From Scytonema hofmannii PCC 7110 (GTDB lineage Bacteria > Cyanobacteriota > Cyanobacteriia > Cyanobacteriales > Nostocaceae), in contig NZ_KQ976354.1 of NCBI RefSeq assembly GCF_000346485.2, positions 5,673,007 to 5,737,006 on the forward strand: DNA of 64,000 nucleotides, in the 5' to 3' direction. The number at the start of each line of letters is the position of its first letter. Within the stretch, counting starts at the first letter, position 1. Under the pieces are notes generated by a model. It worked only from the letters and a program-made list of their open reading frames with translations. It did no database searches and was not told the origin of the DNA. Positions 1 through 64,000 of the stretch are shown in pieces. The position numbers were made by a program, and so were the translations under genes.

Positions 1-2257
1 CCCGAGAGCGACCCCGCCGTGATATTGACATTACCTCCCTGCCTTGAGTATTAAGAAATCGCGCCTGACCGTAAGCACCACTGGATATTCCGTTTGTACC
101 CACTCCATCAAAAGAGACTTTATCGCGGGCGTTAATAGTTACGTCGCCTGCGTCCCCTTTTCCAAGGGTACCGGCACTTAGGTAAGCACCACCTGTGACC
201 TCAAGCGACCCTGTCGAGATATAAATATCACCCGCTTGCCCCACACCTGTTTTATCTACCTGGCTGTAGGCACCGCTGCCTAGGTAGGGGTAGAATCTAC
301 GATTTCTACCCACTCCATCAAAAGAGACTTTATCGCGGGCGTTAATGGTTACGTTGCCTGCGTCCCCTATTCCAAGGGACCTGGCACTCAGGAAAGCACC
401 TTTTGTGACCTCAAGCGACCCTGTCGAGATGTAAATATCACCCCCCTGACCCCTGGCACCTGGGTTCACTTGAGTTTGAGCAACACTAGGAAAAAAATCG
501 TCAGCAGGAGGACCCGCTCCATCAAATCGAACTGTATCGCGGGCATCAATAGTTACATTGCCTGCATTTCCATACCCCTCAGTATTAGCATTTAGGAAAG
601 CGCCATCACTCACTAAGAGCGACCGTGTCTTAATATAGATATTACCCGCTTGCCCCACGCCTTCGTCTCCTACCCAGGTGTAGGCACCACTGGAACGATT
701 ATTGGGACTCTCCCCAACAAAGGAGACTGTATCACGGGCGTTAACATTCACATTGCCCGCATTTCCTTGTCCTCTAGTATTCGTGTTCAACTGAGCACCA
801 TTGGTAACGAAGAGCGAACCTGTCGTAATATTGACATTACCTCCCTGACCCCTGGCATCTATGTACACTGAAGCGTAAGCACCACTAGGAAAATAATTGT
901 CAGCAGGAGGACCCGTCCCAACAAAGGAAACTGTATCGCGGGCATCAATAGTCACGTTGCCTGCGTCCCCTATTCCTAAGGTAATAGCACTTAGGAAAGC
1001 GCCATCACTCACTGAGAGCGACCCTGTCTTAATATAAATATCACCTCCTTGCCCCACACCTTTTTCTTCTACCCGGCTGTAGACACGGCTGGAACGATTA
1101 TTGGGGCTCTCCCCAACAAAGGAGACTTTATCACGAGCGTTAACGTTCACATTGCCCGCATTTCCTTGTCCTCCAGTACTCGTATTTAATTCACCTCCAT
1201 TGGTGACAGACAGTGAAACTGCCGTGACATTGATGTTGCCTGCGTTGCCAATAGCGTTTGATTCTACCTGATTGTATGCACCACTCCCTTCTCCATCAAA
1301 GGAGACATTACCAGTGCTATTAATCTCAATATTGCCTGCTTTAGTGTCACCTAAACCTAACCCCGACGCTATTCCGGCTTCCAGTTTACTTCCTTGCGTC
1401 AGATTCAAGTTCTGAGCATTGATAGCAATACTACCGCCACCAGAGGCGCGGACATTCACTTCAGCACGATTGTCGAGGTACACATTAGCTCGTGCCACCA
1501 CATCAGGAAAACTCAAACGCAGACCATTACCATCAACAAAAAGCTTTACCGCTCCCGGTCCCCCCACACCTGCTATCTCCACTCGACCATCCAGAGCACT
1601 CAAACTGCCGCCATCCAAACCTACATCGCCGCCCACAAGCGCTAAGGTTTTACCTGGCTGAACCTGTAAACCTACAAATTCACTACTACTATTGGTCGCC
1701 TGGGATTGATTTTGGATGCCCGCCGCATTCCCTCCGTATTGCAAACCTATTGGAACACTAACAGTCAACAAGGGTGTGCTTTGGGGAGCAGTCGCACTGA
1801 ACTGAGTCCCATCAGCAAAATTCAGGCTACTCGCCGTACTCCCCACAAACGAACCACCGATATCTAGACTGGCATTCGGTCCAAAGATAATGCCATTAGG
1901 ATTGAGCAGAAACAGGTTAGCTGTGCCGTTAGCTTGGAGCAAACCATCAATATTCGAGACTGACTTACCCGTCACCCGGCTAATAATGTTCTGAATATCC
2001 GCAGTATTGTTGAAGAAGGCTGTACCTCCAGTAGGCACAGAAAACTGCTCAAAGCTGTGGAACAAGTTGCTTCCCGCCTTGGTTCCTTCCTCAATAATGC
2101 TGGTATTGCCAGAGGGAGTGACACGAGAATTATTGGGTAGAGTAGCATCAGGTACGATCTGGGCAAAAGTGCTATTAACAGAGGCGAGCGTACTACCCAC
2201 CACTAACCAACTCCCTAGTCCCAATTGCGATCGCCAACGCTGCCTACACCTAAACAT
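1..2257 (-). CDS. filamentous haemagglutinin-like secreted exoprotein (TpsA type), 3' end beyond window
   Basis: The minus strand is open from an ATG at 2257 to the window edge, about 752 codons without a stop. The first 33 residues form a signal peptide ending near STFAQ. The haemagglutination-activity (two-partner secretion) domain follows, with NLFHSFEQFSV, FFNN, IISRVTG and NLFLLNPNGIIFG. The rest is made of glycine- and asparagine-rich beta-helix repeats such as GNAGNVNVNARD and SLSVSDGAFL, nearly identical at DNA level. Proteins of this family cross the outer membrane through a TpsB pore, and no TpsB gene is in this window. A homologue lies at 57210-60446. Near position 20 the repeat phase is lost by about one base, so the reading beyond it may be frameshifted. 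The IS630 copy begins about 140 bases upstream of the start. Confidence 0.85.
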   Translation of the reverse strand, partial: MFRCRQRWRSQLGLGSWLVVGSTLASVNSTFAQIVPDATLPNNSRVTPSGNTSIIEEGTKAGSNLFHSFEQFSVPTGGTAFFNNTADIQNIISRVTGKSVSNIDGLLQANGTANLFLLNPNGIIFGPNASLDIGGSFVGSTASSLNFADGTQFSATAPQSTPLLTVSVPIGLQYGGNAAGIQNQSQATNSSSEFVGLQVQPGKTLALVGGDVGLDGGSLSALDGRVEIAGVGGPGAVKLFVDGNGLRLSFPDVVARANVYLDNRAEVNVRASGGGSIAINAQNLNLTQGSKLEAGIASGLGLGDTKAGNIEINSTGNVSFDGEGSGAYNQVESNAIGNAGNINVTAVSLSVTNGGELNTSTGGQGNAGNVNVNARDKVSFVGESPNNRSSRVYSRVEEKGVGQGGDIYIKTGSLSVSDGAFLSAITLGIGDAGNVTIDARDTVSFVGTGPPADNYFPSGAYASVYIDARGQGGNVNITTGSLFVTNGAQLNTNTRGQGNAGNVNVNARDTVSFVGESPNNRSSGAYTWVGDEGVGQAGNIYIKTRSLLVSDGAFLNANTEGYGNAGNVTIDARDTVRFDGAGPPADDFFPSVAQTQVNPGARGQGGDIYISTGSLEVTKGAFLSARSLGIGDAGNVTINARDKVSFDGVGRNRRFYPYLGSGAYSQVDKTGVGQAGDIYISTGSLEVTGGAYLSAGTLGKGDAGDVTINARDKVSFDGVGTNGISSGAYGQARFLNTQGREVMSISRRGRSR

Positions 2258-2394
2258 TGCGTTCCCTAAATAAACAGCACTCAAGTGAACTACAACCTTC
2301 ACAATAGACAGGAAACTTACCGTAAAATTGCTTGAAATAGTTACAAATAGTTACATTGCTGTTTCATCGGCTCACCTCTCATATGTTGCATATA

Positions 2395-3365
2395 TATAGC
2401 AATCGCCAAGGCGATTAGGACATATACTAGAAGTAGCCCCTTTTGTGGTACAGCGATCACTTTGACCTATGCCCAAACCTTACAGTTATGATCTTCGTCA
2501 AAAAGTCATCCAAGCCATTGAACTTGATGGACTGAAGAAAACTGAAGCAAGTCTTCTATTCAACATCAGTCGCACTTGCGTTAGATTTATGGCTGAAGCG
2601 ACAAGGCGAAACAGGTGACTTCCGAGCCTTACCCAATCAGCCTCCTGGTAATAGTCACATGCATCACTGACTGGGAGAAGTTTCGTGAGTTCGCTCTGAC
2701 GCATGGGGATAAAACCCAAGCTGAGATGGCAGAACTTTGGGACGATCAGATTAGCGATCGCACAATCTCACGGGCCCTGAAGAAAATTGGTTTTACTCGA
2801 AAAAAAAGACATATGGCTACCGTGAGCGTGATGAAGACAAACGACAGGCGTTCATAACGCATTTGTCCACCCTACCCCAGGAAAAAATTGTGTACGTTGA
2901 TGAGTCTGGGATGGATAGCCGCGACGCATATGATTACGGTTGGAATGAAAAAGGGGAGCGCTTCCATGCACTTAAATCAGGGCGACGTGAAGGTCGGGTG
3001 AACATAATTGCAGCACTTTGCGCTCAAAATCTGATAGCGACCTTTACTGTTGAAGGGGCGTGTAACCGAACAGTGTTTGAAACTTGGTTGGAGACTTGTT
3101 TGCTTCCAACACTTAAACCAGGACAAGTTGTGGTAATGGATAACGCCACATTTCATAAAGGTGGTCGTATTCAAGAATTGATTCAAAATGCTGGTTGTCA
3201 GCTATTGTACTTACCCCCTTATTCTCCAGATCTAAACTTAATTGAAAAATGTTGGTCTTGGTTAAAGAGTCGAATCCGTAAAAAACTAGGGCAGTTTGAT
3301 TGTTTACGAGATGCCATTGAGGACGTCTTGCGTTTGGCGTCCTAACCGCCTTGGCGGTTGCTATA
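2395..3365 (+). mobile_element. IS630-family insertion sequence, decayed
   Basis: Two near-perfect inverted ends of about 26 bases flank the transposase remnant. The left end reads TATAGCAATCGCCAAGGCG and continues to 2420. The right end is its complement from 3340 to 3365, differing at a few symmetric positions. The outermost TA on both sides fits the TA target duplication typical of IS630/Tc1 elements. Each end also holds a small internal palindrome (CGCCAAGGCG). It inserted in the gap upstream of the haemagglutinin-like gene. Confidence 0.88.
2469..3345 (+). pseudogene. IS630-family transposase with several frameshifts
   Basis: The reading begins MPKPYSYDLRQKVIQAIEL (HTH region) at 2469, but the frame breaks near 2580, so that DLWLKRQGETGDFRAL is read in another phase. 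It breaks again near 2660 before ITDWEKFREFA, and once more at a run of eight A near 2799 before KTYGYRERDE. The C-terminal DDE domain, 2863-3345, is open. It holds VDESGMDSRD, VVMDNATFHKGG and YSPDLNLIEKCWSWLKS, which give the three acidic catalytic residues. Some IS630 relatives use programmed slippage at A-runs, so the third break alone could be functional. The first two make a working enzyme unlikely. Confidence 0.88.
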
Positions 3366-3558
3366 GATGGTGTTGCTTTTTCTCCGTCACTGCATCACCG
3401 TTTGAAAAGCCATAATTCTTAGGGTTTTCAATATTACTGTGAACTATTGTAAAGAGTTGTGGAATTCCAGGACTTTTGATTCTGATAAATAGGCGATGGT
3501 TCACAAGGAGCATCCAGAGGAACATCCAGTCCAACAAGTTTTACTAGGAGGAATCGCT

Positions 3559-4134
3559 GTGGAAAATCAAAATCTTTACTTAACACCTTTTCAACGAAAA
3601 TTGCTGCTAAAAAGTTTAGAAACAGATTTGCGCCTAGAATATCGCCGTCGTATTGAAATTATGTTGCTGGCAAATGCTGGTCAATCTCAGGCTCAAATCT
3701 GTGAAGCTCTGGGGTGTTCGCAAGAGACAGCACGATACTGGATTGCAATGGCACAAGCAGGTAACGCTCACCACTGGAACGATCGCCCGATGGGACGCCC
3801 CAAGGCTGTTAATGAGCAGTATCTCGCTCGCTTGAAAGAACTAGCAAGCCATAGTCCGCGTGAGTATGGTTATACATTTGAACGTTGGACAGCGCAATGG
3901 TTAAGCAAGCATCTAGTAAAAGAACAAGGAATTAAGGTTAGCGCTTGCCACATTAACCGCTTGCTTAAGGAGATGGGACTTTCCACTCGGCAGAAACGCG
4001 AAACTATCGAGAAAGGAACCGATCGCACCAAGGATTGCAGCATTACTATTCGCGATTTGCAGTCGAACTCCGAGCCTACTTTCCTGTGGTCACTCAATCT
4101 CATCAAAACTGGTAACTGTAAAACTCAAATTTGA
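3559..4134 (+). CDS. helix-turn-helix protein related to IS630-type N-terminal domains
   Basis: The protein has about 191 residues with the GTG start at 3559, chosen because AGGAGG lies six bases upstream. An upstream ATG at 3496 has no such site. Residues 1-75 resemble the HTH of IS630 transposases (RRRIEIMLLANAGQSQAQICEALGCSQETARYW). A winged-helix part follows (SPREYGYTFERWTAQWLSKHL, SACHINRLLKEMGLS). No DDE catalytic domain is present, so it may be a regulator rather than a transposase. I recall similar free-standing HTH genes beside peptide-export ABC and HlyD genes in cyanobacteria, which fits the HlyD stump directly downstream. The last residues may be altered, because the next gene's remains begin in another frame within its end. 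Confidence 0.6.
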   Translation: MENQNLYLTPFQRKLLLKSLETDLRLEYRRRIEIMLLANAGQSQAQICEALGCSQETARYWIAMAQAGNAHHWNDRPMGRPKAVNEQYLARLKELASHSPREYGYTFERWTAQWLSKHLVKEQGIKVSACHINRLLKEMGLSTRQKRETIEKGTDRTKDCSITIRDLQSNSEPTFLWSLNLIKTGNCKTQI

Positions 4135-4405
4135 TGCTTATCCTTTCCAAGATTATGGAGTGGTGGAAGGCAAGCTTCGCTGGATTTCTCCTGACTCTAA
4201 AGTTGTCGAGACTGCTCAAGAAAAGGTTGAAAATTTTGAACTAGAAATTGAATTGCCACAAACCTATATCCAAACTGAAAACAAACGTCTTGCCTTAACA
4301 CCAGGTCAAACAGCAACGGCTGAAGTCATTGTTCGGCAGCGTCGCATTGTTGACTTTGTGCTAGACCCGTTTAAAAAGTTGCAAAAAGGTGGTTTGAAAC
4401 TCTAG
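4109..4405 (+). pseudogene. C-terminal stump of an HlyD-type membrane fusion protein
   Basis: In the frame ending at 4405 the translation runs VTVKLKFDAYPFQDYGVVEG, then ISPDSKV, ELPQTYIQTENKRLALTPGQ and TATAEVIVRQRRIVDFVLDPF. This is the typical last 95-100 residues of cyanobacterial HlyD adaptors of peptide exporters. The N-terminal membrane helix, hairpin and lipoyl domain are missing. The fragment overlaps the tail of the HTH gene in a different frame, so a deletion probably removed the rest of the exporter between them. A GTG at 4160 could start an 81-residue piece, but no function is expected. Confidence 0.75.
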
Positions 4406-4441
4406 AAAACCTGTTCTTAACTGTTAATAAGTAGATAAGAT

Positions 4442-5185
4442 ATGTCGCAAATTTCCACTATATATTCAGACGAAATTATTCATCAAATCAAACTTTCTTG
4501 CCAAATTCCTACTATTGTTGAGAGTATTCTCACTCGCAAAATTATTGTGAGTGCAGCACAAGAAGCAGGCATTAAAGCAGAGCCATCAGAACTTCAGCAG
4601 ACAGCAGACAACTTGCGGTTAATGAGCAATCTTCAGAGTGCTGACGCCACTTGGCTCTGGTTACAAAAACATACTCTATCATTAGATGATTTTGAAGAGT
4701 TGGTTTATCATACTGTCATTTCTTCAAAGTTGACAGAACACTTATTTGCCGACAAAGTTGAACAGTTTTTTGTTGAACATCAGTTGGATTATACACAAGC
4801 GATCGCGTATGAAGTGGTCTTGGATGAGCCAGATCTCGCGATGGAACTCTTTTATGCAATTACTGAAGGTGAAATAAGTTTTCCTGAGGTTGCCCACCAA
4901 TATATTCAGGATACTGAAGCTCGCCGCTCTGGAGGATATAAAGGAATACTGAATCGCACAGATTTAAAACCAGAAATATCAGCCGCTGTATTTGCAGCAA
5001 CTCCGCCCCAGATTCTTAAACCAATTGTTACCTCCCAGGGAGTACATTTGATTGTGGTTGAGGAAATCATTCAACCACAATTAAATAATATTACCCGTTC
5101 AAAAATTATTTCTTACTTGTTTTCTGAATGGCTGAAGCAACGAATTGAGCAATTGGAAGTTGAAATTGTTCTTAACTCAAAATAA
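4442..5185 (+). CDS. PpiC/parvulin-type peptidylprolyl isomerase (SurA-like)
   Basis: The protein has 247 residues with no obvious signal peptide. The N-terminal 100 residues are helical and SurA/PrsA-like (IVESILTRKIIVSAAQEAGI). Residues 135-225 hold the parvulin core, with FPEVAHQYIQDTEARRSGGY, AVFAATPPQILKPIV and SQGVHLIVVEEI. Such isomerases often sit beside HlyD and ABC genes of peptide exporters in cyanobacteria. The adjacent HlyD stump suggests this gene survived the loss of an exporter operon. It may assist folding or export of peptides made by the 17-50 kb locus, but that is inference. Confidence 0.8.
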   Translation: MSQISTIYSDEIIHQIKLSCQIPTIVESILTRKIIVSAAQEAGIKAEPSELQQTADNLRLMSNLQSADATWLWLQKHTLSLDDFEELVYHTVISSKLTEHLFADKVEQFFVEHQLDYTQAIAYEVVLDEPDLAMELFYAITEGEISFPEVAHQYIQDTEARRSGGYKGILNRTDLKPEISAAVFAATPPQILKPIVTSQGVHLIVVEEIIQPQLNNITRSKIISYLFSEWLKQRIEQLEVEIVLNSK

Positions 5186-5442
5186 TGAGGCTTTCAACCT
5201 GAAAACGTCAAAGTCATTGCTGATATGAGTGATGGCTATTTTCTCTGAGGAGAGTCCTAAACCGCGCTCGGTAAGAAATTGCTCCACTATGGGTTGCGAG
5301 AGGTAGGCGATGGCTACCTCTGATTTTTTGATTATCATTCTTTTATTAGTTTATTTCTATATTTGGATGTGTTGACAAAATTTACTTGTTTTTAACTTGT
5401 CACCAATGTGCAGAGCATGGAAACGAAGGTGAATACTCTACA

Positions 5443-5635
5443 AGATCCCTGACTTCTTCAAGGATGCTGTTGGCGAATGATGGGTCTGACCCCTCACCCT
5501 AACGATTTTATAGGCGTTTCAAGACGATACTCAGAATGCGATCGCGTCCTGAAATGGCGCTAAAATAGCTTATTTCTCGTCAATAGGGGGTGTCACCCCC
5601 CATCGCCAGATGTATCCTTCAAGAAGTCGGGGATC
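5443..5635. repeat. MITE-like element with inverted ends
   Basis: The left end AGATCCCTGACTTCTTCAAG and the right end, 5614-5635, are inverted copies of about 22 bases with one or two mismatches, about 190 bases apart. Inside is a GGGGGTGTCACCCCC palindrome (5586-5600) and one GCGATCGC. There is no coding capacity. Together with the palindromic repeat that follows, it fills most of the gap from 5186 to 5843, in which I see no gene. Confidence 0.6.
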
Positions 5636-5645
5636 TGACTAATTT

Positions 5646-5740
5646 ACAGCCATTTTCAGGTAAATAGACCACAGATGTAGGGGCGCAAGGCATTGCGCCC
5701 TTACAAACGGTGTGGTTCATTTAAGTGAAAACTGCTGTAA
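5646..5740. repeat. 95-base palindromic mobile repeat, copy A
   Basis: This is a dispersed repeat whose other copy is at 48806-48900, of the same length and about 87 percent identical by eye. Its ends are inverted copies of about 28 bases (ACAGCCATTTTCAGGTAAAT and, reversed at the right, ACAGCAGTTTTCACTTAAAT). The centre is a GGGCGCAA/TTGCGCCC hairpin. It has MITE architecture. A false upstream start for the next gene (ATG at 5712) lies inside it. Confidence 0.8.
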
Positions 5741-5843
5741 GTCACAAAAGTGTCATACAGGCACTACTCAAAATACAGATTGTGATGTTAGGCTTAGGTA
5801 TCAAAATTTACATAATTTTACCAAGCTGCATCAACTTAATTCT

Positions 5844-6269
5844 ATGTCTAAGTTTTTATCTGTAACTTTATTAGGAATGGCTCTTTTTTTAGGAGGAACT
5901 GACCACAACACCATTACGCTCGCTGGAACTTGTGCTTCACACTGCGGTCGAAGTCCAATTGAATTTACACCCGGTCAGCACGTGCGAGTAGAAGTGTTAA
6001 ATGCTACATCAAGATTAATCCAAGTAGAAAAGCCCTATGGTGTTGGTCAAATTTCCATACGGTCAGGACAGCAAATACGCTTAGAACAGGGGGATGGTAC
6101 GGAACCCAACATATCTGTCGTATTTTGGGATGACACTGGACGACCTTTGAAAGCTATTGTCTCCAAACCAAATTTTGGTACGTTGCGAGTCGAACTTCGT
6201 CCTAGTAGGCAATCCCCTGGCGATCGCTCCGTGTATATTCGCGACGATGGGCGCGTTAACATTCTTTAA
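5844..6269 (+). CDS. small secreted protein of unknown function
   Basis: The protein has about 141 residues. I chose the ATG at 5844 because a signal peptide starts there (MSKFLSVTLLGMALFLGG) and the longer frame begins inside a mobile repeat. The mature part has one CASHC pair near residue 31. It then has a beta-rich sequence with GQHVRVEVLNATSRLIQVEK, SIRSGQQIRLEQGDGT and VVFWDDTGRPLKAIV. I recognise no family. The pattern of short hydrophobic strands suggests a compact beta-sandwich exported to the periplasm. Confidence 0.7.
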   Translation: MSKFLSVTLLGMALFLGGTDHNTITLAGTCASHCGRSPIEFTPGQHVRVEVLNATSRLIQVEKPYGVGQISIRSGQQIRLEQGDGTEPNISVVFWDDTGRPLKAIVSKPNFGTLRVELRPSRQSPGDRSVYIRDDGRVNIL

Positions 6270-6334
6270 ATTATGAATGGTAAATTATGAATTATGAATG
6301 ATAATTTAGAATTCATAATTCATAATTTTTTATT

Positions 6335-8491
6335 GTGCTAGATCAGTCTATTCCTAAATTTTCTCGTCTCGGGCAAAAACTACCATCACAGCGATGGCAA
6401 ATTTACCCTCAGAAAAATGACTTAGCACAAAAGCTCGCAGCAATTACGAATTTACCTCCTCTGATTAACCAACTTCTCATAAATCGAGGAATTGAAACAC
6501 CAGAACAAGCACAAGCTTTTTTAAATCTGGAGTACTTGGCACTACCTTCGCCCTTAGAAGACTTCCCCGACTTAGCTGTATCTCTGGAGTTATTGCAAGA
6601 AGCCATTGCCACGCAAGAAAAAATAGCTATTTGCGGGGATTATGATGCTGATGGTATGACAAGCACTGCGTTACTTTTACGCAGTCTCCGATGGTTGGGT
6701 GCTCGAGTCAATTACGCCATTCCTAGTCGGATGCATGAGGGATATGGCATCAACAAACGCATCATTGAAGAATTCCATAGTGAAGGCGTCAGTTTGGTTT
6801 TGACTGTAGATAATGGGATTTCAGCATTTGAACCAATTGCTAGAGCTAGAGAACTAGGTCTAAAAGTTATAATCACCGACCATCACGATATTCCCCAGCA
6901 ATTACCACCAGCTCATGCCATCCTCAATCCCAAACTTATAGATGAATCCTCACCTTACCGAGGTGTGGCTGGAGTTGGCGTTGCCTATATTTTAGCGGTA
7001 TCCCTGGCACATCAATTGGGAAAAGCTCAGAGCAGCATACTCGATCCACTTCTCGAACTGTTTACACTAGGAACCATTGCAGATTTAGCACCTTTAACAG
7101 GTGTGAATCGCCATTGGGTGAAAAATGGTTTGCAGCAATTACCCAAATCCAAACTTGCTGGAGTGCAAGCACTTATTCAGATGTCTGGAGTGCAGGTGAG
7201 GGGACTGGGGACTGGGGGGGGAAGCAAGGGAGCAGGGGAGCAGGGGAGCAGAGGAGCAGAGGTGATAACTAATCTTCAATCCTCAATCCAAAATCCAAAA
7301 TCTAAAATCCAAAATCCAAAATCCCTCAAGCCAGAAGATATTGGCTTTCGCCTCGGTCCGCGAATTAATGCGATTGGTCGTCTTGCCGATCCCGAAATTG
7401 TGATTGAATTGCTGACAACTGACGATATGGGAATAGCGTTGGAAAGAGCAATGCAATGCGAAGACATCAATCGCCAGCGTCAAGAAATGTGCGAGCAAAT
7501 TGAAAAAGAGGCAATAGCAATTGTAGAAGCAGAATATCTTGCCTCTCTTCCAGAAGAGCGCGTGTTGGCGATCGTACAACCTGAATGGCATCATGGGGTG
7601 ATTGGTATCGTTGCTTCTCGCTTGGTGGAACGCTATGGTGCTCCAGTCTTTATCGGCACTTATGAAGGGGAAGAGCATATTCGCGGTTCGGCACGAGGAA
7701 TACCGGAATTTCACGTATTTGAAGCGTTAGATTCTTGTCGTGACTTGCTCGGTAAATTTGGCGGACACAAGGCGGCGGGAGGTTTCTCTCTGCTAACGGA
7801 AAATTTGGTGGCTCTGCGATCGCGTCTCAGCGAGTTTGCAAATCAGTGCCTCGAACAACAGCACCTTAAACCTTTAGTCAAAATTGATACTCAAGTCAAT
7901 TTAAATCAAATCGATCGCCATTTCTACCAACAGATGAATGTTTTGGAACCCTGCGGTATTGACAACCCAGACCCCATACTTTGGACGCCGAATGTCCGCG
8001 TTGTTGAGCAGGAAATTGTGGGCAAAAGTCACGTTAAACTAACAGTAAGTCAAACAATTAACAATCAACAGTACAGAATCAAAGCGATCGCTTGGCGATG
8101 GCGCGACTATTTTCCCCTACCGTCACAAGTCGATATTGCTTATAAACTGAGAGAAAATGAGTTTAACGGTCAGATAAACATTGAGTTGGAGCTACTGGGT
8201 GTAAGACTCCCAAGTCAAAACCAATATTCGGTCACTCAAGCCACTCCAGCAAGAACTTCTTTTGAGTTTAACGAGCGTTATTATGACTGCGGTATTTATG
8301 AAAACTCTGCTCTACCTGAATTAAGAATTATGTACCCTGAAAAGGTTATCTTAGCTGTTCCGTTGGGACAATCTACTGGCTTATTGGGAACAAGTCGTCA
8401 AGAGGCTAGAGAAGTTGATATTTCTCAGCCTCAATATGCTTGTCTTATTCAAGCAGCTTTTCACGCGTTATCAGTTGAACGTACTATATAG
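6335..8491 (+). CDS. recJ: single-stranded-DNA-specific exonuclease RecJ
   Basis: The protein has 718 residues and starts at GTG 6335. RecJ degrades single-stranded DNA 5' to 3' in recombination and mismatch repair. The DHH domain has motif I CGDYDADGMTSTALLL near residue 100, LTVDNGIS, and the DHH triad in VIITDHHDIP near residue 185. The DHHA1 domain has FGGHKAAGG near residue 480, and an OB-like C-terminal part follows. A stretch of about 40 residues near 288-330, rich in G, S, K and Q, interrupts the region just before FRLGPRINAIGR. It is encoded by intergenic-type repeats, yet the frame stays open. It stands alone in its strand context between a secreted protein and the 8540 gene. Confidence 0.95.
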   Translation: MLDQSIPKFSRLGQKLPSQRWQIYPQKNDLAQKLAAITNLPPLINQLLINRGIETPEQAQAFLNLEYLALPSPLEDFPDLAVSLELLQEAIATQEKIAICGDYDADGMTSTALLLRSLRWLGARVNYAIPSRMHEGYGINKRIIEEFHSEGVSLVLTVDNGISAFEPIARARELGLKVIITDHHDIPQQLPPAHAILNPKLIDESSPYRGVAGVGVAYILAVSLAHQLGKAQSSILDPLLELFTLGTIADLAPLTGVNRHWVKNGLQQLPKSKLAGVQALIQMSGVQVRGLGTGGGSKGAGEQGSRGAEVITNLQSSIQNPKSKIQNPKSLKPEDIGFRLGPRINAIGRLADPEIVIELLTTDDMGIALERAMQCEDINRQRQEMCEQIEKEAIAIVEAEYLASLPEERVLAIVQPEWHHGVIGIVASRLVERYGAPVFIGTYEGEEHIRGSARGIPEFHVFEALDSCRDLLGKFGGHKAAGGFSLLTENLVALRSRLSEFANQCLEQQHLKPLVKIDTQVNLNQIDRHFYQQMNVLEPCGIDNPDPILWTPNVRVVEQEIVGKSHVKLTVSQTINNQQYRIKAIAWRWRDYFPLPSQVDIAYKLRENEFNGQINIELELLGVRLPSQNQYSVTQATPARTSFEFNERYYDCGIYENSALPELRIMYPEKVILAVPLGQSTGLLGTSRQEAREVDISQPQYACLIQAAFHALSVERTI
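7197..7326. repeat. intergenic-type short repeats inserted in frame in recJ
   Basis: Runs of GGGGACTGG-like and GGAGCAG units are followed by repeated AATCCAAAATCC units. These are the short tandem repeats found between genes of heterocystous cyanobacteria, but here they lie inside an essential-type gene. The insert is a multiple of three with no stop in the sense frame. Confidence 0.75.
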
Positions 8492-8539
8492 TATTGAGCT
8501 ATAATTTGGATACGAGACAAGCCGGATAGCACGATCGCA

Positions 8540-8917
8540 ATGGCAGAATTAACAATTCAAATTCCTGATGAACTGGCTCAACGTTTAAAACCTTTGCAAA
8601 ATCGCTTACCCGAATTGCTTTGGCGATTGTTAGACGTATCTAATTTACCAACTAATTATCAGTCACCAGTTCTAGCTGAGACTACAGACATTCCCGCCGC
8701 TTATCAAGAAGTTCTGGACTTTTTAATTAAGCGTCCAACACCAGAAGAAATTATGACTTTTAAAGTTTCATTACAAGCTCAAACACGCCTGCAAGCATTA
8801 TTAGAAAAAAATCGCTCTGCAATACTCAGTCCAATGGAATTAGTAGAATTAGATGTTTACGAGCAATTAGAACATATGATGATTTTACTAAAAGCACGAG
8901 CCTCCACTAGAATTTAA
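8540..8917 (+). CDS. small hypothetical protein paired with HNH gene
   Basis: The protein has 125 residues. The N-terminus, AELTIQIPDELAQRLKPLQNRLPELLWRLL, looks like a CopG/ribbon-helix-type or antitoxin-like start. The rest is helical and contains LIKRPTPEEIMTFKVSLQAQ and LSPMELVELDVYEQLEHMMI. The HNH gene begins three bases after its stop, so the two are almost certainly co-transcribed. I recall this pairing in other cyanobacteria, where such pairs may act as toxin-antitoxin or defence modules. The function is not established. Confidence 0.7.
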   Translation: MAELTIQIPDELAQRLKPLQNRLPELLWRLLDVSNLPTNYQSPVLAETTDIPAAYQEVLDFLIKRPTPEEIMTFKVSLQAQTRLQALLEKNRSAILSPMELVELDVYEQLEHMMILLKARASTRI

Positions 8918-8920
8918 CAA

Positions 8921-9334
8921 ATGACTTCTAATTCAATTCCTGCCGAACTACGTAAGCTAGTTATATCAAGAGCATCTGGATGCTGTGAATATTGCTTAAT
9001 TCATTAAGATTTTTCAATTTATACCCATGAAGTAGACCATATTATTGCCGTAAAGCATGGAGGTGAAACGACCGCCGACAATCTAGCACTTTCATGTTTA
9101 TCGTGCAACCGTCATAAAGGTTCGGATTTCGCCACCATAGACCAAGTTACTAAAGAAATTGTCCCATTGTTTAATCCTCGTCGTCAGGTTTGGGATGAAC
9201 ATTTCTATCTTGAAGATGGGAGAATAGAAGGGAGAACTCAGATTGGTCAAGGGACTGTAAGGTTGCTTCAGTTTAATGTTCCTAATCGCATACTTCAACG
9301 GCAAGTTTTGATGAATCAAGGACAATATCCGTAG
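8921..9334 (+). pseudogene. HNH endonuclease interrupted by a stop codon
   Basis: From ATG 8921 the reading is MTSNSIPAELRKLVISRASG, then CCEYCLIH, then TAA at 9005-9007 (codon 29). The same frame continues with HEVDHIIAVKHGGETTADNL, ALSCLSCNRHKGSDF and a complete C-terminus to TAG at 9334, 137 codons in all. The HNH fold is intact, with paired CxxC zinc knuckles and the central His residues. One nonsense change therefore separates it from a full nuclease. No suitable internal start precedes the zinc knuckle. It is probably inactive. Confidence 0.85.
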
Positions 9335-9632
9335 ATAGAAGACGAAGTGTAGCTAAAGGGATTGGTTGATGAGAATAAAGAAGATGCTAAGGAAGGATAA
9401 GGCTGTAACCTAGGTTAAAGTATTCCGCTTGTTTGCGTTTGCTTTCCTCTCCAGACACTATGCTTATTAGTAACATAGCGATCGCTTTCTTTTTCCCAAT
9501 CAACACTTTCCGCTTCCCACACATTCTATTTTTGTCAACCCCTATAGCCCATTTTTCTGATAAAACCCCTTCTTATAAGAGTTTTGTGATTGTTAAGAAA
9601 GATGCAGGTAATGGATAGCTTAAAAAGTTACA
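9335..9632. other. non-coding gap
   Basis: About 300 bases between the HNH remnant and the 3' end of the pentapeptide gene. It contains one GCGATCGC site and AT-rich sequence. An open frame at 9433-9618 has no recognisable protein features. I see no RNA gene or terminator I could defend. Confidence 0.5.
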
Positions 9633-11819
9633 TTATGGCAAGCCGAAAAACTGTTTAATAACAGGTATGAGATTACCACAGGTTTTAACGAGTTCTGCTG
9701 TAGAAGGTAGATCTACAATTAATCCTTTCAAGAATGTCAACGCATTTTTAGCTATTTTCTGCATAGCCCCCTCTTCTGGCTTTTGACCTGCTTCTGCAAT
9801 TTTTTTAACCTGTTCTAAAGCTTCGGCTTTGTCCTCTTCACTCAGACTAGTATCAGCTTCAATAGAGGCTTGCAGGTCGGTTAGAATTTCTTTAATTCCA
9901 GGTTTGTCCGGTTCATCAGAGTCAGGTAATTGATTAATGGTATTGGTAACATCACCACTAATCGTACCCATTGCAACTCCAGTCATAGATGAATCTTCAC
10001 CTGTTGCGACAACACCGCTAATATTTCCTTGAGTGCCACTTATATTTAAATTTCCTTTACTAATATTTTCTTCACGTTTAGACATAATAAATTCTCCATG
10101 AGATTGATAAGTTTGTGCGAAAAACTTGGGCTGTTGCATGGCATCTGACAGCAATTTTTCTAAACTACGAATCCTTTCATCTTTTTCTGCTACTCCTGCC
10201 AGCATTGCTTGTAAATCAGTATAAGATAAAGATTGAATTTTTGTGTACTTTTGAAAATATTCTTGATTGAGTTCAGAGGAATTAGCGTTATTTGAAACTA
10301 TTGCTTGCAATCGAATTTTTTCTTGTCCTCTTCCCTCTAGTGCTACCAGTTCCAAATCTGCTGTTGGATGACTTTCTGCTAACTGAGTGATGGCAATGGC
10401 AGCAGCAGTTGGATCGATACCTTCATAGTGAAATAGGTCAAGAGTTTTAAACTTTTTCCCAACTTCACGCGGATCTACATTTTGACTTTTGTACAAATCA
10501 AGGGTTTGAATAATGGGAGCAATAAAATCAGCAAAGTCTCCTGATTTGAAGGTCTCTTGTCGATTATCAGGTTTACGCCAAGGGTCGGGATCATCCGGTG
10601 TTGGTAGTCGCATATATACATAATCGCACTGAATCCCGTCAAGTTGAGTATCAGTGGAAATACCCCAATTTTCAATATATGCTCCAGTTAAGCAAGCACC
10701 TGTAAGGTTGGCTTGATATAGCTGAGTCTGAGCCAGTTTGACACCAAATAAATTAGCATTTTGCAAATTAGCTTCACTTAAATCTGTGCTGATAAAGCTG
10801 GCATCTTGTAAATTGGCATCTTTAAGGTTAAGATACCTCAAATTTAGATTATTAAACTCTTCTCCTCTGCCGTCTTTGGTGATTGCTAAATGTTGTACAT
10901 TTGGTTGTTCTAAATATGTGCCTTCTACGCGAGCTTGTTCTAAATTTTTAGCTTGAAACCAACAGGTACGGATGAGATTAGCTTCTCTGAAATCTACACT
11001 TGTGAGAGTGGCTTGGGTAAAGTCTGCATCTGTTAAGTTGGCACCACGAAAACTTGTTCCCCCATAAGCAACAATACCAACTGTTAGCGAACGAATAAGT
11101 TGATATTTTGTATTTCCATTTATAGCTTCCTTGCCAACAGAACTACCGATTGTAATTGATAATAAAGCAATTAAGCCTGCTTGAATGTAAATTAATTCAT
11201 TTGACCTAACTCCCAGTGAAACACCGAGCATAATACCGACAAAACCTATCAATCCAGTGGAAGTTGTAGCCAGAGGCATAGCTATGACTTTTGCTAAAGC
11301 CACAGCTACAGCCATATTAATAACACTAGCCATTGCACCAGCTAAAGCGATCGCTGTAAATTGTGCATTGATGGTAAGAAATATTTCAGGTTCTTTGTTT
11401 GGGAAAAACGCAACTGCTGCAATTAAACAAGAAGCTAATACCTCAGCTAGTGTTGCCAGCATTACTCCTAGCCCACGCCAGAAAATAATAGTTAAAAAAA
11501 TTGCTAAAGTGATTAAAGAGAATAACCCGAAAAAGTAGAATCCATAACTATTGTTACTCAACAAATCCCCTATGAGTGCAGCAGCATACCCTGAAACTAA
11601 TCCAGCCAATAATGCCATAATAATTGACAATCCTGTCAGGCTAATAACCCAGAAATTTGGTAAGCCTGCTTTAGAATTGCAGAAATTTGCACTAATCAAA
11701 ACAGCGTTACTAAAATCTGCACCCCGAATATCGACATGGCTAAAGTCTGCTCCTGTAAAATCTTTTTCCTTGAAGTTTTTGCTTTTTAAATTAGTGGGAT
11801 GAGGTTGATATTTCATCAA
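9633..11819 (-). CDS. pentapeptide-repeat membrane protein with C-terminal helical domain
   Basis: The protein has 728 residues in a mosaic. Residues 10-48 are pentapeptide repeats (FTGADFSHVDIRGADFSNAV). Residues 55-245 hold about six hydrophobic helices (VISLTGLSIIMALLAGLVSG, LTLAIFLTIIFW). Residues 255-395 are a second pentapeptide block (ANLTDADFTQATL, ANLQNANLFGVKL). A linker follows, and from about residue 579 (MSKREENISKGNLN) comes a domain with GNISGVVATG and TISGDVTNTINQL leading to a charged coiled coil and a hydrophobic end (LIPVIKQFFGLP). I recall the last domain as a free-standing or fused module in cyanobacterial NACHT- and effector-type systems. It may report or oligomerise at the membrane, but no enzymatic role is visible. 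Confidence 0.8.
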   Translation of the reverse strand: MMKYQPHPTNLKSKNFKEKDFTGADFSHVDIRGADFSNAVLISANFCNSKAGLPNFWVISLTGLSIIMALLAGLVSGYAAALIGDLLSNNSYGFYFFGLFSLITLAIFLTIIFWRGLGVMLATLAEVLASCLIAAVAFFPNKEPEIFLTINAQFTAIALAGAMASVINMAVAVALAKVIAMPLATTSTGLIGFVGIMLGVSLGVRSNELIYIQAGLIALLSITIGSSVGKEAINGNTKYQLIRSLTVGIVAYGGTSFRGANLTDADFTQATLTSVDFREANLIRTCWFQAKNLEQARVEGTYLEQPNVQHLAITKDGRGEEFNNLNLRYLNLKDANLQDASFISTDLSEANLQNANLFGVKLAQTQLYQANLTGACLTGAYIENWGISTDTQLDGIQCDYVYMRLPTPDDPDPWRKPDNRQETFKSGDFADFIAPIIQTLDLYKSQNVDPREVGKKFKTLDLFHYEGIDPTAAAIAITQLAESHPTADLELVALEGRGQEKIRLQAIVSNNANSSELNQEYFQKYTKIQSLSYTDLQAMLAGVAEKDERIRSLEKLLSDAMQQPKFFAQTYQSHGEFIMSKREENISKGNLNISGTQGNISGVVATGEDSSMTGVAMGTISGDVTNTINQLPDSDEPDKPGIKEILTDLQASIEADTSLSEEDKAEALEQVKKIAEAGQKPEEGAMQKIAKNALTFLKGLIVDLPSTAELVKTCGNLIPVIKQFFGLP

Positions 11820-11876
11820 TTTCCATTAGTAAAATTAAAATTATTTTTACAAAGGCTTGTGATTTTTATTCATCTG

Positions 11877-14531
11877 TTATAATCTTTTTTGTGGCTGAGG
11901 ATTATCTGTTTTTTTATCAACCTGTGTTTCTATATTTTCAGTCAGCTTCTCGTCTGGACATTTCCAAGGAAGTAAAGTTCGTATTATTGAAACTTTACAT
12001 ACTACAAGTGGTTGGGCAGCTAAGTAATTTCTTGTTACTTTCCTTACCTTACTCGCTCTACTTCCAGTTCCATAATAAGGCGAGAGCATAAAATTATCCC
12101 CATATATGTTTACAACGGAGAGAATCTTCTTATCAGGGGCAATCGTGTTTATAGCCCGTAAAGCTTGATAACGAACATAATTTACATTCTTTCTATTTAA
12201 GAAAACGTTAGTAAGTTCAGGCAGTGCCTCTTTTGCTGCTGTACCAATTTGTCCTAATACTCCAGCAGCCTCATAACGGACAATATCATCTTTATCTTGA
12301 AGAGCTGTAATGACAACTGGAACAGCGTCTTTACCAATTTGAACTAGAGAAGAAACAATCAAACTATCAGAAAAGACACTATCATATTTACTTAGTTTTA
12401 GAGCTTCAATCAAATTAGTAGATGCATATTTTAAGTTTCCCCTAATTCTAGCAATAGCACTTATAGCCATATAGCCGAATATCCTATAATCATCATAATT
12501 ATCATCTTCAAGAGCAGTAATTAATGCCGGAACAACTTCTTTTGCCCTGATACCAATTTTTCCCAACGCACCAGCAGCCATAAAACGAACATCACTATCT
12601 CCATCTTTGAGGGCAGTAATTAATGCCGGAACAACTTCTTTTGCCCTGATACCAATTTTTCCCAAAGCATAAGCAGCTCCAGAGCGAACATCACTATCTC
12701 CATCTTTGAGAGCAGTAATTAATACCGGAACAACTTCTTTTACCTCTGTGCCAATTTTTCCTAACGCTTTAGTAGCCTTATGGCGAATATGACGATTGCT
12801 ATCTTTAAGAGCAGCAATTAATACCGGAACAACTTCTTTTGCCTCTGTGCCAATTTTTACCAACGTATAAGCAGCGCTAGAGCGAACATCACTATCTTCA
12901 TCTTTGAGAGCAGCAATTAATGCCGGAACAGCTTCTTTTGCCCCTGTGCCAATTTCTCCCAACGCCTCAGCAGCGCCATCACGGACAGAACTATCTTCAT
13001 CTTTAAGAGCAGCAATTAATGCCGGAACAACTTCTTTTGCCCCTGTGCCAATTTTTCCCAACGCCTCAGCAGCGCTATTACGGACAGAACTATCTTCATC
13101 TTTGAGGGCAGTCATTAATACTGGAACAGCTTCTTTTGCCCCTATGCCAATTTCTCCCAACGCATCAGCAACTCCAGAGCGGACAGAACTATCTTCATCT
13201 TTGAGGGCAATAATTAATGCCGAAACAGCTTCTTTTATTCCTGTGCCAATTGTTCTCAAGGCTTCAGCATCCCTATCGCGGATAGAACTATCTTGAATAA
13301 CAGTAATCAGAAATGCATCTTGTTCCCCAAAGCTAATTTTTCCCAAAGCATCAGCAGCGCTATCACGAACAGAGCTATCTTCATCTTTGAGGGCAGTCAT
13401 TAATGCCGGAACCACTTCTTTTGCCCCTATGCCAATTTCTCCCAACGCCTCAGCAGCGCCATCACGGACAGAACTATCTTCATCTTTAAGAGCAGCAATT
13501 AATGCCGGAACAACTTCTTTTGCCCCTGTGCCAATTTTTCCCAACGCCTCAGCAGCGCTATTACGGACAGAGCTATTTTCATCTTTGAGGGCAGTCATTA
13601 ATGCCGGAACAGCTTCTTTTGCCCCTATGCCAATTTCTCCCAACGCATCAGCAACTCCAGAGCGGACAGAACTATCTTCATCTTTGAGGGCAGTCATTAA
13701 TGCCGGAACAGCTTCTTTTGCCCCTATGCCAATTTCTCCCAACGCATCAGCAGCGCTATCACGGACAGAGCTATCTTCATCTTTGAGGGCAGTCATTAAT
13801 GCCGGAACCACTTCTTTTGACCCCGTGCCAATTTTTCCCAACACTTCAGCAACTCCAGAGCGGACAGAACTATCTTTATCTTTGAGGGCATTAATTAATG
13901 CCGGAACAACTTCTTTTGACCCCGTGCCAATTTTTCCCAACACTTCAGCAACTCCAAAGCGGACAGAACTATCTTTATCTTTGAGGGCAGTCATTAATGC
14001 CGGAACCACTTCTTTTGACCCTGTGCCAATATTTACCAAAGCTTCAGCAGCGCCGGATCTGACCTCACTATCTCGATCTTTGAGGGCAGCAATTAATGCT
14101 GGAACAGCTTCTTTTGCTCCGATACCAATTTTTCCTAATGTATGGACAGTCAGAAATCGAAGATCCTTACTAGGATTGTTGAGTGATGCGCTTAAGTAAC
14201 GTGATGCTGGTGCTGCATTTACACCAATTTCACCAAGTACAGAAATTGTAATAAAGCGAACAGTTCCATCCGGATTGTTGAGGTCTTTGATGAGGTAGGG
14301 TACTGCTTTGGAGTTACATTCTACTAGCTTTTTGAAAGCAGAAAGTGAACCATTCCTTGTTTGTCTAATATACAGTTCAATCTTTATTTCTACACACGGA
14401 GAAATTGTTGTTGAGTAAGACTGAGCCTGAGCTAGCATTTTTGTATTTGTTAACAAAGATAAGTTGACAGTCCCCAGCATACTTAGAACTGTAAGTATAA
14501 CGGCTCTGAATTTACGACCTTTGTTAACCAC
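11877..14531 (-). CDS. secreted HEAT-repeat (PBS-lyase-type) protein
   Basis: The protein has 884 residues. Residues 1-37 are a signal peptide (ILTVLSMLGTVNLSLL). From about residue 70 it is almost all HEAT repeats, including about sixteen units of 33 residues (99 bases). The unit pattern is KEAVPALMTALKDEDSSVRS followed by AADALGEIGIGA. One unit is degenerate and short (QDAFLITVIQDSSIRD). A block of three units is duplicated around it. The protein should form a superhelical scaffold outside the cytoplasm. The close DNA identity of units suggests recent expansion or ongoing copy-number change. It lies tail-to-head with the pentapeptide gene, 57 bases apart, so joint transcription is possible. 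Confidence 0.88.
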   Translation of the reverse strand: MVNKGRKFRAVILTVLSMLGTVNLSLLTNTKMLAQAQSYSTTISPCVEIKIELYIRQTRNGSLSAFKKLVECNSKAVPYLIKDLNNPDGTVRFITISVLGEIGVNAAPASRYLSASLNNPSKDLRFLTVHTLGKIGIGAKEAVPALIAALKDRDSEVRSGAAEALVNIGTGSKEVVPALMTALKDKDSSVRFGVAEVLGKIGTGSKEVVPALINALKDKDSSVRSGVAEVLGKIGTGSKEVVPALMTALKDEDSSVRDSAADALGEIGIGAKEAVPALMTALKDEDSSVRSGVADALGEIGIGAKEAVPALMTALKDENSSVRNSAAEALGKIGTGAKEVVPALIAALKDEDSSVRDGAAEALGEIGIGAKEVVPALMTALKDEDSSVRDSAADALGKISFGEQDAFLITVIQDSSIRDRDAEALRTIGTGIKEAVSALIIALKDEDSSVRSGVADALGEIGIGAKEAVPVLMTALKDEDSSVRNSAAEALGKIGTGAKEVVPALIAALKDEDSSVRDGAAEALGEIGTGAKEAVPALIAALKDEDSDVRSSAAYTLVKIGTEAKEVVPVLIAALKDSNRHIRHKATKALGKIGTEVKEVVPVLITALKDGDSDVRSGAAYALGKIGIRAKEVVPALITALKDGDSDVRFMAAGALGKIGIRAKEVVPALITALEDDNYDDYRIFGYMAISAIARIRGNLKYASTNLIEALKLSKYDSVFSDSLIVSSLVQIGKDAVPVVITALQDKDDIVRYEAAGVLGQIGTAAKEALPELTNVFLNRKNVNYVRYQALRAINTIAPDKKILSVVNIYGDNFMLSPYYGTGSRASKVRKVTRNYLAAQPLVVCKVSIIRTLLPWKCPDEKLTENIETQVDKKTDNPQPQKRL
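12535..14130. repeat. 99-base tandem coding repeats
   Basis: About sixteen consecutive units of 99 bases encode HEAT repeats in the gene at 11877-14531. Adjacent units differ at only a few positions. Three-unit blocks centred near 13000 and 13500 are nearly identical, pointing to a block duplication. The repeat phase also keeps long open frames on the opposite strand, which are not genes. Confidence 0.85.
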
Positions 14532-14857
14532 TAGAAATTTTCTGTAAAATAAAAATAGATCTTAACTTATCTTATGTAAGAATACTGTTGTTACGCAAGC
14601 GCATACAGTAGGGTAGTTTAACTGCTGTAGGAAAGAGTGACAAATATGCCTTAAACGACATCTCCCCACAATCTACTCACAAAGCGGATTTCATCCCACA
14701 ATGATATCGAATTCCTTGACTAGGCTTTAGCTTAACCCTTTGATACGGGTTTTGGGTTGCGTGCTCTGGGCGTTGCGATGCCCAAATAATTACATATCGA
14801 GGATAGGGGTGAGGGGCGCGTTAGCATTCGCGATCGCTATCATTTGGTAAAATGGTA
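14532..14857. other. non-coding gap with repeats
   Basis: About 325 bases upstream of the HEAT gene. It contains one GCGATCGC site and a GGGTTTTGGGTTGCG-type stretch. No gene is recognised. The promoter of the HEAT gene should lie at its left end. Confidence 0.4.
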
Positions 14858-15164
14858 TTACATCTCCATTTTCCGCTTTTTCCAGTAATCCGGTTTGCGC
14901 TTTCCGTGTGCAATCGCGATCGCTCAAATCACTTCTTCAAGTTCTGTATAAAAAATGAGATAGGGAAAATGTTGAATAGTGTAACGGCGTACCCCTGTGA
15001 TTTTGGATGGCGTTCCTACATTGGGATTTTGTTGAATTTTCCCAATAACTTTCTCTACTTCAGATAATAAATCAAGTCCCAAGCCTACTTTTTGCTCTTC
15101 ATAGTAAGCAATCGCACACGTCGAACTCCTTTCGAGCTTCAGTATGGATAACGATAAATTTCAT
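14858..15164 (-). pseudogene. RelE/ParE-type toxin, frameshifted and with a nonsense codon
   Basis: On the minus strand ATG at 15164 reads MKFIVIHTEARKEFD. The frame is then lost by about one base near 15115. In the corrected frame it continues AIAYYEEQKVGLGLDLLSEV, then GTPSKITGVRRYTIQ, then HFPYLIFYTELEEVI, then TGA where tryptophan is expected, then AIAIAHGKRKPDYW to TAA at 14858. This is a ParE/RelE fold with its C-terminal basic tail. Its ATG overlaps the antitoxin stop (ATGA), the usual order for this type of module. Two independent lesions make it inactive. Confidence 0.85.
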
Positions 15165-15391
15165 GAATACTTCTCGCGTAACTGGGAAAACACTTGAACT
15201 GAGGGTTCGCCAATCGCCGTTCCGCGATGAATATCTTCCAACCGTTTGGTTAATTCTGTATCCCAAGCAGCCTCTACATCATCATTTACACCTTCATCTA
15301 AAGAATGAATCAAAAAGTGTGCAAGTTCAGCACGTTCTTGTAGAGAGAGTTGAGAAAGTTCAAGCTTAAGTTTTTCCGCAGTCTCAGTCAT
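15161..15391 (-). CDS. addiction-module antitoxin-like protein
   Basis: The protein has 76 residues. It resembles the small addiction-module component family: MTETAEKLKLELSQLSLQER, AELAHFLIHSLDEG, VEAAWDTELTKRLEDI. The C-terminal half would wrap and neutralise a ParE/RelE-type toxin. The stop overlaps the start of the broken toxin gene, showing that they were one operon. With the toxin dead, this antitoxin is an orphan, though it could still repress its own promoter or act on related toxins. Confidence 0.8.
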   Translation of the reverse strand: MTETAEKLKLELSQLSLQERAELAHFLIHSLDEGVNDDVEAAWDTELTKRLEDIHRGTAIGEPSVQVFSQLREKYS

Positions 15392-15559
15392 GTTATTATA
15401 TTTTCCAAGAATTCAGACTTTATGCTTAACTATTCAATCTTATCAGCACGTCGATAGCGATCGCTATGTACGCTTGGATGGGCAAGGTTTGGCTTACCTG
15501 GAAAGGAGAAAAAAATGAGGCTTTGCGATAATGTCCCCTATTTTATGCAATGACTCGCG

Positions 15560-15850
15560 CACGGTATAATTCTTGCTAACTCAATTCCGCACCTTTTGGG
15601 GCGAAAAACTCATGTCCGTGCCCAAAAGCCACGGGAGGTTGTGCAAGAGGTGTATGGTTGGTTGTTGGGGCATTGGTGAGTAAGAGTGTTAATGCAACAA
15701 GGCTGCGATCGCTGCTGATGTTCCACCATTACGTCTAAGTTTTACAGGGACATTACGAGTCATCCGTCGTGCTATTCCGCGCGTTTCAACGCTTACAACA
15801 AGAAGAATTACCCCTTTTTTCGATTGGTTAACTGTAGAGATTTTGAATAC
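15560..15850 (+). mobile_element. fragments of an IS4-family transposase
   Basis: Short stretches in different frames translate as THVRAQKPREVVQEVYGWLL, then GHW followed by a stop, then ADVPPLRLSFTGTLRVIRRA, then FQRLQQEELPLF. These match the C-terminal part of cyanobacterial IS4-type transposases. Frameshifts and stops separate them and no ends are visible. The surrounding gap, 15392-16049, contains nothing else I recognise. Confidence 0.65.
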
Positions 15851-16049
15851 GTTGTTGCCCCGCCGTGAGTACCGATCACCTATTCGCTCCTGTCAGCAAT
15901 GAAGTTGAAGAAATGCAGAAGATTATGGTGGCAAGTATTAATAAACTTAAAACTTAAAACCATATTCCTCTACATCCTTCAGCATAGCTGCCCCCTGCTC
16001 TCTGCCTTTTTTTCGTGCCATTCTGCTACAGCCGGGGGTTATCTTACTA

Positions 16050-16169
16050 TTAAAGGTTACCGTTGCGAAATGCTAGAACAAAAATTACCGCAGGACCGGC
16101 TAACATAATGAGTGCAACAGATGTCAGCTGGAAAATCACTTCCCAGTTAATATTGGCTAAAGCTTCCAT
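16050..16169 (-). CDS. psb30: photosystem II protein Psb30 (Ycf12)
   Basis: The gene encodes 39 residues on the minus strand: [39 protein letters not shown]. The family signature is NINxEVIxQLT, one transmembrane helix with an AGP turn, and the RxGNL end. The start at 16169 has a strong GGAGG six bases upstream. Psb30 is a single-helix subunit at the edge of photosystem II near cytochrome b559. Homologues run from about 33 to 46 residues. No neighbouring photosynthesis gene is visible, which is normal for this gene. Confidence 0.9.
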
Positions 16170-16298
16170 TTTTCCTCCCAATTGACCTAAGAGATTAAAT
16201 ACAGGTGTAATACTTGGAAATAATCATATCTGGCATTTGGCGGTAGACTTTAAGTAACTTAATAAAAGTATAAGAAATAAAAAATAAAGGTTTTAATA

Positions 16299-16649
16299 GT
16301 GGCAACTTGGCAATGTGTGAAGCAATGTGGAGCGTGCTGTTATCTCGACCCAGCAGAGCGCCCAGACCTGGATGAGTATCTATCACCTAAAGAATTGGAA
16401 CTTTACCTGAGTATGGTAGGTGACGACGGGTGGTGTGTGAATTACGACAAGGAGAATCGGGAGTGCCGTATCTACCCAAATCGCCCGCGCTTCTGTCGGG
16501 TGGAAACAGAAGTGTTTCAGGATATGTACGGTATAGAACCAGAAGAATTAAACGATTTTGCCATAGACTGCTGTCACCAGCAAATAGAGGGAGTTTATGG
16601 CGATCGCAGTTTGGAAATGTTGCGTTTCGACCAAGCTGTTGGTTTCTAG
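16299..16649 (+). CDS. YkgJ-type cysteine-cluster protein
   Basis: The protein has 116 residues and starts at GTG 16299. Cysteines are arranged CxxxCGACC near residue 6, WCVNYDKENRECRIYPNRPRFCR in the middle and DCCHQQIEG near residue 88. This is the pattern of the YkgJ/UPF0153 family of putative metal- or iron-sulphur-cluster proteins. The family function is unclear. The gene is divergent from psb30 across about 130 bases that should hold both promoters. Confidence 0.85.
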   Translation: MATWQCVKQCGACCYLDPAERPDLDEYLSPKELELYLSMVGDDGWCVNYDKENRECRIYPNRPRFCRVETEVFQDMYGIEPEELNDFAIDCCHQQIEGVYGDRSLEMLRFDQAVGF

Positions 16650-16801
16650 AGGAAGCGATTTTTTGGGAAATCTAGAAGATACACGGTTTTCAGGTCTGCA
16701 TCTCATCCATGTCTACGTATTTTTGTCAAGTTCATTTTTGACAAATTTTAATGCGTTTGCCCTCCACAAGCAGAAGAAAGATTTCAAAAGTTGCTGCACT
16801 C

Positions 16802-17269
16802 TCAACTAGTTCTACTAATAAACATGGCAACCGTGTTGGTTTGAGCCACAACGAGTTTGGTAAGTTCACCAATGTTAAGTGCTTGCTGCTTAGCTACTTC
16901 TAAATGACCATTCACGGCGCTGGTGAGTTCACTAATGCGGTCAGCTAGTCCATCAATTTTGTCACCCAACCGCTCGATTTTGATATCGATTGCGGTGAGA
17001 TGCTCGGACATCAATCCGACCTGGATTTCAATCCGGTCAGCAGACTGCCGCATCCCTGACACGGCATCGTTGACGTGACGTTCAATTCGGTCAGTAGTCT
17101 GCTGCATCCCTTCTAGAGTGCGGTCAACATTCTGACCTATGCGGTCAATATTCTGACTAGTTCGCTCTACTGTCGCAGCCAAAGCACTAAGTTGACGATC
17201 TGTCACCTCACGGCTGGCTGAGATCGCCTCCATGACTCGGTTAATTACATTGCTACTAGATTCAGTCAC
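16802..17269 (-). CDS. coiled-coil hypothetical protein
   Basis: The protein has 155 residues. It is almost wholly heptad-patterned, with recurring DRI motifs: ERTSQNIDRIGQNVDRTLEG, TTDRIERHVNDAV, SADRIEIQVGLMSEHL, LGDKIDGLADRISELTSAV. It has no signal or membrane segment. It resembles small cyanobacterial proteins that look like MCP or apolipoprotein-type coiled coils. The role is unknown. A mobile repeat lies just upstream of it, at 17354-17542. Confidence 0.6.
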   Translation of the reverse strand: MTESSSNVINRVMEAISASREVTDRQLSALAATVERTSQNIDRIGQNVDRTLEGMQQTTDRIERHVNDAVSGMRQSADRIEIQVGLMSEHLTAIDIKIERLGDKIDGLADRISELTSAVNGHLEVAKQQALNIGELTKLVVAQTNTVAMFISRTS

Positions 17270-17353
17270 TTATGTTTCCTATATCTTGCACCAGCATCTC
17301 CGCCGAGAAAATCATAGCCTAAAAAGCTTGTTATTTCTTTAGGATAGGCACTG

Positions 17354-17542
17354 CTAGCCCTGTCAAGGTGGATAAAAACTTCAGGCAATCAATAGCCCTC
17401 TCACCTCTTCCCTCTGCGTTCTCTGCGCCTCAGCGGTTAAATAAATGACTTTGGAACCGCAGAGTACGCAGAGGGCGCAGAGAGTAAAGATGAGGAATTC
17501 CTGCCTGAATCAAAATTTTATGAGCCACCTTGACAGGGCTAG
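17354..17542. repeat. 189-base palindromic mobile repeat
   Basis: The ends are inverted copies (CTAGCCCTGTCAAGGTGG at the left and its complement at the right). Inside, a long hairpin is formed by CTCTGCGTTCTCTGCGCCTC and its near-complement around an AAATAAATGACTTTGG loop. A related copy lies at 25637-25816, and single arms of the inner hairpin recur near 27910, 49760 and 56340. This fills the gap from 17270 to 17641, in which I see no gene. Confidence 0.75.
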
Positions 17543-17641
17543 ATAGGCACTGCCCACCTTACCTTAAAAAGGTTATTGTTTCGTAAGCAGACTTCTGAAC
17601 TAGATAACACCTGCGCTACTTTGTCATTCAGGCTGTGTCAA

Positions 17642-20563
17642 TTAAGCCATTTGTCGAGCCATCAACTGGGCAAACAATCCTTCCTGAGAAGTTAATTCCT
17701 CAAAATTGCCTTGTTGTACAACTCGACCACCTTGGAGTACATAAATGCGATGGGCATTGCGAATAGTGCTAAGTCGATGGGCGATCGCTATCCGGGTTAC
17801 TTGTAGCTTTTCTAAACTTTCACTGACAATTGCTTGGGTTTTGTTATCTAAAGCACTAGTAGCCTCATCGAATAGCAAAATTCGGGGTTTCAATGCCAAA
17901 GCGCGAGCAATGAGTAACCTCTGCCGTTGTCCTCCAGAAAGATTGCCACCACCTTCACTAATTACTGTATGCATTTCCATTGGCATGGCTGCAACATCAT
18001 CAGCAAACCCAGACATCCGGGCTGCTTCCCAGGCTTCATCCAAAGTAATTTGAGCACCACCAGCGATATTATCAAAAATGGAAGCTGATGTTAACTGACC
18101 ACCTTGCAAAACAACACCCAATTGACGGCGCACTGCGTCAACATCTAACCCAGACAGGTCTTGACCGTCGTAGTAAATGCTACCAGCTTCTGGAGTTTCA
18201 AATCCCAGCAATAATCGGAATATGGTTGATTTCCCACTGCCAGAGCCTCCTACCAACGCAATAAACTCTCCAGGTTCTGCATAAATACTTACATCATCCA
18301 GCGTCTGCGGTCCATCACTCCGGTAGCGGAAAGTAACACGATCCACAACAATTCTACCGATGAGCTTACCAGGATCGGCTTTGCTCAGATCCACTTCCGG
18401 TATGCTTCCTAGAATTGGCTGGGAGCGTTTCCACTGAGGAATGACTTGCAAAACCTCAGTAACTGTATTGCTCAGGTTTGTGGCTCCCTGAATAAAATTG
18501 CCAAAGGCTGTATTGAAAGCGAGGAAGGTGCCAAGGGATAGTCCGATACCTCCTGAAGTCTGAGCCTCCTCAAGCAAGCTGATGGTAAACCAAAAAAGTA
18601 CTCCAGAAGTCAGTGTCGGCATTACAGTATTGAAAAGTGCAACAATATCTTCAACTTGCTGTGTGCTCAATTCAAGTTTAACTTGCCGACTGTAGTTTTT
18701 ACTCCAACAGGCAAAGGCGCGTTCCTCAGCCCCAGCAATATGCAATTTAGAAATGCCATTAATTAATTGCACCGTTTGTCCAAAAATATTTCCCTGTAAT
18801 TCCAGCAGTGGACGTACTTTACGCAGGAGGAGCATACCAGAGATTGTCGTAACAGCGATCGCGACTATTGCTACAGCAACAGCAACTAGGGCTAATTTGA
18901 AATTGTAGTAAAACAACTGCCCCAAGTAAAATAATGCAAAGAGGCTAGTAATCAGATTTATGAGAGTCCTACCACTGAGTTGGCGACGGATCGTACTAAT
19001 TGAAGATACGCGAGACTGAAGGTCACCTGTTGTGTACTGGCGGAAAAAAGATACTGGTAGGTTCAGCAGTCGATCCCAGACAGCCGCTTGAGTGGAAGCG
19101 TCAGAAGTTGATTCCAAACGCAAGATAGCAAAGCCTTGAGCTAGCTGAAATACAGCTGTGCCTAAAGCAGCAGCCAGCAGCCCTAATCCTACCTGTAGCA
19201 ATAATCCTCTGTCACTATCTGGAATCGCATTGTCCATAAGAATTGCAGTCGCTTGAGGTGTGAGCATCCCCAAAAGCGTGACGGCAATGCCTGTAACTAA
19301 AATGACAAGCAGTTCCTTGCCACGTCCTTTCAGTGCAAACTGGAGTAGCTCCAAAGCTTTGAGAGCTTTATCGGGCAAAGACCGATAAAACATATAAGCG
19401 ATTGGAGCCAACGTTGCGGCTATGCGTTCATCCACCCTCACGCGGGTTTGCTCAATGGGGTCAAAGATTTCATAGGAAGTTGCAGAAACGCTCAGCAGCG
19501 CCACTGGTCGGTTTTCTTCCTGCGTATAAGCAACCATTGGACCGCAATCTTTCTCCCACCAGTTGTCCCGCAACAAAACTCGCCGCATCCGGATGCGCGA
19601 AGCCCGGACAATTGCTTCGAGTGGTTCTTTGACCCGCTTGAGGTTTTCTGAACGAGCGGGAGGGCGGATTTTTACCCCCATAGCTCTTCCCACTGCACCA
19701 GCAGCAACTAACAAAGGTGTACCTTCTAGGAAAAAGTTCCCATCTTGATAATTCAGGGTGGATGCTAGTTCCCCTAGAGCTTCCGCTGTGACTTGACGAT
19801 TAAGACGTTGGCGATCGCGCAGACGCTGTAGTTCTTCTTGGGCTTCCCGTTCATCCAGCAGGTAAATGCAGTGTAGGAGTTGAGTATGAAACTGGGATAG
19901 CCCTGCTTTGATAATATCTGGGTCTCGAATTTCTGAAGTGGTCACAGTAGCAAGCTGAACCCCCTCTACAGCTTCTAACCACATTTTGTCATTGAGGGGA
20001 AAAGTTTGTGCCGCACTTGTCAAAATCAGTTCTTCAAACCCCAAAAAACGGACAAGTCCTTGAGTCAGCTGTACCCAACAAACGACATCTGATTCAGGTT
20101 GGAAAGTCTGACCATTGTTCAAAGAAAATCGTGCTGGTGCAGAAGCCCTCACTGCAATTGCTGGCGTCGCAACATGGGAGAGTGTACTGCCAAGTTGCAA
20201 CAGCCAACTTTCTACCCAAGCGTTAAGCGAAGCTCTGCCGAAGGCAATCGCCGTTGCATCTGCATTACTTAACAGCTGCGAGAAACATTCCTGATGCACT
20301 TGTAGCAGTTGCGTTTCCCCAATCGGTACTGCCAAAATCTGGCGTTGTGGATCAGAAGAATTGACAGATGTTCCAAAAAGTGCTTCACCCTGTTTCATCG
20401 TGCATAGATAACGGCGAGTGCCTTCTATAACACCATCTTTAACTGTAACGGCAAACAACGCCATAGACCCACACTGGATTACCCAAACCTTATCTAGGTC
20501 ATCCAGCAGTATCGGCTCATTGCCCTTAACTATATAAAGTTGCCCTTGTATTACCATAATCAA
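17642..20563 (-). CDS. NHLP-family bacteriocin export ABC transporter, permease/ATPase subunit
   Basis: The protein has 973 residues and fits the NHLM-type second ABC subunit by length and architecture. Residues 1-380 form a regulatory N-terminal part without a C39 peptidase. A six-helix ABC exporter domain follows (LLVILVTGIAVTLLGMLTPQ), then an ATPase domain with GGSGSGKST, LSGGQRQRLLIARAL and FDEATSALD. It probably pairs with the peptidase-bearing transporter directly upstream, 64 bases away, to move NHLP or Nif11 leader peptides across the inner membrane. It is the last gene of the long minus-strand array. Confidence 0.93.
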   Translation of the reverse strand: MIMVIQGQLYIVKGNEPILLDDLDKVWVIQCGSMALFAVTVKDGVIEGTRRYLCTMKQGEALFGTSVNSSDPQRQILAVPIGETQLLQVHQECFSQLLSNADATAIAFGRASLNAWVESWLLQLGSTLSHVATPAIAVRASAPARFSLNNGQTFQPESDVVCWVQLTQGLVRFLGFEELILTSAAQTFPLNDKMWLEAVEGVQLATVTTSEIRDPDIIKAGLSQFHTQLLHCIYLLDEREAQEELQRLRDRQRLNRQVTAEALGELASTLNYQDGNFFLEGTPLLVAAGAVGRAMGVKIRPPARSENLKRVKEPLEAIVRASRIRMRRVLLRDNWWEKDCGPMVAYTQEENRPVALLSVSATSYEIFDPIEQTRVRVDERIAATLAPIAYMFYRSLPDKALKALELLQFALKGRGKELLVILVTGIAVTLLGMLTPQATAILMDNAIPDSDRGLLLQVGLGLLAAALGTAVFQLAQGFAILRLESTSDASTQAAVWDRLLNLPVSFFRQYTTGDLQSRVSSISTIRRQLSGRTLINLITSLFALFYLGQLFYYNFKLALVAVAVAIVAIAVTTISGMLLLRKVRPLLELQGNIFGQTVQLINGISKLHIAGAEERAFACWSKNYSRQVKLELSTQQVEDIVALFNTVMPTLTSGVLFWFTISLLEEAQTSGGIGLSLGTFLAFNTAFGNFIQGATNLSNTVTEVLQVIPQWKRSQPILGSIPEVDLSKADPGKLIGRIVVDRVTFRYRSDGPQTLDDVSIYAEPGEFIALVGGSGSGKSTIFRLLLGFETPEAGSIYYDGQDLSGLDVDAVRRQLGVVLQGGQLTSASIFDNIAGGAQITLDEAWEAARMSGFADDVAAMPMEMHTVISEGGGNLSGGQRQRLLIARALALKPRILLFDEATSALDNKTQAIVSESLEKLQVTRIAIAHRLSTIRNAHRIYVLQGGRVVQQGNFEELTSQEGLFAQLMARQMA

Positions 20564-20627
20564 TAGTCAATTGTTTTTATATGAATTCGCGCTTATTACT
20601 GCTAGAGATAACTCCCCCTGCTCGCCA

Positions 20628-22892
20628 TCACTCCGCCTGTAGCGCTTCACCTTCGGTGCGAATTAACCGCGAGTAAACTCCCTCTACGTGCCACAATTGT
20701 TGGTGAGTGCCTCGTTGTACCACCTTTCCTCGTTCTAGGACAATGATTTCATCACAATCCCGGATGGTGCTTAAGCGGTGTGCCACGATAATGCAAGTGC
20801 ATCCCCGCTGCCGCAGATTCTCGTCAATGATTTTTTCGGTTTCCGCATCCAAGGCGCTAGTAGCTTCATCCATGACGAGTATGGAGGGGTTGTTCACCAA
20901 AGCGCGTGCTATTTCCAGCCGCTGTCGCTGACCTCCACTTAAATTAGCAGCACCTTCTATCAGTTCTCCATCGAACCCACCAGACATAGAAAGAACCACA
21001 TCGGCGATCGCTGCATCCTGACAAGCTCGAATCAAGCTTTTGTCTGGTACCGTAGTATCCCATAAGGTTAAATTATCCCTGACGGTTCCGCCAAATAGCA
21101 GGATATCCTGTTCTACCATTGCAACAGAGTTAGTCAGTACTTGATGCGGAATCTGCTCTCTGGATTTACCATCAAACAAAATTTCTCCCGCCCAAGGTTG
21201 ATAAAGCCCGCTTATCACTTTGGCAACAGTAGATTTGCCAGAACCGCTCCCACCTACCAACGCGACTCGCTGTCCGGGTTGAACGGAGAGGTTTAAGTTT
21301 TCAATCAAGGGGGGTTCTAGGCGGCTATAGCCAAATGTGATGTTGTGCAACTCGACATACCCCTGTAGACGAGGAGACAAGGAAGAATTTGTTCCTTTAT
21401 CTCCCCCTTCTCCCCCTCTCCTGTGCTCTATTATCGGATCGATAGGGTTGTCCAGCACATCATCTAGGCGAATTAAATTGCCCTCCAGTTCTTGAAGAGT
21501 ACTACCGAAGTTGACGAGATTGTTCACAGGTTGCTGAAAACTGTGCATTAAACCTTGAAAGGCTATAAGCATCCCAATACTAAGGTGTCCATCCATCACC
21601 CGCAAACCGCCTACAATCAACAAGAGCATGGACGAGAGGGCTGATAAGAGCATGGGTAATACTGAGAAAATCTGGTTTGTGACACCAAGCTCTTGCTGGG
21701 AATTGATAGCTTTGGTGTAGTAACCTGACCATCGGGAAAAGAAATCTGACTCTAACCCAGATGCCTTGAGTGTTTCTATACTTTGAAGAGCGGCAATGGA
21801 AGCACCAGCAGCTTTGCCATACTCTTGTATCAGTCGCTGATTGGCGTCTACCCGTTGTCGGGAAATCCACTGTAATGTTAACACATTTATGGCAGCAAAA
21901 CTAACTACAATTAAGCTCAGTACCCAGTCATACTGAAGCATGACTAGGGCGTAAAAAATTACCATTACCGTGTCGATGCCTGTAGTTGCCAACTTTCCGG
22001 AAAGGACATCAGCAACTTCGTCGTTAAGAGTGGTGCGATTGCTAATTTCTCCGGCAAAGCGTTGCGCGTAAAAACCAACAGGTAAACGCAGGATGTGCCA
22101 GAGAAAGCGACTGGACATTCCGACAGACAACTTGATTTTCAAGCGACGCAGGTACCGTAACCGCAGTAATGTTAGCGACCCCTGGAGTACGGCTGCGATC
22201 GCCATTCCCAAAAGCAGTGGACGCAGCCAGTGCTGTCGTTGCTGCACCAAAATGTCGTCTACAAACACTTGGCTAAATATGGGTACCGCCAGCCCGACAA
22301 GAGTTAATAAAAAACCCGCAATTAGGCAGTAAACTAAAGCACCAGCAGCACCGTGTAGCCGTTCCCACAGCGCTGTTAACATACTGGGTTTGCGACCACC
22401 TTTGGTGAACTCAGTACCTGGTTCCATGACCAGCACCACTCCAGTATACCCCTCGTCAAATTCCTGTTGGGATATAGTACGCGGTCCAGTGGCGGGGTCA
22501 TTGAGATAAACGCGTTCTTTGCTAAATCCCTCCACTACCAGGAAGTGGTTGAAGTTCCAGAACACAATATAAGGAGGACGCAGGTCTTGCAGTTGCTGTA
22601 GTTCTTTTTTAAAACCTTTCGCTTGGAGTCCGTAGCTTCTGGCAGCTTTGAGCACATTAGACGCCTTGCTGCCATCGCGGGAAACTCCACACTCTCGACG
22701 CAGTTCTGGCAGTGGTACAATCCGACGGTAGTAACCTAAAATAATTCCTAACGCAGCAGCACCACATTCCACAGCCTCCATTTGTAAGAGAGTGGGAGTC
22801 TTTACGCGTCGCCTGCCTCTATTATTAATCAATGTTTGCAGGTGCCGCAAAAGATGAATCGGTGTTTCTAAAGTTGGATTAGTAGATACCAC
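20628..22892 (-). CDS. NHLP-family bacteriocin export ABC transporter with C39 leader peptidase
   Basis: The protein has 754 residues. The N-terminal C39 cysteine peptidase has Cys43 in QMEAVECGAAALG, His116 in NFNHFLVVEG and Asp132 in YLNDPATG. It cuts leaders after double glycine. A six-helix exporter domain and an ATPase domain follow, with GGSGSGKST, LSGGQRQRLEIARAL and MDEATSALD. All RiPP precursors nearby end their leader in GG (one remnant has DG), matching this peptidase. The gene overlaps the HlyD gene by 14 bases, so translation is probably coupled. Confidence 0.95.
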   Translation of the reverse strand: MVSTNPTLETPIHLLRHLQTLINNRGRRRVKTPTLLQMEAVECGAAALGIILGYYRRIVPLPELRRECGVSRDGSKASNVLKAARSYGLQAKGFKKELQQLQDLRPPYIVFWNFNHFLVVEGFSKERVYLNDPATGPRTISQQEFDEGYTGVVLVMEPGTEFTKGGRKPSMLTALWERLHGAAGALVYCLIAGFLLTLVGLAVPIFSQVFVDDILVQQRQHWLRPLLLGMAIAAVLQGSLTLLRLRYLRRLKIKLSVGMSSRFLWHILRLPVGFYAQRFAGEISNRTTLNDEVADVLSGKLATTGIDTVMVIFYALVMLQYDWVLSLIVVSFAAINVLTLQWISRQRVDANQRLIQEYGKAAGASIAALQSIETLKASGLESDFFSRWSGYYTKAINSQQELGVTNQIFSVLPMLLSALSSMLLLIVGGLRVMDGHLSIGMLIAFQGLMHSFQQPVNNLVNFGSTLQELEGNLIRLDDVLDNPIDPIIEHRRGGEGGDKGTNSSLSPRLQGYVELHNITFGYSRLEPPLIENLNLSVQPGQRVALVGGSGSGKSTVAKVISGLYQPWAGEILFDGKSREQIPHQVLTNSVAMVEQDILLFGGTVRDNLTLWDTTVPDKSLIRACQDAAIADVVLSMSGGFDGELIEGAANLSGGQRQRLEIARALVNNPSILVMDEATSALDAETEKIIDENLRQRGCTCIIVAHRLSTIRDCDEIIVLERGKVVQRGTHQQLWHVEGVYSRLIRTEGEALQAE

Positions 22893-24321
22893 TGAAAGAC
22901 CTCAAAATAGGTAAAACGAAGGTGATAGGAGCGCGTTCATCCACCTGAACTCGAACAACAGTGGTAGTTCCAGGAGAGATTTTTAAGTGCGGTCCAGTGG
23001 AAGAAGACCACTTGTAGCCACTGAAGGTGGAATCCGTCTGTAGCTCAGCGAAGACTTGCATTAGACCTTCCTGTTTTTGAGATATCAGACCTTCTACCAC
23101 TTCTGGATTGCCCACCTCATTAGCGGCTGCCTCTTTTGTAATAGGAAACCGTGAGATACTGGTTACAGTACCCACAATGCCGCCAAAGCGTTCTCGTTTG
23201 ACAGTTTGGGGGGTAATTTGGATTGCCATACCCGACTGAATTTTCTTGCCTTCCGCAACCGGAAAATAGGTGACGCCAACCAGCTTGTTGGATGGATTCT
23301 CCGCCTCCACGGTTGCCAAGCGGGTTCCCGCATTGACGACTTGCCCAGGCGTAACAGTGAGTTCGAGAATGCGTCCGTTATGTTGGCTGATAATCTGGCT
23401 GTTATTGCTGAGTTGTTGTTCGAGTTTGGCAATCTCGCGCGTAACTTCTTGAATTTCGTTTTTCCGGACTGTTAAAGTTTGTAGGTCTTGTTGAGCTAGA
23501 TTGGCTTCTTTACTTTCCTGTTCTTGCAACTGGGCTTGGATATTTTTGATTTCGTTCAGGTTCGAGAGGTATTGCTGTTGTGCATCTGCTTCTTTAACAT
23601 CAAGTTGCTTCAACTGAGCTTCAGCTTCATCAATGTTTACGCGGGCATCGTCATATTGCTGCCGCGCTTGTAGCACCGTATCATCGGCAACCGCTCCCTG
23701 TTTAAATAGCATCTGGCGATTGTCCAATCTCTTCTTGTAAGTAGGAAGCAGCCCCCGGAGTATTTGCAAGCGTTGTTGTAAGTTCTGACGCTCGCGCTGG
23801 ATTGACATCAGCCCTTTCTCCCTCAAAATAGGTGTCAAATCCTGCACGATCTTTAGTTTTTGCTTAAGAGACAGGCGTTGTTCTTGGATTGCTTTTCTGT
23901 CAAGTTGTTGACGTTGCACTTGGAGCGAGCTAGCGTTACGATCTTGCTCTTCTAGTTGGACTAGTTTGGCGCGTACTAATTGTAGCTGCTTGCGTAAATC
24001 AACTTGGTCAATTGTCGCTAGCACCTGCCCCTTTTTAACAACATCCCCAACTTTGACATCAAGAGCAAGTAATTGCCCTGCGCTTTTCGATTGCAGTGGC
24101 ACAACTTTGCGGGGGTAAATGACTACCCCTCGACCCTCGACAGTGATGGGGATGCGTCCGTAAATACTCCAAACGATAGCAACTGCTACCAGAGAACCTA
24201 AGGCGGTTAGAGGTAGCCAGCTTTTAGGACTAACCACCTGCATGAGTTGGTCTAGTCTTTCAGGGGAAGATAAACGTTCAATTGATTCTTTTCTAAATAA
24301 ACTGCGCTTTTGGTCTAACAT
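22879..24321 (-). CDS. HlyD-type membrane fusion protein of the NHLP export system
   Basis: The protein has 480 residues. One membrane helix lies near residues 38-55 (LTALGSLVAVAIVWSIYG). A lipoyl half follows (LLALDVKVGDVVKKGQVLAT), then a long coiled-coil hairpin from about residue 110 to 310, the second lipoyl half (ILELTVTPGQVVNAGTRLAT) and a beta-barrel end (ISPGTTTVVRVQVDERAPIT). It should bridge the ABC transporters to the outer membrane. A cyanobacterial TolC must be encoded elsewhere. Confidence 0.93.
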   Translation of the reverse strand: MLDQKRSLFRKESIERLSSPERLDQLMQVVSPKSWLPLTALGSLVAVAIVWSIYGRIPITVEGRGVVIYPRKVVPLQSKSAGQLLALDVKVGDVVKKGQVLATIDQVDLRKQLQLVRAKLVQLEEQDRNASSLQVQRQQLDRKAIQEQRLSLKQKLKIVQDLTPILREKGLMSIQRERQNLQQRLQILRGLLPTYKKRLDNRQMLFKQGAVADDTVLQARQQYDDARVNIDEAEAQLKQLDVKEADAQQQYLSNLNEIKNIQAQLQEQESKEANLAQQDLQTLTVRKNEIQEVTREIAKLEQQLSNNSQIISQHNGRILELTVTPGQVVNAGTRLATVEAENPSNKLVGVTYFPVAEGKKIQSGMAIQITPQTVKRERFGGIVGTVTSISRFPITKEAAANEVGNPEVVEGLISQKQEGLMQVFAELQTDSTFSGYKWSSSTGPHLKISPGTTTVVRVQVDERAPITFVLPILRSFSGIY

Positions 24322-24409
24322 TTACACTCACGTTTGTATCATAAATATGGGATTTTAGGTTTTAAGTGTCAGGAATGAATAACAGCACATTTGGTGCTTG
24401 ACAAGAAAT

Positions 24410-25504
24410 TCAACTTACTTTTAGGCGTCCCTGCATCCAATCAAATCTTTTTCCAGCCAGCGCCATACGATCTAAAACACTGACATCCAGTTCATCCTCA
24501 TATTCAACATTTTCATCTAATGGCTGACCTTTGCTATAAACCCGCCTACCATAACCAAGGCTGCTAAGCATTCCTTGCAATCTATGTGAAAGCAAAGTTG
24601 CAATCACTCGATAAAAGCGGGATGCAAAACCGATATCTTGCAGTAATTTTGCTGCTAATTGCTGGCGCGAAATCGACAACACAAATGAGTCTTCAAGAGT
24701 TTTGACCGTTGCAGAGGGTAAACGACCATCGATAAAGGGTGTTTCTCCCACGATTTCGCCTTTCGATAATCTCGCTATCTCGAAACCAGAAAAATCATCA
24801 CCCTCTATAGCTGCAAAAGCACGAGCCAAGGGATTGCGCGAGTCACCAGAAACAGACAGAGACATTGTTCCACCAAGTAGAATATACAGCGCATCCACAA
24901 CTCCTCTTTCATTGATGAGTACGGTGTGAGCAGGAATTCTTTGCTGAGTTCCACAACCCACGATCCAGTCAATGTCACTGTCATGCAATTCGCTCAAAAT
25001 AAACAGCACGTCCCTTAGGGGTTGACTTTGAGCAAAGTTGCTACGACCAAACCGATTGATAATGCTTTGCAGTCTGTCTGAGAATAAAATAGCGATCGCC
25101 CGATAAAAGCGTGAAGCAAAACCTACATCTTGTTGTAATTTTGCTGCCAAATGCTGTTGGGGAATTGACATCACCAGGGACTTTTCAGTAGCCTTAACCG
25201 TAGTGGCGGACGGACGGACACCTACAAAAGGGATTTCTCCCACGACCTCACCACTGGATAACCTAGCAATCTCCCGTCCTGAAGTTTCACTACCCTCTAT
25301 GGCTGCAAAAGCACGAGCCAGAGGATTGTTGTCAGTACTTGAGACGCTAACTGTTAAATTTCCATCTAGTAGGATATGCAGACTATCGGCAGCTTTTCCT
25401 GGGTGAAGGAGTACAGTGTTGGCAGGTATTTCTCGCTGACGCCCTGTAGCAATCATCCAATCGATGTCGCTATTACTCAATTCTTGTAGGAGAACTTCTG
25501 TCAT
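24410..25504 (-). CDS. protein with two cyclic-nucleotide-binding-type domains
   Basis: The protein has 364 residues, built by internal duplication. Each half has the cNMP-binding beta-roll (PANTVLLHPGKAADSLHILL and PAHTVLINERGVVDALYILL), the GEVVGEIPFVG or GEIVGETPFID turn, and a helix ending in QLAAKLLQDIGFASRFYRVI. No DNA-binding or catalytic domain follows. Genes of this type accompany NHLP exporters. It may act as a sensor or adaptor for the transporter. The two halves share the oddly conserved NPLARAFAAIEG loop, which replaces the usual part of the phosphate cassette, so nucleotide binding is uncertain. Confidence 0.85.
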   Translation of the reverse strand: MTEVLLQELSNSDIDWMIATGRQREIPANTVLLHPGKAADSLHILLDGNLTVSVSSTDNNPLARAFAAIEGSETSGREIARLSSGEVVGEIPFVGVRPSATTVKATEKSLVMSIPQQHLAAKLQQDVGFASRFYRAIAILFSDRLQSIINRFGRSNFAQSQPLRDVLFILSELHDSDIDWIVGCGTQQRIPAHTVLINERGVVDALYILLGGTMSLSVSGDSRNPLARAFAAIEGDDFSGFEIARLSKGEIVGETPFIDGRLPSATVKTLEDSFVLSISRQQLAAKLLQDIGFASRFYRVIATLLSHRLQGMLSSLGYGRRVYSKGQPLDENVEYEDELDVSVLDRMALAGKRFDWMQGRLKVS

Positions 25505-25636
25505 AACTCATACCTCTTATAGGATGGGTGGATTTTGAACCGCAGATGGACGCTGATGGACGCGGATAATTTTCGGTGTTATCTAAGTATATTCGCGTAT
25601 ATTAATAGTTGCTTTTTTGATGGCTATATACAGATA

Positions 25637-25816
25637 GTAGGGTGGGCATTGCTAACTATCTCTCCTCTTACCTCTGCGTACTCTGCGTCTCTGCGGTTAA
25701 ATAAATTACTTTTAAACCGCAGAGGCGCAGAGAGCACAGAGAGAGAAGATAAGGAATTGCCGCCTGAATCAAAATTTTATGAGTTATCTTGACAGGGCTA
25801 GCATTGCCCACCCTAC
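25637..25816. repeat. palindromic mobile repeat overlapping a stop codon
   Basis: The ends GTAGGGTGGGCATTGCTA (25637-25654) and its inverted copy at 25799-25816 enclose a CTGCGTACTCTGCGTCTCTG hairpin. The right part is close to the element at 17354-17542 (CCTGAATCAAAATTTTATGA). The right end overlaps the stop codon TAG of the protease-like gene at 25813. Together with the degenerate CTGATGGACGCGGAT repeats at 25540, it fills the 308-base gap from 25505. Confidence 0.75.
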
Positions 25817-26964
25817 GCCTCCTTAATAAGGGTCTTTTGGATACGTGAGGAGGCCTCAACAGAAGCCAATTCTTCCAATGTCAAATGAGTCAGTGCCATC
25901 AACATAAAGGTTTGACCATTAACGGTTCTTAACTCGTCTGCATACTCAGCATCAAAGCGCTCTAAATTTTCTGCGGCAGCTTTCACTAACGTCTGTAGAA
26001 TCTTAAAAGCGCCATCGGAAAGTGGGGGCTGACCCCGGTAGTTTTCCAGCCTACCTCCTTTTCGGTAATTGGGAAACGACTCCAACCCCACAAAGCGCAA
26101 GAACCAATCGGCTCGATAGTGTCCTGTAGCGGCGACAATGCCTCTGTAGTCGGCAATGAGTTCGTCGAGCATATTGTTTCGCATTGAGTTAAACAAGCGA
26201 TGTGTGAAGTAGTGGGTACATTCATGTTCTAGCCGAAGGATTAGGGATAGGCGCTGCCATTCGGGTTCTTCTAGTCCCACGTCCTTGGCAGAAACGTTGC
26301 TATAGGGACCGTCACTCAAAATAATGAACCGATCCTGATAAAGCTCCTTTTGTGAGATTAAGCGTTTAAACTCTTCTGCCCAACTACTTTCGGAGCAATT
26401 GCCGGGATTTTGAGTTTTCCATTGTTGCCGATAGGAGCGAATCCTGTCCCAGTTGTTGTACCCGCCGACTATGCATGCTCCCATAGAAGCAGGGACTGGT
26501 AGTGGTTCATGCCGCATGGTGAGCGCCTGTACCAGAGAAACAAAGTCCTCTCGATTTGGGGCAACCAAAACCGGGATGGCTCCTGCTACGCTTTGATGTA
26601 CGATCGCCTGGAGTTTCTCAGGTTGTTTCAAGACTAAACCAGTCGCCTCTGGTATGCCATCCACTGGAACGCCCTTACGGGTAGCAGCGCGATATGCCTC
26701 ACTTTGGCTGATACCTTCGAGTATGGGAAACCGGAACTGCACAAGCCGTTGCTTGAGTGCTTCAAATGCTCCGTCAATTGCTGCAACAGCATACTCCTGC
26801 CAAGCTGCCACATGGGCTTCAGGTGCAAGTGGAAATTTAACGGGATGGGTAAACGTGTTGCGATGAAAGACGTTTTGATTGTAAGCCAGTAGTTCCTCTA
26901 CCTCTTTTGCGCTGGCTGCGAAACTGGCAAGGACACTAGCGCGGAATGATTCTTGAGCAAGCAT
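25813..26964 (-). CDS. putative zinc metalloprotease of the RiPP locus (HExxH)
   Basis: The protein has 383 residues and no signal peptide. It carries HECTH at residues 247-251, followed by MLDELIADYRG, where Glu268 and Asp272 give the ExxxD spacing of gluzincins. His247, His251 and Glu268 would bind zinc. The N-terminal 240 residues match no fold I recognise (FPILEGISQSEAYRAATRKG, VGGYNNWDRIRSY). I know of no assigned function. Its place between exporter genes and the modification genes suggests leader trimming, peptide proofreading or self-protection. The stop codon is supplied by a mobile repeat. Confidence 0.65.
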   Translation of the reverse strand: MLAQESFRASVLASFAASAKEVEELLAYNQNVFHRNTFTHPVKFPLAPEAHVAAWQEYAVAAIDGAFEALKQRLVQFRFPILEGISQSEAYRAATRKGVPVDGIPEATGLVLKQPEKLQAIVHQSVAGAIPVLVAPNREDFVSLVQALTMRHEPLPVPASMGACIVGGYNNWDRIRSYRQQWKTQNPGNCSESSWAEEFKRLISQKELYQDRFIILSDGPYSNVSAKDVGLEEPEWQRLSLILRLEHECTHYFTHRLFNSMRNNMLDELIADYRGIVAATGHYRADWFLRFVGLESFPNYRKGGRLENYRGQPPLSDGAFKILQTLVKAAAENLERFDAEYADELRTVNGQTFMLMALTHLTLEELASVEASSRIQKTLIKEA

Positions 26965-26981
26965 AGGACATCGTTACCAAA

Positions 26982-27010
26982 TGGTTAGTGGTTAGTGGTT
27001 AGTGGTTAGT
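26982..27010. repeat. heptanucleotide tandem repeat (TTAGTGG)
   Basis: Four consecutive copies of GGTTAGT, a typical short tandem repeat of heterocystous cyanobacteria, in the 89-base gap between two minus-strand genes. Confidence 0.8.
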
Positions 27011-27020
27011 CGTCCTTTTT

Positions 27021-27071
27021 TACAACTAACAACTATCAACTATTAACTATCAACTAACAACTAACAACCAA
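27021..27071. repeat. AACTAAC/AACTATC short repeats running into a gene
   Basis: About seven units of CAACTAA, CAACTAT or TAACTAT. The right part encodes the last codons (LVVSC and stop) of the ATPase gene at 27054-27839, so repeat growth has shaped that C-terminus. Confidence 0.7.
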
Positions 27072-27839
27072 CCCACAAATCTCGTCAACAATCCCTTTCA
27101 CAGTCTGACTTATGGGATGTTCAGAATAACTTAGGCAGAAGATACCTTTGCTGGCTAATTGTACCATTTCTTCAGACAGGGGCAAAATACCAGCCACAGG
27201 GACGTTATAAGTTGTCTCAACTTGTTGCCGTAAGTCGGCAAAATCGAAGGCTGATAACACCTTATTAACCACTAGCAGCATTTTGGGTACTTTGAGCTTT
27301 CGAGCTACATCCACTGTTACAGCAGTACCTTGGAAGTCTTGGTGATCTGGACGTAGAATGACGATTAGAACATGAGATATCCCGATGGAAAGTAAAGTTT
27401 CTTCATTAAGACCGGGGTGCGTATCAATTAACAAGTAGTCTAGGTTCAGACAGCGAATGAGTTCTTGAAAACCATCGTTGAGCCGGACTACGTCATACCC
27501 CTCGCGCAGAACTCTAGCGATTTCACTAGCCTTAATACTAGAGGGAATCAGGTAAAGGTTACCTTTTAGCGTACTTATTTCCCCCTGTGTCATGAGAATA
27601 TGACTTACGTCATGAGCAGTGTCTTTAATATCACAGCGTCCCCACAGGTAGTCATTGAGGGAGTAGTTCATGTTTTCCTCGTTGAGACCGAAAAGAACGT
27701 GAACTCCTGGTGACTGAATGTCAGTATCAACAATACCTACTCGTTGTCCCTGACGCACCATAGTAGCAGCAACGTTAGCAATCAAGTTTGATTTGCCAGT
27801 ACCACCACGGAAAGAATGAACAGCTATAATTTGTGCCAT
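27054..27839 (-). CDS. ParA/MinD-family ATPase
   Basis: The protein has 261 residues. The deviant Walker A is SFRGGTGKS at residues 9-17, in which Arg11 replaces the usual signature lysine of KGGxGKT. Walker A' is VGIVDTDIQSPG, and the switch is LLIDTHPGLNEET. The C-terminal half has VLIVILRPDHQDFQGT and LLVVNKV. No partner such as ParB or MinC is nearby. Similar MinD-like genes occur in some cyanobacterial bacteriocin loci, where they may position or energise the secretion apparatus, but this is inference. A dimer-dependent ATPase with arginine at the signature position would be unusual. Confidence 0.85.
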   Translation of the reverse strand: MAQIIAVHSFRGGTGKSNLIANVAATMVRQGQRVGIVDTDIQSPGVHVLFGLNEENMNYSLNDYLWGRCDIKDTAHDVSHILMTQGEISTLKGNLYLIPSSIKASEIARVLREGYDVVRLNDGFQELIRCLNLDYLLIDTHPGLNEETLLSIGISHVLIVILRPDHQDFQGTAVTVDVARKLKVPKMLLVVNKVLSAFDFADLRQQVETTYNVPVAGILPLSEEMVQLASKGIFCLSYSEHPISQTVKGIVDEICGLVVSC

Positions 27840-27998
27840 ATTTTACCTCTAGTTATTTGTTAGTTGTTGGGTGTTACTCTCTTTCCGCTATAAGACTACT
27901 GATCGTATGTTCCTCTTTCTTCGCGCTCTTTGCGTCTTTGCGGTTCATTTAGATAGGTAATCTTTGGGCGGGAAGGGAGTAGTTGTCAAAAAGTACCA

Positions 27999-30629
27999 CT
28001 ATCCACTAACCACTAACTCTCCATCTTTGGGAAATGTCAACTTTAACCAGCACGAGTCGCTAAAAAGAGGTAGCAAAACTCGTCCGGTGGATAGTTTCAA
28101 GTCAAACTGTATATTCTTGTTTCCACTCTCGACTTCTATAAATGCAGGTAAACTCTTTGAGTCTCCGTTGAAGTTGCTACTGTGTGCCCATACTCTCAGT
28201 TCTTCTTCTCGCTTAGTTGTTAAGCGGAAGATGGCATAACGCAACGTCTTTAGGGATGGAATTTCCACACTAGCAGCTTGGTGGTATTGTTCACCCTCAG
28301 CATATCCCAGGTATACCTCTGCCATTTTTGGTTGTCCGCTAGCAGTGATAGTGAAGACGGATCGTCCTCCTAAGTGCTGCTCTTTTCGCAACTCTACTAC
28401 CACGCGGGAAGCGAAGGCTCCATAGCGCTTCATGACAAGGGTTGCTCCTAGCGATAGCAAGGCGATGCACAATGCGCTGATACGTGCCACAGGATTCGAC
28501 CAGATGAACAAACCGTGGACGAACAAAATGGCTAAAAAGAGGCTGTAGATACCAACGCTGAAAAACGGATGGTTAAGAATTTTCAAGACAACTCCCGGCA
28601 CCAACTCGCCCTTGCGTCGGCTGGAAAACAACAGTAAAACTGGGAAAATACCACCAACCAAGGAGTTACCTAGAACACCAGCAAAGGCAAGTATACTAGT
28701 AAACGATTGTACACCAGTCAGGAAAAGCCACTCAGTCAGCAGGAAGACTAGCACTAACGGGCTGATGGATAGAAGGAAGCGACGTTGGTTGAGCAGGGTT
28801 GTCCAGAATCGTTGCGCCCTTGTTGGCATATTGACATTATCAACAGTAGTATTGCGGACATCTGCCTTTAACCTTCCTTCATAGGCTATGAGCATTGGTG
28901 AAGTGACTTGTAAGCACACACTATCTTGGTTTGCCGAACGTACCTCTAAAGTTAGGTGAATGTCCCACTTGTGGAGGTCTGCAAACTGATCGAGTACCTC
29001 TTTAATCTCCCAACGCTCTGTCACTGTTATCTCTGTATGACGGATTTTGCCACTCGATTGAACATCTAGGCGAAACCTTGGCGCTTGTTCTTCCAGTCCT
29101 AGGTAGGTTAAACCAATATGGGGAACACGACTGCGATCGCCACATGGGTGTAATATCAATGTTCCTTGTTGTCTAGGCAACATCAAGACGGGTTGAGGTC
29201 GGATAGGTAACCACTCCCTAGCTAGGTTAAGCAGAAGACTCGAACTACGGAGCCAAGCCATTCCCAAGAGGAGTGTGACTAAAACTGCTCCCAATACTGA
29301 GACAATGGGACCGACTTGAAGCGCTAGTGGCTCCAAGGCAGTGCCTGACTGTCCAGCTAGCAACTCCGGTGAAATAGCTCCGTTGACAGCCAACACCCAG
29401 ATGCAAAAAAGAACAGTTAAAAAAGCAGTTCCCGCTACACTACCCCAAATCAGTGATGAAGCACTTGGGTCGCGTGGGAGTATGACCTTAGCGCATTCTC
29501 CCACATAGACATGCCCAAAGTAAAGCATGAGGCTAACACCAAGTACTTGCTGTAGCATCCAAGGTTGGAAAGGATGACCATTGAGGAAAGGCAAGTTGAG
29601 ATAAAAAAGGTTGTCCAATTGCAGATGGCTCAAGGCAAAAATTGAGAGAATCAGGAGCAAACTCACGTTGATTGCTGCAAGAGATACCATTACGGCAACG
29701 GTAAAATTTAGGGATTTACGCGATCGCAAGTACAACCCGGCAAAGAAAAGTAACACTGCCCACAGTGCTGGGCTGATGTGGGTGAAGTTTGCTAGAGTTG
29801 TTGACAAACCGATGTAACAAGCTAAAGCTATGAGAAAAACACGGATGCCTACAGCTAGAGAAAGTATAAAGGAGCCAGTATTTCCTAAGTAATTGGATAC
29901 TAATTGTTTGATAAAAGGATTACCATAACGGAAGTCACCACTACGACCAACAGCCTCAGCCATACAAGCCATAGTTAGTATGTTAATGATGCCGATGATG
30001 ACTAAAAAAGCAACAGTAGCCAGAGGACCAATATCGGCGACAGCAATGGGCAAGGCTAAGAAGGCTTGGGGCAAACCCAAAGCAACTGTAATCAAGCAGG
30101 CGAGCCAGAAGGGTGGCAAAGACTCTAGCCGTTGGGCTAGAGCAGATAAATTCCAGCGCAATTGTTCGGTTATGGGTAGCGTAGATGCAAATATTTTTAC
30201 TACTTGTCTTTTGTATAGGCGGGAATAAGCCACCTGTACCGCTTTCTCATCCAAACCCAAAGCTGCCCGGATATTAGGCACTGCCTGGTATGTGAAAGTG
30301 TACTTCTCGCCCAGAGCGTGGACAACAGCGGCTTTAAGTTTAGTGTTTTCCGGCACTAAGGGTGTCCATTCCGAGGCATAGCGTTCTAGATGCTGGATGG
30401 TGGGGTGGAGTGGAGGCGCATTTCCTAAGGCAAAGGCTTCCAAAAAAGCCAAGTCGCGCTCTGACGCAGTTTGTTCTGTGAGGGCAAACTCCACCCGCGA
30501 TCGCGCTACTATCTGCGCTGTCCGACTCTCAATCAAAAACAGCAAAGTATTTGCTCGTCTAGCTGGAAAACCCGCTAGCACCTCCTCACGCGAGATAAGT
30601 TCGTCGTCATCAGATGTCATATTTATCAC
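27999..30629 (-). CDS. amino-acid-permease-like membrane protein with extra soluble domains
   Basis: The protein has 876 residues. The N-terminal 170 residues are soluble and helical. Residues 175-470 carry about eleven hydrophobic helices resembling the aromatic amino acid (Trp/Tyr) permease branch of the APC superfamily (FWLACLITVALGLPQAFLAL, AEAVGRSGDFRYGNPF, YFGHVYVGECAKVILPRDPS). A soluble insert follows from about 480 to 620, then four more helices (FLLSISPLVLVFLLTEWLFL), and a C-terminal beta-rich domain. This composite is not a normal transporter. It may sense or move a substrate linked to peptide production or immunity. It lies between the ATPase and cache genes on the same strand. 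Confidence 0.7.
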   Translation of the reverse strand: MINMTSDDDELISREEVLAGFPARRANTLLFLIESRTAQIVARSRVEFALTEQTASERDLAFLEAFALGNAPPLHPTIQHLERYASEWTPLVPENTKLKAAVVHALGEKYTFTYQAVPNIRAALGLDEKAVQVAYSRLYKRQVVKIFASTLPITEQLRWNLSALAQRLESLPPFWLACLITVALGLPQAFLALPIAVADIGPLATVAFLVIIGIINILTMACMAEAVGRSGDFRYGNPFIKQLVSNYLGNTGSFILSLAVGIRVFLIALACYIGLSTTLANFTHISPALWAVLLFFAGLYLRSRKSLNFTVAVMVSLAAINVSLLLILSIFALSHLQLDNLFYLNLPFLNGHPFQPWMLQQVLGVSLMLYFGHVYVGECAKVILPRDPSASSLIWGSVAGTAFLTVLFCIWVLAVNGAISPELLAGQSGTALEPLALQVGPIVSVLGAVLVTLLLGMAWLRSSSLLLNLAREWLPIRPQPVLMLPRQQGTLILHPCGDRSRVPHIGLTYLGLEEQAPRFRLDVQSSGKIRHTEITVTERWEIKEVLDQFADLHKWDIHLTLEVRSANQDSVCLQVTSPMLIAYEGRLKADVRNTTVDNVNMPTRAQRFWTTLLNQRRFLLSISPLVLVFLLTEWLFLTGVQSFTSILAFAGVLGNSLVGGIFPVLLLFSSRRKGELVPGVVLKILNHPFFSVGIYSLFLAILFVHGLFIWSNPVARISALCIALLSLGATLVMKRYGAFASRVVVELRKEQHLGGRSVFTITASGQPKMAEVYLGYAEGEQYHQAASVEIPSLKTLRYAIFRLTTKREEELRVWAHSSNFNGDSKSLPAFIEVESGNKNIQFDLKLSTGRVLLPLFSDSCWLKLTFPKDGELVVSG

Positions 30630-30643
30630 CTCTCAAGAAGCAT

Positions 30644-30677
<34 letters not shown>

Positions 30678-30760
30678 AAGAGTGTTTCTTTCATGCATAA
30701 TGGGTTGCAGGTTCTGTCGGTGGGATGCTTTTAAGGTACAAAGTAAAAATAAGGTTTCAT

Positions 30761-32170
30761 TTAGTAACTTGTACGCTCTTTAAGGGATTGCACCTTGCTA
30801 TGCAATCGCTGGAAGTACTCTGTCTCAGTCTCACCTGAGCTTACGGTTTGCTGTTTCAGCTTTTGTATCTTTTTTTGTAACTGTTTAAAGTGTTCGTTCT
30901 CAGTAATTTCCGCAACTTGATTGACTCTTTTAGTTTCGTCTATCTCAATTCGCAGGGCGGTTACCTGCTGTTTTAGGTTTTGCTCTCTAGTTTTAACTTC
31001 ACGAGCCATGTGTAAAAAAATACGCACAAGTTGACCCATGTCGTCATGAGTGCGAGACACAACAGCCAATTCTTGAGGATTGAAATCCCCTTGTTCCAGT
31101 GCTTGTGCTGCGGTTGTGAGGGCGCGAATTGGTCTGGAAATAGTCCGTGCTAAGAACAATGCTATGATTGCCGTCATTCCCCCTACAACTAGCACAATAC
31201 TGCCGTGTTGCCAGATTAGGCGATTCAAGGGAGCGGTAAACTGTGCTTTGGGTTGGTTGACTCCTAAAACCCAAGGTTGCTCTTTCAAAGGTGCAAAGCC
31301 AACTATCTGGGGCATTTGTGCAAGTCTCAAGCGATAGCTGGTGTGTCCCGGATCGTTGGCTCCCACCATTACCGCTAACTCTGGAATGTTTAAGCTCTCG
31401 ATCTGCTTAAGACCATAGCGTCTGTCGGTTTCGACCTGCTTTCGCGTTTCTGGCGGCAAGGGGTTGAGGCTATGATAAAGTAGGGATTGGTCGGGATGAC
31501 TGATAATCACCCCGTACTGGTCAACAAGGAAGGCATAACTCTGGGAGCCATGCAATTCATTAACAATTTCCCAGATATCTTCTCCCTTAATCTTGAATAC
31601 CGCCACTCCCACAATTTTGCCCTTTTCAGATTGCACCGGGTGCGAGAGGAACAGTCCTGGTCGTCCGGTCGTTTGACCTACCAAGATGGTAGAGACGTAG
31701 GATTTTCCTTGGATTGCCTGTTGGAAGTATTCCCGATAGTTATATTTATTACCAACGAATTTTGGTTCGGTGGAAGCGACACATTTACCTTGTGTGTCCA
31801 TGAGAAAGATAGCATCAAAGTCTGGGTTAGAGTGGGAGATGTTTTCCAGTGTCTGCTGCATCGACAGACGGAAGGCTTTTTGCTTTCCAGGAGCGTTGGA
31901 AGTGAGGAAACTTACCACATTGCGATCGCTGCTAACTTGGACTAAAACGCGATGAATATCAATAATCAGTTGGTCTAGGCGACTAGCAGTACTGGTAGCT
32001 TGTAATTCTAGTTTGCGGTATTCGCCAGCTTCTAGGCTATCTAAGCTCTGTCGCAGGTTGTAGTAGGCGGTGAAGCTCATCGGTATAATTGCAACTGAGA
32101 GCAATGCCGCCGAAAGTTTGGCGGCGATCGACCAGGCGGGTGGGTAAAGTAACCGATGTGTAAGCTTCAT
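30761..32170 (-). CDS. double-cache and HAMP membrane sensor without output domain
   Basis: The protein has 469 residues. Membrane helix 1 lies near residues 18-38. A periplasmic double-cache domain runs to about 315 (FDAIFLMDTQGKCVASTEPK, YNYREYFQQAIQGKSYVSTI, SQSYAFLVDQYGVIISHPD). Helix 2 is near 325-345 (SIVLVVGGMTAIIALFLART), then a HAMP domain (ISRPIRALTTAAQALEQGDF) and a coiled coil to the end. There is no kinase, cyclase or methyl-accepting part. It could drive a partner through the coiled coil, for example the downstream permease-like protein or the histidine kinase at 50 kb. A decayed second copy of part of this gene lies at 41296-41490. Confidence 0.85.
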   Translation of the reverse strand: MKLTHRLLYPPAWSIAAKLSAALLSVAIIPMSFTAYYNLRQSLDSLEAGEYRKLELQATSTASRLDQLIIDIHRVLVQVSSDRNVVSFLTSNAPGKQKAFRLSMQQTLENISHSNPDFDAIFLMDTQGKCVASTEPKFVGNKYNYREYFQQAIQGKSYVSTILVGQTTGRPGLFLSHPVQSEKGKIVGVAVFKIKGEDIWEIVNELHGSQSYAFLVDQYGVIISHPDQSLLYHSLNPLPPETRKQVETDRRYGLKQIESLNIPELAVMVGANDPGHTSYRLRLAQMPQIVGFAPLKEQPWVLGVNQPKAQFTAPLNRLIWQHGSIVLVVGGMTAIIALFLARTISRPIRALTTAAQALEQGDFNPQELAVVSRTHDDMGQLVRIFLHMAREVKTREQNLKQQVTALRIEIDETKRVNQVAEITENEHFKQLQKKIQKLKQQTVSSGETETEYFQRLHSKVQSLKERTSY

Positions 32171-32213
32171 GTAGGTGTAAAATTTGTCAACAGAACTGGA
32201 TTGATAAACAGCC

Positions 32214-32441
32214 TCAACCCCAGAGGGTAGCAGTAATCTCTGCCATATCCAGGGCTTGTTTCGCCTTAATCAGAATCCTCAAAAAAGCTTGTTGATTCTG
32301 CCAAGCAGAGCGAGGTAAAAGGGGAGACGGAGAATCCAATTGACCTTCAGAAACACTTTTCGACCACTCTTGATGCTCGGTGTTCTCAGAATCGACTGAG
32401 TTGTTCTCTGGAACTGAGAATTCACCAGTTGTTTCGTTCAC
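32214..32441 (-). CDS. 75-residue protein downstream of the radical SAM gene
   Basis: The start is five bases after the radical SAM stop, so translation is probably coupled. The N-terminal 45 residues are acidic and disordered. The C-terminal part, SAWQNQQAFLRILIKAKQAL followed by DMAEITATLW, is a single amphipathic helix. It has no leader or GG site, so it is unlikely to be a precursor. Spliceotide clusters such as the Pleurocapsa plp locus carry a small essential partner protein (PlpY) beside the radical SAM enzyme. Size and position fit that role, but I cannot show homology. Confidence 0.55.
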   Translation of the reverse strand: MNETTGEFSVPENNSVDSENTEHQEWSKSVSEGQLDSPSPLLPRSAWQNQQAFLRILIKAKQALDMAEITATLWG

Positions 32442-32446
32442 AGTAT

Positions 32447-33709
32447 TTATCTTGCTAAGGAGTAAGTGTATTCAGGTTCTTCTTGCCAACTGTTTGACCA
32501 TTGAATGCGGTCAGCAGTAAAATGAAGTGGATCGTCGAGAGGCCAAGGAGCGTCAAGTGGCTCCTCAATCAAGGCAAACTCACCGTTATCAAAAGGAAGT
32601 CCTTGCGCCCTTACTTTAGGGTAAACACGCTCTCGTATGCCATGCTTCGCTTGCTCTAGAGCGCGGTGATGGCAGTAAGGATTGTTACCTCTGCGATTGA
32701 AAAAGACGTGAGCCGTCCAAGTGCAGCCTCCACGGCATAGCTCAGCAAACTTGCAGGTCTTGCAGAATCCCCACAAATGTTCCGTCCCTTGGGGAGTATC
32801 GGCACCGAGGTTAAACCGCAGCTCTTCTGTTTGTTCAATAATTTCACGTAGAGAGCGCTCTCTAATGTTACCACCAGTATATGCTGCCGTGGGTAATGAA
32901 GGACAGCCTTTAATTGCACCATCCGCTTCCAGACCCAGCGTGGATAATCCGGCACCGCAACCCTGCCAAAATGTCCATTCATTACCTCCCCCACGTAGCA
33001 ACCGTTCATAAGGACCGTAGTAACCGATGTTATTACCAGCACGTACCTTGACTCCTTCACGGTTGGCTCGTTGGGTAACACGGGCAAGCATGGGGTAGAT
33101 ATCTAATAGTTCGGATGGTTGGAGCAGGATGTCTGCGTTATCTGCTGCGTTGCCCATAGGAACAGTCAGCTGGATTTGCCATGCACACGCGCCAGCATCA
33201 CGGATATGCTCGTAGATAAGCGGGAATTCCGGAGCAGACAGGCGGTTGATCTGGGTATTGCAACCGAAGGGAATACCAACTTCCTTGAGGTAGCCCATAG
33301 TTCTCAATCCGGACTTCCAAGAGCCTTTTCGACCACGCAGGTGGTCATGAGTCGCCTCCATTCCATCCGTTGAGACGGAAACCATAGAAATTCCTGCTTC
33401 CTTCATCCGGCGTGCCATGTCTAGTGAGATGCCATAGCCGCCGGTAGTCATGCCGCAGAGCATACCTGCCTGAGTAATAGCTTTAGCAATCTCCAGCCAG
33501 TCCGGACGCAAAAACGCTTCTCCTCCAATGAGAGTCACTTCCTTGATGCCAACTTCGGCTAACTGTTGAACAAGGTCAAGCGCTTCTTCTGTTGAGAGTT
33601 CTTTTGTACGAGCTTGACCTGCTCGTGAACCACAGTGGCTGCAAGCGAGGTTGCACTTGAGGGTAATTTCCCAAACAGCATAACTGATTCGTTGGTACTC
33701 TTTAGACAT
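32447..33709 (-). CDS. radical SAM/SPASM peptide-modifying enzyme (candidate splicease)
   Basis: The protein has 420 residues. The iron-sulphur cluster motif CxxxCxxC is at Cys19, Cys23 and Cys26 (LKCNLACSHCGSRAG). The GGE motif is LIGGEAFLRPDW. The SPASM region has WQGCGAGLSTLGLEADGAIK, GCPSL, then FCKTCKFAELCRGGCTW and NPYCHH, giving enough cysteines for auxiliary clusters. The gene sits 23 bases downstream of two Nif11-leader precursors and 5 bases upstream of a 75-residue protein. The precursor cores carry XYG motifs and no cysteine, so I predict excision of tyramine from XYG to leave a keto-beta-amino acid, as by PlpX. Epimerisation is the main alternative. Confidence 0.75.
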   Translation of the reverse strand: MSKEYQRISYAVWEITLKCNLACSHCGSRAGQARTKELSTEEALDLVQQLAEVGIKEVTLIGGEAFLRPDWLEIAKAITQAGMLCGMTTGGYGISLDMARRMKEAGISMVSVSTDGMEATHDHLRGRKGSWKSGLRTMGYLKEVGIPFGCNTQINRLSAPEFPLIYEHIRDAGACAWQIQLTVPMGNAADNADILLQPSELLDIYPMLARVTQRANREGVKVRAGNNIGYYGPYERLLRGGGNEWTFWQGCGAGLSTLGLEADGAIKGCPSLPTAAYTGGNIRERSLREIIEQTEELRFNLGADTPQGTEHLWGFCKTCKFAELCRGGCTWTAHVFFNRRGNNPYCHHRALEQAKHGIRERVYPKVRAQGLPFDNGEFALIEEPLDAPWPLDDPLHFTADRIQWSNSWQEEPEYTYSLAR

Positions 33710-33732
33710 TGTTTCACCCTGCTTAAAAGGTT

Positions 33733-34026
33733 CTAAAGTCTTGGTCCGCCGTAGAAAGGATACACAATTGGCCGTTTCGGTAGCTTGCCTAAGAGCACTG
33801 ACGCTCCACCGCTAACTGCTGTTAGTTCTGCGTCGCTGAGTTCTTCATCAGATGACTCTGAGATTTGAGTCATGGCGGCTTCCCATTCTTCTGGGGTAAA
33901 GTTATAGCCAGCAGCTAGTACAATTTCTCGGCGTTCATCATCACTGACAGCATTTTGGTATTGAGTTTTGAATGCTTCATCGGTAACAATCCTTTCGTAA
34001 AAGGCTCTTGCGCTTTCAATAGACAT
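33733..34026 (-). CDS. Nif11-leader RiPP precursor B (core with FYG motif)
   Basis: The precursor has 97 residues. The Nif11-type leader is MSIESARAFYERIVTDEAFK, AAGYNFTPEEWEAAM, ELSDAELTAVSGG, with cleavage after Gly74. The 23-residue core begins ASVLLGKLPKR and ends VYPFYGGPRL. It has no cysteine and one serine, so lanthionine formation is not possible. Phe91-Tyr92-Gly93 is an XYG splice-type motif. AGGAGG lies a few bases upstream of the ATG. It is the nearest precursor to the radical SAM gene. Confidence 0.9.
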   Translation of the reverse strand: MSIESARAFYERIVTDEAFKTQYQNAVSDDERREIVLAAGYNFTPEEWEAAMTQISESSDEELSDAELTAVSGGASVLLGKLPKRPIVYPFYGGPRL

Positions 34027-34098
34027 ACATTCCTCCTGTGAAATTTAAGTGATGTAAGTTAATACTTGACGTACAACCGTTTTAAGACCAGAGGCAAG

Positions 34099-34392
34099 TT
34101 ATAGTTTTGGTTTTGGCCAACGAAGGTTGGGCGGTAGAATAACACCATATGCAGCAACAGGCAAAATACCACCAGCGATCGCCTCTAGCTGAGCATCGTT
34201 GAGTTCTGTGTTAGCTTCAGATGCTTCTAAAATATCAGCGGTAGCAGCTTCCCATTCTTCTGGAGTGAAATCGTATCCGGCTGCTTGTATGATTGCTGTG
34301 CGTCCCTCACTGGCAGTATTCTGGAGTTGAGTTCGGAATGCTTCATCTGTAGTTATTCTTTGATAGAAGGCGTTTGCGCTTTCAATGGACAT
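34099..34392 (-). CDS. Nif11-leader RiPP precursor A (core with AYG motif)
   Basis: The precursor has 97 residues. The leader is close to that of precursor B (MSIESANAFYQRITTDEAFR, AAGYDFTPEEWEAA, LNDAQLEAIAGG), with cleavage after Gly75. The 22-residue core begins ILPVAAYGVILPP and ends RWPKPKL. It has no Cys, Ser or Thr. The Ala81-Tyr82-Gly83 motif in a hydrophobic, proline-flanked setting fits known spliceotide substrates. It is the first gene of the operon and has the shared upstream motif 47 bases before its ATG. Confidence 0.9.
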   Translation of the reverse strand: MSIESANAFYQRITTDEAFRTQLQNTASEGRTAIIQAAGYDFTPEEWEAATADILEASEANTELNDAQLEAIAGGILPVAAYGVILPPNLRWPKPKL

Positions 34393-34438
34393 ATTTCTTT
34401 CTCCTGTTGATAACTAGAGCTTAGGCGAGTAAAACTCT

Positions 34439-34487
34439 GACCACAATACACAATATTTCTGTGAGAGTAGCAATTTTTCGGGTTCTG
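34439..34487. promoter_or_regulatory. shared upstream motif, copy 1
   Basis: CACAATACACAATATTTCTG followed by TGAGAGTAGCAATTTTTC, ending with TTCTGC. It matches the copy upstream of the second LanM (44831-44881) at roughly four of five positions, and more weakly the two copies at 40725-40871. It begins 47 bases before the Nif11 precursor ATG. This is probably a promoter or activator site. Confidence 0.55.
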
Positions 34488-34543
34488 CGGATGTAGACTG
34501 TAATGCGCTCGGATATCAGACAAATCAGTTCAAAACTCTTTAC

Positions 34544-36463
34544 CTAACCATCGCCAATTTTTGCAACAAAAAGATTTTTGTTGCTGTTGCGTTTCTGTAG
34601 CAAACCTGCACTTAGAAGACTAAACGCCAAGACACCCAACACCGACGTGGGTTCAGGAATGGGCGTTACAGAAGGACTAACGAGTGCCGCTACGGCTCTA
34701 TCAGCCTGAATAAAGCCATACCCGCTGTCAAAGTCAAAGCCAAGTGTCCTCATATCGAGTGCTGTGCTTTCCAGGAGCGAATAAATCTTACTAGGGCTGG
34801 TGTCCGGAGCTGCTTGGAGCATTAACGCCGCTACAGCTGCCGCATGTGGGGCGGCGGCTGATGTGCCAAAGAAGTTCGGTAATCCATCATTATCGGGATC
34901 TACCCCAGCAAAGAAAAATGTGGTGTTAACCCCGGTTGGAGCAACGATATCCGGCTTCAAGCGAATCTCCGGGTTTGCCAATCTATTGCCAGATGTATCA
35001 AATAGTATTGGTGTCGATCCGGCTGAAGAAAATGGATCTAGCACTGCCGGAGACGTACCAAATTCAGGTGTTAAATAGTAAGGTGCTGCTACTACCGCCT
35101 CTGCTCCAGCAGCGTTAGGATGTCCGTAGAGCGCCCCACTATCGGTGTTAAACTCGTTGATAGTACCCAAAAAAGTTAACGCTACGTACTTCATCAAGTT
35201 AGCGTAGGGTCCAGCTGAGTGCGAAATTGCGAGGTTGAATTGATCTGTCCCGAAGGAGCCGTCGTTGACGAACGTGAAGACCTCTATAGCATCTGCACCA
35301 ATGTTGTTATCGGCGCTGAAGCTCAATACATTGGTACCAGTACTATCAAATAAAAGAACGTTCAGATCGTTGGGGGAGCCGCCACTGCCAGGGCTAACAG
35401 AAAAAAACGGTGAATCCCACTGGAAGGAAATTCTAAACCTGGTACCTTCGGGAACTGTAATGCTTTGTAAAACATCCACTCCTGATCCCGGATCAAAATC
35501 ATGCAACTCACCCCTCAATATGGGGTCGCTTAAGCCGCTTGGATTAAATGCACTTTCATAAGCGTCGCGACCATAATTGCCAGCAGAGGAGAAGTAGGAA
35601 ACGCCTTGAGCCACTACGCTGTCCACAGCTTGGGCAATAATCCCATCTTGGAACATCGGCTCAGCGAAGTAAATTACGTTGTCTACGATGACGTTAGCCC
35701 CAGCTTCGTTTGCTAGCCTTAGAATGCCATTGGCGAAATCAGCCTCACTCACGAATGCCGTGTGAAAAGCCAAGTTGGCACCGGGAGCCACATCGTGAAT
35801 CACCTGCATTGTGGCACGACCTTCATCGTTGCCACCACTTGGCAAATCCTTCAGCACGTTAATGCCGGATGGTAGGTCGCCACTAGCCACATCGGCGGCT
35901 GCCCCGCCCAAGTTATCAAAGCTGTTCGACAGTACGCCCACCGTAACACCAGTTCCGTCCACATTAAAGATACTCCGGGCAACGTCGGCCTTCATAGCGA
36001 TATCGCCTTGGCTAGTAGTTAGTCCTACATTGGCTAACGGTTGATAGGCTGGTCTAGCAAATTGCAGGCTGTTTAAGTTTGCCATATTGTCTATAGCTTC
36101 GATAGGCAGCATACCCGAAACGATAGATCCTCTTGTTGAGGTCTTGTGTAACCCTAACTGTTCCAGGTTTTTTAACAGGGCGTTTGTGCTACCAGAAGCA
36201 ACGGCATTAATTGCCACATGATTGTTGTGCAATTGTAATAAAGAGTCGGGCAGTTGGAAGGTGACACCGTCTGCTTTTTGGAGAGCCGATTCATATGCAG
36301 TATAGAGCGAAGCTAGGTCGCCGCCCACCTTAGCTATCGGCTCCTCCCGATCGAAGCTAATGCTGTTGGTCAACGTGGCTGCTTGTGTGATCGCCGACAA
36401 ACCTCCAAGGAATGCAGTTGTAGCGATCGCTGTTGATGCAATGGTTTTGTGGAGAAGCCTCAT
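34544..36463 (-). CDS. subtilase-like (S8) secreted protein with PEP-CTERM anchor
   Basis: The protein has 639 residues with a signal peptide to about residue 28 (ATTAFLGGLSAITQA). The subtilase core begins near VDGTGVTVGVLSNSFDN and the serine motif is FFGTSAAAPHAAAVAALML near residue 535. The C-terminus has PIPEPTS, a hydrophobic helix and a basic tail, the PEP-CTERM sorting signal. Asn stands where the catalytic Asp is expected (SNSFD), and no HGT motif is seen. The equivalent segment reads NDEGRATMQVIHDVAPGA. Activity is therefore doubtful or relies on another triad. It lies between the Nif11 operon and LanM1, where a leader-trimming role would be plausible. Confidence 0.8.
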   Translation of the reverse strand: MRLLHKTIASTAIATTAFLGGLSAITQAATLTNSISFDREEPIAKVGGDLASLYTAYESALQKADGVTFQLPDSLLQLHNNHVAINAVASGSTNALLKNLEQLGLHKTSTRGSIVSGMLPIEAIDNMANLNSLQFARPAYQPLANVGLTTSQGDIAMKADVARSIFNVDGTGVTVGVLSNSFDNLGGAAADVASGDLPSGINVLKDLPSGGNDEGRATMQVIHDVAPGANLAFHTAFVSEADFANGILRLANEAGANVIVDNVIYFAEPMFQDGIIAQAVDSVVAQGVSYFSSAGNYGRDAYESAFNPSGLSDPILRGELHDFDPGSGVDVLQSITVPEGTRFRISFQWDSPFFSVSPGSGGSPNDLNVLLFDSTGTNVLSFSADNNIGADAIEVFTFVNDGSFGTDQFNLAISHSAGPYANLMKYVALTFLGTINEFNTDSGALYGHPNAAGAEAVVAAPYYLTPEFGTSPAVLDPFSSAGSTPILFDTSGNRLANPEIRLKPDIVAPTGVNTTFFFAGVDPDNDGLPNFFGTSAAAPHAAAVAALMLQAAPDTSPSKIYSLLESTALDMRTLGFDFDSGYGFIQADRAVAALVSPSVTPIPEPTSVLGVLAFSLLSAGLLQKRNSNKNLFVAKIGDG

Positions 36464-36677
36464 TTCTTCATTCCTCTACGTATTTAGAAGCTGTCAAGCA
36501 CTTTTCGCCTAAGTTGGCTTAAAACCGTATTTTTGCTGAATTTACATGAACAATCTTATCTTACTATTACTTAGACGTTACTGAATGAAGAAATGATTGA
36601 GGTAAACAAAGAAACCATTCTTTACTCCAAGTAGTACAGCAGCAAGCGCCTTGACTTTTGGAGTATCATGCAGTTTC

Positions 36678-39600
36678 CTACTGCCATAGCAGCACAGAGG
36701 GAAGCAAGTTTGGATACGCTAACCTCAATAGCTCGTAACCAATTCCAGATGTTCCCAAAAAGAAACCAGGATTGTAAATATCTTTATGAAGATTGGGAAA
36801 GAGATAAAAAGAACCAGCTTGTTCTGCTCTAGTCACAACCCATGCTGCTTGTTTTTGAGCGGTTTCAATTAATTCCGGGCGTGATAGTTGCTGGGCTGCT
36901 ATTAGCAGAAGCTCAATTCTGCCAAAGTTGCCGCAGCACAGACGGTCTACTCCTTGCAAATTGACTTGTAGCGTGGTCTTTAAAGCTACTTCAATTTCAT
37001 GTCGAATTTGACAAGTATCAAGCACCGAAACACCACCTAAGCGCACCATACCAATACCAGGAGCGCCATGACACCAGCTGGTTTTAAACGACGGTTTTTC
37101 AAACCTTAAGTCCGGCCAATTGCCAGCTTCTGGAGAAAAGACGCTGTGTTCATAGGCGATCGCTTCCTTGGCAGCTTTCAGAAACACTGAATCTTGAGTG
37201 GTATCATACAACCGCAGCAAAGCGTAGGCAATGCCAGCTGCACCGTGGGAAAATCCTGTCAATAGTTTTCCGTCTAAACTTAACCAAGTTCTAGAACCAG
37301 TATCACTGGCAACACGGTTTTTCAAGAGATGATTGCCACAAATCGTTGCCTGTTCCAGAAATGCTGGCTCAGCAGTGAGATTGTGTAAGGCTAACAAACC
37401 TAGAATTGCCCCTGCAGATCCACCCATAACGTCAAAATGTTGATCGGTACCAATAGCCTCCGGTTTCATTAGGTGTGCTGCTTGTTTAGCATCTTCCACG
37501 AGAGCGGGTTCGCCCAAAAATTGACTAATTCGCACTAAAGCATAGATAATTGAACCTAGCCCCATAGCTCCACCGATACCTGTTTGCTCGGCGAATTTTT
37601 GCTGATATTTAAGGTCTGAGGTTTGCAAAACCCGACGCAGGGGTTGCAAAGCTTCCAATGCCAAGTCGCGAAATCCAATGCCGCCCGTGACAGCTTCTAA
37701 TGCTGCCAGGAATAAGGCTACCCCACAACGTCCGTCGTACAAGCCATCTCCTATTGGCTGAAGTTGGAATCGGTCTGCCAGAGGCATATATCCTAGTCCA
37801 ATCCAGGTAGCACTACCGTCGGCAGCACAAATTGCGGAGCGTTTCAGATCTTGAGCGATCGCAACTGCCTGCTCCACCATCTGTTTCTGGCTCAAGGGGG
37901 CGACAGCATCAAAATTCAAATAGGCATTACTATATGGTAATGTATCGCTCAGTTCACTAGTGATACTTGAGTACAACGAACCCCGTATAATAATAATCTG
38001 CTGTGCTAGATCCTTATCGCTGAGCTGCTGTAGCCGAGAATTCACTGCGGAATAAGTAGGTTCTGTAAAACATTGTTCGATAGTTTGACTGGAGCCAATC
38101 GACAATGCAGCACTATCTGAATAAGCAACGAAGTAGGGGATATCCATCTGCTCCATCGCCTGTAGTTCTACTTTCAAGAGTGACCATAAGAGAGGCTTTG
38201 AGTCTGATGAGAGAAAGGCTCTGCTGAGAAGGTCGAGCTTAATACTGCGTTCGACGCCATCCCGCAGCCATTCAGGTTGCAGCGAATTGCAAAGTATAGA
38301 ACCATAGACTTGGGTGGCACGAAAAACAAAGCGAACTTGTTGATGGTTTAGCGCTGTCAAAGGGCTATCTGAGACCAAGAGTGCTTCCCGGTGTTTTACC
38401 AGGAATTGATACATTTGTTGAAAACCATCCACAAGTTCTTCAACATAATCGTTTGGCAATAAAGTGACACCCTTTAAAGGAGGCACATTAGCTCTCGACG
38501 GGATTTTCGCAAATTCATAACTTAAGGACATATTATCGGTGTTAATGTTACGCCATTTAAGTACGTGATAAGATGTCTCCTGTTCGCCGTCTGCCCCTCC
38601 TAATCCACTTAAGGTAAAAACTTTGCGTCCGTCCGGTCCAAAGAGCCATTGCGGTAAGAAATTGCTTCGCAGGACAGAATCCTTAAAAAGTTGTCGATCC
38701 GCCAGTAATTGAGCCTGTGCATATTTTCCTGAGTCTGCCGTCTCCCGGACTTGGTGATGCATTAACGTCTCCATATCCACCAAGACTGGGTGTTCCCCGC
38801 AACTAATCAGATTTTCAAAATGGCAGTCATTTGCTTTTAGGAGATACAGCACGCACAGCAGCATCCCAGCACGCTGGTAATAGCGTTGGACTTCCTGTTT
38901 ATCTTGACATGGCAAAGACTCTACAAATTCAACCCAACCGTAGGTTGAGTGATTGATCGTTCTAAGTAACTTAAAAGGTAAAGAGATTCCTTGCTGATTA
39001 ATCCAGGCAAGTAACTTAAAATACCCTTCTTCCAAGCCTAAGTCTCTAGGTTTGTATATCAATTTCAGACCTGAGGCAAAAACTACCGCGATCACGGAAC
39101 GACCATTATTATGGGGGTCAGAAAGAGACGGATAGATGGTAACGACCTGACTTAGTTCCGCTTCAGTCTGAAAAGTTCGCTGAATTTCAGACCAGTCTGA
39201 GGCTAATCGCAGAAGAAATTCCCCAATAGCATCGACCCAAAAGTCTGTTACCGTCGCAACTAGTCTAGCTAACACAGGGTATTGCTGGAAAAAGGACAGG
39301 AGTCCCCCTCCCTTGAGCATATACTTGATAAAAGCTTGATACTGCTCCTTGGAATGACTACTCTCAAATTGTCCAAGTAAGCGGAGTAGTGGAGACTGCT
39401 TACTGGCACGAAAAGTTGAGAAATTTAATTCCAGTATTGGTGAGGAATAACCAGCAAGCAATCCCAAAAGACTACGCTCAAGTGTTGCCTGGGCTTCTTC
39501 TGAAAGTAAATGGTACTTATCGCCTGTCCGAACAATTAATTTCTGCTTGGCAATATGTATGAAAGGCAAAAAAACTTCTTCAAAGGGAACTGGCTCTTGG

Positions 39601-39962
39601 CAACTCAAACAACGGTACACTTCTGCCGCACCCTTTTCTAAGGTTTCAACAGAAATCAAAGCAGAGGCTTTAATACCTTCATTTAAAGTTTTCACCCACG
39701 GTGGTAAATTCTGCTCATCAGCCATGTGAACAGAACCAAGCACACGGCGCACAGTGTCTAAGGTAAGACCATCCCAAGCAAGTCGCTTCTCGAATTTCTC
39801 CTGGTCTCCCTTAGCGACAATCTGACACCACTTTTCAAGCCTGGATGGAACGATATCATCGAATTCTAGAGCATCATTAGGCAAGAACCCAGTTCCAAGG
39901 CGTTCGGTAATTGTGCTGGCTCGCTCTACGATGTTAACCAGCTCTTTTTTAGAAAATTCCAT
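36678..39962 (-). CDS. lanM: class II lanthipeptide synthetase LanM (copy 1)
   Basis: The protein has 1094 residues. The N-terminal dehydratase domain (DUF4135 type) spans about residues 150-600, with GRSVIAVVFASGLKLIYKPR and LLKANDCHFENLISCGEHPV. The C-terminal cyclase domain, about 740-1090, has FSHGAAGIAYALLRLY, SWCHGAPGIGMVRLGG near 960 and RLCCGNFGRIELLL near 1007. The last is a CCG motif, in which cysteine replaces the usual zinc-binding histidine. This is seen in ProcM-like synthetases that accept many substrates. It would dehydrate Ser/Thr and form thioether rings in NHLP precursors such as 40327-40653. Confidence 0.95.
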   Translation of the reverse strand: MEFSKKELVNIVERASTITERLGTGFLPNDALEFDDIVPSRLEKWCQIVAKGDQEKFEKRLAWDGLTLDTVRRVLGSVHMADEQNLPPWVKTLNEGIKASALISVETLEKGAAEVYRCLSCQEPVPFEEVFLPFIHIAKQKLIVRTGDKYHLLSEEAQATLERSLLGLLAGYSSPILELNFSTFRASKQSPLLRLLGQFESSHSKEQYQAFIKYMLKGGGLLSFFQQYPVLARLVATVTDFWVDAIGEFLLRLASDWSEIQRTFQTEAELSQVVTIYPSLSDPHNNGRSVIAVVFASGLKLIYKPRDLGLEEGYFKLLAWINQQGISLPFKLLRTINHSTYGWVEFVESLPCQDKQEVQRYYQRAGMLLCVLYLLKANDCHFENLISCGEHPVLVDMETLMHHQVRETADSGKYAQAQLLADRQLFKDSVLRSNFLPQWLFGPDGRKVFTLSGLGGADGEQETSYHVLKWRNINTDNMSLSYEFAKIPSRANVPPLKGVTLLPNDYVEELVDGFQQMYQFLVKHREALLVSDSPLTALNHQQVRFVFRATQVYGSILCNSLQPEWLRDGVERSIKLDLLSRAFLSSDSKPLLWSLLKVELQAMEQMDIPYFVAYSDSAALSIGSSQTIEQCFTEPTYSAVNSRLQQLSDKDLAQQIIIIRGSLYSSITSELSDTLPYSNAYLNFDAVAPLSQKQMVEQAVAIAQDLKRSAICAADGSATWIGLGYMPLADRFQLQPIGDGLYDGRCGVALFLAALEAVTGGIGFRDLALEALQPLRRVLQTSDLKYQQKFAEQTGIGGAMGLGSIIYALVRISQFLGEPALVEDAKQAAHLMKPEAIGTDQHFDVMGGSAGAILGLLALHNLTAEPAFLEQATICGNHLLKNRVASDTGSRTWLSLDGKLLTGFSHGAAGIAYALLRLYDTTQDSVFLKAAKEAIAYEHSVFSPEAGNWPDLRFEKPSFKTSWCHGAPGIGMVRLGGVSVLDTCQIRHEIEVALKTTLQVNLQGVDRLCCGNFGRIELLLIAAQQLSRPELIETAQKQAAWVVTRAEQAGSFYLFPNLHKDIYNPGFFLGTSGIGYELLRLAYPNLLPSVLLWQ

Positions 39963-40044
39963 CGCTTATTAATCAAGTCTTTTGGTGAATTAGGCCAGTA
40001 CTAGTTCTTGAACGAACACGGTTAGGGTTTTGTCCGAGGCAGAC

Positions 40045-40116
40045 TTAAAACTTTACAACATCTTGCAGGGCTTTGGTAATGATTTGCTGTTCAAAATTTT
40101 GATTGGAGTTGCTCAT
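40045..40116 (-). pseudogene. truncated NHLP leader (lost precursor)
   Basis: ATG at 40116 reads MSNSNQNFEQQIITKALQDV, VKF and stop. The first 19 residues match the start of the precursor at 40327-40653 (MSNPNQTLEERIIAKAMNDE). Leader end and core are missing. Flanking sequence also repeats that of the intact precursor: a TCCGAGG arm downstream and GCGCTTAT upstream. A tandem duplication was therefore followed by deletion. Confidence 0.75.
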
Positions 40117-40182
40117 ATTGTAGCCTCTAATTGAAACTGTACAGGCGCTTATAAGACTGTAGGTAAATTATGTTTAGTAATG

Positions 40183-40243
40183 CCTCGGACAAACACGGCT
40201 AGGCGTTTCTCCGAGGTTACCGTGTCAAGTACTTGACACGGTA
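40183..40243. promoter_or_regulatory. hairpin plus 26-base perfect palindrome
   Basis: CCTCGGA (40183) and TCCGAGG (40210) form a 7-base-pair stem. Immediately after it, ACCGTGTCAAGTACTTGACA with the following CGGT forms a perfect palindrome at 40218-40243. It lies downstream of the intact precursor and upstream of the truncated one. It could be a terminator, processing hairpin or operator. No T-run follows on the minus strand. Confidence 0.5.
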
Positions 40244-40326
40244 GTGAGAAGGCAAATTCTCACTGTCCGTTACTCAGCAAAATGCCTCACAATCAGTGAA
40301 GCAGTAACTACTTACACACTCCTGAA

Positions 40327-40653
40327 TTAGCGTCTACAGACGGCAATACTAAAGATTACAACGGCACAAAATGGTGTTGTCTGTGCTTCAGCTCCTACAC
40401 CTCCTGCCACAGCTTCTAACTGTTGCTCAGACAACTCTTGATTCGGCAGTTCATCTGTATTTGGGGGAAGTACCAGGTAAACTTTCTTTTTCGTTTGCTG
40501 AACAACTTCAATTTCAACTTCCTGTGGCCAAGAACGACCCAGTTCTTGTTCAATAATTAACCTGGGATTGCTCATTAGCTGTTGCTTATAAGCCTCATCG
40601 TTCATTGCTTTGGCAATAATGCGTTCTTCGAGAGTTTGATTTGGATTACTCAT
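40327..40653 (-). CDS. NHLP-leader lanthipeptide precursor 1
   Basis: The precursor has 108 residues. The nitrile-hydratase-like leader has EERIIAKAMNDEAYKQQLMS, IEQELGRSWPQEVEIEVVQQ and LSEQQLEAVAGG, with cleavage after Gly85. The 23-residue core begins VGAEAQTTPFC and ends SIAVCRR. It has two Thr, one Ser and two Cys, enough for two thioether rings. It is the nearest substrate for LanM1, 365 bases upstream of it. Two copies of the shared upstream motif lie 70-220 bases before its ATG. Confidence 0.9.
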   Translation of the reverse strand: MSNPNQTLEERIIAKAMNDEAYKQQLMSNPRLIIEQELGRSWPQEVEIEVVQQTKKKVYLVLPPNTDELPNQELSEQQLEAVAGGVGAEAQTTPFCAVVIFSIAVCRR

Positions 40654-40724
40654 GTCAATTACCTCTATTTAGTAACCTACGGGCTTCTGTGTAAGCGCTT
40701 ATTACATCTCTAAGATTAAAATGG

Positions 40725-40871
40725 ATAAACCGAGGTTACAATCAACTATTTTTTGGTCAGACTCGCGTTTATTTTGATGCTGGTTGTTACTGATAATGTA
40801 TAAACCAAGGTCATAATCAACTATTTTTTGGTTAGACTCACGTTTATTTTGATTTTGCTTATTGCTGACAT
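40725..40871. promoter_or_regulatory. shared upstream motif, tandem copies 2 and 3
   Basis: Two direct copies with a 75-base period. Each has ATAAACC, then AATCAACTATTTTTTGGT, AGACTC, CGTTTATTTTGATT-like sequence. The core AATC-AC-AT-TTT-GGT-AGACT also occurs at 44831-44881. The nearer copy ends about 72 bases upstream of the precursor ATG on the minus strand. The rest of 40654-41265 is AT-rich and holds no gene I recognise. Confidence 0.6.
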
Positions 40872-41265
40872 TTTCTTCCAAAAATTATGAATTAAGTGCT
40901 CTTATTGGAAAATAATTTTAATGAAAAAATATATTTTTAAAAAAATAAATAAATCTCTCTGACTATGATGGCACTGCGGATAAGAATTTGATTTTTTGTA
41001 ATCGCACTAAACTAAACCGATGAGGAGATGCGATCGCACTTCTGCTCCCAAACTCTAAAGCTTGGATTTTCAACAACAGTCAGTATGATTTTGGCTCGTA
41101 AGGCGAGTACTTTGACCTGTTTTGCGGACGATACGGCTTTAGCCGTTAGCGCTTACGCTATCGCTTGTTGCTGCAACAGCCTTTTTTCGTATAAATGTCA
41201 GTTGCACAGAGTAAGTTGTTTGCCGACCAATCATAATCCTGAATGGTTGAGGGAAGTAAATCCAA

Positions 41266-41490
41266 GACCAATATCGGCGACAGCAATGGGCAAGGGCGTC
41301 TGTCGGTTTTGACCTGCTTTCACGTCTCTGGCGGCAAGGGGTTGAGGCTATGATTAAAATAGGGATTTGTCGGGAGACTAATAATGCCCCGTACCGATCA
41401 ACAATAAAGGCGTAACTCTAGGAGCCACGCAATTCATTAACAATTTCCCAGATATCTTCTATCTTAACGTTGAATACCGTTACTCCCACA
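41266..41490 (-). pseudogene. fused remnants of a second sensor-permease pair
   Basis: Bases 41296-41490 match 31418-31613 of the cache-HAMP gene at close to nine in ten positions. Bases 41266-41295 are identical to 30026-30055 inside the permease-like gene. The order is that of the intact operon, with the 1.4 kb between deleted. The sensor part runs into the end of the LanM2 gene at a shared TGTGGGAGT, so the last LanM2 codons lie in the junction. Confidence 0.85.
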
Positions 41491-44400
41491 GCAATACGGA
41501 AGGAAGTGATTCTGGATATGCTAGCCTCAGGAGTTCATAACCAATTCCAGCAGTGCCTTGAAAGAAACCAGGGTTGTAAATATCTCCGCGAAGTTCGGGA
41601 AATAGATAAAAAGTACCAACTTGCTTTGCTCTTGCTACAACCCATGCCGCTTGTTTTTGGACAGTGTTCCAGAGTTCGGGACGCGACAGTTTGCAGGCTC
41701 CTACCAATAGCACCTCCATCCTGCCAAAATTGCCGCAGCAGAGATGGTCGATGTTCTGCAAACCAAACTGTTGAGTTGTATTTAAAGCGACTGCAATCTC
41801 TTGTCGGATTTCAGGAGTATCGAGAATTTCCAGACCCCCCAAACGACCTAAACCAATGCCAGGAGCGCCATGACACCAATTGGTTATAAACGAAGGCTTA
41901 CCCCCTTCAAGAGTAAAGGATCTTACGTCTGGCCAATTTCCAGCGTTGGGAGAAAATACACTGCGTTCGTAGGCGATCGCTTCTTCCGCCGCTTCTAGAA
42001 AAACCGTTTCTTGTGTGGTTTTGTACAATCGCAGTAGGGCGTAGGCAATGCCCGCCGCGCCATGAGAAAAGCCCGTCGCTAACTTGCCTTCTAGAGTTGC
42101 CCAAGCTCTAAATCCAGAATTGCTCTTGGTGCGATTTATCAGCAGATGATAACCTAAAGCAGTGGCTCGATCCAGAACAGCTGGATCTGATGAAGCTTGG
42201 TAGAAACTCAGTAATCCTAGTATTGCTCCTGCTGCCCCTGCTATTATGTCAAAGGAGCGATCGCTAGCAATGCTTTCCTGAGTTATTAAGGAGGCTGCAA
42301 GGCTAGCAATATTTAAAAGCTCCGGTTCATCTAGAGATTGACTAACCCTTACCAAGGCGTAAACTATAGACCCTAATCCAGTACTTCCACTGATACCCAT
42401 TTGCTTGGTAATTCTACGCTGAAAACTTGTATCTGTCTCCTGCAAAGTTTTTCTCAGGGGCTGTAAGGCGCTCAGTGCTAAATCTCGAAATTCTGTATCA
42501 TCCGTAACTTTTGCCAACGCTGCTAAAAATAAAGCGACTCCGCAAACACCATCATACAATCCATCCCCCAAGGGTTGAAGTTGCATCCGCTCAGCCTTGG
42601 GCAGGTATCCCATGCCAATCCAGGTAACACTACCATCGGCGGCTTGAATTGCTCGTTGTTGCAGTTCTTTGGCAATTTCCACTGCTTCATGCACCAGTTG
42701 TAATTGTGTCAAGTGAACAGTTGCATCCAAATCTAAACCAGCATTAACAAACGTACAGGGTGCGGTATCGGTCATGCCACGAGCAACCCGCGAGTAAAAA
42801 GAACCCCGAATAATTGCAATCTGTTGAGCTAAATCTGCATCATTAAGCCTCTGGAGATGTCTAATCATTCGATTATAACTAGGTTCTTTAAAATATCCCT
42901 CAATTATCAAATCAGGGTTGACTATCAGGGCATCACTACTGGAATCAGCAACAAAGTAAGGAATATCCATTTGTTCTAAGGCTTGGAGTTCCACCGCTAG
43001 CAGCGACCAGATTGGGGGTTTTGCGTCGGCTGCCAAAAACGCACGACTCAGTACATCCAGCTCAATACTATAGTCTACGCCATGGCGCAGGTAATTTGGA
43101 TTGAGGGCTTTACCTAGAACATGAGAGTAGACTTGGGTAGGGCGAAACAAAAACCGTACTTTCTGATGAGCAAAGGCGGCTATTGGACTATCAGTTGCCA
43201 GAAGCACTTCTCGTCGCTCTGACAAGAACTGATACATCTGCCGGAAACCATCTATGAGTTCATTAACGTAATCATTTGGTGATAAGGTAATATCATTCAG
43301 CAAAGGTGTATTGGCTGCGGGTGGCATGATGCCAGGTTCATACTCCAGTGCCATGTTATCAGTGTTGATGTTCTGCCACTTTGGCATTCTAAAAGGGATT
43401 TCCCCGCCAGCTCCCCCCAAACCACTAATGTCGTGAGCGTTCCCTCCATCTGCCCCAAATTCCCATCTCGGCAGGAGTCCAGTCCACAGCACGGAATCTT
43501 CAAAAAATTGCTCATTGGCTAAGGATTGCGCCCCTACTTCATTTGTGGCATTAACCTCGCGGGCACGGGGATGCAGAAGGGTTTCCAAATCTACCAGCAC
43601 TGGGTGTTCTCCACTGGCGATCAGATTTTCATCATGGCAGTCATTTCCTTGCAGCACATAGAGTAGACACAGCAGCATTCCGGCACGTTGGTAGTATCGC
43701 TGCACTGCAGCTTCGTCTTCACATGGCAAATGCTCTACAAATTCCATCCAGCCGTGGGTTTTGCAGTCGATAACTTTGAGTAACTTGAACGGCAACAGAA
43801 CTTGCTGCTGATTACACCAGGCTAGTAACTCAAAATACGTAACTTCCAAGCCCAAGCTTCTAGGTTTGTATATCAGTTTCAATCCAGAGGCAAAGGTCAA
43901 AGCTATCACCGAGCGTCCCCTATTGTGAAGATCGGAGAGATTCAATTGGATGGCAACAACCTGACCTATATCTTTTTGGAAGTTTTGTTGTATGGTTGAC
44001 AAGTTTAATGCTAACCGGTGGAAAAATTCCGCTTTTTCCTCCACCCAGAGATCCATTGCCGTTGCTACCAAGCGAGCTAAGACGTTGTACTTCTGGAAAA
44101 TGGACAGTAACTTGCCTGTTTTCAGGTCTTTGACAAAAGTTTGGTACTGCTTATTAGAATTAAAGCCTATGTCTTGTCCTCCTCCCCATAAAAGAGTGAA
44201 AGCAGATTGCTTGAGCGCTTTAAATAATGAAAACTCTAACTGTAGCGGCTGGGCGGAAAGAGACGCTAACTGCAACAACAGTTGACGTTCCAGAGATATG
44301 TGAACTGCTTCCGACAGCAGTTGCCAACTAGCACCGACGTGTGCAATGAGTTTCTGTCGCGCTACATACACAAAGGGTAGATAAACTTCTTCAAAGGGAA

Positions 44401-44752
44401 TTGGTTTTTCGATATCCAGACAGCGAGACGCATCAGCATCAGCTGTTTCCCAATCACTTTGTAAAACTTCCCGCAAAGTTTCTGTCCAGACAGGAAGCTG
44501 TTTTGGATCGACGAGGCGGACAGATCCAAGAACACTCCCGACAGCTTTAGAATCCAGTCCATCCCAGGCAAGACGTTTGGCAAATTTTTCTGGGTTGCTT
44601 TGTGCAACAACCTGACACCAGGTTTCCCACTGGGAGGTAATCAGCTTTTCGTTAGTTTGGGACTCATCAGGAATAAAGCACTCGCCCAATCTTTCAGTGA
44701 GTGTACTAGCTTGCTCAACTATTTTGATTAAATCTTGCCGTGAAACTTCCAT
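41480..44752 (-). CDS. lanM: class II lanthipeptide synthetase LanM (copy 2)
   Basis: The protein has 1090 residues, and is a collinear paralogue of LanM1. The dehydratase part has GRSVIALTFASGLKLIYKPR and LQGNDCHDENLIASGEHPVL. The cyclase part has GFSHGAAGIAYALLRLYKTT, NWCHGAPGIGLGRLGG near 957 and HLCCGNFGRMEVLL near 1002, again the CCG type. Its end, SLPSVLLWE, matches the usual LanM end, although the stop codon lies in a recombination junction. It is divergent from the precursor pair at 45152 and 45768, its likely substrates. The shared upstream motif lies 79 bases before the ATG. Confidence 0.95.
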   Translation of the reverse strand: MEVSRQDLIKIVEQASTLTERLGECFIPDESQTNEKLITSQWETWCQVVAQSNPEKFAKRLAWDGLDSKAVGSVLGSVRLVDPKQLPVWTETLREVLQSDWETADADASRCLDIEKPIPFEEVYLPFVYVARQKLIAHVGASWQLLSEAVHISLERQLLLQLASLSAQPLQLEFSLFKALKQSAFTLLWGGGQDIGFNSNKQYQTFVKDLKTGKLLSIFQKYNVLARLVATAMDLWVEEKAEFFHRLALNLSTIQQNFQKDIGQVVAIQLNLSDLHNRGRSVIALTFASGLKLIYKPRSLGLEVTYFELLAWCNQQQVLLPFKLLKVIDCKTHGWMEFVEHLPCEDEAAVQRYYQRAGMLLCLLYVLQGNDCHDENLIASGEHPVLVDLETLLHPRAREVNATNEVGAQSLANEQFFEDSVLWTGLLPRWEFGADGGNAHDISGLGGAGGEIPFRMPKWQNINTDNMALEYEPGIMPPAANTPLLNDITLSPNDYVNELIDGFRQMYQFLSERREVLLATDSPIAAFAHQKVRFLFRPTQVYSHVLGKALNPNYLRHGVDYSIELDVLSRAFLAADAKPPIWSLLAVELQALEQMDIPYFVADSSSDALIVNPDLIIEGYFKEPSYNRMIRHLQRLNDADLAQQIAIIRGSFYSRVARGMTDTAPCTFVNAGLDLDATVHLTQLQLVHEAVEIAKELQQRAIQAADGSVTWIGMGYLPKAERMQLQPLGDGLYDGVCGVALFLAALAKVTDDTEFRDLALSALQPLRKTLQETDTSFQRRITKQMGISGSTGLGSIVYALVRVSQSLDEPELLNIASLAASLITQESIASDRSFDIIAGAAGAILGLLSFYQASSDPAVLDRATALGYHLLINRTKSNSGFRAWATLEGKLATGFSHGAAGIAYALLRLYKTTQETVFLEAAEEAIAYERSVFSPNAGNWPDVRSFTLEGGKPSFITNWCHGAPGIGLGRLGGLEILDTPEIRQEIAVALNTTQQFGLQNIDHLCCGNFGRMEVLLVGACKLSRPELWNTVQKQAAWVVARAKQVGTFYLFPELRGDIYNPGFFQGTAGIGYELLRLAYPESLPSVLLWE

Positions 44753-44830
44753 TTTTGCATCCTGTTTTATTTGAAGCAGAATGTTTGTCCTACTGTTACT
44801 TAGATTTGTAGTTTAGGAGATGTAAAGCCC

Positions 44831-44881
44831 GAATCACAATCTACGATATTTCGGTAAGACTAACAATTTTTCAGCTTCTGC
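44831..44881. promoter_or_regulatory. shared upstream motif, copy 4
   Basis: CACAATCTACGATATTTCGG followed by TAAGACTAACAATTTTTC, ending with CTTCTGC. It joins features of copy 1 (ATATTTC, CAATTTTTC, TTCTGC) and copies 2-3 (AATC-AC, GGT-AGACT). It lies in the 400-base divergent gap between LanM2 and the precursor genes. Otherwise I see only AT-rich sequence there. Confidence 0.55.
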
Positions 44882-45151
44882 TTTGTACCTAATGGAAAAA
44901 GATGAAACTTGAGCAAGCCACTGGTCTTTTTTACCTTACTGTTTTCCTTATTAAATACTGTTGCTGATGAATGATTTTATTTTTTGATTTGCTAACTGCT
45001 TCACCATGTTTCAGTAATATATCTTCATTATGAAACTACTGTTTTTTAAGATTTTATACCTAAAAAAAGTACATTGACGCTTCAGTTTAGAAATCGATAT
45101 TCTGGTTAGTGTCAATCCTAAATTGACAAAAGCAAGTAAGGAGAAAAGGAA

Positions 45152-45538
45152 ATGCACGAAGAACTGAAACAAATCATCTCTCAGGCAATGAACAACCGAT
45201 TCGAGTTCGAGCAGAAGCTCATTCAGCGGGCTTGGGAAGATGAGAACTTCAAGCAAGAATTGCTGAGCAATCCCAAAGCAGTTTATGCGAGGGAGTCAGG
45301 AGAAGAACTACCAAATGATCTGAAAATTGAAGTCATCCAGGAAACTGGAAACAAGGTCTACTTGATGCTTCCAAATAACCCTGCTTCAGCTATTACAAAT
45401 GAGGGAGAATTATCAGAGGAAGCCCTGGAAGCAGTAGCAGGTGGTAAATATTGCGTGCAACGTAGTGCTGCACACAATACAGAGGGGTGTTCATGGTTTA
45501 GCTCTGCCTATACACGCAGCGCCAACAATAAGGTGTAA
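45152..45538 (+). CDS. NHLP-leader lanthipeptide precursor 2
   Basis: The precursor has 128 residues. The leader is MHEELKQIISQAMNNRFEFE, IQRAWEDENFKQELLSNPKA, IEVIQETGNKVYLMLPNN, LSEEALEAVAGG, with cleavage after Gly98. The 30-residue core begins KYCVQRSAAHNTEGC and ends SSAYTRSANNKV. It has cysteines at core positions 3 and 15, plus six Ser/Thr between and after them. AAGGAG lies ten bases upstream of the ATG. Confidence 0.92.
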   Translation: MHEELKQIISQAMNNRFEFEQKLIQRAWEDENFKQELLSNPKAVYARESGEELPNDLKIEVIQETGNKVYLMLPNNPASAITNEGELSEEALEAVAGGKYCVQRSAAHNTEGCSWFSSAYTRSANNKV

Positions 45539-45767
45539 GAGTAAACTTAGTACGCTAGTAACCACTTGGAGTTCCGAACTATTATAACCTAGTGAGCCTT
45601 GACAGAGAATTCTGCTGGACTCACTAGATTCTCTGGGATAATTAACATTTAAGTGTCTCAGTTCGTTACTCCTCATTTTTTTGAATATCTTCCTAAACAA
45701 TTCAAATAGAAAGTTGTTTCTTCCCATCAAGATTCTGAGTTATTAACAGAAGCAAGGAGAAAAGAAA

Positions 45768-46148
45768 ATGCACGAAGAACTGAAAAAAGTCATTACTCAA
45801 GCAATGAGTACCCGCTTCGAGTTTGAGCAGAAACTCATTCAGCGGGCTTGGGAAGATGAAACATTCAAGCAAGAATTGCTCAACAATCCCAAAGCAGTTT
45901 ATGCGAGGGAGTCAGGAGAAGAAATTCCAACAAACCTTGAAATTGAAGTCATCCAGGAAACAGCCAACAAGGTTTATTTAGTACTGCCAATTAACCCGGT
46001 TGCAGCTAATACATCTGAGGAAGAACTATCTGAGGAAGCTCTGGAAACAGTGGCAGGTGGTGTCGAGTGTACGTTCTTTAGTGCAGTAAGAGCTACATTT
46101 TGCATTATCAGCAGTAGAACAATAAGAAACGCCAACAACTTAACCTAA
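45768..46148 (+). CDS. NHLP-leader lanthipeptide precursor 3
   Basis: The precursor has 126 residues. The leader is almost identical to precursor 2 (MHEELKKVITQAMSTRFEFE, LSEEALETVAGG), with cleavage after Gly98. The 28-residue core begins VECTFFSAVRATFC and ends SSRTIRNANNLT. Cysteines at core positions 3 and 14 match precursor 2, while the rest diverges. This is the conserved leader and variable core expected for a promiscuous LanM. The ribosome site AAGGAGAAAAG is repeated from precursor 2. Confidence 0.92.
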   Translation: MHEELKKVITQAMSTRFEFEQKLIQRAWEDETFKQELLNNPKAVYARESGEEIPTNLEIEVIQETANKVYLVLPINPVAANTSEEELSEEALETVAGGVECTFFSAVRATFCIISSRTIRNANNLT

Positions 46149-46187
46149 GCGTAAGTTTAGCACGTCAGTAATCAGCAATAAATTTCA

Positions 46188-46316
46188 TTAGTACTGCCAA
46201 TTAACCTGGTTGCAGCTAATACATCTGAGGAAGAACTATCTGAGGAAGCTCTGGAGGCAGTGGCAGATGGTGTTTGCTTAGGATTCACTTCCCTTATAAT
46301 ACATAAGTGTACTTAG
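46188..46316 (+). pseudogene. headless third precursor copy
   Basis: The frame translates as LVLPINLVAANTSEEELSEE, ALEAVADGVCLGF, TSLIIHKCT and stop at 46316. It repeats precursor 3 from LVLPINP onward. The first two thirds of the leader are missing, there is no start codon, and the GG site has become DG. The core differs, with cysteines at positions 2 and 13. The rest of the gap from 46317 to 46579 holds no gene I recognise, apart from a repeated GTGTAAG-type stretch near 46353 that also follows the other copies. Confidence 0.8.
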
Positions 46317-46579
46317 TTTATTGCCACTAAGGTACGCAACCCTAAAGATAAGGTGTAAGTGTAAGCTAAGTACAGGATTGCACAAGTTCGTAACAATTTT
46401 CATCCCAATGCAATTGCTGCTCGTAGTAAGCGCTTAACCGCTTACTACAAACTTTTAACTGAGTTACTTAAATAATGCTACGAATTAATGCAATTCTGTA
46501 CTTAACCCGCCAGTAGTTAATTAACAGTACATCCAACCTGCTCTAACAAGAGTGAATCTTGAGAAGGTCTTTAAATGCC

Positions 46580-47818
46580 ATGAGAGATTTGAGACTACTC
46601 CAAAGAATCGTCACGTCAGGGGTGATTGCGACGACTGCGGTACTAGGAAGCCTCGTTGTCGAGGTTCAGGCGGCTACCTTCACCCTACCGATTGAACCAG
46701 CTGCCAAAGCTACAGGGGTTGATATTTTGCGCGATCGCTATGGTTTAGATGGCACCGGGATCACCATCGGTTTCATATCTGATAGTTTCGCCACAGCAGA
46801 GACTTTCGGCACCTCTGGCAACCTAGATACTTATGCAACCAACATAGCTGATAGCTACTTACCATCTGGCGTTAATGTGCTTAAGGACTACTCAGAACCT
46901 GGTGCCACGGATGAAGGTCGCGCCATCGCGCAGCTTATCCATGCTGTAGCTCCGGGAGCTAAGTTAGTATTCCACACAGGTGTGGGCGGTGTAGATGACT
47001 TCGGTCAGGGCATTCAGGCTCTAGCGGCTGCTGGGGCAGATATCATCGTGGATGATGTCGGCTATATCCCCCAAAATATCCCTGATGCGCCTTTAAACCT
47101 TCTAGATCTGGAGCCTCCGAATGGACTTATTAACCAGGCGATTAATGCGGTAGTCAATCAAGGAATTTCTTACTTCACTGACGCTGGTAATGATTTTCCC
47201 GAATTGCCAATTTATGGGCACACCAATAACCCAAATGCACTCACCGTTGGAGCAGTGTATTATGGGAACGCAAAATCCTACTCAAACCAGAGGTACGGCG
47301 TTGTTATAGAGCAGGGGCAATTGCAACCTTTTTCTTCAGAAGGTAACTTTAATTCCCTAAAGCCTGATGTTGTGGCTCCGGACGCACTGCCGATTTCCTT
47401 CGGCTTGGGCGGTGAAGATGCTCGCCGTGTTGCCAACCCCGGCTTCTTCGACTTCTTCGGTACCTCTGCGTCGGCTCCGTACACGGCTGCAGTGGCAGCA
47501 TTGCTACTACAGGCAGATCCAAGCGCAACACCCACTGATATCTATAATGCTCTAAGAGATACGGCTGACAGTCCTTTGCCAGGTTTTGACTCCCGACTTG
47601 GCTTTGGTCTGATTCAGGGAGAGAAAGCCCTCATGGCACTCAATACGCGAGCCAAACTGAAAACAGTTCCCGAACCTTCCGCAGTTCCTGCCTTGCTGTG
47701 TATCAGCGTTCTAATTGCTAGTCTGTTTGTGAAACGGACTAAGCAAAGGTCAGAGATTATAGCAAAGCCCAGCGAGAGTCTCACCCTAGTTCACTCAGGA
47801 CTTACCCAATTGCTATGA
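46580..47818 (+). CDS. short subtilase-like (S8) secreted protein with PEP-CTERM anchor
   Basis: The protein has about 412 residues. I prefer ATG 46580 over TTG 46559 because the signal peptide begins there (LQRIVTSGVIATTAVLGSLV). Core motifs are DGTGITIGFISDSFA, with the catalytic Asp position kept, TDEGRAIAQLIHAVAPGA in place of an HGT motif, and FFGTSASAPYTAAVAALLL with the serine. It ends KTVPEPS, a hydrophobic helix and a basic tail. It is a shorter relative of 34544-36463, lacking about 200 residues in the middle. It follows the precursor genes on the same strand. Confidence 0.82.
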   Translation: MRDLRLLQRIVTSGVIATTAVLGSLVVEVQAATFTLPIEPAAKATGVDILRDRYGLDGTGITIGFISDSFATAETFGTSGNLDTYATNIADSYLPSGVNVLKDYSEPGATDEGRAIAQLIHAVAPGAKLVFHTGVGGVDDFGQGIQALAAAGADIIVDDVGYIPQNIPDAPLNLLDLEPPNGLINQAINAVVNQGISYFTDAGNDFPELPIYGHTNNPNALTVGAVYYGNAKSYSNQRYGVVIEQGQLQPFSSEGNFNSLKPDVVAPDALPISFGLGGEDARRVANPGFFDFFGTSASAPYTAAVAALLLQADPSATPTDIYNALRDTADSPLPGFDSRLGFGLIQGEKALMALNTRAKLKTVPEPSAVPALLCISVLIASLFVKRTKQRSEIIAKPSESLTLVHSGLTQLL

Positions 47819-47962
47819 GGATATGCGATCGCACTCTTGCAGTCAAACTGCAAAAAGCTAAAACCACAACGTTTTGACTACCTGAAATGTTTTGCAGACA
47901 ACTCATTTAGACAGTCAAAACGTTTTCTTAAAAAGTATGAAAATTCTATTGACGCTGTTATT

Positions 47963-48769
47963 TCAGTTATGTTTTATGCTATTTTGAATGCGATGCGCGT
48001 TTCTCCAAACTTGAGGCGTAGTTCCCTGGTATTGACGGAATTGACGAAAGAAATGTCCCGTATTTTGATAGCCCACTTTTTCAGCAATCTGCTCAATTGA
48101 CTGGTTAGTCTCCAACAGCAATGAACACGCTGCTACCAGCCGACGTTCTACAATCCATCGGTTCACCGTAAGCCCAGTGAGGCGTCGCATGAGGTCAGTT
48201 AAGTAACCAGGAGCGTAACCCACTGCTTGGGCTACGTCACATAAACTAATTGGTTGGTGATAATTCTCTTCAATGAATTGGAAAACCTCACTTAAGTGCG
48301 GACAGGACGGAAAAATCGACTCACTAGTTGTGGCTTTTGCCTCCTCAGTAGCCTCAGGCGTTGAGATTTGCTGCAAAGCAGTGTACCACTGCTTCAGAGC
48401 AGCTTGTTTTTCTAATCGGGCGGCGATCGCAGCCAATAATTCCTCTACTGTAGTTGGCTTAGTCAGATAGTCATCAGCTCCCAACTTCATAGCGTGGCGA
48501 AGTTCCGCATTGCTAGCTTTAGCAGTCAGAAAAATGAATGGAATAATCGCTGTCATCGGATTTTGGCGCAGCGTGGTGAGGACACCGTAACCATCAAGTT
48601 CTGGCATCATAATGTCACAAATTACCAAATCAGGTAGATGTTTCTGCACCTGCTCAACACCAACAAGACCGTTTTGGGCACCGATGGCGTTGAACCCTTC
48701 TGTTTCCAAGGATTCTAAAAACATCTCTCGGCTTTCTGCTTCATCTTCTATTACTAAAATCTTTGTCAT
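47963..48769 (-). CDS. response regulator with AraC-type DNA-binding domain
   Basis: The protein has 268 residues from ATG 48769, chosen because the receiver starts there (MTKILVIEDEAESREMFLES) with GGAG upstream. The longer frame comes from the mobile repeat. The phospho-acceptor is Asp52 (LVICDIMMPELDGYG), with FLTAKAS and DYLTKP. The C-terminal 100 residues are an AraC pair of HTHs (SLCDVAQAVGYAPGYLTDLM, SIEQIAEKVGYQNTGHFFRQ). It is the natural candidate to bind the motif shared by the RiPP operons and to receive phosphate from the kinase at 49812. Confidence 0.92.
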   Translation of the reverse strand: MTKILVIEDEAESREMFLESLETEGFNAIGAQNGLVGVEQVQKHLPDLVICDIMMPELDGYGVLTTLRQNPMTAIIPFIFLTAKASNAELRHAMKLGADDYLTKPTTVEELLAAIAARLEKQAALKQWYTALQQISTPEATEEAKATTSESIFPSCPHLSEVFQFIEENYHQPISLCDVAQAVGYAPGYLTDLMRRLTGLTVNRWIVERRLVAACSLLLETNQSIEQIAEKVGYQNTGHFFRQFRQYQGTTPQVWRNAHRIQNSIKHN

Positions 48770-48805
48770 TGTTATCTCCAAGAGAGAGTGATTTTGAACT
48801 AAATC

Positions 48806-48900
48806 ACAGCCATTTTTAGGTAAATAGACCACAGCCGTAAGGGCGCAATGCCTTGCGCCCCTACCAACGATGTGGTTCATGTAGGTGAAAACTGCTGTAA
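48806..48900. repeat. 95-base palindromic mobile repeat, copy B
   Basis: The partner of 5646-5740, with the same length, inverted ends and GGGCGCAA/TTGCGCCC core. Its right arm forms the last seven codons and stop of the minus-strand precursor gene at 48877-49401. Its left arm lies in the leader region of the response regulator gene. Confidence 0.85.
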
Positions 48901-49401
48901 ACCAAAAATATAAGGTTGAGATTGCCTCAAGATTGGAAAAGCGATTCCACCAGCAACCATCTCTAGTTGGGAATCACTCAGTTGCTGCTTATTCGGATTC
49001 ATAGGAATGACGAGATGTCTGACAGTTGGCGTGCCTTCGTAAAAGCAAATAGTTAAATCCTCAGGTAAGTCTTCACCTGTTGCCTCTTTAATACCAGCCT
49101 TGGGGTTTTGGAGCAGTTTGGCTTTGAAGGCTTCATCAGCTAAAGCTCGTCTTATAACTTGAGCAATAATCAGATTTTGTTCTTCCAGATTGTACCTTTC
49201 TAGTTGCTCCTTCATTGGCAAAATATAATTTCGCAAGTTAAGCTTATCTTCATGCACTTCAATCTTTTTTAAAAACTCGGGAAGTTGCACCCCAAACTCA
49301 CATAGTATAGGCTTGGGATCTGCAATGAAGCAGTTTTTGAATTGTTCATCAGACCATAGTCGCTCGAGAAGAAGTTTGTAGAAATAGATTCGTTTCGTCA
49401 T
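48877..49401 (-). CDS. precursor-like protein with two NHLP leaders in tandem
   Basis: The protein has 174 residues from ATG 49401, where the first NHLP unit starts. An ATG at 49494 would add 31 residues. Unit 1 is MTKRIYFYKLLLERLWSDEQ, FIADPKPILCEFGVQLPEFL, IEVHEDKLNLRNYILP. Unit 2 is IIAQVIRRALADEAFKAKLL, KAGIKEATGEDLPEDLTICF, then LSDSQLEMVAGG. The core after GG is IAFPILRQSQPYIFGLQQFS with PT after it. It has no cysteine. The final LQQFSPT and stop are read from the mobile repeat, so the original core end is lost. It may now be a decoy, a regulator or a substrate of a non-LanM enzyme. Confidence 0.8.
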   Translation of the reverse strand: MTKRIYFYKLLLERLWSDEQFKNCFIADPKPILCEFGVQLPEFLKKIEVHEDKLNLRNYILPMKEQLERYNLEEQNLIIAQVIRRALADEAFKAKLLQNPKAGIKEATGEDLPEDLTICFYEGTPTVRHLVIPMNPNKQQLSDSQLEMVAGGIAFPILRQSQPYIFGLQQFSPT

Positions 49402-49639
49402 TATATACCTTGACTTTTGCAAGTTAATTCTTGTAAAAGAGCTTTCCTTTTTATCTTCATATGCACCTTCAACCTCATAATTAGACTGGGTCAAGCTCCT
49501 TTCTTCCTAAATTTAGAGTTTAATGAGCGCCATAGCATTAACGGATTTTTTGCTCTTGATTCTTAGATTTTCAGCTTTTGATAAACGCTATGAATAACGC
49601 TTTTATTTCAATGAAATACATTCAAACAACTTTGGAATA

Positions 49640-49726
49640 GATGACATCGAACCCTTTTGCCTCCAAACATTCAACAATTATTTCTTAGTTTTTTGCTTCA
49701 TCTTCGTTTGTCAAGATTTTTTTCAT
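49640..49726 (-). pseudogene. receiver-domain fragment
   Basis: ATG at 49726 reads MKKILTNEDEAKN, stop, then EIIVECLEAKGFDVI. This matches the start of the response regulator at 48769 (MTKILVIEDEAESREMFLES). It lies directly after the histidine kinase, so an original kinase-regulator pair has lost its regulator here. The rest of 49495-49811 contains a hairpin arm of the CTCTGCGG repeat family and no gene. Confidence 0.7.
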
Positions 49727-49811
49727 TATCTTCATATCAAATCCGTTTGTATCGGAATTATTTCTCTTTCCTCTCTCTGTGCTCTCAGCGTCTCTGCGGT
49801 TTTTTAATTAT

Positions 49812-50747
49812 TCAGATGCTACCAGATTTGATATCAAAGGCTGGTTCCGTGACTGGTAATGTAATTGTAAACGTCGTACCCACACCGATTTCACTTGCCA
49901 CGCTGATTTGACCGCCATGCAGGTCTACAAACTTTTTGACCAGTGCCAATCCCAATCCACTACCTGGTACATCGCCGACATTTTCAGCCCGATAATATGG
50001 CTCAAACAGTCTTTGTTGCTCTGCTTTTGGAATACCAATTCCCCTATCCTTAATCTGGAAAATCAGTTTTTTATCTTGATAACAGAGTATAACATCAATT
50101 GTGCTGCCAACTGGAGAATACTTGATTGCATTCGAGAGTAAATTCGTGAGAATGGGCTGTAGTAATTTTTTATCCACACAGACTGTTCTACAATCACCGC
50201 GACTGGCAAAAGTGACTGCATGGTGGCGGTTTTGACTCAAATTGAATTGAGCCAATATGTCATGGCAGAATTGGATCGGATTAAGTGGTTCTGGCTCAAA
50301 CTTTAGCTTTCCTACTTCTGCTCTACCCAGCATGAGAACTTCATCCATCAATTGGCCGATCTGTTCAACTGCTGTTTGAAGGCGCTGTAAATACTGGAGT
50401 TTTTTCTCTTCACTCAAGTGGTGATAATAGCGTTTCAGCGAGCTGGTGGAGAAGGAGATGATGTTTAGGGGAGTGCGGAATTCATGAGAGATCATAGAGG
50501 CAAAGTGTGCTCTATGTTCAGCAAGTTGTTTTTCTTGTTCTAGAGCGATCTCTACCCGCTGACGCAAAGCTTTCTCGCGGCGTAATTCCTCATTAACATC
50601 ACTTAATTCACCTAAAAGCTCTTGTATTCTCGACTCTAGCTCTTTATTAGTCTTCTGTAAAGCTACTGAGGTCTGCTTGCGTTGGCTGATATTACGGATC
50701 GAGATACGAGAATTGCGTTGCTTTGAAATGCAGTTGCCAAAAACCAT
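49812..50747 (-). CDS. sensor histidine kinase, N-terminally shortened
   Basis: The protein has 311 residues. Residues 13-30 (RISIRNISQRKQTSVALQKT) look like the end of a PAS/PAC module without its body. A coiled coil follows to about residue 80. HisKA has His88 in SMISHEFRTPLN. The ATPase domain has N box NLLSNAIKYSP, then DRGIGIPKAEQQRLFEPYYR and GSGLGLALVKKFVDLHGG. It has no membrane segment. It probably signals to the AraC-type regulator at 47963-48769, and the input could come from the cache sensor. Confidence 0.9.
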   Translation of the reverse strand: MVFGNCISKQRNSRISIRNISQRKQTSVALQKTNKELESRIQELLGELSDVNEELRREKALRQRVEIALEQEKQLAEHRAHFASMISHEFRTPLNIISFSTSSLKRYYHHLSEEKKLQYLQRLQTAVEQIGQLMDEVLMLGRAEVGKLKFEPEPLNPIQFCHDILAQFNLSQNRHHAVTFASRGDCRTVCVDKKLLQPILTNLLSNAIKYSPVGSTIDVILCYQDKKLIFQIKDRGIGIPKAEQQRLFEPYYRAENVGDVPGSGLGLALVKKFVDLHGGQISVASEIGVGTTFTITLPVTEPAFDIKSGSI

Positions 50748-51008
50748 AGTTCAACTCCATGTAATTACTGAATGAAGCTCTGAAAAATGAGTCCCTATAG
50801 GCATACCCCTGATAGTGTCTCAACTCACAAGACTCTTGCCAAACTCTTGAGTAATATATTCAAAACTTATGTAGTATCGATACACCCTCTTGAAAATCGA
50901 CGTGTTACTCTAACTGTTTCTCTTGCTACTACGACTTCTTTTCTTCAAGAATTTAGTTTTTTTTACAAAAATTAATATTTCCTGCCAACAGGTGTTCTGC
51001 TCCAATGA

Positions 51009-51040
51009 GAGTTAGGGAGTAGGGAGTAGGGAGTAGGGAA
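51009..51040. repeat. heptanucleotide tandem repeat (GGGAGTA)
   Basis: Four copies of AGGGAGT. They lie in the 466-base gap 50748-51213, which holds the divergent promoters of the histidine kinase and the sigma-like gene and no gene I recognise. Confidence 0.8.
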
Positions 51041-51213
51041 GAGTCATTATAATTGCTAACCTCATTCAAACAGAACAGCTTATTTCTTGACTCAGAGACA
51101 AGATGTAAATGTTTGTAACAAATTTTGTGGTTTTACAGAAAGTAGTCCAACGAAGCGCGAGAAACTAACAGAAGTTCACGTCGGCTCTTCAATAAGGTTT
51201 AAGGTCTCAAATA

Positions 51214-51849
51214 ATGAGGAGAGATGAACTTGATTCATATCTATTACAGCTTGCTACAAGAGCGCAGCGATATCCACCGCATTCTCAGGAACGGCAAATC
51301 GCTTTAACAAAGCTGATTCATGGCATCGTGCGCTTTGGTCATTTTTGGTATCCCTCAAAAAGTCAATTTTCAGGCAATGTTCAAGATATTTATAATGAGG
51401 CACGTCAGGAACTTTTTCTTTTTATTTGTCAAAATATTGACAAGTATAATCCGGAACGCGGTACGGTTATGGCATGGGTCAATGTTCTTTTGGAACGGCG
51501 ATTTTTTAAAGACACTATTCGTAAATATCAGACTCACAGTCATGTAACAAAAATGACTATAACTGACCTGGATAGTTTTGCCGTACCTACCGAACCAAAA
51601 GACCTTACAGAAATAGTGAGGGAATGTATAGAATCAGACCCAGAAGACCTTTTCAAAAATGAGTATATAGAAAAATGTCCTCAAGCAACCTTTCAAGCAT
51701 TAGCTCTGCGAAGAATGTCAGGAAAATCATGGAAAGAAATTTCAGAAGAATTTGAAATGAAAGTTCCTACAGTGAGCAGCTTTTATTACCGATGTCTAAA
51801 AAAGCTTTCTCCTAAGTTAAAAGAATACTGTGAGAATCAGGTAGATTAA
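51214..51849 (+). CDS. sigma-70-family-like RNA polymerase factor (cyanobacterial type)
   Basis: The protein has 211 residues. The region-2-like part is YNEARQELFLFICQNIDKYN, PERGTVMAWVNVLLERRFFK. The C-terminal HTH is region-4-like: ATFQALALRRMSGKSWKEIS, EEFEMKVPTVSSFYYRCLKK. It is followed 15 bases later by a DUF1822 gene, a pairing common in filamentous cyanobacteria. It may control the downstream haemagglutinin, CHAT and CHASE2 group. Confidence 0.8.
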   Translation: MRRDELDSYLLQLATRAQRYPPHSQERQIALTKLIHGIVRFGHFWYPSKSQFSGNVQDIYNEARQELFLFICQNIDKYNPERGTVMAWVNVLLERRFFKDTIRKYQTHSHVTKMTITDLDSFAVPTEPKDLTEIVRECIESDPEDLFKNEYIEKCPQATFQALALRRMSGKSWKEISEEFEMKVPTVSSFYYRCLKKLSPKLKEYCENQVD

Positions 51850-51864
51850 GGAATAGGTATACAA

Positions 51865-52827
51865 ATGAGAGGAAATTTATCAGAATCTTTAACCTTTATG
51901 GTACCGCTCGGCTTAGAAGCTCACGCACTTGCAGAACGTTTCCGAAAGAAACACAAGAGTCATCAGAAAGCCAAACAAGTTTATCTCAATACTTTGGCAG
52001 TATTTGCTGTCCAATTTTATCTACGTTGCATGGGAATTAAAACTTCTTGTGAAGGAAGTTTAAGTTGGGACTCAGTCATGCAAACTCTAATGGATGTTGC
52101 TGATTTAGAAGTCATCGGTTTAGGGAAAATAGAGTGTCTTCTAGTGTTACCAAATGAGAAAGTTATTCAGATTCCACCAGAAGTTTGCTTAGATAGAATT
52201 GGCTATGTAGCTGTACAGTTTGAGGACTTGCTTGCAGAAGCAACACTTCTCGGATTTGTCAAAACAGTTCCTTCTGGAGGCGAGTTACCTCTAAGCCAGT
52301 TGGATTACCTTGAAGATTTACTTATACACCTGAACCAAGCAACTGAAAAAATTAAACAACCAATTCACTTGAGCCAGTGGTTCATGAATGTTGTTGATCT
52401 CGGTTGGCAAACTATAGAATCGCTTCTAAATCCGCAACAACAAGCAGAATTAGTTTTTAAATTTAGAGGTGCTGAACACTATGAAGCTCTTCAATTAGAA
52501 AATTTAAATTCTAGTGTACAAAAAGGCAAAATACTGGACTTAGGACAAAATTCAAAAAGTCAACTAATCGCTTTAGTGGTAGGACTGATACCAGCTTCGA
52601 GAGAAGAAATAAACATTGGTGTTAAAGTTTACCCAATTGGAGAACAAAATTACCTACCAGAAGAACTTGAACTGACAGTATTGGATGAAGTTGGAATAAC
52701 AGTCATGCAAGCGATCGCGAGAAACACAAAGAGCATTCAATTAAACTTTATTAGCGAAATCGGAGAACGTTTTAGCGTTAAAATTACTTTAGGTAATGTC
52801 AGCTTTACAGAGGTTTTTCTTACCTGA
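51865..52827 (+). CDS. DUF1822 family protein
   Basis: The protein has 320 residues, soluble and without a signal. Its N-terminus is family-typical (TFMVPLGLEAHALAERFRKK, NTLAVFAVQFYLRCMGI). It continues with LLVLPNEKVIQIPPEV, RIGYVAVQFEDLLAEATLLG and GLIPASREEINIGVKVYPIG. The function is unknown. The conserved neighbourhood (a sigma-like gene before it, CHASE2, DUF928 and haemagglutinin-like genes after it) suggests a role in controlling that exoprotein set, possibly as an anti-sigma or partner of the sigma-like protein. Confidence 0.88.
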   Translation: MRGNLSESLTFMVPLGLEAHALAERFRKKHKSHQKAKQVYLNTLAVFAVQFYLRCMGIKTSCEGSLSWDSVMQTLMDVADLEVIGLGKIECLLVLPNEKVIQIPPEVCLDRIGYVAVQFEDLLAEATLLGFVKTVPSGGELPLSQLDYLEDLLIHLNQATEKIKQPIHLSQWFMNVVDLGWQTIESLLNPQQQAELVFKFRGAEHYEALQLENLNSSVQKGKILDLGQNSKSQLIALVVGLIPASREEINIGVKVYPIGEQNYLPEELELTVLDEVGITVMQAIARNTKSIQLNFISEIGERFSVKITLGNVSFTEVFLT

Positions 52828-53110
52828 ATGGCTGAATCTAAAACCACTGAGCGCTGATTATAATAAGTGGATGATCGAAAAGAAAAATCAGAATGTAAAG
52901 AAATGTAAAAATCTTTAAACCCCTTACCAATGACAAATGACAAATGACATTTATAGCGTTTCCTAGTCTGCTGAGAGACAAACTTATCTGCGTTCATCTG
53001 CGTTCATCTGCGGTTAATTCTTTCATCCTGTCCCTCACGAATGTGGGAATTGCTATAGTATTTGTTAATGTTATTTTGAAACTCCAAAATCCCAAGTTTA
53101 AAATGGGTCT
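52828..53110. other. non-coding gap with short repeats
   Basis: It contains three AATGACAA units near 52930 and a triple TTCATCTGCG repeat near 52990. No gene is visible. A promoter for the CHASE2 gene may lie at its right end. Confidence 0.5.
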
Positions 53111-55399
53111 ATGGTGAAGTTAGTAGTTCTGAAAATAGATGGTGATTTAGAATACCAAGGGTTTCGGGTGACACTTGAGATTGGCTCGGAATTTGCTCGC
53201 CCAGAAATAGAAATCTCTGGTAAATTGCCAGCAGATCCCGACTTAGCAACCTGCTTAAACCAGTGGCAAAAAAAGTACCGCAGGTTGGGAATGCCAAGTC
53301 GCATTAAGCCCCAAGAAATTATTTATGATGGCTCCATCAATACGCGAATTTCAGAATGCAGTCAAAGAGGCAGAATTTTGAGCGATCGCCTGCAAAAGTG
53401 GCTTGACTCTGAGGAATTCCGCCCTATAAACAACACATTACGCGAAGAATTAAAACGAGATGAAACAATTCGAGTGCTAATTCGCACTGATAATAACGAC
53501 TTACACTATATTCCCTGGCATTTGTGGGATTTTTTTAATAAGTATTCATTTGCAGAATTTGCCATAACTGCGACAGCGTCTGAAACCCCTCCGAAACCAC
53601 CGCGTAAACCTAAAGTAAGAATTTTGGCGATTCTAGGTAATAGTCGTGGGATTGATGTTCAACTAGATCGTCAGTTGCTAGAAAATTTACCAAATTCCGA
53701 GACAGTTTTTTTGGTAGAACCGCAGCGCAAAGAGCTAAACAATTATCTGTGGCAACAGTGGGATATTTTCTTTTTTGCTGGGCATAGTGAAACTGCTAAT
53801 GATATTGGTCATATTTATATTAATAAGACTGATAGTCTATCAATTGAAGAGTTAAAGTATGGTTTAAAAAGAGCAATTGAGCAAGGTTTACAGCTAGCAA
53901 TTTTTAACTCTTGCGATGGTTTGGGATTAGCACGACAGTTAGCTTCTTTAAACATCCCGCAAATGATTGTCATGCGACAACCAGTCCCGGATGAAGTAGC
54001 ACAGGAATTTTTAAAGAGTTTTCTTAAAGCTTTTTCGGGTGGTCATTCTTTGTATCAAGCTTTACGAGAAGCAAGAGAAAAGCTGCAAGGCTTAGAGGAT
54101 AAATATCCCAATGCGACTTGGTTACCAGTTCTTTTTCAAAATCCCAGAGTTGTCCCCCTGACTTGGCGAGAATTAAGCACTCCAAAAATTGAGTCTAAAC
54201 GTCATTTTATGAGTGTACTTATGGTGAGTGTGTTTGTCACAGCAAGTATAATGGGAGTCCGCTATTTGGGAATGCTACAACCTTGGGAACTGCGGGCATA
54301 CGACCATTTAATGCAGCTGCGACCAGCAACTGAAAGCTCAGATTCACGTTTGTTAATAGTAACTGTTGATGAAGCAGATATTCATTATCAGAACCAGCAA
54401 GGAATGAAAGGGCGAGGGTCGCTCTCAGATAAGGCATTAACTCAACTGTTGCAAAAACTTGAGCGGTATCAACCAACAACAATCGGTATAGATATTTATC
54501 GTGATTTCTCTGTAGACCCCAACTACCCAGATTTAATGACTCGCCTAAAGCGGGATAATCGTATTTTTGCGGTGTGCAAAGTTCCTGCTGATTTTGATGG
54601 CGCACCTGATGGTATTCATCCCCCTTACGAAGTTCCAATAGAACGCCAGACTTTTAGCGATCTTGTAGCAGATGAGGATGAAGTCGCCCGTCGCCAGTTA
54701 CTGTACCTCACTCCTCCTGCAAAGTCTCCCTGTACAGCAGAATATGCTTTTAGCCTTCAGCTTGCACGTCACTATTTGCGTGACAAAGGCATCAAGGCAA
54801 ATATCACCCCAGAAGGGTATTTACAAATTGGCAAAGTTTTACTTAAACCAATAAAGGAACACACTAGCGGTTACCAACAAATCAATGCAAGGGGTTATCA
54901 AGTCCTGCTCAATTATCGTTCTTTAGGCAACCAGGAAAAAATTGCTGATTCCATCTCTCTTAAAGATGTACTGAATGACCATGACCACATCAACCCTGAG
55001 TTACTGAAGAACCGTATTGTCTTGATTGGAGTTACAGCCCCAAGCACTGCTGATTATTGGAGAACTCCTTTAAACAACAAAAAAGTACCGGGGGTATTTG
55101 TACAAGCGCAAATGATCGGTCATATCCTCAGTGCTGTTGAAAACCAACGCCCTTTGTTGTGGTGGTGGTCTTGGTGGGTGGAAACACTTTGGATGTGGGG
55201 ATGGTCGTTGGTAGGAGGAATCATAGCGTGGCGTTGTTCCAAGTCACTGTACCTTGGGTTAGCAGTAGCTGGGGCGCTATTAACACTATTTGGAATTTGT
55301 TTTGGCATCTTTACACAGGCTGGCTGGATACCACTGGTTCCGCCTGCCTTGGCGTTAATATTAACCGCTATGGCTGTGGTATTGAGAATCAAAAAATAA
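53111..55399 (+). CDS. CHAT protease-like and CHASE2 fusion membrane protein
   Basis: The protein has 762 residues. Residues 1-360 form a CHAT (caspase-like) domain with the catalytic-type pair His in FFFAGHSETAN near 225 and Cys in LAIFNSCDGLGLARQL near 268. A membrane helix lies near 370-385 (VLMVSVFVTASIMGVRYLGM). The CHASE2 sensor domain, 390-680, has ELRAYDHLMQLRP, LIVTVDEADIHYQ and TIGIDIYRDFSVDPNYPDL. Three helices close the protein. The usual kinase or cyclase output is absent, so the CHAT domain at the N-terminus is the only visible output. Confidence 0.9.
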   Translation: MVKLVVLKIDGDLEYQGFRVTLEIGSEFARPEIEISGKLPADPDLATCLNQWQKKYRRLGMPSRIKPQEIIYDGSINTRISECSQRGRILSDRLQKWLDSEEFRPINNTLREELKRDETIRVLIRTDNNDLHYIPWHLWDFFNKYSFAEFAITATASETPPKPPRKPKVRILAILGNSRGIDVQLDRQLLENLPNSETVFLVEPQRKELNNYLWQQWDIFFFAGHSETANDIGHIYINKTDSLSIEELKYGLKRAIEQGLQLAIFNSCDGLGLARQLASLNIPQMIVMRQPVPDEVAQEFLKSFLKAFSGGHSLYQALREAREKLQGLEDKYPNATWLPVLFQNPRVVPLTWRELSTPKIESKRHFMSVLMVSVFVTASIMGVRYLGMLQPWELRAYDHLMQLRPATESSDSRLLIVTVDEADIHYQNQQGMKGRGSLSDKALTQLLQKLERYQPTTIGIDIYRDFSVDPNYPDLMTRLKRDNRIFAVCKVPADFDGAPDGIHPPYEVPIERQTFSDLVADEDEVARRQLLYLTPPAKSPCTAEYAFSLQLARHYLRDKGIKANITPEGYLQIGKVLLKPIKEHTSGYQQINARGYQVLLNYRSLGNQEKIADSISLKDVLNDHDHINPELLKNRIVLIGVTAPSTADYWRTPLNNKKVPGVFVQAQMIGHILSAVENQRPLLWWWSWWVETLWMWGWSLVGGIIAWRCSKSLYLGLAVAGALLTLFGICFGIFTQAGWIPLVPPALALILTAMAVVLRIKK

Positions 55400-55465
55400 A
55401 ATTCCGGAATATAGGGATTGCCTGCTGATGTTATAAATACAACATCAGCATTTGGACACTTAATT

Positions 55466-56245
55466 ATGAAACTTGCTGGCGTTATCCCTGTGATACTCCT
55501 TTGTCTTGGGAGTTACCCCCCACAACTACAAGCACAAGTTGCCCAGCCGACTCAGACTCCTACTGGGAATACACAAAAACGCCTTGAGAAATTGAAATTT
55601 CCACGTAGCGGCGCACCCACTGGGCGTCGTCAAGGAGGGGCAAGGCGTAATGGCTGCCCAAACCTGAATCAGTCTGTGACTGCCTTGGTTCCAGGTGAGA
55701 GAACTGTGAATAATGAATCAATATCTTTCGTCGCATTGACAGTCTCTGAGTATCCAACCTTTTGGGTTTATGTACCTGAGTTACCTGCAAATTTACGTTC
55801 TGGAGAGTTTATATTTCAGGATGAAAAGGGTAAAAATATCTACAAGACAGCTTTGAAGCTGCCCGATCGCTCTGGTATCATTGGTATCACCTTACCGCAA
55901 AATCCGCAGTATGCTCTCAAGCAAGATAATAAGTATCAATGGTACTTCAAAGTATATTGTGGCGATCCGGAAAATACATCTGATTATTATTATGTAAAAG
56001 CATGGGTACAGAAAGTCGCTCTCAGCCCAAACCTTGAAAATCAGTTAAAGCAATCAAAACCAGAATACACTGCCTATGCTGTTAATCAAATTTGGCAGGA
56101 TGCCCTAACCAATTTAGCCCAGTTGCGTCGCACCAATTCAGGTTCGTTAGTACTGGCACAAGATTGGAATAATTTGTTAAAAGCTGTTGGTTTGGAAGAA
56201 TTTGCAACGGCAGCGATCGTGCAACGTTATACTTTGGAAAGATAA
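55466..56245 (+). CDS. DUF928 secreted protein
   Basis: The protein has about 259 residues from ATG 55466, chosen because the signal peptide starts there (MKLAGVIPVILLCLGSYPP). Family features are GAPTGRRQGGARRNGCPNLN, TALVPGERTV, SEYPTFWVYVPELPANLRSG, FIFQDEKGKNIYKT and WYFKVYCGDP. It has two cysteines likely to form a disulphide. DUF928 genes follow CHASE2 genes in many cyanobacteria. The protein is probably periplasmic and may be part of a sensing or surface complex. Confidence 0.9.
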   Translation: MKLAGVIPVILLCLGSYPPQLQAQVAQPTQTPTGNTQKRLEKLKFPRSGAPTGRRQGGARRNGCPNLNQSVTALVPGERTVNNESISFVALTVSEYPTFWVYVPELPANLRSGEFIFQDEKGKNIYKTALKLPDRSGIIGITLPQNPQYALKQDNKYQWYFKVYCGDPENTSDYYYVKAWVQKVALSPNLENQLKQSKPEYTAYAVNQIWQDALTNLAQLRRTNSGSLVLAQDWNNLLKAVGLEEFATAAIVQRYTLER

Positions 56246-56298
56246 TCGTAATTTCGCTGAAGCAGTGGATAAACAGGTGTCAAGTTTTGTAGTTTAAC

Positions 56299-56430
56299 CT
56301 AGTGGTCCGCCACATTGAATTTGAGGGGTGATGAACAAACCGCAAAGACGCAAAGAGCGCGAAGGAAGAGAAAAAGAAGATGAGTCTGAACATCGTTTTA
56401 CCCATCAGAATTAATGTGGTGAACTACTAG
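56299..56430. repeat. 132-base inverted-end repeat (CTAGTGGT family)
   Basis: The ends CTAGTGGTCCGCCACATTGA and, inverted at the right, CTAGTAGTTCACCACATTAA enclose a CTTTGCGTCTTTGCGG-type arm. It is MITE-like and fills most of the gap from 56246 to 56493. Confidence 0.7.
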
Positions 56431-56493
56431 ATCACCTCTGAATATTAGTCGAGATAAACAGTTAAATCACTAAATTATTAGGAAGTAACGAAG

Positions 56494-56973
56494 ATGACAA
56501 TAATTCACGGCACCTCTGGAAACGACAAAAACGATAAGAAATTAATAGGGACTGAATTAGCTGACAAAATATATGGCTATGAAGGCAATGACGAGTTAAT
56601 AGGAGGCTCAGGTAACGATTACTTAGTTGGAGGACTTGGTGATGACATTCTCACTGGTGGTGCGGGTAAAGATACCTTTGTCCTTTATTACTCAGGTGGC
56701 GGTATTGATACCCTGACAGACTACACAGTTGGCAAGGATTTGATTAGTATTACTTCTGCTCCTAATAGACCGTCAATCGATCTACTAACGCTTGGAACAA
56801 CAAAAAACTTTGCACCACCTGATAGTTATTTGAACTACAACGCAACCACTGGTGCTCTATCTTATCTTACGCAACCTAATCATTGGCAACAGATCGCCCA
56901 GCTACCTACTGGACTTGATTGGAATAAGGTTATAGATGATATCAACGCTAGTTCAACGCCAAAGGTGAAGTAG
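56494..56973 (+). CDS. short RTX (haemolysin-type calcium-binding) repeat protein
   Basis: The protein has 159 residues. Calcium-binding nonapeptides lie at about residues 22-62 (YGYEGNDELIGGSGNDYLVG, GLGDDILTGGAGKDTFVL), followed by the usual DTLTDYTVGKDLISI segment. The C-terminal 80 residues have no catalytic motif. The last codons (STPKVK and stop) are read out of frame from the tail of a lost haemagglutinin-like gene, so the natural end has been replaced. Secretion would be by a type I system, but no transporter is adjacent. Confidence 0.85.
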   Translation: MTIIHGTSGNDKNDKKLIGTELADKIYGYEGNDELIGGSGNDYLVGGLGDDILTGGAGKDTFVLYYSGGGIDTLTDYTVGKDLISITSAPNRPSIDLLTLGTTKNFAPPDSYLNYNATTGALSYLTQPNHWQQIAQLPTGLDWNKVIDDINASSTPKVK

Positions 56974-57044
56974 TTTTCACAGCCGATGCACCCACCACCA
57001 CGCCTCGCAGTTCCTGGCGAAAATCAGTTGAATGCCGTACTTAG
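56952..57044 (+). pseudogene. 3' end of a lost haemagglutinin-like gene
   Basis: In frame with TAG at 57044 the sequence reads FNAKGEVVFTADAPTTTPRS, SWRKSVECRT. This closely matches the end of the gene at 57210-60446 (FNAKGEVVFTANAPTSPRSS, WQKPVECRT). Only the last 30 codons remain. The junction with the RTX gene is at about 56950. The rest of the gap to 57209 holds the promoter region of the next gene, with GAGGAGGTG before its ATG. Confidence 0.85.
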
Positions 57045-57209
57045 ATTTTCATTTAATGAAGTTTTATAAAGAAATAGCGGATTTTGTATAAAACTCATAC
57101 TCCTAAAGCTGAGAAGAAGACAGATGTGCCTTTGAGTACCACTAGATGTGGTTTACTTTATACTGGTGCAGCATAATCGTTCAGCAACTAAAACGCTTGA
57201 GGAGGTGCA

Positions 57210-60200
57210 ATGTCCGGGATAAGTACTCGTTGGGGTTGGTTATTAGGGATTGCGATCGCTGGTGGGTACGCTTTCTGGACAAATTGTGCTTGTGCTCAAG
57301 TTACTCCCGATAGAACTCTACCCAATAACACCAATGTCACACAAGCGGGAAGCACCAGCATTATCACTGGAGGAACACGAGCTAGTGGCAACTTGTTCCA
57401 CAGTTTTGGGGAGTTTTCCGTTCCTAGGAGTGGCACTGCTTTCTTTAATAATGCTGTGGATATTCAAAACATTATCAGTCGGGTAACGGGTGGGTCAGTA
57501 TCTAATATTGATGGGTTAATTAGTGCTAATGGTGCGGCTAATTTATTTCTGATTAATCCCAATGGGATTATTTTTGGACGTAATGCAAGATTGGACTTAG
57601 GAGGGTCGTTTTTGGCGACTACAGCCAATGCGATCGGGTTTGGCGATCAAGGTTTTTTCAGTGCTTCCGCTCCAAATACTCCTGAACTGCTCACAGTAAA
57701 TCCTTCTGCGTTTTTCTTTAATCAAATTGCTGCTGCGCCGATTCAAAATAACTCAGTTGCGTTAGCAGGAAGAGATTTATCAGGATTTCAGGCATTTGGT
57801 CTACGTGTTCCAGATGGGCGGAGTTTACTGCTATTAGGTGGCAACATTAACATGAATGGTGGTCAACTAAATGCTTACGGTGGTCGAGTCGAGTTGGGAG
57901 GATTGGCAACTCCTGGGACTGTCGGGCTTGGGGTAGATGGTAATAATTTGAGCTTGAGCTTTCCTGATAATGCAACGAGAGCAGATGTGTTTCTTACCAA
58001 TGGCGCTAATGTACGTGTAGATGCTGCTGGTGGCGGTAGTATTGCAGTCAACGCCCGCAATTTAGATATTTTAGGAGGAAGTACCCTGATTGCTGGCATC
58101 GGGCAACGTTTGGGATCAGTTGATAGTCGGGCGGGAGATATTACCCTCAATGCAACAGGGGAAATAAAAGTTGTAGGTGTAGGGAACGGAGTCCTCAATA
58201 TTGTGCAATCACAAGCAGTAGGCAATGGGGGAAATTTGACAATTGACACCCAACAGCTGCTCGTGCGAGATGGGGCGCAGGTAAGTGCTGGCACTTTTAG
58301 TGTGGGCAAGGCGGGGAATTTGACTGTTAATGCCTCTGACTCTGTACTATTAATTGGTCGCTCCGCCAATGGTCTACTTCCCAGCGGTTTGTTTACTCAA
58401 GCTACCCCAAATGCGGCAGGGGCGGCGGGAGATTTGTTAATTAACACTCCTACGTTGCTCATTCAGGATGGAGCACAAGTAGTTACTAGCACGTTTGGTG
58501 CGGGTAAGGCGGGGAATTTGACTGTCAATGCCTCTGACTCTGTGCAATTGGTTGGTACCTCCGCCGATGGTCAGTTTCGCACTAGCTTGTCTGCTAATTC
58601 AGCAGCAGGAGATGCGGGAGACCTAATGATTAACACTCCTACGTTGCTCGTTCAGAATGGGGCGCAGGTCAGTGCTAGCACCTTTGGTGCGGGCAAGGGA
58701 GGAAATTTGACTGTCAATGCCTCTGACTCTATACAAGTGATTGGTACCTCCACCGATGGTCGGATTAACAGCGGCTTGTTTACTCAAGCTGACTCAGATG
58801 CAACCGGAAATGCGGGAAACCTAATGATTAACACTCCTAAGTTGCTCATTCAGGATGGGGCGCAGGTCAGTGCTAGCACGTTTGGTGCGGGCAAGGGAGG
58901 AAATTTGTCTGTCAATGCCTCTGACTCTATACAAGTGATTGGAGAATCTACCGATGGTCGGTTTGCCAGCAGCTTATCTGCTCAAGCTAACCCAAACGCA
59001 ATCGGAGATGCAGGAAACCTAATGATTAACACTCGTCAGCTGCTGGTGCGGGATGGGGCACAGGTTAGTGCTGGCACTTTTGGTGCAGGCAAAGGGGGGA
59101 GCTTAACTGTCAATGCCACTGACTCTGTGCAAGTGATTGGTCGCTCCGCCGATAATCAGTTTCCTAGCAGCTTATCTGCTCCAGCTAACCCAACCTCAAC
59201 AGGGAATGCGGGAGATTTGACGATTAAAACTAATACTTTGCTAGTGAAAGATGGGTCACTGGTCAGTGCTAGTACATTTGGTGCGGGCAAGGGGGGAAAT
59301 TTAACTGTTGATGCTAAAGATGTGCAATTGATTGGTACAAGTGCCGATGGTCGGTTTTCCAGTGCCTTGAGTGCTTCTACAGAGTCAACAGGGAATGCAG
59401 GTAATTTGACAATTAAAACTAATACCTTGCTGGTCAAAGATACGGCACAAGTGATTTCTGGTACAAGTGGTTCGGGCAATGGCGGAAATTTAAGCGTTGA
59501 TGCTCAAGATGTGCAACTGATTGGGACAAACGCTGATGGTGAAGTTGTCACTGGCTTGTCTACTTCCGCACAGTCAAACTCAACAGGGGATGCAGGAGAT
59601 TTAACGATTAAAACCAATACCTTGCTAGTGCAAGATGGAGCGGGAGTAGGCGTGCGAAGTTTCGGAACAGGAACCGCAGGCAAAATGACAGTAAATGCTC
59701 GCTCTATCCGTTTAAACAACAATGCCTTACTCACCGCTAATACACGAAGTGCTAAAGTTAACCCAAATAGGGAACAGGCGACAATCAACATTAACTCACG
59801 AGATTTGATAATGCGCCGTGGCAGCAACATCAGAACCAACGCAACAGGAGAAAATGTCATCGGCGGCAACATCAATATTGTCACTGATTTCCTCATTGCT
59901 GTTGAAAATAGTGACATCAGTGCCAATTCTGCTAACTTCCGTGGAGGGAATGTGAAAATTAATGCTCAAGGTATTTTTGGTACACAGTTCCGAGATATGG
60001 CATCTGATAGAACAAATGACATTACCGCCACTGGAGCAAGTCCTGAGTTCAGTGGCACTGTGGAACTGAATACACCCGATATTGATCCCAACAGTGGCTT
60101 GGTTGAGTTGCCAACAATACCAGTTAATACCGAAGTTGCTCAAGGTTGCTACAGTCCGAATTATGCCCAAAGCAGTTTCATCATCACTGGACGTGGTGGT

Positions 60201-60446
60201 TTACCACCCAACCCTAAAGACGTTCTGACGTCTGATGCTGTAGAGCTAGATTGGGTGACTCTCAACCCAAACATTGACAACTTTAAGAGTCCATCTGTTT
60301 CCACAAATCCAACAAATCCCACACCAGAACCTATCGTTGAAGCGACTGGGTGGGTGTTCAACGCCAAAGGTGAAGTAGTCTTTACAGCCAATGCACCCAC
60401 CTCGCCTCGTAGTTCTTGGCAAAAACCAGTTGAGTGCCGTACCTAA
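57210..60446 (+). CDS. filamentous haemagglutinin-like secreted exoprotein (TpsA type), complete
   Basis: The protein has 1078 residues. The signal peptide ends near ACAQ (residue 30). The two-partner secretion domain follows (NLFHSFGEFSVPRSGTAFFN, IISRVTGGSVSNIDGL, NLFLINPNGIIFGRN). A beta-helix of about eight long repeats comes next, with units such as NLTVNASDSVQLIGTSADGR and LLVQDGAQVSASTFGAGKGG. The C-terminal domain has VELPTIPVNTEVAQGCYSPN, SSFIITGRGGLPPNPKDVLT and two cysteines, a typical cyanobacterial cap. It is exported to the cell surface through a TpsB not present here. A strong GAGGAGG lies upstream of the ATG. Confidence 0.94.
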   Translation: MSGISTRWGWLLGIAIAGGYAFWTNCACAQVTPDRTLPNNTNVTQAGSTSIITGGTRASGNLFHSFGEFSVPRSGTAFFNNAVDIQNIISRVTGGSVSNIDGLISANGAANLFLINPNGIIFGRNARLDLGGSFLATTANAIGFGDQGFFSASAPNTPELLTVNPSAFFFNQIAAAPIQNNSVALAGRDLSGFQAFGLRVPDGRSLLLLGGNINMNGGQLNAYGGRVELGGLATPGTVGLGVDGNNLSLSFPDNATRADVFLTNGANVRVDAAGGGSIAVNARNLDILGGSTLIAGIGQRLGSVDSRAGDITLNATGEIKVVGVGNGVLNIVQSQAVGNGGNLTIDTQQLLVRDGAQVSAGTFSVGKAGNLTVNASDSVLLIGRSANGLLPSGLFTQATPNAAGAAGDLLINTPTLLIQDGAQVVTSTFGAGKAGNLTVNASDSVQLVGTSADGQFRTSLSANSAAGDAGDLMINTPTLLVQNGAQVSASTFGAGKGGNLTVNASDSIQVIGTSTDGRINSGLFTQADSDATGNAGNLMINTPKLLIQDGAQVSASTFGAGKGGNLSVNASDSIQVIGESTDGRFASSLSAQANPNAIGDAGNLMINTRQLLVRDGAQVSAGTFGAGKGGSLTVNATDSVQVIGRSADNQFPSSLSAPANPTSTGNAGDLTIKTNTLLVKDGSLVSASTFGAGKGGNLTVDAKDVQLIGTSADGRFSSALSASTESTGNAGNLTIKTNTLLVKDTAQVISGTSGSGNGGNLSVDAQDVQLIGTNADGEVVTGLSTSAQSNSTGDAGDLTIKTNTLLVQDGAGVGVRSFGTGTAGKMTVNARSIRLNNNALLTANTRSAKVNPNREQATININSRDLIMRRGSNIRTNATGENVIGGNINIVTDFLIAVENSDISANSANFRGGNVKINAQGIFGTQFRDMASDRTNDITATGASPEFSGTVELNTPDIDPNSGLVELPTIPVNTEVAQGCYSPNYAQSSFIITGRGGLPPNPKDVLTSDAVELDWVTLNPNIDNFKSPSVSTNPTNPTPEPIVEATGWVFNAKGEVVFTANAPTSPRSSWQKPVECRT

Positions 60447-60469
60447 ATTTTAGCTCAACATCATTCCTC

Positions 60470-60695
60470 GTTCAAGATGGAGCCGCTAAAATCCAATACA
60501 TTCATTACCGAATGGTTCTCAAGCACCAACGCCTCGATCGCATTCCTTATCTTGCAGTGCCCAACACCATTTATCAGCAACACTTCAGCAACCCATTTTT
60601 TCAAGATAGTCTAAAAGAAAATCAGATAAAGAAAGCTAATTGTGAATGCCATAACACATGAGGTCGATCAATGGATACCAAATCCAGAAAGCTAA
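60470..60695 (+). pseudogene. C-terminal remnant of xisH
   Basis: The frame beginning near 60470 reads AKIQYIHYRMVLKHQRLDRI, PYLAVPNTIYQQHF, FFQDSLKENQIK. After a shift near 60630 it reads LIVNAITHEVDQWIPNPES and stop. This is the last 70 residues of XisH, whose first half, with the nuclease-like core, is missing. The xisI ATG lies inside its last codons, the normal xisH-xisI overlap. Confidence 0.75.
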
Positions 60696-61054
60696 CCAAT
60701 CCCACTGCGGTAGATTCTCAAAATCTAGTTGAGCCAAGTTCACAAGAAACATACCGTCAGATCATTACAGATATATTTTCCATTCATGCCAACACACCAG
60801 ATGTTAACCCACACGTTCAAACCATAACTGTATTTGATTTCCTACATGACCACTATCAACTATTGCGAATGGGGTGGACAGACTCTCACAAGCGCATTTT
60901 CAACCCAATTCTTCATCTCGATATTATTGAAGGTAAAGTCTGGATTCAAGAAAATCGAACAGATATCGATATCGGTGAAGAACTTTCCTCAAGAGGCATT
61001 CCGAAATCCGACATTGTTTTAGGACTGCACCCGCCTGAGGGTGCGACCCTATAA
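60671..61054 (+). CDS. xisI: XisI family protein
   Basis: The protein has 127 residues, about 15 more than usual at the N-terminus. The family pattern is YRQIITDIFSIHA, VFDFLHDHYQLLRMGWTDS, LHLDIIEGKVWIQENRTDID, IPKSDIVLGLHPPEG. XisH and XisI were described as accessory factors for excision of the fdxN element in heterocyst formation, but are found in many copies elsewhere. Here its partner XisH is broken, and the C-terminus is a little short of the usual YTEFAVA ending. Confidence 0.88.
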   Translation: MDTKSRKLTNPTAVDSQNLVEPSSQETYRQIITDIFSIHANTPDVNPHVQTITVFDFLHDHYQLLRMGWTDSHKRIFNPILHLDIIEGKVWIQENRTDIDIGEELSSRGIPKSDIVLGLHPPEGATL

Positions 61055-61167
61055 CTCAGAGTATTCAATCACTTAATGCACATTGAAATTTCTAACGACA
61101 TCGTAGATGTTACGCGCTCCTTGGTCTTCTATAAGTTGCCCTTGGAGCTACTTGAATTTAAGATTTA

Positions 61168-61252
61168 CCCTCACCCTAGCCCTCTCCCAAAGGGAGAGGG
61201 GACAAGAATTCTAGCTCCCGAATCCCTTTGGGAGAAGGGTTGGGGATGAGGG
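61168..61252. repeat. inverted CCCTCACCCTAGCC repeat
   Basis: CCCTCACCCTAGCCCTCTCC at the left is mirrored by GGAGAAGGGTTGGGGATGAG with GG at the right, and an inner CCCAAAGGGAGAGGGG stem is present. It is a widespread dispersed repeat type and lies in the 252-base convergent gap, where it could also act as a bidirectional terminator. Confidence 0.65.
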
Positions 61253-61306
61253 AATTCATACTGTTATTCAGCAAGCCCTACTTACAGTTCAACTACGAAT
61301 TATTTG

Positions 61307-63988
61307 TCATAACCAATTCCCCAACAACACATAAGGTGCCCAATGATACGGACTATTATCCTTGGCAAAAACCGTAAGTTGAGCATGCTGGAGTGCTTCA
61401 GCTTTAGTCACCCCTTTCTGTAACTGTCGGTAAAACTCGCTCATTACATCTGCGGTAGACTGGTCGTCCACTGACCATAAACTTGCCAAAGTACTGCGTG
61501 CGCCCGCCCGCACAGCCATTCCAGCTAATCCTAATGCTGCTCGCCTGTCTCCCAGGGCGGTTTTGCAAGCACTCAGGACAAGTAATTCGATGTTGCTTGA
61601 CCTGCTCAAGTCGCTCACTCGCAGTAAACTATCAAATTCCTTGACTTTGAGCAGTTTATCCCAAGTGAGAATAAAGGTTTTTTCCGGATCGGAACTGAAC
61701 TCACCATGAGTTGCTAAATGGACTACTGAAAACGGATCTGATTGTAGTTGCTTTTGCAGGTTCGTTTCGGTAAACTTCTGATTTAGCAACTCTTCACTCC
61801 TGGGTACCTCAGACTTGATTTCTTTTAATTCCCTTGGCACATTTTGCAATGCAGGAAAGCCAAAGCGTTCTTCGCCCACTCCCGCAGTTAAAGCATTTAG
61901 CCGTACTTGCTGCAACGGTTTGGGGTCAAAAAGTCGCAAACCAGGGGTGAAAGCGATCGCATATTTCTCGACCAGATATGTCTGCTGCTGTTTATCGTAG
62001 AGAACCCCCATTGGGATATTCTGCAACGAACTATCGAGTACAAACACTAAGGTTTTGATACCACTCTTGGTTAATTCTGCTTGTGCTGGTCGAATTAACC
62101 AATCATATATCTCCTGCGACTTCTCCTGAACCTGAAAAGTTCCCGCCACATCCAGTAAGCTTTTCCGCAAATCTTGTACGGTGCGTTCCACTTTCTCCTG
62201 GGGTATGACCGTTGTGTATTTACGAAGTTCCTTTTGTTCAGACATCGTGAGAATAACTTCTATGCGGTCTGGTAAAATAATTGGATATATAATTGCCGCT
62301 TTTTTGTCTTGCTGAACCATAGTATCAATTTCGACTCTGGTTTCCACGCAGGGTGAGCGAAAGAAATTGTTTAGTTCCGCTAGTTGAAGCGATTCAATCA
62401 CATTACGAGCTTGCGTGAGATTGTATTGTATAGATTCAGGATTTCCCTGACTTTGCAAACGCAAATCAACTAACTCCCGGTACACAGGTTCCACACTTTC
62501 CCGGAAGGAAAACTGAATTTCTGGATTGGCGACTAGATCGCTACGCAGGGATTCAAGGGTTTTGAATGCTTCATCGTATGCCGCGATCGCTCCTGGAATA
62601 TCTCCTTGAGCTTTCAGTAAACGTCCCAACTGCCATTGCCACTGATAAGCAATGTCCTGTGACTCAAGAGTTTCGGCTATAAGCAGTGCTTGCTTGGTCA
62701 GGTTTTGTGCTTCAGATAACTGCTTGGTTTGTTCGTACAATCCGCCTAGAGTCCCGAGTGCATAAGATTCTGCTCGCTGGTCTTTTAAGCTTCGCGCCTG
62801 CTCGATAGCGGTGGATAATATCTGAGCAATATCCAGCCATGAGGGGTTGTTGGCGCTACTTTTCTCTTTTAATTGTGTTAAATTTTCAGCAAAATTAATC
62901 CAGGTATATACTGAATTTCTGCTAGGAGACAACTTGCTTATTTCTGGTTGAATTTGAGATACCAAAGCCAACGCAGCAGGAATTTGCTCTTTTTCCACAA
63001 GTAAGCTGAGTTGATTCAGTTGTGCCTGAATGCGCGTGGCGGGTGGTGCAACAACAGCAGCTTGTTGGTAATATTTTAATGCATCTCGAGTTTCTTTTTC
63101 AGCCAAGGCTTTATTGTTTAGGCTGAATTGAGTTTTCCCCTGGGCGAGAGCCGTGTTACCTAAACTAAGCAAAGTATCGCCAGTTGCTGTTGATGATTGT
63201 ATTCGCTGTGCAACTGCTAAACTTTGCTCTAAGACCTTTCTAGATGTATCTAAATCACCAACGACTCTGAGGATATTACCAAGACTCCGCAGTCCTGTGG
63301 CTTTGAGTGGAGAGTCTGGATGGCTTTCGAGGGATTTCTCAACCTCATCTAAAATCTTACTAGCCTGACGGTAAAGACCCAAAGCTTGCATCGCTTGAGC
63401 CGTGTTAATGCGGTTGCGGGTTAACGTCGCCTCATTGCCTATTTGCTTGTAAATCTTTGCAGTTTCCTGCCAAGTCGAGAGCGCTGCTTGAGTTTGTCCC
63501 TGTGCTAATTGTAACCGCCCTTGCACATCTAGAGCTTGGGCAAAGATGGCAGAACGCTGTTTTGAATTGTCGCCATTTTTTAGGAGATTCAAACTTTGGG
63601 TAATTGCTTTTTCTGCTGGAGTCCACTGTCCTAGTTGTTGATACACTAGGGAAAGATTGCTTAAAGTCATAGCTTCATTGAATTTATCCCCACGGGCTTT
63701 AAAGGTAGCAGCAGCTTGTTCCAAAACCTTGACCGCTTCAGCAAACCGTCCAGTCTCATACAATGCTTTGCCTTGTTGCACAGATTTTTCGTTTTGAGCC
63801 GTGCTACTTGATGCCGTTTGGGTAGTAGAATTAACCGCTACAACGGTGGCTAAAACTGGTGAAACGACTGTGCAGAGAAACGCGGTAAGCAGCACCAGTA
63901 AACACCGACTTAGCCAACCCTTATGCGATCGCCTAGATATCAAGAAGGATTGTATTGTATAGAAACACACAAATATTTTTCTAGCCAT
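61307..63988 (-). CDS. secreted TPR and CHAT-domain protein
   Basis: The protein has 893 residues. The signal or anchor helix lies at about 24-46 (LSRCLLVLLTAFLCTVVSPV). TPR repeats run from 70 to about 490 (SVQQGKALYETGRFAEAVKV, AMTLSNLSLVYQQLGQW, SYALGTLGGLYEQTKQLSEA). The CHAT domain from 560 to 893 has the His in VVHLATHGEFSSD and the Cys in LLVLSACKTALGDRRAALGL, with GARSTLASLWSVDD and HWAPYVLLGNWL. Secreted TPR-CHAT proteins often sit beside haemagglutinin-like exoproteins in cyanobacteria and may process them. The gene ends towards xisI, and its promoter lies at the right edge. Confidence 0.93.
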   Translation of the reverse strand: MARKIFVCFYTIQSFLISRRSHKGWLSRCLLVLLTAFLCTVVSPVLATVVAVNSTTQTASSSTAQNEKSVQQGKALYETGRFAEAVKVLEQAAATFKARGDKFNEAMTLSNLSLVYQQLGQWTPAEKAITQSLNLLKNGDNSKQRSAIFAQALDVQGRLQLAQGQTQAALSTWQETAKIYKQIGNEATLTRNRINTAQAMQALGLYRQASKILDEVEKSLESHPDSPLKATGLRSLGNILRVVGDLDTSRKVLEQSLAVAQRIQSSTATGDTLLSLGNTALAQGKTQFSLNNKALAEKETRDALKYYQQAAVVAPPATRIQAQLNQLSLLVEKEQIPAALALVSQIQPEISKLSPSRNSVYTWINFAENLTQLKEKSSANNPSWLDIAQILSTAIEQARSLKDQRAESYALGTLGGLYEQTKQLSEAQNLTKQALLIAETLESQDIAYQWQWQLGRLLKAQGDIPGAIAAYDEAFKTLESLRSDLVANPEIQFSFRESVEPVYRELVDLRLQSQGNPESIQYNLTQARNVIESLQLAELNNFFRSPCVETRVEIDTMVQQDKKAAIIYPIILPDRIEVILTMSEQKELRKYTTVIPQEKVERTVQDLRKSLLDVAGTFQVQEKSQEIYDWLIRPAQAELTKSGIKTLVFVLDSSLQNIPMGVLYDKQQQTYLVEKYAIAFTPGLRLFDPKPLQQVRLNALTAGVGEERFGFPALQNVPRELKEIKSEVPRSEELLNQKFTETNLQKQLQSDPFSVVHLATHGEFSSDPEKTFILTWDKLLKVKEFDSLLRVSDLSRSSNIELLVLSACKTALGDRRAALGLAGMAVRAGARSTLASLWSVDDQSTADVMSEFYRQLQKGVTKAEALQHAQLTVFAKDNSPYHWAPYVLLGNWL

Positions 63989-64000
63989 GTTCTTTCCGTA

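Follow-up and report, generated by a model that had tools for sequence, protein, structure and literature searches.

The minus strand of a 64,000-nucleotide stretch of the Scytonema hofmannii PCC 7110 genome (the window) carries two Nif11-leader precursor genes, a radical SAM gene and a 75-residue reading frame in close succession, and the question raised by this locus is what the radical SAM enzyme does to the precursor cores. A model is available in the PlpXY reaction, in which tyramine is lost at an XYG motif of the substrate and the backbone is reconnected (PMC10533398, PMC11002830). PlpX has been assigned to IPR026482 and its reaction with PlpY has been reviewed (PMC11002830), and protease inhibition is named as the activity of spliceotides (PMC11117315). 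We consider it very likely that the locus is a plp-type spliceotide cassette, composed of two precursors, a PlpX orthologue and a PlpY homologue, with splicing at X-Tyr-Gly. Its features, together with those of the downstream genes, are listed in Table 1.

Table 1 Features of the predicted splicease cassette and of the genes downstream of it (window positions)
Feature	Position	Strand	Description
Precursor 1	34099..34392	-	97 aa; Nif11 leader of 75 aa ending AGG, then core ILPVAAYGVILPPNLRWPKPKL
Precursor 2	33733..34026	-	97 aa; Nif11 leader of 74 aa ending SGG, then core ASVLLGKLPKRPIVYPFYGGPRL
PlpX-type radical SAM/SPASM splicease (predicted)	32447..33709	-	420 aa; assigned from TIGR04103, tree and Cys columns
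PlpY homologue	32214..32441	-	75 aa; GTG start, five bases past the stop of the enzyme gene
dCache/HAMP membrane sensor-like protein	30761..32170	-	PF02743, PF00672; 44% to plp counterpart; conserved beside the cassette at plp-type loci
876-aa multi-pass membrane protein	27999..30629	-	No Pfam hit; conserved across most of the plp-type clade
ParA/MinD-type ATPase, plp-type module	27054..27839	-	69% to plp
DUF7005 protein, plp-type module	25813..26964	-	PF22541 3.3e-176; 62% to plp
cNMP-binding domain protein, plp-type module	24410..25504	-	PF00027; 51% to plp
HlyD-type membrane fusion protein of exporter	22879..24321	-	64% to plp
C39 peptidase-ABC exporter	20628..22892	-	PF03412 5.6e-35; AVECGAAAL around the likely active-site Cys; 75% to plp counterpart
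Second ABC transporter adjoining exporter	17642..20563	-	973 aa; 64% to plp counterpart

The four cassette genes are separated by 72, 23 and 5 bases in the order precursor 1, precursor 2, radical SAM gene and 75-residue frame. Terminator-like sites on the minus strand were all located inside genes, with none between the cassette genes, and a promoter consensus scan of the window predicted promoters no more frequently than in shuffles. Both leaders were recognized as Nif11 (TIGR03798 1.6e-20 and PF07862 8.4e-16 for precursor 1; TIGR03798 2.1e-20, with PF07862 also matched, for precursor 2), and the cores that follow the GG, of 22 and 23 residues, respectively, contain no cysteine and a single XYG each. 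The mark of such substrates, an X-Tyr-Gly site in a core that follows a Nif11 or nitrile hydratase-type leader, is present as AYG and FYG, the predicted splice sites being A81-Y82-G83 in precursor 1 (AAYGV, Tyr82) and F91-Y92-G93 in precursor 2 (PFYGG, Tyr92). Orthologous cores read ALYGL and PKYGG for precursor 1 and PLYGR and PLYGA for precursor 2. Within the window, one YG per core is weak evidence and not striking, because shuffled versions of the two cores contained a YG 4% and 25% of the time.

To anchor the comparison with the prototype, the codons of the PlpA3 core AVAAMYGVVF, which was inferred from a published engineered tag (GGAVAAGYGVVFP) and the name of the M5G mutant (PMC10533398), were searched in 391 genomes of the order, and one genome (7.4 Mb) matched. 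The locus found there (L087) also encodes a core ending FPIRPLYGLPI, which matches the published PlpA2 tag, and next to it an epimerase and a radical SAM protein of 419 residues. By content L087 is the plp locus, an identification that rests on the precursor cores.

Scored against TIGR04103, the radical SAM protein of the window reached 858.8 bits (cut-off 725) and PlpX itself 824.4 bits, while the second-best NCBIfam family for the window protein stayed below threshold (411.8 against a cut-off of 591.75). The two enzymes are 77.2% identical over full length (419 aa). A SPASM domain match was present, and the CxxxCxxC motif at C19/C23/C26 and nine further cysteines were invariant, so that 12 of the 13 cysteines of the window enzyme are cysteine in all 28 spliceases compared. 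The protein thus carries the marks of the PlpX family, IPR026482, which we take to be the same as TIGR04103, including the SPASM cysteines. A maximum-likelihood tree was built from 28 TIGR04103 proteins and four PoyD/PlpD-type epimerases, leaving out four partial radical SAM fragments whose long branches had distorted a version including them. The window enzyme grouped with those of L007 and L008 (99/96) and next with L009, L010 and L012 (97/99); the wider group of window, L007-L012 and PlpX was only modestly supported (83/90).

Homologues of the 75-residue protein were sought with our own HMM, built from four short segments, which found a PlpY-like open-reading frame in all 82 records holding a TIGR04103 gene (one record is a copy of the window); the four short loci surrounding other radical SAM genes gave no match. 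The small partner lies directly downstream at every splicease locus and carries the motif LLPRSAWxxQxxFLRxxxKAKQALDxxE, in which L42, P43, R44, W47, K61 and L64 (window numbering) are invariant in the alignment and common to the PlpY of the plp locus. AlphaFold predicted a disordered N-terminus and one C-terminal helix at residues 44-74 (block pLDDT 80-96), which agrees with the published view that PlpY lacks the size for a complete RRE fold (PMC12710340). A sequence search found no solved structures of PlpX or PlpY. The preliminary description, which had read the locus as a splicease cassette with Nif11 leaders, is borne out in this core by the TIGR04103 match, the tree and the PlpY homologue. 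Its two precursors with GG sites and Cys-free cores of 22 and 23 residues bearing AAYGV and PFYGG were exact in position and sequence, and the radical SAM/SPASM gene lies where it had been placed, followed after five bases by the 75-residue gene. The naming of these two genes as PlpX-type enzyme and PlpY partner also held, the former by passing the TIGR04103 cut-off and, in the comparison with PlpX and epimerases that had been proposed as a check, by its place with PlpX, the latter by homology in the HMM search and the alignment.

Evidence of a different kind came from the cores of related loci. Splicease and PlpY homologue were paired at 79 of 79 related cyanobacterial loci and at a second locus of the Scytonema genome, and these loci, together with the window and plp, yielded 126 distinct Nif11 cores. 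A YG was present in 122 of them, compared with 22.1 on average and at most 37 in 1000 shuffling runs, and 207 of the 320 core tyrosines were followed by glycine (shuffle mean 23.5). The core sequences are related, and these figures are not independent probabilities, but the conservation of YG across homologous loci is far beyond chance. At the 207 sites, X was L in 92, M in 58, I in 17, A in 12 and V in eight, others being rarer. KYG occurred twice and FYG once, in the window, and glycine stood at +1 of the site in seven of 207. The splicease might accept precursor 2 poorly, because its FYG is found once in 207 sites and the glycine at +1 is likewise uncommon.

Other readings of the radical SAM enzyme have to be set against these data. 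A peptide epimerase of the PoyD/OspD type, making D-residues, comes to mind since epimerases in related clusters also act on Nif11 or NHLP precursors and plp itself holds PlpD, but this reading has next to no chance of being correct. PlpD and an epimerase of the Scytonema genome matched TIGR04517 as their sole NCBIfam family, whereas the window enzyme matched TIGR04103 and TIGR04517 was absent among the best 25 families listed for it; the SPASM match and the separation of spliceases from PoyD/PlpD epimerases in the tree, at 100/100 support, refute an epimerase as far as sequence can. Highly improbable, too, is a thioether-forming enzyme of the sacti- or ranthipeptide kind, or another crosslinking SPASM enzyme. 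The modelled fold is nearest to the sactipeptide enzyme SkfB and next to PqqE (Foldseek, phmmer), but with a mean pLDDT of 68 the AlphaFold model is only moderate, and the PDB structures closest to it, those of SkfB, PqqE and anSME, indicate no more than a SPASM-type radical SAM enzyme. Both cores lack the cysteine that would serve as thioether donor, their conserved feature being YG, and the sactipeptide models scored far below their curated cut-offs (StsB 91.8 of 625; SkfB 86.5 of 300). Class II lanthipeptide cores, offering Ser/Thr and Cys to a LanM, were also considered for the precursors and rejected, as both Nif11 cores are Cys-free and the nearby LanM have NHLP precursors of their own.

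The cassette might also be a plp orthologue that is partly a relic, with one or both precursors no longer processed and FYG a decaying site. The uniqueness of FYG among the 207 sites would fit this, as would a sibling locus in the same genome where a PlpA-like leader is truncated, coreless and without a splicease. We regard such decay as very unlikely, given that precursors, enzyme and partner are all intact, that every invariant cysteine is retained and that YG persists in cores that are otherwise diverging.

A plp-type spliceotide cassette is our preferred reading, and the comparison with its closest relatives bears on how its cores change. Between the window and L007 or L008, leaders are 81-96% identical and cores 50-61%, with YG retained throughout; the enzymes are 97-98% identical, and X is A and F in the window, K and L in L007 and L in both cores of L008. 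We tentatively propose, as a possibility rather than an expectation, that X is being diversified next to a splicease that hardly changes, and that the plp-type clade makes P1-swapping ketoamide protease inhibitors of which FYG and KYG are rare natural members. The cassette type is patchy yet common in cyanobacteria: a TIGR04103 gene above cut-off was present in five of 80 genomes drawn from the order, the Scytonema genome included, and a pattern scan of the genome collection returned 270 relatives. At two loci of Calothrix (MO_167.B12, L083; MO_192.B10, L081), four tandem Nif11 precursors, each with at least one XYG, accompany a single splicease, an arrangement that suggests combinatorial product sets.

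With the exception of the 876-aa protein gene, the genes downstream of the cassette recur at plp in unchanged order, and among the related loci the export module is common only to L007-L012 and plp. Because the module is collinear with the cassette in the window and common to these loci, the exporter, as judged from gene order, belongs with the splicease cassette and the LanM genes are accessory neighbours. The earlier view of the cassette as embedded in a lanthipeptide locus and using its C39 exporter needs correcting, as the C39, HlyD and ABC genes are collinear with the cassette and recur at plp, where examination of 28 kb turned up no LanM. We read the locus as a plp-type spliceotide cluster with two LanM beside it, because the downstream gene order matches plp.

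The LanM lanthipeptide synthetases (36678-39962 and 41480-44752) adjoin the cassette and, with their own NHLP-leader precursors bearing Cys-containing cores (40327-40653, 45152-45538 and 45768-46148), lie on the opposite side of it from the export module; L007 and L008 have LanM as well. On either side of the LanM region lies a subtilase-like protease (34544-36463 and 46559-47818) whose C-terminal end resembles a PEP-CTERM anchor. We considered whether the first of these, adjacent to the cassette (34544-36463), is linked to it and dropped the idea, as no homologue was within reach at L007-L012 or plp; a homologue was found at one other locus only (L019, 34%). Further along (48877-49494), a 205-aa protein combines a pair of NHLP-type leader repeats with a tail free of Cys, IAFPILRQSQPYIFGLQQFSPT, and has homologues at L009, L010 and L012 of the plp-type clade. 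No epimerase was found in the window. Two PoyD-type epimerases are encoded at 3.12 Mb of the same genome. They belong to a sibling RiPP locus (G000:C1:3109000-3147500; L097, L098) that also holds a LanM, several NHLP precursors and the plp-type export module in a second copy, and it is here that the truncated, coreless PlpA-like Nif11 leader lies (L098:10106-10243), with the splicease absent.

Taken with the PlpXY chemistry, these data allow a route to be proposed. The Nif11 leader would be recognized and the cores presented to the PlpX orthologue and the helical PlpY homologue, upon which the radical SAM enzyme would abstract hydrogen, a tyramine equivalent (C8H9NO, about 135.07 Da) would be cut from X-Tyr-Gly and the backbone rejoined. 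X would thereby become an alpha-keto-beta-amino residue, keto-beta-Ala in precursor 1 and of the keto-beta-Phe type in precursor 2. Splicing by the cassette is the step that we infer strongly, by orthology with PlpXY; cleavage, export and protease inhibition are put forward with less confidence. Cutting after GG and export of the cores probably fall to the C39 exporter encoded downstream, which would release a 22-mer and a 23-mer with predicted spliced monoisotopic masses of 2319.42 and 2405.43, respectively. The ketoamide may then trap proteases, with X setting the specificity.

The basic chemistry and the cluster type have already been described, and the value of this locus lies in an intact close orthologue of the prototype splicease with the uncommon sites AYG and FYG, which lends itself to tests of substrate scope. 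The FYG site merits follow-up, as does the way X changes from one close relative to the next; this species comparison suggests the testable idea that X is exchanged to aim a protease inhibitor. Further uses could include keto-beta-amino peptide libraries and protein labelling tags.

Among known systems, the PoyD/PlpD/OspD-type epimerases (TIGR04517) are likewise radical SAM enzymes from the same kinds of RiPP cluster, but belong to another family and a separate clade. The second splicease locus of the Scytonema genome (L002/L088; cassette at G000:C1:9481505-9485743) resembles the window in its TIGR04103 enzyme (808.8 bits), PlpY homologue and Nif11 precursor, and differs in a long core with three sites (PLYGV, PMYGI and PMYGV); no plp-type export module was recognized in the 18 kb examined there. 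Tolypothrix campylonemoides VB511288 (L007) and Brasilonema sp. UFV-L1 (L008) share the nearly identical splicease, the gene order and a nearby LanM, and differ from the window in their X residues and in having one LanM within reach rather than two. The described plp cluster of Pleurocapsa sp. PCC 7319 (PlpA2/A3, PlpX, PlpY) has the same layout of two upstream Nif11 precursors with one XYG each, a radical SAM enzyme 77% identical over full length and a PlpY-type helix partner directly downstream, followed by the order Cache, ParA, DUF7005, cNMP, HlyD, C39 and ABC, with a response regulator in common. Unlike plp, the window has no PlpD epimerase, carries a pair each of LanM genes and subtilases next to the cassette, has an additional membrane protein of 876 aa separating Cache from ParA, and shows the sites AYG and FYG in place of LYG and MYG. 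On its sequence, the cassette is a close relative and an orthologue of the Pleurocapsa prototype and not a new kind of system.
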